A DNA stretch of 33,241 bases from Candidatus Eiseniibacteriota bacterium (GCA_903844735.1 CAIMUX010000140.1:1-33241); one strand, 5' to 3'. Shown: positions 1 through 33,241, counted from the stretch's first letter. Made by a program: numbers and translations. The notes: generated by a model not told the origin, from the letters alone.

Positions 1-21
1 CCCCCCCCCCCCCCCCCCCCC
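1..21. other. 21-base C homopolymer at contig tip
   Basis: The window opens with 21 consecutive C and then turns directly into normal sequence inside an open reading frame. A poly-C left end is what a poly-G read tail looks like on the reverse strand. It is most simply an assembly artefact, not genomic sequence. It also means the true 5' end of the first gene is missing. Confidence 0.6.
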
Positions 22-55
22 GACGGTCGGCCCGGACCGCGCGCATCGCGTCGGC

Positions 56-2560
56 TTGCTCGTTCTCGCACTCGTGCTCTTCATCGCGCTCGCGCCGTCG
101 ATCGCCCGCGCGGACCTACAGGATCTGTTCGTTCCCGGCGAGTCGATCCACGCCACCGCGAGCGGGGCCATCCAATGTACCGGCCACTTCAACCAGGATC
201 TGAACGCTGACCTCGCGATCTGTGACCGGTATGCCGGCCAACTTCACGTGTGGGTCGGAAATGGCGACGGCTCGTTCACCTTCAGCACCACGATGGGCGT
301 GCCCGGGCAGCCGGTTTCCGGCTCCGTGATGGATATCAACGGCGACGGTAAGGACGACCTGGTGGTCTGCCTCGAAGGGCCTGCGAACTCGATTCAGATT
401 CTCATCGGTGATGGCGCCGGGGGGCTGTCAATCGGGGCGAGCATTCCCACGATGCAGGCGCCCAATACGGTAGTGGGGACCGACTGGGACGGTGACGGAG
501 ACACGGACTTGGCCGTGGCGATCACCCGCGTTGGTGATGCGCGCTGCATCTTGTACGAGAACAACGCCGGCACCTTCGTGGAGCGGCAGAACCTCGTAAT
601 CGGTGATCGCACGAGCACGCACAACCTCGTCCTCGCTGACTATGACCTCGACGGAGACACCGATGTCGCCATGGCGACCACGGACGGCAACAGTGTACGG
701 GTTATCTTCAATGACGGTGACTGGAACGTCCACGTCGGCCCACCGTTCTCGCCGCCCACACTCTATGCTCTTGGCGGGATCGAAGGAGCCGATCTCGATG
801 GTGACGGCGACACCGACCTCGTCTCGTGCAACAACAACTCGCACGGCTATGCGGTGTTCCTTAACAACGGCGATGGCACATTTGCGGTGCAGGACTGGAT
901 CATATCCGACTGGAGCTCGCCTGCTGGAACAGCAGTCGGCGACTACGACCGCGATTGTAAGCTCGATCTTGCGGTGTCCGACTATGGCACGAACAAAGTG
1001 TATATTCTCCACGGGAACGGGGACGGGACCTTTGTACACCCGCCAATGGCATCGTATGCGGTGAACGGTGCGGGCCGGATCGAGCGCGCGGATCTCAACC
1101 GCGATGGCGTGTGGGATCTCTCGATTGGGTGCGTCGACGGGTACGTACGGACGCTCATCGGCCGGACCGCGGACTTTCTCGTTCCCGGTCCGGAGAACGA
1201 CATCTCCGCTACCGATGCCACGGGGGTGAACCTCGTCGTTGGCCGGATCAACGGCGACGTCCACCAAGACTATGTTGTCCTCGACCGCGCCAAGAAGCAG
1301 CTACAGGTCTGGCTGGGCGATGGCGACACCGGGTTCTCGATGTCCAATCTGCTCACTCTGGTCGGTCAGCCGGTGTCTGGCACCCTACTGCATGTCGATG
1401 GCGACAGCGCCATCGATCTTGTTGTCTGCCTGGAGAGCCCCGCCAACGCAGTTCAGGTCTTGTACGGCGACGGGACTGGCAACTTCTGCCCGGCCCAGCG
1501 GATCGACGCGATGCCGGTCCCCAATTCCGTTGCAACCGGAGATCTCGATGGGGACGGCGACGCGGATCTCGCGGTGGGCGTGACTCGCGTCGATGATGCG
1601 CGTTGCATCCTCTACGAGAATGTCGGCGGGACATTCGTGGAGCGCGGCAACTGGGTCGAGGGAGACCGCACCAGCGGGAAGAACCTCGTGGTAGCGGACT
1701 TTGATGGTGACGGGGACCTTGACGTTGCCATGGCGACCACGAACGGCCGCAGTGTGCGTGTACTCTTCAACGACGGTGACTGGAACTTTCACCTCGGCCC
1801 TCCGTTCTCGCCGCCGTCTCTATACGCGCTCAACGGTATCGAGCCGGGCGACTTCGACGAGGACGGGGACATCGACCTCGTCTCGTGCAACAACAACTCG
1901 CACGGGTTCGCGATCTTCCTGAATAATGGCGATGGGACATTCGTAGTGACGGACCAGATCGTAGAGGGCTGGGCCTCGCCGGCGTTCTGCACCGTGATGG
2001 ACGTCGACTGGGATTGCCATCTGGATGTCGTGGTCCCCGACTACGGGACAGACCAAGTGTACGTCCTGCGGGGCATGGGCGACGGGACCTTCGAGGTTCT
2101 GAGCACGAACTACCCGGTTGCGGACGCGGGAATCGGCTTCGCCGGGGACTTCGACGAGGATACGCTGCAGGACGTGGTGTTCGCTTGCGGGGACGGCGTC
2201 GTGCGCATGCTGCTCGGCAATCACGACGCGTGGCCGTCGCCAACCATCAGCGTTGGGGAACCGGGGGTCAACCTCGCGGAGATCGGCTCGGACGGGTTTG
2301 GCGTCTTCCCGAACCCCGGCGGTTCGCACCGTCAGATGGCCTATGCGCTGGTGAAGGATAGTTTGGTGCAAATCCGCATCGTGGACGTGTCTGGCCGGGT
2401 GATCACTACCGTGCAGGATGGGATGCAGAAGGCGGGAACGCACCAGGTCGCATGGGACGGTCGCGATGACGCCGGCCGGCTGGTCTCATCGGGCGCCTAT
2501 TTCGCGGAAATGCGGAACGCGAACGGCGTACAGCGGAGGAGCTTCAGGCTGGTGCGGTAG
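56..2560 (+). CDS. Secreted FG-GAP/VCBS double beta-propeller protein with FlgD-like C-terminus (5' partial)
   Basis: Extracellular repeat protein, 834 residues as read from a TTG at 56. The reading frame stays open to the contig edge. The apparent N-terminus is a bare hydrophobic core ending in a plausible A-R-A cleavage site, with no positive n-region, so the real start is probably upstream and lost. The body carries FG-GAP/VCBS calcium-loop motifs of the form D-x-D-G-D-G-x-x-D-L, for example in MDINGDGKDDL and TDWDGDGDTDL. There are about seven in residues 44-375 and seven in residues 395-740. The halves align throughout (both contain DARCILYEN, GPPFSPP and SCNNNSHG), so this looks like two seven-bladed propellers made by internal duplication. 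The last ~90 residues form a FlgD/T9SS-type module (FPNPGG, VDVSGRV, WDGRDDAGRLV, final RLVR), which in FCB-type bacteria directs secretion or surface anchoring. The ligand is unknown. A hairpin at 2586-2619 closes the unit. Confidence 0.85.
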   Translation: MLVLALVLFIALAPSIARADLQDLFVPGESIHATASGAIQCTGHFNQDLNADLAICDRYAGQLHVWVGNGDGSFTFSTTMGVPGQPVSGSVMDINGDGKDDLVVCLEGPANSIQILIGDGAGGLSIGASIPTMQAPNTVVGTDWDGDGDTDLAVAITRVGDARCILYENNAGTFVERQNLVIGDRTSTHNLVLADYDLDGDTDVAMATTDGNSVRVIFNDGDWNVHVGPPFSPPTLYALGGIEGADLDGDGDTDLVSCNNNSHGYAVFLNNGDGTFAVQDWIISDWSSPAGTAVGDYDRDCKLDLAVSDYGTNKVYILHGNGDGTFVHPPMASYAVNGAGRIERADLNRDGVWDLSIGCVDGYVRTLIGRTADFLVPGPENDISATDATGVNLVVGRINGDVHQDYVVLDRAKKQLQVWLGDGDTGFSMSNLLTLVGQPVSGTLLHVDGDSAIDLVVCLESPANAVQVLYGDGTGNFCPAQRIDAMPVPNSVATGDLDGDGDADLAVGVTRVDDARCILYENVGGTFVERGNWVEGDRTSGKNLVVADFDGDGDLDVAMATTNGRSVRVLFNDGDWNFHLGPPFSPPSLYALNGIEPGDFDEDGDIDLVSCNNNSHGFAIFLNNGDGTFVVTDQIVEGWASPAFCTVMDVDWDCHLDVVVPDYGTDQVYVLRGMGDGTFEVLSTNYPVADAGIGFAGDFDEDTLQDVVFACGDGVVRMLLGNHDAWPSPTISVGEPGVNLAEIGSDGFGVFPNPGGSHRQMAYALVKDSLVQIRIVDVSGRVITTVQDGMQKAGTHQVAWDGRDDAGRLVSSGAYFAEMRNANGVQRRSFRLVR

Positions 2561-2585
2561 CGCACTCGCCCGACCATGACGCGAG

Positions 2586-2619
2586 GCCGGCCGCCTTCCT
2601 TGACGGGAAGGCGGCCGGC
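2586..2619 (+). terminator. Strong hairpin, probable terminator of the FG-GAP gene
   Basis: A perfect 14-bp stem (2586-2599 with 2606-2619, arm GCCGGCCGCCTTCC) with a 6-base loop begins 25 bases after the stop codon. No T-tract follows, so it is not a classical intrinsic terminator. It could act as an L-shaped terminator or an mRNA 3' stabiliser. No gene was found in the rest of 2561-2803. Confidence 0.6.
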
Positions 2620-2803
2620 GGCGTTAGGAGCGATGACTATGGGGAAGGGTAAGAGAGGCGGAGTCTTGCCATGGTCGAGCCAAAAGCCGTGGATTTCGCG
2701 GAAACGGCAACCATTCCCCCGCCGCCGGGCCGGGGGCTCGCTCTTATGATGATTCACAACTGAGGGGTACTCCGGAACGATTATCGAGGCACATCGTGAT
2801 GAA

Positions 2804-2832
2804 TGGACATGAGCCCCCGCGGGGTGTATGCT
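2804..2832 (+). promoter_or_regulatory. Sigma70-type promoter of vapBC with embedded palindromic operator candidate
   Basis: TGGACA (2804-2809, five of six to the -35 consensus) is separated by 17 bases from TATGCT (2827-2832, four of six to the -10 consensus). A perfect 10-bp palindrome CCCCGCGGGG (2815-2824) lies in the spacer. A short inverted repeat ATGC-N5-GCAT (2828-2840) overlaps the -10. VapBC complexes normally repress their own promoter through inverted repeats at this position. The predicted transcript start near 2839 fits the vapB start chosen at 2874 and rules out the ATG at 2796. Confidence 0.5.
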
Positions 2833-2873
2833 TTATGCATGATCAGAGGTCAGGATATGCAGAGGAGAATGGA

Positions 2874-3068
2874 ATGAGAACGACCCTGGATCTACCCGAA
2901 GAGCTTCTGGCTGAAGCGATGGAAGTGTCGCACCAGCGCACCAAGACCGGTGTTATCATCGCGGCGCTCGAGGATCTTGTTCGCAAGAGCCGCCTCAGAA
3001 GCCTCAAGCGGTTCAAGGGCAAGCTGGATCTGGACGTCGATCTCCACGCGCTCCGGAAGCGGAAGTGA
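2874..3068 (+). CDS. vapB: VapB-family ribbon-helix-helix antitoxin
   Basis: A 64-residue antitoxin that should neutralise the PIN toxin encoded directly downstream and repress the shared promoter. The N-terminus MRTTLDLPEELLAEAM is the typical VapB ribbon-helix-helix start (beta strand, then helix). The strongly basic C-terminal half (RKSRLRSLKRFKGK) is where VapB proteins wrap the toxin. Start choice: GAGGAG at 2862-2867 sits 6 bases before the ATG at 2874. In-frame ATGs at 2796 and 2838 lack such a site, and the first lies upstream of the predicted promoter. The stop overlaps the vapC start by four bases (GTGA), so translation is coupled. Confidence 0.85.
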   Translation: MRTTLDLPEELLAEAMEVSHQRTKTGVIIAALEDLVRKSRLRSLKRFKGKLDLDVDLHALRKRK

Positions 3069-3442
3069 GCGTACTCGTCGACAGTTCGGTCTGGATCGGA
3101 TACTTTCGCGATGCAGAGACTGACGATCCTCTGGACTCCCTGATTGACGAGAATCTGGTCGTGATCAACGACCTCATCCTGGCAGAGCTGATTCCCGCGT
3201 TGCAGCTCCGCCGGCATCGCAAGTTGATCTCGTTGCTCCGCTTGCTACCCAAGCACCCGATTACTATTGACTGGGACGAGCTGACTGAGATGCAGATTCT
3301 CTGCCTCCGCCACGGAATCAACGGAGTGGGCATTCCGGACCTCGCCATCGCGCAGCACGCCATCCAACATGACCTCGATTTGTACTCGCACGACAAGCAC
3401 TTCGCGCTGTTGGCTCGGCGCATACCGCTGTCCCTGTACTGA
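3065..3442 (+). CDS. vapC: VapC-family PIN-domain ribonuclease toxin
   Basis: A 125-residue PIN-domain endoribonuclease, the toxin of a type II toxin-antitoxin pair. VapC enzymes cleave tRNA or rRNA using Mg2+ bound by an acidic cluster. The expected residues are visible: D6 in VLVDSSVWI, E41 in LAELIP, D92 in IPDLAIAQ and D110 in HDKHF. The length is normal for the family and no key residue is missing, so the toxin looks intact. It starts at a GTG that overlaps the vapB stop (GTGA at 3065-3068). The following remnant begins one base after its stop, so the pair may have inserted into, or deleted into, an older gene. Confidence 0.88.
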   Translation: MSVLVDSSVWIGYFRDAETDDPLDSLIDENLVVINDLILAELIPALQLRRHRKLISLLRLLPKHPITIDWDELTEMQILCLRHGINGVGIPDLAIAQHAIQHDLDLYSHDKHFALLARRIPLSLY

Positions 3443-3443
3443 G

Positions 3444-3797
3444 GTGGTGAATTCACATAGTTCGGCGCACCAATGGTCCCAGCAGGCGCGGTCCGTCGCG
3501 GATCTGATCACCGAGAGTGCGGGCCACGGTCTCGTCGCCTGGCGCAACCGGGAGGACGAGGTCTTCGCCCGCCCGGTCGACGACGCCCGCTGGATCGCCG
3601 CCCGGGACTCGCTGCTCCCGTCGAACGGCAATCTACTGGCTCACGCTGGGCCAGGCCTGCCGGGCCTCGACTCTTCTCTGGAAGGGTGACCAGGCGCGTC
3701 GACGGGGTCTCGAGCTCGATCCGAACAACGCCTTGGCCCATCTCCTGGTGGCTGAAGCGCAGATTGAAAGTGCCTCCGAAGCCCGCTCAGCCGCGTG
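3444..3797 (+). pseudogene. Frameshifted remnant of a TPR-type protein
   Basis: This fills most of the gap between vapC and the muramidase. The first ~62 codons (frame from GTG 3444) read as protein-like sequence (SVADLITESAGHGLVAWR, then VDDARWIAARDSLL). Near 3630 the sensible frame changes and continues as IYWLTLGQACRAS, then ARRRGLELDPNNALAHLLVA, ending at a stop at 3797. The second part has a tetratricopeptide signature (GLELDPNNALAHLLVAEAQ). No single frame spans both, and there is no convincing start with a ribosome binding site. It is best read as a decayed gene fragment. 3798-3899 holds nothing recognisable. Confidence 0.45.
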
Positions 3798-3899
3798 ATT
3801 CCTCGGGGGCCGAATGGTTCCGTGGGCCGGCTCAACGCCGAGGTGCGAGCAAAGCGTACTCGCGCCGGCAGAGAAGTTCACGAGCATAAGGAGTAGGCT

Positions 3900-3983
3900 A
3901 TGGCAAGCGGCGACCAAGCCGGAAGGAGGAACGCATGCCTGAAGTCACCTCGGAACAAGGTATCTGTACCGCCGACGTCTTGA
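3900..3983 (+). CDS. Possible 27-codon upstream ORF overlapping the muramidase start
   Basis: An ATG at 3900 is preceded by AAGGAG (3888-3893) at 6-base spacing. It opens a 27-codon frame ending with TGA at 3981-3983, which overlaps the muramidase start (3935) in another frame. The encoded peptide is basic with no recognisable domain. The Shine-Dalgarno match is as good as that of the downstream gene. It may be a leader peptide that limits or couples muramidase translation, but coding status is unproven. Confidence 0.3.
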   Translation: MASGDQAGRRNACLKSPRNKVSVPPTS

Positions 3984-4900
3984 GAATCCGCAGCGGGCCG
4001 GCGGTCAACTTCGCGCAAATCGGTCAACTCGCGCGCGGCGAGAGGTTCGATGTAGTCGGCAAGGACGGAGCGTGGTACCGCATTCGCCGCGACTCGATCG
4101 AGGGATTCGTCCATGGGGACTTCGTCCGCCTGATCGAGGTGACACCGACGCCCGGCTACCTCAAGGACCGGCCGGAGCTGCGGCAGGTCGCACTGCCGGC
4201 CGCAACGGAGACCCGGATCCGGCCGCTCTCCGGACTCGGCGCCTCCGAGAAGCGAGCCGCCTCCGCTTGGAACAGCTTTGGCGGATTGCTGCGGGCGTGT
4301 GGCGCGGTCCTCAGCGTGGATCCGCGAACCGCCATCGCCGTTCTCATGGTGGAATCGTCCGGCGTGGGCTTCGCACCGGACGGGCGCCTGATCATCCGCT
4401 TCGAGAACCACCAGTTCTGGGACTACTGGGGAAAGAGCGACGCGCCGCGGTTCCAGCGGTTCTTCCGCTTCGACACGAGTCGGCGCTGGCTCGCGCATCA
4501 GTTTCGGACCACACCCACGGGGGCCTGGCGGGATGTTCACCAGAATCAGGACAGCGAGTGGAAGACCTTGGCGTTCGCCCGCACCCTGGACGAGAACGCG
4601 GCGTTGCGCTCGATCAGCATGGGGCTGGCGCAGATCATGGGGTTCAACCATCCGCGCCTGGGTTATGACGACGTGCGCGTGATGTTCGACGCGATGCAGG
4701 CCGACGTGCGGTTCCAGATTCTTGGGTTCTTCGACTTTCTGCGCGGAGACGGGACGGGGTCGCCGATGATCGACAGCCTGCAGAGGAATCGGTTTGCGGC
4801 GTTTGCTTCGCTTTACAACGGCGCGGGGAAGGCTGCGGAGTATGGGGGCAAGCTTGATGCGGCTTACGAGGCGGTGTGCCGGGCTCTGCCGTTGGGGTGA
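3935..4900 (+). CDS. SH3-domain N-acetylmuramidase (DUF3380/PF11860 type), endolysin-like
   Basis: A 321-residue peptidoglycan hydrolase. Residues 8-68 form a bacterial SH3 domain (VLRIRSGPAVNFAQIGQLARG, then WYRI, then GFVHGDFVRLIE), which usually binds the cell wall. Residues ~105-318 match the N-acetylmuramidase family first seen in phage endolysins. The probable catalytic glutamate is E140 in VLMVESSGVGF, followed by the family signatures IRFENHQFW and SMGLAQIMGFNH, and a final SLYNGAG segment. The start is supported by AAGGAGGA (3923-3930) four bases before the ATG. No signal peptide is visible, as in holin-dependent phage lysins, yet no holin or other phage gene is nearby. It may be a domesticated endolysin, or exported by another route. 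The frame is intact. Confidence 0.88.
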   Translation: MPEVTSEQGICTADVLRIRSGPAVNFAQIGQLARGERFDVVGKDGAWYRIRRDSIEGFVHGDFVRLIEVTPTPGYLKDRPELRQVALPAATETRIRPLSGLGASEKRAASAWNSFGGLLRACGAVLSVDPRTAIAVLMVESSGVGFAPDGRLIIRFENHQFWDYWGKSDAPRFQRFFRFDTSRRWLAHQFRTTPTGAWRDVHQNQDSEWKTLAFARTLDENAALRSISMGLAQIMGFNHPRLGYDDVRVMFDAMQADVRFQILGFFDFLRGDGTGSPMIDSLQRNRFAAFASLYNGAGKAAEYGGKLDAAYEAVCRALPLG

Positions 4901-4907
4901 TCGAAAC

Positions 4908-6253
4908 ATGGAGGTCAACTGCGTTCCGCGAAAAGGACGACGCCAGTGTGTCATCGATGTGAAAGATGGGCGCCGCCGTGAAACCAGGTCCGGCCTGGGG
5001 GCCATCGCATACCCTCTGCCGCTCGTCCTGCTGCTCGTCTTGCCGCTCCTTGTGGCACATCCGATGCCGGGCTACGCTTTCGCCCTGGAGGAGACGATGA
5101 AGTCCGCCACCGTGCCGATGTCACTCGACCACGACAGGATGCTGGTCGACGCCCAGATCGAGCGAGCCGACGGCACCCGGCGCTCTGTGCGCCTCTGGGT
5201 CGACACCGGTGCTCCCGACTTCTTCATGAGCGAGGCACGGCCCGTGATCTCGGGATTGACATCCCAGCGGCGGAGGGCGCCCCGGACAGTCGGAGAGCGC
5301 CGCTTGAAATCCCCGCCCCCACCGGTTTCCGTCTGGGCGGAATGCCGCTCGATTTTCAGGGTGTGAAGGCAAAGGTGCTCTTCTCACCTTCCTGGATCTA
5401 CACCACAACCCACGCCGACGCCAATCTCCCCGCCGCGGTCCTGAGGCACTACCAGGTAGTGTTCGACTACCCCGCGCTACACCTGACGCTCGCGCAGCCG
5501 ATGAGTCTCACGCCCAGAGGAACGCGCGCGCCCGCGACCGTGCACCCGCAGACCGGCATCGTCCAGATCGACGCGGTGGTCGACGGCGACAGCATGAGCT
5601 TCGCCCTCGACATCGGCGCTTCGTACAGCTTCGCATCGCGGGAGGTCGTGGACAGCCTGGCCCGACGCCATCCGGACTGGCCGCTCCAGACCGGCGCATT
5701 GGGGTGTGCGAACATCTGGGGATGGTGGCCGGACGAAGCGGCCTGGCCGGTGCTCCGCGTGCCGGAAATCCAGTGGGGCCCGATGCGGCTCACCGGTGTC
5801 GGGGTGGCCGGACTTCCGGGTTTCTTCGGTTCGGGCGCGAGCCTGGGAGACTGGTACTCCCAGAAGACCGCCCGTCCCGTGGTCGGCTTTCTGGGTCCCA
5901 ACGCGGTCAAGGGATACCGCATCGAGATCGACTACGCGGGCGGGGCGGTCTACTTCGAGAAGGGCGCTGAGCGCGACACGCACGACATGGACATGGTCGG
6001 CCTCACTCTTCAGCCGCAGCCCGACGGCAGCTACCAGGTTCTCGGCGTGGCCAAGAAGGAAGGTCAGCCGTCCGCCGAAGGCATGGAGGCCGGCGACGCG
6101 CTTGTACAGGTCGGAGGTCTCAGGACAACCGGCGTGACGATGGGCGCCGTGGTGGATGCGCTGCGGGGCAGGCCGGGAGAGGCGCGCGTGCTGACGTTGC
6201 GGCGGGGAGGGAAAGAGATCACGGTGAAGGCGAAGGTGGGGAGTTTCCTCTGA
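4908..6253 (+). pseudogene. Secreted two-lobed retropepsin-like aspartic protease with C-terminal PDZ domain, single-base frameshift
   Basis: Two overlapping frames (4908-5366 and 5342-6253) make one protein if one base is added around 5238-5243 (CGGCCC). The downstream frame, read back before 5342, continues naturally as ARDLGIDIPAAEGAP and then LEIPAPTGFRLGGMPL. The repaired product is about 448 residues. It has a membrane segment or signal peptide (~36-58), lobe one with the catalytic motif DTGA (bases 5202-5213), lobe two with DIGA (5609-5620), and a C-terminal PDZ domain (~5995-6250; GMEAGDALVQVGG, then LRGRPGEARVLTLRR). Two active-site aspartates in one chain suggest a pepsin-like intramolecular pair. 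GTG 4959 is an alternative start that gives a shorter n-region. The break lies in a G/C run, so a sequencing error is as likely as real inactivation. Confidence 0.75.
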
Positions 6254-6278
6254 GCGTGTTCCTTGGGCTTATCTCCAG

Positions 6279-6297
6279 CGCCGCTTCCGACGCGGCG
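6279..6297. terminator. Short hairpin between convergent genes
   Basis: CGCCGC (6279-6284) pairs with GCGGCG (6292-6297) around a 7-base loop, in the 69-base gap where the + strand protease gene and the - strand DUF1854 gene converge. There is no T-tract on either side. A shared weak terminator is plausible but unproven. Confidence 0.25.
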
Positions 6298-6322
6298 ACC
6301 GATGGACGTGACAAACCGCCAC

Positions 6323-6883
6323 TCAGAGTCTTCCGAGCAACAACCCCTGGCTGGCAGCGTCGAGACGGCTCACATCCGGCACGTCATACCGGTTGCCATC
6401 GATATCCTTGAGCAAGTAGCGTCCCGGCACCGGCGCGAGAACCTCCTCCCGCAGATTCCGTGTGATGAAGCTCCTCGGACCGTGATCCGTCTCGATCTTC
6501 CACCGCGTGGTACCGAAGCGATCGCGCGCGCTCACGATGCGCGTGATCACCGGCAGAAAGTAGCGGCGGTCGACAGCCCCTTCCACCAGGCGGCGGGCTG
6601 GGGCCGGCAAGCGGGCCGGATCGGACAGGATGCCGATCTCGTTCCCTTTCGCGTCACGCAGGCTCAGTTGGCGATCGGGATCGGAGATCGGGAAGATGCG
6701 CACGATGCGGGCATCGAGGACGGAGAACTCGTCGGTGAGGGTGACGCGCAGCGCCGCCCCGTCGCTGGTGAACTCCAGGCGCGTGGGGTCGAGGAAACGC
6801 AGCTCTGTGGTGGTGACGGGTGCCGTCGGGTCTTGGGTGTCCGTCCGGGCGTCAGACCGAGCGAGGGAGTCGCTACGCGACAT
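6323..6883 (-). CDS. DUF1854 family protein, partner of the adjacent ABC transporter
   Basis: A 186-residue protein of the DUF1854 family. The family signatures are all present: RIFPISDPDRQLSLRDAKGN (~62-81), YFLPVITRI (~108-116), KIETDHGPRSFI (~129-140) and YLLKDIDGNRYDVPD (~156-170). In other bacteria this family is encoded beside a zinc-ribbon ABC exporter, and some members are annotated as associated with cyanophycin metabolism. Biochemical function is unknown to me, and no cyanophycin gene is in this window. The ATG at 6883 overlaps the end of the MNT gene by 11 bases. The open frame extends upstream to 7159, but that part is only the antisense-like shadow of the MNT gene. Hydrophilic, no signal peptide, presumably cytosolic. 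Confidence 0.8.
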   Translation of the reverse strand: MSRSDSLARSDARTDTQDPTAPVTTTELRFLDPTRLEFTSDGAALRVTLTDEFSVLDARIVRIFPISDPDRQLSLRDAKGNEIGILSDPARLPAPARRLVEGAVDRRYFLPVITRIVSARDRFGTTRWKIETDHGPRSFITRNLREEVLAPVPGRYLLKDIDGNRYDVPDVSRLDAASQGLLLGRL

Positions 6884-7199
6884 CCAGCACTTCCCCCTGC
6901 CGCCGCGCGATCTCGATGATCGCGCTCGAATCATCCTCCCGCCACTGCTGCGACCCACAGGGGATCGGCTCGATCCGGCTATCGGTGCGGGCGGCCAAAC
7001 GCCAGAGGAGATTGAAGTGGCTGCGATCCGGCATGTCATCGAACTGCGGGGATACGACCACGAGATCGATATCACTCCATTCGTGAGCACGCCCGGTGGC
7101 CTGGGAACCGAAGACCACGGCGCACTCCACGACGATGCCGTGCGCCTTGATGGCGGCAAGATAGGCGAGAACGGAGGTCAGAACTGCAGGTTCAAGCAT
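6873..7199 (-). CDS. mntA: MNT-domain nucleotidyltransferase antitoxin (MntA-like)
   Basis: A 108-residue minimal nucleotidyltransferase. The signature GS-X10-DxD is exact: G31-S32 in GSQATGRAHEWSDIDLVVV with D43 and D45. In type VII HEPN/MNT systems this enzyme transfers AMP from ATP to the HEPN toxin and so inactivates it. It lies immediately after the HEPN gene, overlapping its repaired 3' end by 22 bases (7178-7199). Its own stop overlaps the DUF1854 start by 11 bases. The third catalytic carboxylate of the fold is not obvious to me, though E76 in SRIEPI is a candidate. The reading frame is intact even though the toxin frame is not. Confidence 0.82.
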   Translation of the reverse strand: MLEPAVLTSVLAYLAAIKAHGIVVECAVVFGSQATGRAHEWSDIDLVVVSPQFDDMPDRSHFNLLWRLAARTDSRIEPIPCGSQQWREDDSSAIIEIARRQGEVLDVA

Positions 7200-7557
7200 C
7201 GCAGCACCTCTTCGATCCGAATCAAGTACTCGTTTGCCTCGGCGACTGAAGGCGCGGGCACGAAAAGCTGCGGGTACCGTCCCGCGATGTTGAACCCGTT
7301 GACCTCCGCCAAGAGGTCAATCTGTTCCTCGGACAGCGTGACTCCCCCTTCTCGGCCAGCCTGACAAGATTGTGGATCGGCGGAGCCAGCTCACCGCTGG
7401 TTCGACACACGTGGGCCTTCAGGGTTCTCTCCACCGCGAGGTGAACAAAGAACAGGCCGTGGGGTATGTGGCCACGGGAAACCAGGTCCCGCCCGACCCT
7501 CCAGTCCTCTTCGGCTCCGCTTCGCCAGTAGGTAATCTGCTTGCTGATGTCAACCAT
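7178..7557 (-). pseudogene. hepT: HEPN-domain toxin (HepT-like), frameshifted in a C5 run
   Basis: The HEPN partner of the MNT gene. From the ATG at 7557 it reads MVDISKQITYWRSGAEEDWR, then HGLFFVHLAVERTLKAHV, then PPIHNLVRLAEKG, typical of the short PF05168 HEPN fold. After residue ~71 the frame is lost at the C run 7344-7348. One extra C restores VTLSEEQIDLLAEVNGFNIA, then GRYPQLFVPAPSVAEANEYL, ending with TGA at 7180-7178. The repaired length is 126 residues. R44 and H49 form an R-x4-H pair, as in RX4HXY HEPN ribonucleases, but the tyrosine position is cysteine (C51), so the usual AMPylation target is not evident there. As assembled, the toxin would be truncated with an aberrant tail. A homopolymer error or true loss of toxicity are both possible. 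Confidence 0.72.
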
Positions 7558-7750
7558 GGTCTTGCTTATACCACGAGTAGCGGAGTGAGGCAATCATCCC
7601 GGCGGCCGGTGCGGCGGCCGGTGCGGCGGCCGGTGCGGCGGCCGGTGCGGCGACCGGTGCGGCGACCAGCGCCGAGGCCGAAGCAGCGGGCCAAGCGGTC
7701 GCCGGCGCAAGCGGAGGCTCCCACAGGGCAGGGTCCGAAGTGCCCGTCAT
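7550..7750 (-). CDS. Small Ala/Pro-rich ORF coupled to the ABC transporter
   Basis: A 66-residue frame whose ATG (7750-7748) overlaps the ABC transporter stop in a perfect ATGA. It ends 8 bases inside the HEPN gene. The middle is an (A-P-A-A)n stretch encoded by 12-bp tandem repeats at 7601-7672, between a Trp-containing N-terminus and the tail SLRYSWYKQDHG. No known domain is recognised. The stop/start overlap argues for translation, but low-complexity GC-rich DNA often gives fortuitous frames. Confidence 0.4.
   Translation of the reverse strand: MTGTSDPALWEPPLAPATAWPAASASALVAAPVAAPAAAPAAAPAAAPAAGMIASLRYSWYKQDHG
7601..7672. repeat. 12-bp tandem repeat, six units
   Basis: Four perfect copies of GGCGGCCGGTGC (7601-7648) are followed by two diverged copies (7649-7660, 7661-7672). 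The unit length is a multiple of three, so copy-number change would keep the small ORF on the minus strand in frame, adding or removing four residues. It has no spacers and is too short for CRISPR. Confidence 0.9.
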
Positions 7751-10047
7751 GCCTTCTCCTCCTTGCCGCCCCCGACCGCCCGAATAGCCGAGGTCTGCCT
7801 CTGAAGCTCCACCAACCGGTAGAACTCCCCCTCCTTTGCCATCAGCTCATCATGGGTGCCGATTTCGACGATCTCCCCCTCTTTCAACACGACCAGCCGG
7901 TCGGCGTTGCGCAGCGTACTGAGCCGGTGGGCGATGGCGATGACCGTGCGGCCCTCGATCAGGCGGGCGAGGGCGTCTTGGATCTCCTTCTCGGTGTCGG
8001 CGTCCACGTTGGAGGTCGCCTCGTCGAGGATCAGGATGCGAGGGTTGTGCAGGATCGCGCGCGCGATCGCGATACGCTGGCGCTCTCCGCCGGAGAGCTT
8101 GGTGCCGCGCTCGCCGACGACCGTGTCATAGCCGTCCGGTTTGTTGACGATGAAATCATGGGCGTTGGCTGCTTTCGCCGCGGCCATGACGGCCTGCGGG
8201 CTCGCGTCCGGACGGGCGTAGCGGATATTGGCGTGGATCGTGTCGTTGAAGAGGAAGGTGTCCTGGAGGACAACGCCGATCTGCCCGCGGAAGTCTTGCT
8301 GGAGGATCCGGCGCAGGTCGGTGCCGTCGATTAGAATGGCGCCCTCCTGCACATCGTAGAAGCGGCACAGAACATTGATCATCGAGGTCTTGCCCGCCCC
8401 GCTCTTGCCGACCAGGCCGATCATCTCACCCGGAGCGACATCGAGGTTGATCCTCTTGAGCACCAGCTTCTGCGCGTCATAGCCGAAGCTGACGTCGCGG
8501 AACTCCACGTGCCCCTGCAGCACCGGCATCGCGACCGCGTCGGTCGATTCCGGCACGTCCGGCTCCTTGTCGATGATCTCGAAAACGCGCTCGGCCGAGG
8601 CCAGGGCCCGGATCAGCCAATCACTGATGCGGCTCAGGAACTGGAGCGGCCCGTAGAACATGCCGAGATAGGCGACGAACGCCAGCAGGGTGCCGGGGGT
8701 CATCGATCGGCCGCCGATCACGCCACGACCACCGAAATACCAGACCACCATAGCGCCGATGCCGGTGACGAAGGTGATGATCGGAAAGTACGTCGCCCAC
8801 ATCTTCTCGACCAAGAACAGGCTGCCGCTCAAGTCTCCGCTCAGCTTGTCGAACCGCCTCATTTCCTGCGGCTCCTGTGCAAACGCCTTGATCACTCGCA
8901 CGCCGGAGAGACTGTCATTCAGCACCGAGTTCAGCCGGCTGCGCACGTGATAGTAGCGTTGCATGATGCGCATGAGCCGCCCCCAGCACCAGCGCGAGAG
9001 GAGCGCTACCAAGGGCGCCGGGATGAACAACACCAGGGTCAGCCGCCAATTGAGCCAGAAGAGGATCCCCGCGATCGCCACCAGGGTCAGAATATTCGAG
9101 ATGAAGTAGGGCACGCCGTCGATCAGCGCCGTCTCGAGCGCCTGGGTGTCCTGCCCGACACGGGTCATGAGTGCGCCGGTCTTGTGCTTGTCGAAATAAC
9201 GCAGCGACTGGCCCTGCAGGCAACGGAAGACCTCGGAGCGGAGCTGATGCCCGAGGCGCGTCGCCAGCAGCGCCACCAAGCGGCCGCGCAAGATCCCGAC
9301 CAGCAGCACCACCACCCCGGAGCCGGCCATCGCGAGAACGAGCCAGCCGAGCAGTGCTAACCGCTCCGGCGTGGGTCGAGTTGTGCCGGTGAGCACGTGG
9401 TCGACCAGCGGGCGCGTGAGGTACGGCGGAACCAGGCTCACCGCTGTTCCGGTCAGGAGCAGCAACACGAACAGCGCCGTCGCGTGCCACTGCGGCTTCA
9501 AGTAGGCCAGAATGCGAAGGATCACTCGATGCTTCTTGAAGCAGGCCGGGCAGACCCGCGACCCCTCGATCAGCGGAAGGTCACAGCGAGGACACCGCTT
9601 GAGCTCGCTCTCGTCTTTCGTTGGCTCCGGCGGCTTGATCTCGGGTTCGTCGGGCTGGAGTCGGCCGTTCTCCTTGCGCCGACGCCACTCGTGGTACTGC
9701 GCCACGTCGGTCAGATAGCGGCCGAGGCGGCCGAAGTCGGCGGAGGAGCCATTGCTGTAGCGCACGAGGTCGGTAGGAACGCCGTCTACCCGGGCCTGGA
9801 GCACGCCGCCGCCGACCATCTCCTCGGTTCGCGGAGAGCGGAGGTCGATGAGAGCGAGGTCGTAGCGGAGGTGCGGGCCCGAGGGCGCCTCCTCGACGAC
9901 GCGCAGGCGTTGGCCGGTGACGACGACCCAGACGCGGCCGTAGGTGCCGTCCGAGAGGAGGTCGCCGCGGGCGACGATGGCGAGCAAATCGTCGGCGGGT
10001 ACGGCCAGTTGGGCAATCTGTGCGGGCAGGTCCTCGTTCTTGGTCAA
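7747..10047 (-). CDS. Zinc-ribbon ABC exporter (fused permease-ATPase half-transporter)
   Basis: A 766-residue type IV (MsbA-like) exporter subunit, presumably a homodimer in the inner membrane. Residues 1-150 are a family-specific N-terminal domain. A zinc ribbon follows (C152-x2-C155 and C166-x2-C169), then the six-helix permease (~185-480) and the ATPase. The ATPase has Walker A GLVGKSGAGKTS (544-555), Q-loop Q595 in VVLQDTF, signature LSGGE (651-655), Walker B ILILDEA (671-677) and H-loop H707 in AIAHR. All catalytic elements are present. The zinc-ribbon arrangement and the DUF1854 gene nearby match the transporter family annotated as cyanophycin-associated; the substrate is not known from the sequence. 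The start is a TTG at 10047 with GGAGGAG (10060-10054) 6 bases upstream. This Shine-Dalgarno lies in a hairpin. Confidence 0.88.
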   Translation of the reverse strand: MTKNEDLPAQIAQLAVPADDLLAIVARGDLLSDGTYGRVWVVVTGQRLRVVEEAPSGPHLRYDLALIDLRSPRTEEMVGGGVLQARVDGVPTDLVRYSNGSSADFGRLGRYLTDVAQYHEWRRRKENGRLQPDEPEIKPPEPTKDESELKRCPRCDLPLIEGSRVCPACFKKHRVILRILAYLKPQWHATALFVLLLLTGTAVSLVPPYLTRPLVDHVLTGTTRPTPERLALLGWLVLAMAGSGVVVLLVGILRGRLVALLATRLGHQLRSEVFRCLQGQSLRYFDKHKTGALMTRVGQDTQALETALIDGVPYFISNILTLVAIAGILFWLNWRLTLVLFIPAPLVALLSRWCWGRLMRIMQRYYHVRSRLNSVLNDSLSGVRVIKAFAQEPQEMRRFDKLSGDLSGSLFLVEKMWATYFPIITFVTGIGAMVVWYFGGRGVIGGRSMTPGTLLAFVAYLGMFYGPLQFLSRISDWLIRALASAERVFEIIDKEPDVPESTDAVAMPVLQGHVEFRDVSFGYDAQKLVLKRINLDVAPGEMIGLVGKSGAGKTSMINVLCRFYDVQEGAILIDGTDLRRILQQDFRGQIGVVLQDTFLFNDTIHANIRYARPDASPQAVMAAAKAANAHDFIVNKPDGYDTVVGERGTKLSGGERQRIAIARAILHNPRILILDEATSNVDADTEKEIQDALARLIEGRTVIAIAHRLSTLRNADRLVVLKEGEIVEIGTHDELMAKEGEFYRLVELQRQTSAIRAVGGGKEEKA

Positions 10048-10053
10048 TCCGCT

Positions 10054-10071
10054 CTCCTCCGAGGCGAGGAG
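10054..10071 (-). promoter_or_regulatory. Hairpin that would sequester the ABC transporter Shine-Dalgarno
   Basis: On the minus strand CTCCTC (10071-10066) pairs with GAGGAG (10059-10054) around a 6-base loop. The 3' arm is part of the GGAGGAG ribosome binding site of the TTG-started ABC gene. Folding would hide the site, so translation may need opening of the stem, for example by a ribosome arriving from upstream. Inferred from sequence only. Confidence 0.35.
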
Positions 10072-10118
10072 TATGGACCTGACGGCCGGAGCCTACAAGC
10101 CGGACCGGAAACGACCTG

Positions 10119-10961
10119 TCATCTCAGACGCAGCACCTTGGCACAGAGGGCGTTGCCCGTGCCCCTGACCTTTGCCATGTAGAGCCCGGCCGGGACCGCC
10201 GTGCCGTTGCTGTCACGGCCGTCCCAGATCCAGCGCATCCCCTGTGGAACAGCCCGGTCGACGGCGATCTCCCGCACCAGGCGGCCGCCAAGATCCCAGA
10301 CGTCCAAGACAGGCCCGCGGCCTCCCATCGTGCCGGAGAACGAACTCCCGGGAGACCGATCGAAACCAAAAGACAGGTCCCCAAGCACCTCCACCGTCAC
10401 GTACCCACGAAGCATCGGACTTGGATAACAACGCAGCGCAGAGAGCCGGCCCGGATCGAATCCATCGATCTCGGATGGCATTACAGTCAGACGCAGATCG
10501 ACTCTGACCTTGCCGGACAGCAGGTCGTCTGCGGACAGGATATGCATGGGCTCGGGGTCCACCGAGACATCTGCGTGCGGCGCCTCGAATACCAGCGTGT
10601 CCCCCGTCTGCACGGCCTGATTGGACCCGCCATCAAAAAGGACCGTGTCGTACGTCCCTAGATCCGGGTCTCCGATGACGCCGACACTCGAAAGTCCGTT
10701 GCGCTGATTCGTCACTCTTACGGTGTCGGAGGTGTCCCAAGGCGTGATCCCGTCCCCATGAAACACGGAGCCATACACGACAAGAAGAGCAGTCGTCGAG
10801 TCGCTCCTGACAAGACCGCCCGACGACGCATCCCCGGTTGCGGCAGGGGACGCCTGGACGGTCGCAACGACTCCGAGGAAGAGCGCTGTGAGACAAGACG
10901 CGAACCGCCTGATCTGCGGGGAACGCCTGTCTCCCGCCTGCCTATGCCTGTGAAACATCAT
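10119..10961 (-). CDS. Secreted protein with FlgD-like C-terminal module
   Basis: A 280-residue exported protein. A basic n-region (HRHRQAGDRRSPQIRR) is followed by a hydrophobic core (CLTALFLGVVATVQA) and a likely cleavage near VQASPA. The middle (~45-150) is a small beta-rich domain (LVVYGSVFHGDGI, then TVRVTNQRNG, then FDGGSNQAVQTGDTLVFEA). A comparable segment occurs before the C-terminus of the giant protein next door. The last ~75 residues are a FlgD/T9SS-type Ig module (VWDLGGRLVREI, WIWDGRDSNGTAVPAGLYMA, final RLR). The start chosen is the ATG at 10961 with GGAG nine bases upstream; the ATG at 10976 is possible. It begins 23 bases after the giant's stop, so it is probably co-transcribed. 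Confidence 0.75.
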   Translation of the reverse strand: MMFHRHRQAGDRRSPQIRRFASCLTALFLGVVATVQASPAATGDASSGGLVRSDSTTALLVVYGSVFHGDGITPWDTSDTVRVTNQRNGLSSVGVIGDPDLGTYDTVLFDGGSNQAVQTGDTLVFEAPHADVSVDPEPMHILSADDLLSGKVRVDLRLTVMPSEIDGFDPGRLSALRCYPSPMLRGYVTVEVLGDLSFGFDRSPGSSFSGTMGGRGPVLDVWDLGGRLVREIAVDRAVPQGMRWIWDGRDSNGTAVPAGLYMAKVRGTGNALCAKVLRLR

Positions 10962-10984
10962 TGAGCATTTCTCCATTCTTGGAC

Positions 10985-13900
10985 CTACCGCACGACGACG
11001 ATCTTCTGATGATTCCTGTAGTCTCCTGCCTGGAAACGCAGGAAGTAGACACCGCCGGGCAGCAATCGCCCGTTGTCGCCTGTTCCTGACCACTGGAGAC
11101 TGTAGTATCCGGGTTTCTGGTGCCGGTCGACGAGGTTGGCGAGCCGACGCCCGTCAACGGAGAAGACCTGCAGGTCGACCTTTGTAGCCGCCGCCAGTTG
11201 GTAGCGGAAGCCGGCCTCACCGCGCATCGGGTTCGGCAGCACCAACTCCATCAGCGTACGTTGCGGAAGCTGAGCCGGCAGCGCCCCATCGATCCGCGCA
11301 TACCGGCGCGCGACATCCTCGGCGGTGATCTGATACTCGAACGGATCGCCGCTCGTGCTGCCAGAGGCGCCGGCGACCTCGATCCGCAGTCGATCCCCGA
11401 CCACGACCGCCAGGTCTCCCGAGAAGTCTAACAACGCCGCATCGAAGTGGCCGCTGCCGGCGACCGCGACGGCGGCCGCCTTGATGCCGTTTCTGACGTT
11501 GCTGATTTCCAAGGGCACATCCGTCTGAAGTCCGGCAACCCCTCGCGGAACGACTTGCTGCAGCACTCCCGTGATGCCGAGGACCGCCGTTCCCTCAACC
11601 GAGCTCCCGGATGCGGCAGCGCCGCTGACGACGAGGGCCGTTGAATCCGCGGTGTCGGCGAGCTCAACCGCCATCGGAGCCGCCAGTCCGGCTCGCCACG
11701 CCTCGCCATCGAAGACGACCGTGGTGTCGCGCTCGGCCAAGACGATGTACCCCAGGCCCCCAAAGATGGCGAAGCCGGGCCCGGTGTGGAAATCCGGTAG
11801 GAACGTCCGGAATCGTCCCTGGGAGGTGTCATAGCGAATCACGGCTGATCCGTTCAGAGACCGGGCGAAAGCTCCCGCCGTCAACAGCGAGTCGTTCTCG
11901 ATGGGGAGAGACACCATATTCAGGCCCCGGCGGACCGACATGCGTCCTACGCCGGTCACCCCGCGGAGCAGAACCGTCTGCCCCTGCGGCACCACAGCCA
12001 GGTATCCCTTTCCCGTCTCCACCGGGAACGTCGGGGAGAGCGGATCCGCGGGCACGAACGATCGGAAGCTGCCCGTGCTGTCTGCTTGGATCACGACGGA
12101 GGCGCCGATGTCCGCTGCGAAAGTGCCCGCGTCGTAGGCGTCGCCGGGATCGAAAGGCAACCCGACCAGATTCAGGTCGGTGGCGAGATCAAGCGCGAAC
12201 ATCCTCGGGGCGAGTTCCAGGGTCGTCAGCCAGACGTTGTTCCCCTCGTCCTCTTCCCGCACCCGATTGCTCCGATCGATGACCGCGTAGACTTTCTGCA
12301 GGCCAAGAAGGCGCAGCGGAGTCCAGTCCACGGATACATCGCAGTGCGCTCCCGCGGCAAGAACGGGAACCCACCCGGTCGGCGCCAGCGCAACGCCTCC
12401 CGAGTCCGGGTGTCCGACATAGAAGTCAATAGCCACGCTGTCCGCACGCACCTCCCCCAGGTTTTGGATCGTCACGGTCAGCGAGATCGGATCGCCTTCG
12501 ATCGGCGGAATCGCTGTTGTCTGGACACGCAGGGCCGTCGGAGCGAGATCCGCATACGCATCACGGATCACGCACCGCACGGCATTCGTCGTGATCGGGT
12601 TGTTTTCATCGAAGACGATGACGGAGCTGTTCAGGATCTCAGCCCCGGCAGACAAGCCCGGATCGGCCTGGATGTTGAACCCGACATGGCCCTGACCCCG
12701 TCCGGTCTCGTCGTTGGGAGGAAGAAACCCCTCGAGCGGGTCATCGGTCGGCTGGCCGGTGGCCGGATCGATGGTCGTGAAGTACCAATGCACGCGACCG
12801 TCGGTCACGTCAACTCCCGCGTCGATTTCGAGCAGCAGACCGGAGGGCAGAGAATAGGTCGTGTGATAGTAGCTATACCCGGGCGGCACCGGGATCACGA
12901 CATCGCCGAACACGAACTCGGTCAACCGCATCTTCTGCCAATCCCAATCAGCGCTCAGATTGTCAACGAGCCGCACCTGTCGCGCCGGAGCCGAGGCTCC
13001 GGCGACGTTCTCGAAGTAGATCGCGAAGGGGACGGACTGGAGGGTGCTGATGAAGGCGTCGTCCCGACCGTTGGGCCCGAGCTTCTCGTTCGGATCTGTG
13101 GCGCGCACGACGCGAACGTACACGCGGGGCGCCTTCGCGGCCGAGTTCATCACCGACTCCACGTAGGCGCGCAGTTGCTCCAGGGCAGCCTGAACGGCGC
13201 CCTCGACGCCGGCCGGCGGGGGCTCTGGATCGTAGACCAGAGGGACGGACTCGACCAAAGCCGCGCGAATGGCAACCTCGCTGAAGACAGCGCTGCGGTC
13301 GGCCATCTCGAGGCGAAGATACCCGGCGAAGGCACTCACCAGACCCGCCTGACTTCCCGTATACCCCTGGGAAGCCAGAGCGTCGCCGAATGCTGTGCAG
13401 ACATCCACGAGGTACGCACCCATGACCGTGGCCTCGGAGCGTCCATTTCCCTTCTCAGAGTCCCGAACCACCCGCGACCTCTTCGCCGGCTCCACCTTCA
13501 GCGCCGCGCCTTCGATCGCAGCGATGTCCATGGTGATGTCCCGATCAGACCAGACACGGACGGCGAACTGGGCGGTTTGACCTATGCGAACCTCGCTGAC
13601 ACTCAGAAGAATCCTATCAACGGTGGCCACTCTCGGCGCCAACGTCGAATCGCCGTTGACGAGCTGATAGTGAGTTCCGGCTCCAAGGGTGAAAGGTGTG
13701 AGGACATCATACGCGTCGGCGTCCCCGTCATTTCTCACGGTGATGACATAGTCGCTCTCCGTGTCGGGCCGCAGGCTGCCGGCCCCGTCGACCGTCAGGA
13801 GCAGGAAGGCGCCGCCTCCCGCCGTAACCGAAAAGGCGCCGGGCAGTCGCGCCGTGTCAGGAAATGCCGTGATGAGTTCCAGGTCATAAAGCCCGGGAGT

Positions 13901-16900
13901 GACGCCCTGCAGATCGAACTGCGCTTCGAGTCGCGCGCTGTTCATGTGGTTGAGCCGCCAGGCGTCCAAGGTCGAGCCGCCGGAACCGACCAGCCGCACC
14001 CGCACCGCGGTATCGAGCTGCCCACCGGAAAGGCTCAATGTCGCGAACCCGGCGTTGCCCGCCGCTACCGGCATGACGGAAGCGACGCCGAACGGAAGCT
14101 CCTCGGTGCTCAACGTGTAGGTCGTGGGTCCGGGAACGTACCGGCCGTAGAGCATCGCGTAACACTGGCCGTTCCCGCCGGGAATGATGACGGTCGTGTC
14201 GGGGTTGGCCTCGTGCCGAGACGCATAGTGAATCCGATCCGGCACATAGCCATACCCGATGTACAGCTCCAGGTCGTCGTACGCACCGGAAGCGTCCAGG
14301 TGGACGCGAAGATCGGCCTGCGGGCCAGCCAGCAGATGGAAGAACCGCGACTCGGCCATGGCGAGCGACTCGGTCCAGACCAGACCCGGCGGCAGTTCGG
14401 TCACATCCGCGGCCATGACCTCAGCGGAAAACCCGGCGTTGTTGTCCTCCTGACTCTCGTTCACATTGTTGCGGATGTCGGTACGAACGATGGCATGGTA
14501 CTGTCCGGGCGCGATCCCCGGCAAGTCCGTCTGCAACACGCCCGCATAGTTCCCGCGGTAGACTTTGCCCGGTGCCAGACCCCCTGTGTGCTCGACCTCA
14601 CCCAGGAGCAGATCACTCAGATCCCAGGTGCTGTCCGCGGAAATGTACACCGCGTCATACCAACGATCGGGCGCTGGATTCGCTCCGATGTTGGCCACGC
14701 TCCAGGTGATCTCGATCGGCTCTCCACCGGTTCCGCTTAGAGGCACAATCACCGTAGGAACGACCAGGTCCGCCGGCGCCGGTAGCGACACCGTGATCCG
14801 TTCGTAGGTCCGTCCGACGTTGTTCGACTCCTGCTCGTGCTCGTAGACTTCGTTGTTCTTGTCGGTGCGAACAAGAACGAAGTACGACCCGCTGTAGCCG
14901 AGTGGGATCTGCACCTGCAGACTGTCCGTGTAGGACCCCACCGCAGGCAACACGCCATCATGCCGCTTCGATCCCAAGAGCGCGTCGGTCTCATCCACCA
15001 TCGTGTCGCGGGAGAGGTAGACGGCGTCGTACCACGACGGACTCTCGGTAACGCCGACGCCGTGGTTGCCCACCGACCAATGAACCGAAAGGAACTGGCC
15101 GGATACGGCCCCAAGCGGCGTAGCGACGCTGTCCACTTGCAGATCCACCGGGTTCAGCGAGATCACCACGCCAACGGCCCTGAGGTTATTGTCCGGTGAG
15201 ACCTCCGTCACGCGATCCAGGTAGTCGGTGACGCACAGGAGCACGCGAGCCCCGGACGAGCCGTTCGGGAAGTGGATTTGCGCCGACTGGCTATACTCGG
15301 CTGAATCCGCGAGACCGCCGGTATGGCTGAACGCCCCGAGGAAAGTATCGTTCGCATCATAGAGGGAATCGGCGGACAAGAAGATCCCGTCACTCCAGTA
15401 CGACTGACTCGGAGACGGAGAATACTCCCCGACATTGCGAACCGTCCACTGCACATCAGCATAGGCCTTATCGTCGCTCTTGTACGGCACACCGGCTGTC
15501 AGTGATGTGACCGCCAGATCCGGCGGTGTGGGCGGGGGTGCCAAGATCGTCACCTGCTGTACCCGCAGGTTGTTGCTTTCATTCGTGTGCTCGTAGATCG
15601 CATCCAGAGCGTCGGTCTGGCAGATCAGGTACTTCGTTCCGATCGTCTCCAGCGGAAAGACGATGCTCCGCGTCTGAAGATACCCCTCATCCGCGTTCAA
15701 TGGCATGCTGCGTTCCTGCATGACCAGAAGCCGATCGCTCAACGGACTCAAGGCGGCATCGTCAGAAAGATAGAGCCGGTCTTGCCAGCCTGCGGTGACG
15801 GTGCTCCCGCTACCCCGGTTCGCCACGCTCCACTGGATCTGCGTGCTCGCCGTCGCCGTGATCTCTCCCGGAGATGTGAGGGAAACGACCTGCAGGTCCG
15901 GTGGAGGGGTCAACTGCACGTTGACCGTGAGTCGCCGGACGTTGTTCCCCTCAGCCACATGTTCATAGACGATGCCGTTTCGGTCGGTCACCGCAAAGAG
16001 ATAGATCGTTCCCGACGCGCCTTGGGGAAGAGTGTACGTTCCTGCCGCGTTGTACTGCGCACCGGCGCCGAGCGACCCCGACCGATCGAAGGTCGCCACC
16101 AAGGCGTCCTGGGACAGATTCAGTGTGCTGTCGGCGGAGACGTAGATCGCATCCTGCCACGCGGAATTCGGCGTCGCACCGGTACCCGCATTGAGGACCG
16201 TCCACGCAAACGGCAGGGATAGTCCCGACCAGGCTTCGCCGGTCAGACCGAAGGTCGCCACCACCAGATCGGGCGGTGGAGTCAAGGCGATGTCTACGGC
16301 CCGGCTGCGGGTGTTGTTGGTCTCGAACGGCACCTCATACACCTGATCAGACACGTCGGTCTTCACGATCAGCCATCCGGGCCCCGATCGGTTGACCGGC
16401 AGAGTGACGGTGACCGAGTCGGTGTAGGCCGAACCGGACGCGAGCGCTCCGTGATGGTCCCGGTTGGTCACCAGCGTATCGTCCTGGCTGAAAACGCTAT
16501 CGGCTGATATGTAGATGCCATCACGCCAGAAGGTGTCGTAGCTGCCTCCCGAACCGACGTTGCGCACGGACCAGCGGATCAGGGCGGCTTGGCCCGACGA
16601 GAGAGCCGTGCGCGGTTCCACGTCCGTGACTCGCAGATCAGGCGGAGGGGACAGTTGGATGGCCATCGTCGTATCGCGTGTGTTGTTGTCTTCGGCGTTG
16701 TACTCCCCGAGCTCGCCCCGGATATCGGTTCGGGCGATCAGATAGTGCGGACCGGAGAGTGTGTCGGGGACGGTCCAGACCAGCGAGTCGCCATAGGAAC
16801 CGGATGGATCGAGCGCGCCGTGATGCTTCCGCTCGCCCAGGCTGAGATCCCCCGGAAGGTTCAGCACGGCATCGTCGGAAAGGTACAAGCCGTCACTCCA

Positions 16901-19900
16901 CTCGTCCGGAGATGTCGTACCCAGCCCGAGGTTGGTCACCGTCCAGCGCAGAACCACCGGGCGTCCGGACGCGGCCAGGGCGGCCGGGGCCAGAGCCGTC
17001 ACCTGCAGATCCGGCGGGGTCAGGTAGACCCGTAGGGGGCCTAGGACCCGCGTGTTGTTTCCCTCGTACTCTCCCTCATCGACGCGATTCTCGAGGTCGG
17101 AGGCCAGGATCAGGTAGTAGCTGCCCCACAGGCTGCTGGGAACCGTCACGGACACTTCCCTGGTGTACGACGAGTCCGCGACGAGGAACAACTGCTCCGG
17201 ATACAAACCGAGCCGGGTGTCCTGGAAGCGATCGAGCAGCGAGTCGCTGGAGATGTAGATCGCATCCTTCCACTCCGAAATGCCCAGAATGCCCGGCCCT
17301 TCGTTCAGGATGGTGTACGTGATAGGAACCTGGGAACCCGTGCCGATGCTGTCCAAGGGCATCGAAAGAGCCGTCGGATGCAGATCCGGCGGAGGTGACG
17401 GCGTGACCTCAATGGAGTCGGAAGCCGCCAGCGCGTGAACGTTGTCCACGATGTGAATATTCGGAACAGCGAAGAGATGGAGCATCCCCGACATGTCCTC
17501 GGGAAGCCGTACGGTTCCGCTCAGCGTGTCGGACTCACCACGGGCCAGACGGGTCGCGTGGAAATACCCCGTGGCCAGCAGCGTATCCTGCGCATCGTAC
17601 GCGGCGTCCCGCGACAGAACGAGGCCGTCGTCCCAGTGATCGCTCGTGAACGTGGCATCGCCCTCGTTCGTGACCACCCAACGGACCGTGATCTCCTGCC
17701 CCGACCAGGCCGCCGCCGGCGGCTGCACGCTCGGCACGCGCAGGAAGGCCGCCAGATGGAGCGCCCGCGTCGCCGTGCTGCTCGATCGCTGATTGTCGGA
17801 CTCCTGACCGCCCTCGTTCTCCTGCAGGTTTACGTCCGTCTGCACGATCAGGTAGAAGTCGCCCGCGATGTCGTCGGGCATCGTCACTTCGCGCGTGGTG
17901 CTATAGGACTGGCCCGCGGGCAGGTAGGCGGGGTTCGGGAATGTTCCCAGGATGGTCGTCGCTCCGGGGACGATATAGGGCAGCGGAGAAAGGTAGACGC
18001 GGTCCGACCAGAGGGGCACGTCGGTGGCGACCGGTCCGGTATTGCGCACGACCCAATGGACCTGCATCGTCTCGCCGGCCTGCACCTGCGCCGGGCCTTC
18101 GACGGTGTCGACCACCAGGTTGGGATACTGCTGGGCATTGATGTACAAAGGGTCGATGCTGACCGAGGTGTTGTTGGTCTCTTCTGCATACTCGCGGATG
18201 CTGTTCTCGCGGTCGGTTTGGACGATGATCCACTGATTTCCCGGACGATTTGCTGGAATCGTCACCTGGTGCGTGTGTTCATACATGCCGCCGGGTGGCA
18301 GACCATAGGGATACTGGAACGTGGCCAGTTGCGTGTCATCCCCTCCCAAAGACGCATCGGAGGAGATCAGAATCCTCTCCCTCCACGTCCCGGTGGCCGT
18401 CGCGGTCCCCAGGTTACGGACGCGAAACGTGATCAGGCAGGGCTGTCCCGCCCAGGATTCACCCGGATGCGTGATGAGGGAGACCTGCAGGTCGGGATGG
18501 GGCGGCGTGGTCATGGGGATCCCTCGCCCCAGACGACTGTTGTTCGTTTCAGCGTTCTCCTCGCTCACCTGGCCTCTCGCGTCCGTCGTCACGACGATCC
18601 AGTACTTGCCATCGGGAACGCGCCAGGGCACCGTGACCTGCGACGTCTGCGTGTAGGACTCTCCTGCGTACAGGGTGTCCGGGCGAAGGAACTCGGCGAT
18701 CTGCACATCATCGCCCGCCAGCGAGTCGGTCGAGACATACACGCGGTCGTACCAGATGGCGGAGGCCGGGCCCTGCCCTGCGTTTGTGACCGTATAGCTC
18801 AAGCTGAACGGAACGTCGAAACGTCCCGAGTCGGGCACGGCGACCGCGGTCACCGCAAGGTCGATCAACCCGACACGGAAGGTGCGGCCGGCCGCGGACG
18901 GGTCCTCGTGCAGCGCCTGGTCGCGGGACTTCACCTCGAAGGTGTGCCAGCCCGTGGCGAGGCCGGTGAGCTGGGCCGAGAGAGTCGAACCGAAGGCGCT
19001 CCAGGAGCCGCCATCCAGACGCCAGGAGAACAGGAGCGCACCCGGCAGGCTGACGTTGTCCGAGCCGCGGTAGTTCAAGGTCACGGAGGAGGCCGACACC
19101 CAACTGCTGTCGGCAGGACCGGCCGTGATTTCGGTCTCGGGAGGCGTGAGGTCCACGGTGAAGGTCCGCGCGATCGTCCCCACGTGGTCATGCCCATCCC
19201 GGGCCCGGGCGGTCAGGGTGTGCGCTCCCTCGCTCAGTCCCCGCAGCACACGAGACGTGTCCGGCGCCCAGGCCGTGGCCGCCATGTCCAGGACCGAAGA
19301 AAAGACCAGTGCCGACCGGGGCGTGATGATGTCCACGGCGGTCCAGGCGAAGAGCACGGAGTCCGCGGCGAGGTACGAACCGGCGGACGGTGCGGCGGTG
19401 AAGCTCACCATGGGAGCGCGCGCGTGAACGAAGAACGACATGGAATCCGGCGTCGCATCGACATTGCCGGCCGGGTCTTTCGCCCTGACCCGGACTCGAT
19501 GGAATCCCTCGGCCAGATCGGTGAGTGTATCCGTGACGGCAGCACCGTAGGCCGCGTATATGCCCCCGTCGAGCCTGGAGGCATACGCCAACGTGTTGAT
19601 CGGGGCCTGCGAGTCCGTGCCGGTCCAGGTCAACGGAACCGAGGCGACCGTCACCCAGGAACTGTCCGCCGGAGCTTGCGTGATGTCGGTATCGGGCGAC
19701 GTGATGTCCACGGTGAACTCGACTCCCAGAACAGGGTCCTGGATGTTGCCCGCGAGGTCCTTCGTCTTGAGCTCCAGCAGGTGTGCACCAACGGCCAGAC
19801 CCGTCCAGGAACGGCCGGTGGAGTCGCAGAAAGCGCTCCACGCGGCACCGTCCATCCGGTAGGAGTAACCGATCTGCCCGGTGGGGGTGAGATTGTCCAG

Positions 19901-21250
19901 GCCGAGCCAGCCGAAGGTGACCGTGCTCTGCGACCACCCGCCGTCCTGCGGTCCCTGCGTGATCGACACGGTGGGCGCCGTGCGATCGAGGGTGAAGGTA
20001 CGCGTCGCCGGCGTCGGATCCTCTTGCCCATCGGTGTCCATGGACTTGACGGAGAACAGATGCGCCCCCTGGGCCAAGCCGGCAAAGGCATGCGTCGTGT
20101 CCGAAGTGAAGGCGCTCCAGGAACCGATGTCGAGCTTCCAAGCGTAGACAAGCTCCCCCACGGGCGTGAAGGTGTCAGAGCCGATCCACGAGAAGCTCAC
20201 GTCGCTGAGCGAGAGGTGAGCACCCTCCGTCGGACCCGTGGCAATCGAGGTCTCCGGCGCCGTCAGCGGCGCATTGAAGCGCCAGAGCGCGAGGGTGTTG
20301 GCATCGACCTCATGCTGGGCGTTCCCGCTCGGAAAGACGGTCCGCGCGACATTGCTGATACGGAAGTCGTCCAGTTTCCCGATCCACGGAGCGGTCCGAT
20401 CCAGCCGATCCGCGAAGCCCAGATTCTGCTCCGTGGCGTAGTTGATGGTCTTCCCCGTCCACGCGGTTTCCGCTTTCTTCACCCCATTGACGTAGAGCTT
20501 GACCGCCGAGGCGTCCACCGTGAAGGCGATATGTGTACACGTGCCGGAGGGCATCACGTCCGGGTCGGTAACCGTGACCGAGTTCCCGCTCGAGTTGTAG
20601 TAGACCTGGACGAAGAGCTTGCTCGTGGCCTTGTCGATCGCCAGGATCCAGCTCTTGCCATAGTTGTGCGAAGGAGAGTACTTCTCTATGATCGTGCTGA
20701 CCGTGCCGGACGGACCGTAGGTGCCGCTCCAGTTCACGTATCCTTCGACGGTCAGCGTCTGAACCCACAACTCCGGCGCGTCGATCACGGTGCCGTAGTG
20801 ATTGCGCCCGTCGACATCCAGCCCACCCAAGGCGCAGGCGGTCGCGAAGGGCGGGGCTCCCGAAAACCCGGCGTCGTGGTAGTGGGCCGCGGCATCGGCA
20901 ATGATCAGGCCTGAAAGATTCATCACCGAGAACTCACGGCCGTTCGAGTCGGTGAAGTCAACATCGCCCAAGATGTTGTTGAAGACCGAGAACTCCCGGC
21001 CGTTGGAATCGGTGAAATCAACGTCTCCCAGGATGTTGTTGAAGACCGAGAACTCCCGGCCGTTGGAATCGGTGAACTCGACATCCCCTAAGACGTTATT
21101 GAACACCGACACCTCGCGGGAAATGGCGTCGGTGAACTCCTGCGCGTACAGGAGACCGGGGCAGAGCAGCCAGAGGCCGGCGAGGAGCAGTCGTTTGCGT
21201 ATCGCCGACCGGAAGGAACGTGATTGGGAAGAGGACCGGCTGCTGATCAT
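10985..21250 (-). CDS. Giant secreted CARDB-repeat surface protein (3421 aa)
   Basis: A 3421-residue exported protein. The start is ATG 21250, with GGGAG six bases upstream; it gives a basic n-region and a core LLLAGLWLLCPGLLYA. Order: four 20-residue repeats (FTDSNGREFSVFNNILGDV, ~39-113); a LamG/concanavalin-like domain (DNA ~20880-20290); five Ig-like domains opening with T-S-P/A-P-x-T-x-I-x-x-x-P (~20270-18890); twelve CARDB domains of ~124 residues beginning PPDLxVT (~18870-14410); a middle region; a DPNEKLGPNG segment near 13085; CARDB 13 (~12555); two LNxVxLP modules (~12190-11680); and a FlgD-like C-terminus (WSGTGDNGRLLPGGVYFLRF, final VVVR). CARDB domains are adhesion modules, so a role as a surface adhesin or matrix scaffold is inferred. 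It follows seven glycine-rich paralogs by 62 bases. The uninterrupted frame argues that it is functional. Confidence 0.85.
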   Translation of the reverse strand: MISSRSSSQSRSFRSAIRKRLLLAGLWLLCPGLLYAQEFTDAISREVSVFNNVLGDVEFTDSNGREFSVFNNILGDVDFTDSNGREFSVFNNILGDVDFTDSNGREFSVMNLSGLIIADAAAHYHDAGFSGAPPFATACALGGLDVDGRNHYGTVIDAPELWVQTLTVEGYVNWSGTYGPSGTVSTIIEKYSPSHNYGKSWILAIDKATSKLFVQVYYNSSGNSVTVTDPDVMPSGTCTHIAFTVDASAVKLYVNGVKKAETAWTGKTINYATEQNLGFADRLDRTAPWIGKLDDFRISNVARTVFPSGNAQHEVDANTLALWRFNAPLTAPETSIATGPTEGAHLSLSDVSFSWIGSDTFTPVGELVYAWKLDIGSWSAFTSDTTHAFAGLAQGAHLFSVKSMDTDGQEDPTPATRTFTLDRTAPTVSITQGPQDGGWSQSTVTFGWLGLDNLTPTGQIGYSYRMDGAAWSAFCDSTGRSWTGLAVGAHLLELKTKDLAGNIQDPVLGVEFTVDITSPDTDITQAPADSSWVTVASVPLTWTGTDSQAPINTLAYASRLDGGIYAAYGAAVTDTLTDLAEGFHRVRVRAKDPAGNVDATPDSMSFFVHARAPMVSFTAAPSAGSYLAADSVLFAWTAVDIITPRSALVFSSVLDMAATAWAPDTSRVLRGLSEGAHTLTARARDGHDHVGTIARTFTVDLTPPETEITAGPADSSWVSASSVTLNYRGSDNVSLPGALLFSWRLDGGSWSAFGSTLSAQLTGLATGWHTFEVKSRDQALHEDPSAAGRTFRVGLIDLAVTAVAVPDSGRFDVPFSLSYTVTNAGQGPASAIWYDRVYVSTDSLAGDDVQIAEFLRPDTLYAGESYTQTSQVTVPWRVPDGKYWIVVTTDARGQVSEENAETNNSRLGRGIPMTTPPHPDLQVSLITHPGESWAGQPCLITFRVRNLGTATATGTWRERILISSDASLGGDDTQLATFQYPYGLPPGGMYEHTHQVTIPANRPGNQWIIVQTDRENSIREYAEETNNTSVSIDPLYINAQQYPNLVVDTVEGPAQVQAGETMQVHWVVRNTGPVATDVPLWSDRVYLSPLPYIVPGATTILGTFPNPAYLPAGQSYSTTREVTMPDDIAGDFYLIVQTDVNLQENEGGQESDNQRSSSTATRALHLAAFLRVPSVQPPAAAWSGQEITVRWVVTNEGDATFTSDHWDDGLVLSRDAAYDAQDTLLATGYFHATRLARGESDTLSGTVRLPEDMSGMLHLFAVPNIHIVDNVHALAASDSIEVTPSPPPDLHPTALSMPLDSIGTGSQVPITYTILNEGPGILGISEWKDAIYISSDSLLDRFQDTRLGLYPEQLFLVADSSYTREVSVTVPSSLWGSYYLILASDLENRVDEGEYEGNNTRVLGPLRVYLTPPDLQVTALAPAALAASGRPVVLRWTVTNLGLGTTSPDEWSDGLYLSDDAVLNLPGDLSLGERKHHGALDPSGSYGDSLVWTVPDTLSGPHYLIARTDIRGELGEYNAEDNNTRDTTMAIQLSPPPDLRVTDVEPRTALSSGQAALIRWSVRNVGSGGSYDTFWRDGIYISADSVFSQDDTLVTNRDHHGALASGSAYTDSVTVTLPVNRSGPGWLIVKTDVSDQVYEVPFETNNTRSRAVDIALTPPPDLVVATFGLTGEAWSGLSLPFAWTVLNAGTGATPNSAWQDAIYVSADSTLNLSQDALVATFDRSGSLGAGAQYNAAGTYTLPQGASGTIYLFAVTDRNGIVYEHVAEGNNVRRLTVNVQLTPPPDLQVVSLTSPGEITATASTQIQWSVANRGSGSTVTAGWQDRLYLSDDAALSPLSDRLLVMQERSMPLNADEGYLQTRSIVFPLETIGTKYLICQTDALDAIYEHTNESNNLRVQQVTILAPPPTPPDLAVTSLTAGVPYKSDDKAYADVQWTVRNVGEYSPSPSQSYWSDGIFLSADSLYDANDTFLGAFSHTGGLADSAEYSQSAQIHFPNGSSGARVLLCVTDYLDRVTEVSPDNNLRAVGVVISLNPVDLQVDSVATPLGAVSGQFLSVHWSVGNHGVGVTESPSWYDAVYLSRDTMVDETDALLGSKRHDGVLPAVGSYTDSLQVQIPLGYSGSYFVLVRTDKNNEVYEHEQESNNVGRTYERITVSLPAPADLVVPTVIVPLSGTGGEPIEITWSVANIGANPAPDRWYDAVYISADSTWDLSDLLLGEVEHTGGLAPGKVYRGNYAGVLQTDLPGIAPGQYHAIVRTDIRNNVNESQEDNNAGFSAEVMAADVTELPPGLVWTESLAMAESRFFHLLAGPQADLRVHLDASGAYDDLELYIGYGYVPDRIHYASRHEANPDTTVIIPGGNGQCYAMLYGRYVPGPTTYTLSTEELPFGVASVMPVAAGNAGFATLSLSGGQLDTAVRVRLVGSGGSTLDAWRLNHMNSARLEAQFDLQGVTPGLYDLELITAFPDTARLPGAFSVTAGGGAFLLLTVDGAGSLRPDTESDYVITVRNDGDADAYDVLTPFTLGAGTHYQLVNGDSTLAPRVATVDRILLSVSEVRIGQTAQFAVRVWSDRDITMDIAAIEGAALKVEPAKRSRVVRDSEKGNGRSEATVMGAYLVDVCTAFGDALASQGYTGSQAGLVSAFAGYLRLEMADRSAVFSEVAIRAALVESVPLVYDPEPPPAGVEGAVQAALEQLRAYVESVMNSAAKAPRVYVRVVRATDPNEKLGPNGRDDAFISTLQSVPFAIYFENVAGASAPARQVRLVDNLSADWDWQKMRLTEFVFGDVVIPVPPGYSYYHTTYSLPSGLLLEIDAGVDVTDGRVHWYFTTIDPATGQPTDDPLEGFLPPNDETGRGQGHVGFNIQADPGLSAGAEILNSSVIVFDENNPITTNAVRCVIRDAYADLAPTALRVQTTAIPPIEGDPISLTVTIQNLGEVRADSVAIDFYVGHPDSGGVALAPTGWVPVLAAGAHCDVSVDWTPLRLLGLQKVYAVIDRSNRVREEDEGNNVWLTTLELAPRMFALDLATDLNLVGLPFDPGDAYDAGTFAADIGASVVIQADSTGSFRSFVPADPLSPTFPVETGKGYLAVVPQGQTVLLRGVTGVGRMSVRRGLNMVSLPIENDSLLTAGAFARSLNGSAVIRYDTSQGRFRTFLPDFHTGPGFAIFGGLGYIVLAERDTTVVFDGEAWRAGLAAPMAVELADTADSTALVVSGAAASGSSVEGTAVLGITGVLQQVVPRGVAGLQTDVPLEISNVRNGIKAAAVAVAGSGHFDAALLDFSGDLAVVVGDRLRIEVAGASGSTSGDPFEYQITAEDVARRYARIDGALPAQLPQRTLMELVLPNPMRGEAGFRYQLAAATKVDLQVFSVDGRRLANLVDRHQKPGYYSLQWSGTGDNGRLLPGGVYFLRFQAGDYRNHQKIVVVR
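20915..21136 (-). repeat. 60-bp in-frame tandem repeats at the mature N-terminus of the giant protein
   Basis: Four units of 60 bases (last one partial) encode FTDSNGREFSVFNNILGDV-type repeats directly after the signal peptide. The two central units are almost identical at DNA level, and the outer ones are diverged. This pattern suggests recent slippage or unequal exchange in an exposed N-terminal stalk. Confidence 0.85.
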
Positions 21251-21312
21251 GTGCGGCTCCCTGTGTTGCGACGGCTCTGGACGCCGATGGGCCTGTTGAG
21301 AAATCACGGACA

Positions 21313-22611
21313 TCACAACCCCGTTGCTCGGGCCTGGACCACGACGAAGTCGTTGAGCGGGACTCCGGTCAATGTGGCCTGCCAGATGGACGACGTCTCG
21401 TCACCGCTCACCAGGGCGGCGTCCATTGTCGAGGAAGTACCATTGCGCTGGGTCACGCGGAGTTTCACCAGCCAGGTGGTCGGAACATTGTTCGCCTGCA
21501 TCATCACCGGCTGCAGGTCGGTGGTCACCATGACGACATCCCCAGGCGGGTTGAACCGATTCCCCGGATCGACCGGGACTGACTCGGTACCCACGGTCAC
21601 AACCCGGATGCGGGGGGCGTTGTCCGGGAGCCAGAGGACAGCCGTGTCGTTGTCCAGAGGCTTGAGCGAGGTATAGTCGGGGGCGCTGCTTCCGGTGAGT
21701 GTGATCGTATTGGCCTCGATGCGGATCCGGCCGACGCTTCCCGTGGTTCCTCCGCCCGTAGCATCGAGTCCAGCAGCGGCGCCCGCCACATGGTTGGCGA
21801 TAACCCGGATACCCCCGCCAGATCCTATACCCGTTACCAGACTGTTCCAGCCAGAGCCATCTCCGCCCTTGGCCCGGACCGTGCCGTTGACGGTGACGGT
21901 ACCGGCGCAGGCCAGCAAGATCGCACCCCCGCCGCCACCACCAGAGTACCGATTGCCGCCGCCTCCCCCGGATCCTCCGATCAGCGGCAGAATCCGTGCA
22001 TTGCCGTACATGATTCCGCCCAGCGTGCCCGTTCCACTGAAGCCATAGCCGGCATCTCCCGCCTGCTTGCCGCTGTGACCTCCACCGCCAGGACCAAGGC
22101 CCGCGCACCCGCTGTCGATGTCGTTCCTGTACCCTCTGCCGCCGGCAAAGCCGCCCGGGCCCGCGATCGCGAGCGAGCCTGATACGTCGTATGCGCTGCC
22201 GGAAAGATCGACCGCCCCCGCGATCGTGATGTCACCCGGCTGCACAAGCCACACCACCGGCGCCCCCGACCGGTGATTGGAGAACTTCACGGTCTTACCC
22301 GCCGCAATGTTCACCGACGCGTACTTGAACACGACCGCCCACTTCTCCGGATCGTATACGCCGTTTCCGTTCCCAGGCTGATTCCACGATCCGATCGTCG
22401 CAAGATCGAGATCGATGGTGGTGGTGGCTGCCGTCGGCGCGAATGCCCCGTCCGACCCGTCGGAATAGACGTTCGGGGCCGCAACAACCAGGGACGCACA
22501 TCGGAGAAGCGCCAGAATGGAGAGTCCCAGCAAGCCGTAGGAGGACGCCCGGCCGTCGATTGTTTGGCGCGGTCGTCCGGCGGCGGGTTGCATCCTGCTT
22601 GGAGCCATCAT
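21313..22611 (-). CDS. Tandem glycine-rich secreted paralog A1
   Basis: A 432-residue secreted protein, last of the seven paralogs before the giant gene. Signal peptide ~1-44 (core YGLLGLSILALLRCASLVVA). A conserved head follows (VYSDGSDGAF, GSWNQPGNGNGVYDPEKW at ~74-91, SGAPVVWLV), then a glycine-rich core (~135-300; GPGGFAGGRGY, GLGPGGGGHSG, ILPLIGGSGGGGG, GGGGGGAILLACAGTV, SGGGIRVIAN, GRIRIEANTI). The C-terminal Ig-like domain (~330-432) starts after LWLPDNAPRIRVVTVG and ends VVVQARATGL. The repetitive G-rich core suggests a beta-helix or adhesin-like fold; no enzymatic motif is visible. No FlgD-like sorting domain. Start ATG 22611, or ATG 22608, after AGGAG. Frame extension to 22779 runs through the duplicated spacer and is rejected. 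Confidence 0.75.
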   Translation of the reverse strand: MMAPSRMQPAAGRPRQTIDGRASSYGLLGLSILALLRCASLVVAAPNVYSDGSDGAFAPTAATTTIDLDLATIGSWNQPGNGNGVYDPEKWAVVFKYASVNIAAGKTVKFSNHRSGAPVVWLVQPGDITIAGAVDLSGSAYDVSGSLAIAGPGGFAGGRGYRNDIDSGCAGLGPGGGGHSGKQAGDAGYGFSGTGTLGGIMYGNARILPLIGGSGGGGGNRYSGGGGGGAILLACAGTVTVNGTVRAKGGDGSGWNSLVTGIGSGGGIRVIANHVAGAAAGLDATGGGTTGSVGRIRIEANTITLTGSSAPDYTSLKPLDNDTAVLWLPDNAPRIRVVTVGTESVPVDPGNRFNPPGDVVMVTTDLQPVMMQANNVPTTWLVKLRVTQRNGTSSTMDAALVSGDETSSIWQATLTGVPLNDFVVVQARATGL

Positions 22612-22744
22612 CGATCTCCTCTCGAACAGGTTCTGTTCTTGCCTGATGTGCGATCGCCGGTTCGGCCCCGACCGCCCTGCGATGCCGCCATCGCCACGCG
22701 CCGATGCCTCAAAGGATACCCAGCGACTTGTGCAACCGAAGACA
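22612..22744. repeat. Duplicated 133-bp spacer, copy 1
   Basis: The gap between A1 and A2 is closely similar to the gap between A3 and A4 (25476-25608), with the same length and long identical stretches such as GACCGCCCTGCGATGCCGCC. It carries the ribosome binding site of A1 and no recognisable gene. The gaps after the other array genes do not match it. Confidence 0.75.
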
Positions 22745-24073
22745 TCACAACCCCGTCGCTCGGGCTTGGACGATGACAAAGTCGTTGATCGGAACTCCGG
22801 TCAAGGTGGCCTGCCAGGTCGAGGACAGTTCGTCACCGCTCACTAGGGCGGCGTCGATTGTCGAGGAAGCACCATTGCGCTGGGTCACGCGGAGCTTCAC
22901 CAGCCAGGTGGTCGGAACATTGTTCGCCTCCATCATCACCGGCTGCGGGTCGGTGGTCACCATGACGACATCCCCGGGTGGGTTGAACCGATTCCCCGGA
23001 TCGACCGGGACTGACTCGGTACCCACGGTCACGACCCGGATGCGGGGGGCATTGTCCGGGAGCCACAGGACAGCCGTGTCATTGTCCAGAGGCTTGAGCC
23101 AGGTGTAGTCCGGGGAGCTGCTTCCGGTCAGCGTGATGGCGTTGGCTTCAATGCGAATGCGGCCGACGCTTCCCGACGCATTCCCGGTGCCCCCCAGCAC
23201 GGAGAGCGCGCTGGCCGCGCCGGTCACCTCATTGGCGATGATGCGGATGCCACCACCGGATCCGGCCGGCGAATACCAGGCGTAGACGGAAGTGTATCCA
23301 TTCCCGCCGTTTGCGTTGACGGTTCCGCTGAGGGAGGCGGTACCCGCGCACGCGAGGAGGATCGCCCCGCCGCCGCCACCACCGCCACCGCCAAACGATT
23401 GGCTGCTGCTACCTCCACCGCCCGAGCCTCCGATGAGCGGCACAATTCGCGGGTTTCCGTAGGCGCCCCCCGGAAGCGTGCCAGCGCCAGGAAAGGCATA
23501 ACCGCCGGACCCCGACGCCGTCGCGGTATGGCCGCCTCCACCCGGGCCGAGGCCGGCAGATCCGGTGTTGTTCGAAATGAGGTACCCCCGGCCTCCGGCG
23601 AACCCGCCCGGGCCTCCGTTCGTGAAGGACCCGGCTCTTCCGTTGTTGGCGTTGACCCCGGCCAGGTCCACCGTTCCCGCAATCGTGATGTTGCTTTGCG
23701 CGAGCCACACGACTGGGGCACCCGAGGGGTGGTTGATGAACTGCACGGTCTTGCCCGAAGCGATACTCACCGAGGAGTACTTGAACACCACCGCCCACTT
23801 CTCCGGATCATACACACCGTTCCCACTCACGGCCCCCGGCTGGTCCCAGGTCCCCGTCGTGGCCAGCCCCAGGTCAATGGTCGTCGTCGCTGCCGTTGGA
23901 GCGAATGCCCCATCCGACCCGTCCGAGTGGACATTCGGCGCCGCGAAAGCCAGGGAGACCCCTCCCACGAGTGCCAGGATGGCGACTCCGAGCAAGCCGC
24001 AAAACACCGTCGGTGATGTAGTGGTCCGGCACGACCTGCCATCGGCGCGTAGAATGTTCCCCAACACCTTCAT
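22745..24073 (-). CDS. Tandem glycine-rich secreted paralog A2
   Basis: A 442-residue member of the array. ATG 24073 is preceded by GGAGGAG. The signal peptide core CGLLGVAILALVGGVSLAFA differs more from A1, A3 and A4 than those do from each other. It lacks the QPGD step of the relatives (WLAQSNITIAG) and has an insertion in the head (WDQPGAVSGNGVYDPEKW). The glycine core is the richest of the set, with nine consecutive glycines around GGSSSQSFGGGG. The last ~110 residues are nearly identical to A1 at DNA level (VGTESVPVDPGNRFNPPGD in both), implying gene conversion of the 3' end. It probably belongs to the same exported structure as its neighbours; no catalytic motif. Confidence 0.75.
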   Translation of the reverse strand: MKVLGNILRADGRSCRTTTSPTVFCGLLGVAILALVGGVSLAFAAPNVHSDGSDGAFAPTAATTTIDLGLATTGTWDQPGAVSGNGVYDPEKWAVVFKYSSVSIASGKTVQFINHPSGAPVVWLAQSNITIAGTVDLAGVNANNGRAGSFTNGGPGGFAGGRGYLISNNTGSAGLGPGGGGHTATASGSGGYAFPGAGTLPGGAYGNPRIVPLIGGSGGGGSSSQSFGGGGGGGGGAILLACAGTASLSGTVNANGGNGYTSVYAWYSPAGSGGGIRIIANEVTGAASALSVLGGTGNASGSVGRIRIEANAITLTGSSSPDYTWLKPLDNDTAVLWLPDNAPRIRVVTVGTESVPVDPGNRFNPPGDVVMVTTDPQPVMMEANNVPTTWLVKLRVTQRNGASSTIDAALVSGDELSSTWQATLTGVPINDFVIVQARATGL

Positions 24074-24158
24074 CGGTCTCCTCCCTGGACTGTTCTGACT
24101 CTACCCGGCATTCGATGGCGAGCCATGCTCCGACCGGTGTGCGCTGCGACCCTGGACA

Positions 24159-25475
24159 TCACAGCTCCGAAGCTCGGACTTGGACGACGACAAAGTCGTT
24201 GAGCGGAATTCCGGTCAGAGTGGCCTGCCACGTTGAAGACTGTTCGTCGCCGTTCACCAGGGTGGCGTTGATTGTCGAGGAGACACCATTGCGCTGCGTT
24301 ACGCGGAGTGTCACTGGCCAAGCGAGTGGGACATTGCTTGCCTGTATGACTACCGGCTGCGGATCCGTGGTCACGAGGAGGAGATCTCCGGGCGGGTTAA
24401 ACTGGCCGAGTGCGTCAGCCGGGACCGGTTGCGTGCCCACTGTCACAACACGGATGCGCGGCGCGCTGTCCGGGGGCCAGAGGACAGCCGTGTCGTTGTC
24501 CAAGGGCTCAAGCCACGTGAAGTCCGGCCCGCTGCTGCCCGTCAGGGCGATCGTGTTGGCTTCAACGCGAATGCGTCCCACGCTTCCCGCGTACACCCCG
24601 CCATACCCGGCACCGCCCTGCGCAGAGAGTCCGCCCGCGGCGCCAGCCACTCGATTGGCGATGATCCGAATACCACCCCCGGATCCGCCGTGCCCGCCGT
24701 TCCAGTCGGTCCCGCTGCTTCCTCCGTCGCCATTGATCGTCCCACTGATGGAAACCGTGCCCGCGCACGCCAGGAGCATCGCTCCGCCGCCGCCACCCCC
24801 CGACGACTTGTACGTCGGGTGTCCGCTTCCTCCCGAACCGCCGATAAGCGGCAGGATCCGTGCGTTTCCGTATGCACGGCCGGGAAGTGTGCCCACCCCA
24901 GCGAGGGCATAGCCGGCGCTTCCATGCGCTGATGCGGTGTGTCCGCCGCCGCCGGGGCCCAAGCCTGCGCATCCAGTATTGGCCGCGCTGAGGTACCCTT
25001 TGCCGCCCGGAAATCCGCCTGCCCCGCCGTTGGCAAGGGCCCCGCCGAGTCCGCCGCTGCTGCCGGCGATGTCGATCGTCCCCGCAATCGTGATGTCACC
25101 CGGCTGCACAAGCCACACCACCGGCGCCCCCGACCGGTGATTGAGGAACTTCACGGTCTTCCCCGTAGTGATGTTCACCGAGGAGTACTTGAACACGACC
25201 GCCCACTTCGCCGGGTCGTATACGCCGTTGCCGTTCCCGGGCTGATTCCACGACCCGGTCGTGGCGAGATCAAGATCGATCGTCGTGGTAGCCGCCGTCG
25301 GCGCGAATGCCCCGTCCGACCCGTCGGAATAGACGTTCGGGGCCGCGAGGGCCAGTGAGGCACATCCGACGAGCGCCAGGATGGAGAGTCCCAGCAAGCC
25401 GTAGGAGAACCCCCGGCCGTCGGGTGTCCGGCGCGGTCCGCCGGCGGCGGGTTGCATGCTGCCTAGAGCCCTCAT
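24159..25475 (-). CDS. Tandem glycine-rich secreted paralog A3
   Basis: A 438-residue member of the array, starting at ATG 25475 after GGAGGAG. The signal segment YGLLGLSILALVGCASLALA contains LVGC, which resembles a lipobox, but the paralogs have G or R in place of C and all keep a signal peptidase I-like end (LALA before PNVYSDG). I treat it as secreted, not lipidated. The head is almost identical at DNA level to A4 (25082-25425 against 26540-26878). The glycine core and the Ig-like C-terminus (VPADALGQFNPPGDLL, ending VVVQVRASEL) are its most divergent parts. The spacer to A2 is 85 bases and unlike the 133-base spacer. Confidence 0.75.
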   Translation of the reverse strand: MRALGSMQPAAGGPRRTPDGRGFSYGLLGLSILALVGCASLALAAPNVYSDGSDGAFAPTAATTTIDLDLATTGSWNQPGNGNGVYDPAKWAVVFKYSSVNITTGKTVKFLNHRSGAPVVWLVQPGDITIAGTIDIAGSSGGLGGALANGGAGGFPGGKGYLSAANTGCAGLGPGGGGHTASAHGSAGYALAGVGTLPGRAYGNARILPLIGGSGGSGHPTYKSSGGGGGGAMLLACAGTVSISGTINGDGGSSGTDWNGGHGGSGGGIRIIANRVAGAAGGLSAQGGAGYGGVYAGSVGRIRVEANTIALTGSSGPDFTWLEPLDNDTAVLWPPDSAPRIRVVTVGTQPVPADALGQFNPPGDLLLVTTDPQPVVIQASNVPLAWPVTLRVTQRNGVSSTINATLVNGDEQSSTWQATLTGIPLNDFVVVQVRASEL

Positions 25476-25608
25476 CGATCTCCTCCCGACAGATTTCTGT
25501 TCTTGCCTGCCATCCGGTCGCCGGTTTGGCCCCGACCGCCCTGCGATGCCGCCTTCGCCACGCGCCGCTGGCTCAAAGGATACTCAGCGACTTGTGCAAC
25601 CGAGGACA
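25476..25608. repeat. Duplicated 133-bp spacer, copy 2
   Basis: The second copy of the spacer described at 22612-22744, here between A3 and A4. It ends at the A4 stop with the same TCACAACCCCGT stretch. Its presence next to A1/A2 and A3/A4 only points to duplication of a block that included a gene and its flank. Confidence 0.75.
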
Positions 25609-26883
25609 TCACAACCCCGTTGCTCGGGCTTGGACGACGACGAAGTCGTTGAGTGGGATTCCGGTCAACGTGGCCTGCCAGACGGACGACGTCTCGTCAC
25701 CGCTCACCAGGGCGGCGTCGATCGTCGAGGAAGCACCATTGCGCTGGGTCACGCGGAGTTTCACCAGCCAGGTGGTCGGAACATTGTTCGCCTCCATCAT
25801 CACCGGTTGCGGGTCGGTGGTCACGAGGAGAACGTCGCCGGGTGGGTTGAACTGGCCAAGCGCATCGGCCGGGACGGGCTGCGTGCCCACGGTCACGACG
25901 CGGATGCGGGGCGCAGTGTCCGGGGGCCAAAGGACTGCGGTATCGTTGTCGAGCGGCTCGATCCACGTGTAGTCCGGAACGCTGTTTCCGGTCAGGTTGA
26001 TCGTGTTTGCTTCGACGCGGACGCGCCCGGCACTTCCCTTCAGAGTCTCGCCCGCCCCGCCCGGAGCTAAGAGCCCGATGGGCGAGCCGATCACCCCGAT
26101 CACCCGGTTTGCGATGATGCGAATGCCACCACCGGACCCGCCGCCCGCATACCACGCTCCGCCGTAGGCGTATACGGCACCACCGGAGACGTCGACCGTT
26201 CCAGCAATGGAGACCGTACCGGCGCAGGCAAGCAAGATCGCTCCACCACCGCCACCGCCGGAATGGGCGGAAGCAGCGTTGCCACCCCCTCCAGAGCCCC
26301 CGATCAGCGGCAGAATGCGCGCATTCCCATATGCGATCCCGGGCGCCGTGCCCATCCCGGCGTAGGCATAACCGGCGGCGCCGATCCCCGTCGGACTGTG
26401 CCCCCCGCCGCCAGGACCGCGACCCGCGCAGCCTTTGTTGTTCGCATCGACATACCCTCTGCCGCCGGCAAACCCGCCCGGGCCGGGGGTTGTCAACCCT
26501 CCAACTCTGTCCCCGGTGCCCCCTTTCATGTCGACCGTTCCGGCGATCGTGATGTCACCCGGCTGCACAAGCCACACAACCGGCGCCCCCGACCGGTGAT
26601 TGAGGAACTTCACGGTCTTCCCCGCCGCGATGTTCACCGAGGAGTACTTGAACACGACCGCCCACTTCGCCGGGTCGTATACGCCGTTGCCGTTCCCTGG
26701 CTGATTCCACGACCCGGTCGTGGCGAGATCAAGATCGATCGTCGTGGTAGCCGCCGTCGGCGCGAATGCCCCGTCCGAGCCGTCGGAATAGACGTTCGGG
26801 ACCGCGAGGGCCAGTGAGGCACGTCCGACGAGCGCCAGGATGGAGAGTCCCAGCAAGCCGTAGGAAAACACCCGGCCGCTCAC
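25609..26883 (-). CDS. Tandem glycine-rich secreted paralog A4 (5' end replaced)
   Basis: A 424-residue secreted protein, the first A-subfamily gene in transcription order. Its GTG start (26883-26881) overlaps the B1 stop as GTGA, leaving only VSGRVFSYGLLG before the hydrophobic core. A1 and A3 have ~20 further residues and their own ribosome binding site. The match to A3 stops at about 26878, so its promoter-proximal end was lost by recombination and translation now depends on coupling to B1. The C-terminus is a mosaic: VPADALGQFNPPGD as in A3, QPVMMEANNVPTTWLV as in A2, and the ending DETSSVWQATLTG as in A1. The frame also extends to 26955, but that part overlaps B1. Confidence 0.72.
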   Translation of the reverse strand: MSGRVFSYGLLGLSILALVGRASLALAVPNVYSDGSDGAFAPTAATTTIDLDLATTGSWNQPGNGNGVYDPAKWAVVFKYSSVNIAAGKTVKFLNHRSGAPVVWLVQPGDITIAGTVDMKGGTGDRVGGLTTPGPGGFAGGRGYVDANNKGCAGRGPGGGGHSPTGIGAAGYAYAGMGTAPGIAYGNARILPLIGGSGGGGNAASAHSGGGGGGAILLACAGTVSIAGTVDVSGGAVYAYGGAWYAGGGSGGGIRIIANRVIGVIGSPIGLLAPGGAGETLKGSAGRVRVEANTINLTGNSVPDYTWIEPLDNDTAVLWPPDTAPRIRVVTVGTQPVPADALGQFNPPGDVLLVTTDPQPVMMEANNVPTTWLVKLRVTQRNGASSTIDAALVSGDETSSVWQATLTGIPLNDFVVVQARATGL

Positions 26884-28235
26884 AGCTTCACCGCCCTGGC
26901 CTGGACAACCACGAGGTTCGACGCCGGCAACGCTTGCGGCAACATCACGCGCCATGTGGACAGCGTCTCGTTTCCGCCGTCGAGCGTTGCATCGGCGCTA
27001 AACTCGTCACCCGACTTCAGAACGACGCGAACCGTGACCTTCCAGCCGGTCGTGGGGACATTGGCGGCCTCGCATAGCACCTCGACCTGGCCGGTCGTGT
27101 TCAGCGAGAGGTCTCCCGGTGGGCTCAGCCCGCTGCGCGGGTCTGCGGGGATGGCCTGGCCGGCGACCGTGGTGACGCGAACCGTGGGAGCATCCGAAGG
27201 AGGCCAGATGACGGCGGTGTTGTTGTCGAGGGGAATGAGGGACGTGTACTCCGGGTTGCTTGAGCCGGTAACGGAAATGCTGTTTGCTTCGATTCGGATG
27301 GCGCCGAAGCCGCCCGAGTTGCCCGTGCCGCCGCCCGCCGCTGAGATGCCGGCGACTGTTCCTGACACGCTCTCGGCCACGATACGGATGCCACCACCGG
27401 CACCGCCACCAGAGCCGGCGACATAGCCTTCGTACCAGAAGTTGGCACCACCGCGTGCAGTGATGCCGCCCGCAATGTATACAGTGAGACCAGCAGCCAA
27501 CAACAGTGCGCCGCCTCCGCCGCCACCACCACTCCAAAACGTAGGGTTGGTGCCGTCCCATGCCGACCCCCCACTACCACCCACCAGGGGGAGAACCCGC
27601 GCGTTGCCGTAGGAGATCCCAGGTTGCGGTCCCCCCCCAGCCGTCCGGTAGCTCCCGCCCGAGCCGTTGCCGCTGGTATACGAACCACCGCTGGGGGAGT
27701 ACCCTCCGCCCCCAGGCCCCAATCCGGCGCTACCACGGCTTTGCGTCGACAGATAGGAACGCCCTCCCCGGAAGCCCCCCGGGCCCCCAATCGCAAACGT
27801 GCCAGCCGTCTGCAATGCCTGCCCATCAAGTCTCACCGTCCCATCGATCCTCGCCCCCCGCCGCACCAGCCACACCACCGGCGCCCCCGAAGGGTGATTC
27901 GTGAATGTCACTGTCTTGCCCGTCATGACATACAGCGAGTCATACTTGAACACCACGGCCCACTTGTCGGGATCGTAGACGCCGCGGCCGTCGCCCGGCT
28001 GATTCCAGCTCCCGGTAACGGCTAGCGACAAATCGATGGGGGTGGTGCCGGTATAGCTCAGTGTCCCGTCCGTCCCGTCCGACCCGACATCGATCAAAGC
28101 CCAGGCCATTGATCCGGCCGCGGTCACCGACAGGAGTACCCCTACCGCCAACAGCGCAGCCGCAAGCACGAACCTCCGTGGCCGGCAGGCCTTGTGTGGT
28201 TCCGTCCGCTCTTGCACGCTCCGTAACGGGTTCAT
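26880..28235 (-). CDS. Tandem glycine-rich secreted paralog B1
   Basis: A 451-residue member of subfamily B. The start at ATG 28235 (MNPLRSVQERTEPH) has AAAGGTG eight bases upstream. The frame is open to 28484, but that extension is only a shadow of B2. The long signal peptide ends TAAGSMAWA before LIDVGSDGTDGT. Head motifs (GSWNQPGDGRGVYDPDKWAV, SGAPVVWLV), the glycine core (GPGGFRGGRSYLS, GLGPGGGGYSPSGGS, RVLPLVGGSGGSA) and an Ig-like end (PPGDLSLNTTGQVEV ... VVVQARAVKL) follow. B members have SLYV/SVYV where A members have SVNI, and EVLCEA[AT]NVP where A members have QPV[MV]xxA[NS]NVP. Confidence 0.75.
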   Translation of the reverse strand: MNPLRSVQERTEPHKACRPRRFVLAAALLAVGVLLSVTAAGSMAWALIDVGSDGTDGTLSYTGTTPIDLSLAVTGSWNQPGDGRGVYDPDKWAVVFKYDSLYVMTGKTVTFTNHPSGAPVVWLVRRGARIDGTVRLDGQALQTAGTFAIGGPGGFRGGRSYLSTQSRGSAGLGPGGGGYSPSGGSYTSGNGSGGSYRTAGGGPQPGISYGNARVLPLVGGSGGSAWDGTNPTFWSGGGGGGGALLLAAGLTVYIAGGITARGGANFWYEGYVAGSGGGAGGGIRIVAESVSGTVAGISAAGGGTGNSGGFGAIRIEANSISVTGSSNPEYTSLIPLDNNTAVIWPPSDAPTVRVTTVAGQAIPADPRSGLSPPGDLSLNTTGQVEVLCEAANVPTTGWKVTVRVVLKSGDEFSADATLDGGNETLSTWRVMLPQALPASNLVVVQARAVKL

Positions 28236-28285
28236 GGGCGACACCTTTCTTCGGCAACTTCGACGTGGTGGAGCATTCGAGGTGG

Positions 28286-29632
28286 CTACGGCAGCTTCAT
28301 CGCCCGAGCCTGCACCACCACGACATCCGACGCCGGCAACGATTGCGGCAACAGCGCCCGCCACGTAGAGAGCGCCAGGCTCCCGCCCTGGAGCGTCGCG
28401 TCGACGCTGAACTGGGCACCCGACTTCAGAACGACGCGAACCGTGACCTTCCATCCGGTGGTGGGGACGTTGGTGGCCTCGCACAGGACCTCGGCCTGGC
28501 CGGTGGTGCTGGTGGCCATGCCGCCCGGCGGGTTGAGCGTTCCACTCGCATCGGCCGGAACGGGAACGCCAGCCACGGTGGTCACGCGGACGGCAGGTGC
28601 GTCCGAGGGTGGCCAGATGACGGCGGTGTCATTGTCGAGGGGAGCGAGAGATGTGTATATCGGGTCGCTGGAGCCGGTGAGGTTGATGGAGTTGGCTTCC
28701 ATGCGGATCCGGCCGCCGCCGCCGTCGTTCCCAAACCCCGCGGCAAGGGCGCCGGAGGCCACCAAGCCCGAGGCGGTTCCCACGACGGTATTGGCCACAA
28801 GGCGGATCCCGCCTCCACTTCCGCCGCCGCCACTGTAGTACCAGGAGGGATTTACGAAGTATCGGTCGGAGGCTCCCCCTTTTGCCCAAAGAGCGCCGGA
28901 GAGGTAAATGCTCCGATTGCTGGCGATCAGGATCGCACCGCCGCCCGACCCACCGCCATACTGTGTCGTGCCTCCCCCGCTCCCGCCCGACCCACCGATC
29001 AGAGGTAGAATGCGGGGATTTCCATATGTGAGACACAACGCAGGAATTTCTCCAAGATACCCGTAGCCGCCCCCGGCGCCGGAGGTCGTCGCCAGGTAAT
29101 TCCCCCCCCCAGGCCCCATCCCCGCACTTCCGAGGCTGTTCACAGACAGATACCCCCGCCCCCCACGAAACCCACCGGGCCCACCCTCAGCATAGCCGCC
29201 GGCCAGCAGGCCCGTCTTTCCGCTCACATCGACTGTGCCCCTGATCCGCACGCCCCGCTGCACCAGCCACACCACCGGCGCTCCCGACGGGTGATTCGTA
29301 AATGTCACCGTCTTGAGCGTGTCCACATACAGCGAGTCGTACTTGAACACCACGGCCCACTTGTCCGGGTCGTAGACGCCATGGCCGTTGCCAGGCTGGT
29401 TCCAGCTTCCGGTGACGGCGAGCGATAGATCGATGATCCTGTTCGAGGTAACGCTCAAGGTCCCATCTGTCCCATCCGACCCGACATCGATCACGGCCCA
29501 TGCCATGGATCCGGCCGCTGTCACCGACAGGAGTACGGCCACCGCCAACAGCGTGACCGCCGGCACCGACCTCCGTTGCTGACGAGCCCCGTGTCCTTCC
29601 ACCCGCTCTTGCATGCTCTGTACCGGGTTCAT
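28286..29632 (-). CDS. Tandem glycine-rich secreted paralog B2
   Basis: A 448-residue member of subfamily B, closest to B1. Start ATG 29632 (MNPVQSMQERVEGH) with AAAGGTA upstream. The leader and first codons match B1 almost base for base. Signal peptide to SMAWA, then VIDVGSDGTDGT. The glycine core carries GPGGFRGGRGYLS, AGMGPGGGNY, RILPLIGGSGGSGGG and GGGSGGGIRLVANTVVG. It ends VVVQARAMKLP, one residue longer than the others. The spacer to B1 is 50 bases with no terminator. No cysteine-rich, catalytic or sorting motif is visible. Confidence 0.75.
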   Translation of the reverse strand: MNPVQSMQERVEGHGARQQRRSVPAVTLLAVAVLLSVTAAGSMAWAVIDVGSDGTDGTLSVTSNRIIDLSLAVTGSWNQPGNGHGVYDPDKWAVVFKYDSLYVDTLKTVTFTNHPSGAPVVWLVQRGVRIRGTVDVSGKTGLLAGGYAEGGPGGFRGGRGYLSVNSLGSAGMGPGGGNYLATTSGAGGGYGYLGEIPALCLTYGNPRILPLIGGSGGSGGGTTQYGGGSGGGAILIASNRSIYLSGALWAKGGASDRYFVNPSWYYSGGGGSGGGIRLVANTVVGTASGLVASGALAAGFGNDGGGGRIRMEANSINLTGSSDPIYTSLAPLDNDTAVIWPPSDAPAVRVTTVAGVPVPADASGTLNPPGGMATSTTGQAEVLCEATNVPTTGWKVTVRVVLKSGAQFSVDATLQGGSLALSTWRALLPQSLPASDVVVVQARAMKLP

Positions 29633-29722
29633 GGGCGATACCTTTCTTCGGCAACGTCGGTGTGGTTGGGCATGCGCCGGAAGGCCCGGGCCGTATCAAC
29701 TCGGCTCACGACTCCTCCTCCC

Positions 29723-30976
29723 CTACAGCTTCGACGCCCGAGCCTGAACCGCCACCATATCCGCCGCGGGCAGGACTTGGGGCAGCACGGCCGTCCAGGT
29801 CGAGACGGCCTGGTTTCCACCGGTGAACGTGGCATCCACGGAGAACTCCTGCCCGGATTTGCGCGCGACCCGGACGGTGACCTTCCAGCCGGAAACGGGG
29901 ATGTTGGTTCCCTCGCAGAGAACTTCCACCGGGGTGCTGGTGGACAGCGAGAGATCGCCCGGTGGACCGAAACTCGCACGGGGGTCGGTGGGAACCGGTT
30001 GGCCGGCGACGGAGGTTACACGAACGGCCGGTGCGTCGCTGGGAGGCCAGATGATCGCGATATTGCCGGGGATCCCGACCTGCGGGACGTAGATCGGGTC
30101 GGTGCCGCCGCTGTAGGTGATGGTATTGGCTTCGATACGGATGCGGCCCTTGCCGCCGCTGTATGCGTTGCTACACTGGAGTTGCCCAAGACCGGCGACC
30201 TGATCGGCAACCAGCCGGATCGCTCCGCCACTTCCACCGAAGTTGCCTAGGCCACCGTTCGAGTAGATCGCGCTGTTCTGAAACAGGTCGATGGCGCGCC
30301 CAGCGGCTACGAGAATCGCGCCGCCTCCAGCACCTCCGCCGCCCCAGCTTGCAATTTCAGGTCCCCCACCCCCGGAACCACCGATCAGCGGCAAAATGCG
30401 ATCGTTGCCATAGGTCGGTCCGGCGCCCGCGGCGGTGCCGACAGTCCCGTAGCTTCCCGGACCGCCATAAGATCCGGACCCGATTCTGTAGGCACCCCCA
30501 CCAGGACCCATGCCCGCACTTCCGGTACTGGGCCCCGGGGCAGTCGCCCGGCCGCCGCGAAATCCTCCCGGCCCGGGCTCGGCATAGGGCTTGACCGACC
30601 ACAGTGCGCAGCCTTCACCATTCAGATTCACCGACCCCTCGATCCTAACCCCCCTCTTCACCAGCCAAACCACAGGCGCACCCGAGGGATGATTCACGAA
30701 CGTCAAGGTCCTCCCGGCCGCCACATAGACCGAGTCGTACCTGAACACGACCGCCCACTTGTCAGGGTCGTAGACGCCGAGACTGTCACCCGGCTGGTTC
30801 CACGAACCGGTCACGGCCCGGGAGAGATCCTTGGATCGAGTGCCGGCCACGCGAAAGACACCGCTCGAACCGTCCGACCCCACGTCGACCAGGGCCAGCG
30901 CCTGCCCCGAGAACAGGACCAGCAGCGCCGCGGTGGTCAAAAGCAGGTACCCAAAGAAGCGAGTAGCAACGCGCAT
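29723..30976 (-). CDS. Tandem glycine-rich secreted paralog B3, first gene of the array
   Basis: A 417-residue subfamily B protein and the shortest B member. It is the first gene after the promoter at 31151-31180, with a ~168-base untranslated leader. Start ATG 30976 follows GGAGG four bases upstream; the frame extends to 31015 without a site. Signal peptide core FFGYLLLTTAALLVLFSGQALA. The head (WNQPGDSLGVYDPDKWAVVF) is conserved, but the PLDNDTAV[IL]W segment before the C-terminal domain is replaced by VPQVGIPGNIAIIWPPSD. It is thus the most divergent copy and possibly the founder. Ends VAVQARASKL. Confidence 0.75.
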   Translation of the reverse strand: MRVATRFFGYLLLTTAALLVLFSGQALALVDVGSDGSSGVFRVAGTRSKDLSRAVTGSWNQPGDSLGVYDPDKWAVVFRYDSVYVAAGRTLTFVNHPSGAPVVWLVKRGVRIEGSVNLNGEGCALWSVKPYAEPGPGGFRGGRATAPGPSTGSAGMGPGGGAYRIGSGSYGGPGSYGTVGTAAGAGPTYGNDRILPLIGGSGGGGPEIASWGGGGAGGGAILVAAGRAIDLFQNSAIYSNGGLGNFGGSGGAIRLVADQVAGLGQLQCSNAYSGGKGRIRIEANTITYSGGTDPIYVPQVGIPGNIAIIWPPSDAPAVRVTSVAGQPVPTDPRASFGPPGDLSLSTSTPVEVLCEGTNIPVSGWKVTVRVARKSGQEFSVDATFTGGNQAVSTWTAVLPQVLPAADMVAVQARASKL

Positions 30977-31150
30977 GATGCCTCCCTGCGGTGGACTCCC
31001 CGGAACGCGGCACACCCGAACGCGATGCGAGCCGCCGAGCGCAAGCCCGCATCTCTAAGTCAAGAAATAAGATAGACCGCGCCCCCAAAGACTGCTCACT
31101 CCAGGCGAGCTCAGCACTGTACGACGGAACGGTCGAGACAGAACAAGGCA

Positions 31151-31180
31151 ACTATAGCGCAACGTGCGCCAGCGGGTCAA
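31151..31180 (-). promoter_or_regulatory. Sigma70-type promoter of the tandem array and giant gene
   Basis: On the minus strand TTGACC (31180-31175, five of six) and TATAGT (31156-31151, five of six) are separated by 18 bases. This is the best promoter-like sequence seen in the window. It faces the nine co-directional secreted-protein genes and gives a leader of about 168 bases before B3. No strong terminator was seen between here and 10119, so one very long transcript is possible. Confidence 0.6.
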
Positions 31181-31211
31181 CCGCAGAATCATTGCAGCAG
31201 CGGCCATTACG

Positions 31212-31223
31212 CCCGCATGCGGG
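31212..31223. repeat. 12-bp perfect palindrome after the CHAT remnant
   Basis: CCCGCATGCGGG begins one base after the CHAT-fragment stop (31226-31224) and about 32 bases upstream of the -35 of the array promoter. It has no T-tract. It may be part of a terminator or a binding site for a dimeric regulator. Confidence 0.4.
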
Positions 31224-31361
31224 TCAGCCCCTCACCCCAATCAGCACAAACGCCGACCGATAGTACGGGTGTCGGTACGGGGTTCGGCCGTCCGCGTCGG
31301 TGTAGTCGCGAAGCCACCGCTTGGCCTCCCGCAGGGCCCGGATACGGCGCGACCCCGGCAT
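31224..31361 (-). pseudogene. C-terminal remnant of a CHAT-domain protease
   Basis: A 45-residue frame ending at 31224 carries IRALREAKRWLRDYT and then YRHPYYRSAFVLIG, which closely follows the extreme C-terminus of CHAT (caspase-like) domains (AL-EAQ-WLR ... HPYYWAAFVLIGD). The catalytic His and Cys regions, which lie further N-terminal, are absent. A possible upstream trace (LFRTSLVLVNAG) is in another frame. It is a non-functional 3' fragment. CHAT proteases often act in bacterial immunity and cell-death pathways. Confidence 0.55.
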
Positions 31362-31374
31362 CTCTTCCCATTGG

Positions 31375-31687
31375 GACCGGCGTTCACCAGGACCAGACTG
31401 GTCCGGAACAGAAACGTCGCCCGGGGGAGGGCGATGAGCGAGGATATCCGTGTGTTCGCAGCGGCGGGTTGAGGCAGGTCTTTGGTACCTGCTCCTGACT
31501 CGCCGTGCGGCCCCCGCGCCGTCGCGGTACGATCCCGGAATGCAAAGGGAAGCAGCTCGAATCCCCGCTCGCGGATGCCCGCGAGAATCCCTTCTTCGAA
31601 AAGGAGTCCGTCCGGGTCGGCCACCAGGGTGAGTCGGGCGACCTGCGGGGTGAACTCCTGGAGGATCCGGTCGCGCCAGCTAGGCAT
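31375..31687 (-). pseudogene. Truncated, degenerate PglZ N-terminus (BREX alkaline-phosphatase family)
   Basis: From the ATG at 31687 (or GTG 31690) about 52 codons read MPSWRDRILQEFTPQVARL, then LVADPDGLLFEEGILAGIRE, then RGFELLPF. The DPDGLL step and the W-x-D-x-I opening are typical of PglZ proteins of BREX phage-defence loci. Beyond ~31530 the similarity fades. A second frame gives DILAHRPPPGDVSVP, which may be further degraded PglZ. Full PglZ is several hundred residues, so the phosphatase domain is gone and the sequence runs into a CHAT fragment. It starts 57 bases after the upstream regulator gene on the same strand, as a former operon partner would. Confidence 0.55.
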
Positions 31688-31744
31688 CACTGTCGCCCTG
31701 ACCCCGAGTCGGCAGCCTCAGGCCATCCCGCCCGCGACCAGCGT

Positions 31745-33010
31745 TCACTCCCCATCATCTCCATGGGGTGATGGTGCGGCGTACAACGTGAGCATCACCT
31801 CCGCCTCGTCCAGCAACCGAAACTCCGGCCTGCGACCGGACAGTGCTTCGCTTTCGGTGATGATGATGGGCACGCCCTCGCCGCGCTTGTCCATGATAAA
31901 GCTGCGCCGGCTCCCCACGGCATTGAAGTTCATGGGACACCGCGCCAGAAGGGAACTCAACAACTCGTTGCGGGCCGATTGCCGCTGCGAGAGGCTGTCA
32001 ATGGTCATGGTGTTGGGGATCGTGCCGGGCGAAAAGAGTTCCAGCCGGTCGGCAAATACGTGCAGGCGGATTCTCGAACCGCTCATGGAGTAGTCGCGAT
32101 GCACCACCGCATTGACGATGGCCTCGAAGACGGCGTTCAGCGAGAACTGCGGGGTGTCAATGCGATGCGGAGCCTTGATCGCATAGACACGCGTATTGCG
32201 TTCGACAAACGTGCACGCGTCCCGCACCTGCTCGTCCAGCGGACCGGTGATATCCCTGGCGTCGAGTTGATGCGCGGCGTTGCGCTCGGTGCCGCGGTAG
32301 AGCACGGCCTGGATATATGCCGTCGCGATGAACTCTTCGGGGTGTTCGGTCGCCATAAGCACACCGCTGACCGTCGGGCGCAACACTCCATCCTGGTCTA
32401 CGGCCAGCAACTTCAGTTTCCGCAAGAACTCCTCATCGTTGACCGGGGAGAGGACGGTCCGGAATCGCTGCCATAGCCGGGGTACGAGGACACCGGGATC
32501 GGCGGTCGCCAGCGTCTGCTCATCGAAGCGAATGAGACGGGTCTGGCTGCGTTGCTGGAACAGGCGGGCCAGCACCTCCGGCTTCATTTGCCGTTTCGAG
32601 CTCCCCAGGCGTCGGAAGTAACCGCCAGGGCTCTGGTGCACAAAGAGGCTTCGGGGCACGTCAACTCGAATGACGACCTTCTCGCTACCATCCTCGACGA
32701 CGATCGGGATCTTGCGAATGATGCACTCCAAGGGTGGATCAATCAGGTCGTTGCAGATCCCGCGCAGCCATGTTTCAACAACATCGAGCAGACCGCTCGG
32801 GATGCCGACGATGGACTTGGACCGGTCATCGACACCGAGCACGATCACGCCGGTCGCTGTGTTCGCCATCGCGGCCATTTCATCGGCCATGCTGTGGCGA
32901 TGAGGTCCGGTGACTTGGTCGCCCCGGAAGTCGATGGTCTTCAGTTCGAGAATGGAGTCTTCGCCCAGGGCGATTCGTTTCCGCAGATCCGCGGCATCAT
33001 CAGCCATCAT
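31745..33010 (-). CDS. AlbA_2 (Schlafen-type) / HATPase regulator, COG2865-like
   Basis: A 421-residue putative ATP-binding, nucleic-acid-binding regulator. Residues ~13-135 are an AlbA_2 domain (ILELKTIDF, then EMAAMANTATGVIVLGVDD, then YFRRLGSS). Residues ~285-385 are the HATPase-like part (FEAIVNAVVHRDYS with N300; GSRIRLHVFADRLELFSPG; GVG-type loop RGEGVPII). This architecture matches COG2865 proteins, which are common in phage-defence islands, including BREX loci, where they may regulate expression. The start is ATG 33010 or the adjacent ATG 33007; AGGGAGGAG lies ~11 bases upstream. It is followed by the pglZ remnant, so it may be the last intact gene of a decayed locus. No frame damage seen. 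Confidence 0.8.
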   Translation of the reverse strand: MMADDAADLRKRIALGEDSILELKTIDFRGDQVTGPHRHSMADEMAAMANTATGVIVLGVDDRSKSIVGIPSGLLDVVETWLRGICNDLIDPPLECIIRKIPIVVEDGSEKVVIRVDVPRSLFVHQSPGGYFRRLGSSKRQMKPEVLARLFQQRSQTRLIRFDEQTLATADPGVLVPRLWQRFRTVLSPVNDEEFLRKLKLLAVDQDGVLRPTVSGVLMATEHPEEFIATAYIQAVLYRGTERNAAHQLDARDITGPLDEQVRDACTFVERNTRVYAIKAPHRIDTPQFSLNAVFEAIVNAVVHRDYSMSGSRIRLHVFADRLELFSPGTIPNTMTIDSLSQRQSARNELLSSLLARCPMNFNAVGSRRSFIMDKRGEGVPIIITESEALSGRRPEFRLLDEAEVMLTLYAAPSPHGDDGE

Positions 33011-33241
33011 CTTCCGCCACTCCTCCCTTGATCCCGCAGGTTATGTACCGAATCCTGTTGGCCGATAGCCTACAACAGTGCGACCAGCAAGGGAATGCAT
33101 GGCACCATCGACGACCTGTTCGATCCGCCGCGACGAGGGCACAGTTTTCGCTGGTTGTTCTGTGATGTCGAGATCTCAACACCCTGCCCCTCCGACGGGC
33201 CCGGCGGACTCTCCGCAGGCCGCCGAACGAACGCCGCACCG
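33011..33241. other. Upstream region of the COG2865-like gene, no gene recognised
   Basis: 231 bases to the contig end. The open frame across it on the minus strand is Arg/Cys-rich and looks like noise. A CACAG/CTGTG inverted pair with a 16-base loop and a GAGATCTC palindrome (near 33170) are present. I found no convincing promoter. If the BREX interpretation is right, earlier genes of that locus would lie beyond this edge. Confidence 0.4.

Follow-up and report, generated by a model that had tools for sequence, protein, structure and literature searches.

A seven-gene GRP array beside a giant secreted protein

The window, by which we mean the whole stretch of 33,241 bases analysed here, is a complete contig of a 5.4 Mb MAG. 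Seven minus-strand ORFs lie in a row at 21313-30976 and their products, of about 417-448 residues, are secreted glycine-rich paralogs, which we label GRPs. The gene of a giant secreted protein follows them in the same direction. The features are as follows (coordinates, strand, description and basis).

31151..31180, minus strand: promoter-like site TTGACC-18-TATAGT, the sole one ahead of the array (motif scan)
29723..30976, minus strand: GRP paralog 7, first gene of the array (alignment and full-length GRP profile match)
28286..29632, minus strand: GRP paralog 6 (alignment and GRP profile match)
26880..28235, minus strand: GRP paralog 5, start 28235 preferred over a longer ORF (alignment and GRP profile match)
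25609..26955, minus strand: GRP paralog 4, start 26922 or 26955 (alignment and GRP profile match)
24159..25475, minus strand: GRP paralog 3, with signal peptide, conserved head, glycine-rich core and C-terminal Ig-like domain (alignment, profile, AlphaFold)
22745..24073, minus strand: GRP paralog 2 (alignment and GRP profile match)
21313..22611, minus strand: GRP paralog 1, adjoining the giant, stop codon TGA at 21313 (alignment and GRP profile match)
10985..21253, minus strand: giant secreted SR-repeat partner of about 3422 residues, with 11 CARDB stretches, Laminin_G_3 and a type IX secretion-like tail
20900..21139, minus strand: four SR repeats of the giant, period 20 (TDAISREVSVFNNVLGDVEF...), straight after the signal peptide (repeat profile, E 2.1e-22)
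20339..20806, minus strand: Laminin_G_3 domain of the giant (Pfam)
10994..11239, minus strand: FlgD_ig / T9SS type A-like sorting tail at the C-terminus of the giant (Pfam, NCBIfam)

Promoter-like sites at the array were not above chance (2 found, 1.2 expected). When aligned end to end with one of the seven, the window GRPs showed 45-75% identity, and many columns of the alignment were invariant, including GVYDPxKWAVVF, GAPVVWL and GGSGG. The likely GRP starts are 30976, 29632, 28235, 26922 or 26955, 25475, 24073 and 22611, the longer listed ORFs of genes 5 and 1 being over-extended at their start. The likely start of the giant (MISSRSSS...) lies about 60 bases past the stop of gene 1, and an in-frame ATG upstream of it overlaps the GRP stop. 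With 24.6 bits against TIGR04183 (cut-off 23), the giant tail qualifies as a C-terminal type A sorting domain, and its Pfam FlgD_ig score of 23.1 is under the cut-off of 27 for that family. Thus, the seven paralogs and the CARDB/LamG giant described in an earlier note on this DNA are real and lie where it had placed them, according to the ORFs, the end-to-end alignment and the domain search. The same note had recognised no named family for the whole architecture of the small proteins, and our searches agreed: four GRPs tested against Pfam and NCBIfam matched no family at E up to 1, the GRP profile matched no PDB sequence at E up to 1, and PHROGs gave no significant match.

Two findings go beyond the earlier note: the repeats at the N-terminus of the giant (20900-21139), and additional GRP copies that this genome has on contigs C133, C136 and C30, with fragments on C133 and C53. 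In the GRP tree, the window array split into two sub-clusters: genes 1-4 grouped with the C133 copy, and genes 5-7 made up the other. This pattern looks like a lineage-specific amplification. Contig C133 opens (L046:1-136) with a (AATCTGCGT)n run directly ahead of its GRP, which suggests that the assembly breaks at GRP loci and that more copies may be missing.

Pairing of GRPs with a short repeat across phyla

The genes adjoining GRPs carry a repeat of about 20 residues, here called the SR repeat, with the consensus D-A-I-S-R-E-V-S-V-F-N and the core pattern [DE]-A-x-[SGT]-R-E-[VF]-[ST]-V-[FY]. Among 61 aligned units the arginine was invariant and the glutamate nearly invariant, and no Pfam domain lies over the repeat. 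Partners hold 3-13 SR repeats and loci hold 1-7 GRPs. Two variant arrangements were observed: one G640 partner on C4 (L205/L172) has a tandem run of 12 or more 20-residue units, which are of two types, VVSREVSFNTRVGSGGQDAG and LDALARAFTVENAPAAPPAQ, and the partners at L032, L034, L040, L041 and L095 have repeats paired 20 residues apart, the pairs being set about 118 residues from one another with an fn3-like domain in between. We define a cassette as a full-length GRP with the GVYDPxKWAVVFKY head and a same-strand gene with at least three SR repeats, and the window contains both parts.

A scan of 84,980 species genomes for GRP relatives returned 16 loci, in Verrucomicrobiota, Armatimonadota, a Nitrospira and a Phycisphaerae MAG, and in their neighbourhoods the adjacent gene nearly always carried tandem copies of the SR motif. 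Elsewhere in the window genome, a repeat protein follows each of the GRPs on C136, C30 and C133; on C136 and C30 it is only about 270-300 residues long. Small pairs occur in Armatimonadota, where L039 combines a GRP of 417 residues with a partner of 153 and the L091 cassette is of about the same size (partner about 150).

Whole genomes were then searched with two separate profiles, one for the GRP (alignment A2) and one for three tandem SR repeats (alignment A3); two genomes served as centres of the genome draws used for co-occurrence. A full-length GRP was present in 19 of 636 genomes from three phyla, and the repeat profile matched 17 of these 19 and none of the other 617. Among 338 Verrucomicrobiota genomes, G064, G072, G192, G301 and G311 had the GRP and the same five had the repeats; among 251 Armatimonadota genomes, the GRP was present in 12 and the repeats in 11, all within those 12; and among 47 genomes of the window's phylum, two had the GRP and one of these matched the repeat profile. 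The co-occurrence p values were about 3e-11 for Verrucomicrobiota and about 2e-18 for Armatimonadota (simple hypergeometric, which ignores shared ancestry). All ten of G301, G311, G411, G507, G555, G564, G572, G615, G640 and G652, none of which was used in the repeat profile, were matched by it. The two GRP genomes that the repeat profile missed have divergent repeats beside the GRP, namely SRPFEVR in G046 and VGSRLVTVY (SRLVTV, four times) in G627. The GRP and the SR repeat predict each other almost perfectly across phyla, which is a strong guilt-by-association signal.

The two parts are also adjacent. Of 42 repeat blocks, 41 sit 21-668 bp from a same-strand GRP (36 downstream, 5 upstream), and the 42nd stands at the start of a contig in G071, a genome in which a contig end truncates the GRP. 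A same-strand repeat neighbour was present at 41 of 41 GRP loci in Verrucomicrobiota, Armatimonadota, Nitrospirota, Planctomycetota and the window's phylum; the repeats at G411 C63, G068 C155 and G627 were recognised by the relaxed motif SR[LMIVR] and those at G068 C418 by degenerate copies. As a control for this relaxation, 21 of 354 ORFs of large loci had at least three spaced motifs, and all 21 were GRP neighbours. Among the loci that we read, we noticed no ORF in which a GRP is fused to repeats. At L037:9923-11155, a GRP with an in-frame TGA adjoins an intact repeat partner, possibly a decaying cassette.

A two-gene cassette of a GRP and an SR-repeat gene in at least five bacterial phyla is thus well supported. 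The suggestion of the earlier note that the small proteins and their neighbour form a conserved unit holds at all 41 loci, and the scattering of paralogs away from a partner that would have spoken against it did not occur. Its emphasis on copy amplification did not carry over to other loci, most of which hold one GRP. Tandem amplification was considered as the key feature and rejected, being confined to four loci (the window, G065, G072 and G640).

These data bear directly on another reading of the window, namely that a generic beta-helix adhesin was duplicated locally, in the ordinary way, next to a giant with which it has nothing to do. In its favour, secreted repetitive proteins commonly occur as tandem duplicates and this genome is rich in proteins with T9SS-like tails, but the co-occurrence and adjacency statistics and the 354-ORF control contradict it, so we regard it as barely credible.

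Interchangeable partners and a constrained head

Partners range from 130 to 3800 residues, and their non-repeat part may be CARDB, LamG, Ig, fn3, dockerin or a type IX secretion tail. Apart from the window giant, CARDB partners were found in G065, G572, G192 and G061; others carry Ig_3/I-set, fn3, cadherin, Laminin_G_3, dockerin type I or a bare T9SS tail. Dockerin_1 scored above its cut-off in the L030, L163, L164 and L210 partners and is lacking in the window giant, and a T9SS tail closes the small partners of C136 and G046. The repeats of downstream partners come after the signal peptide, and those of L033, L035 and L038, the upstream partners whose whole sequence was read, lie towards or at the C-terminus, so that in both cases they face the GRP gene. 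Since the remainder of the partner varies and the repeats stay, the conserved cassette is the GRP plus the repeats. The earlier note had cast the giant as organiser of the system, which the comparison does not support: the conserved partner is a short-repeat protein, often of 130-400 residues, whose other domains can be swapped.

On the GRP side, ten divergent relatives from Verrucomicrobiota share the glycine-rich core and the C-terminus and lack most of a head element of about 25 residues (GRP model positions 55-81 or so, ending GVYDPxKWAVVFKY), aligning to the model almost only from position 82 on. No repeat gene was found nearby in the examined neighbourhoods of these ten head-less relatives, which form a separate, fully supported branch where they were sampled in the tree. 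Approximate dN/dS values for the close paralogs of the window, at high dS, were about 0.11 for the head, 0.24 for the core, 0.22 for the C-terminus and 0.59 for the signal peptide. The core holds most of the substitutions and indels, the indels being located in its loops. Because the head is the most constrained part and the repeat partner is absent where the head is absent, we presume from these comparisons that the head is a candidate contact site for the SR repeats, and the core loops are a candidate seat of whatever varies among the paralogs.

Two explanations of the pairing that do without contact were weighed on this evidence. The first takes the GRP and its partner as co-expressed, co-displayed adhesins of one lifestyle that never touch. 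Both proteins are secreted and have adhesion-type folds, and adjacency alone is compatible with co-regulation; however, a short repeat and a short head are kept in at least five phyla while all other partner domains change, and co-regulation needs neither, which leaves this explanation rather unlikely. The second, which we consider very improbable, is that the cassette is a rare, horizontally moving pair held together by co-transfer and not by function. Its sporadic presence (19/636 genomes) and a GRP tree in which the phyla are partly intermingled (7 changes, minimum 4) fit such a pair, whereas the tree is mostly phylum-structured, purifying selection is evident (dN/dS 0.1-0.24), several divergent cassettes with both parts occur per genome, and plasmid and phage collections gave no GRP match.

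Predicted structure, possible docking and likeness to known systems

The AlphaFold model of a GRP (paralog 3, 27 homologs) had a pLDDT of 84.7 and a pTM of 0.81. It places the signal-peptide helix at residues 22-40 of gene 3 and an Ig-like beta-sandwich at residues 336-438 (Z up to 8.7, VIA-align), and residues 52-335 weakly resemble right-handed beta-helices (GH110B, Z 7.3, VIA-align). For residues 10-280 of a second GRP model, VIA-align returned the HxuA secretion domain 4i84 over 130 residues (Z 8.0, rmsd 2.9), a Z of 8 being at the level of common arrangements. The VIA-align rows of both models mostly concern the C-terminal Ig-like domain, so that the core fold was little probed, and Foldseek gave no PDB match for either model at E up to 0.001. 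Segment 137-231, which is confidently modelled and strand-poor, may be polyglycine II. We also modelled a read-through frame joining the GRP and partner of L039 (TAA read as Q), in which each repeat forms one strand of 9-12 residues (422-430, 438-449, 457-468 and 480-488; pLDDT about 62-77); this model speaks neither for nor against docking.

We propose, with a probability of roughly one half, that GRPs dock on the SR repeats and thereby decorate the partner, which would act as an anchor or adhesin on the cell surface. The array with its giant would then represent a single copy of an extracellular cassette that has two components. The GRP would consist of a signal peptide, the invariant head, a right-handed beta-helix-like glycine-rich core with variable loops and the C-terminal Ig-like domain, and would dock, probably via the head, on the SR repeats of the adjacent partner, each repeat being one predicted amphipathic beta-strand (xDAISREVSVFNx). 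The interchangeable domains of the partner would carry the complex to the surface or keep it there: in this genome the type IX secretion tail would export and anchor the partner, and in other genomes dockerin, CARDB, LamG, Ig, fn3 or cadherin domains would take its place. With its GRP gene amplified seven-fold, the window could encode a giant whose four docking repeats display mixed GRPs differing in their core loops. Physical docking, strand-like binding, surface display and loop diversity as ligand diversity are what we infer from the pairing, the head and the predicted folds. As regards the idea of the earlier note that the small proteins polymerise into or decorate a layer organised by the giant, it is partly borne out: decoration of a surface protein fits, although a single GRP is present in most cassettes and the partner is often small, and nothing shows polymerisation.

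The main points against docking are a weak mirror-tree signal (rho 0.20, with 79 of 2000 within-phylum permutations as high) and the repeat number (3-13), which is not matched to the GRP number (1-7). A different role for the repeats was also considered, in which they self-assemble, forming a beta-sheet or amyloid-like fibre, and the GRP does not decorate it but nucleates it, caps it or acts as its secretion chaperone. In favour of a fibre, the repeats are short, strand-like, periodic at 16-23 residues and rich in S, R, V, F and N, and some partners contain little beyond signal peptide, repeats and anchor. Nevertheless, neither curli-type amyloid repeat models nor other Pfam repeats matched the window giant or the partners scanned, the varying array size (3-13) and the pairs set about 118 residues apart with an fn3-like domain in several Verrucomicrobiota suit docking sites better, and a chaperone acting catalytically would not be expected in several copies for one repeat protein; we therefore think a fibre rather improbable.

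The proposed docking has a parallel in the cohesin-dockerin system, in which a secreted module likewise meets short modular docking sites on a larger anchor, and several partners, though not the window giant, end in dockerin type I. However, the SR repeat is a single strand-like motif of about 20 residues and not a calcium-binding dockerin, and no cohesin domain was found in the GRPs (Pfam, E up to 1), so the pair resembles cohesin-dockerin in working principle without membership. Proteins of two-partner secretion (TPS, with the HxuA/FHA N-terminal domain) have a right-handed beta-helix, which the GRP core, with its short 'GTVxVxGTI' strands and glycine-rich turns, weakly resembles. Four GRPs gave no Pfam or NCBIfam match to haemagglutinin/TPS families at E up to 1, and among the window neighbours scanned (FG-GAP, ABC transporter, DUF1854, VapB and AlbA_2 families) there was no TpsB/FhaC-type transporter gene. 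Glycine-rich viral and phage proteins in BFVD, Orpheovirus collagen-like A0A2I2L380 (Foldseek E 1.3e-5) and A0A5Q2W7D5 (8.2e-7), are predicted to have a fold similar to the GRP core and aligned over about 325 columns, but with a TM-score of only about 0.3, no sequence-family match and no known SR-repeat partner.

The giant, like the small partners on C136 and in G046, shares its tail with type IX secretion cargo, a system confined to Bacteroidetes according to reviews (PMC5445135, PMC7463736). The T9SS marker SprA (TIGR04189) is present in this genome, where a single frame of 2338 residues reaches a summed score of 467 bits, and the tail together with SprA suggests that the partner and perhaps the GRPs would reach the cell surface. 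No T9SS sorting tail was detected on the GRPs (Pfam and NCBIfam, E up to 1), so their own outer-membrane route in this genome is unexplained unless they are carried by the partner. About 100 FlgD_ig/T9SS-like C-terminal tails occur in the genome, including those at window 2-2557 and 10122-11093 and at the C-terminus of the giant.

No relevant paper with the motif strings was found in open-access full texts, and a broader search returned nothing on such a pair; the GRP family, the SR repeat and their pairing appear undescribed. At somewhat less than even odds, we would see here an undescribed extracellular docking system, in which a beta-helix/Ig family recognises a strand-like repeat of about 20 residues in a cassette that occurs in five or more phyla and is combined with varied surface-anchoring proteins, i.e. 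a natural pair of peptide tag and receptor with variable display loops. If the GRP and the repeat bind, they would represent a new modular assembly of surface complexes in uncultured bacteria. Protein engineering would then gain a short peptide tag and its stable receptor, and annotation would gain a starting point for the many giant CARDB, Ig and dockerin proteins of unknown role.

The window has several other genes. Its start cuts a gene (2-2557, plus strand) whose secreted product is at least 852 residues long, contains 12 FG-GAP repeats and ends in a FlgD_ig tail. This gene is followed by a VapB-type antitoxin (2796-3065, plus strand) and by a DUF1854 protein (6326-7159, minus strand) adjoining an ABC exporter (7750-10047, minus strand). 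Upstream of the array lies a protein with AlbA_2/Schlafen and HATPase_c_4 domains (31745-33010, minus strand), and near the C133 GRP there is a HATPase_c_4 protein with a Fic-like C-terminal domain (L046:2444-3802, minus strand).
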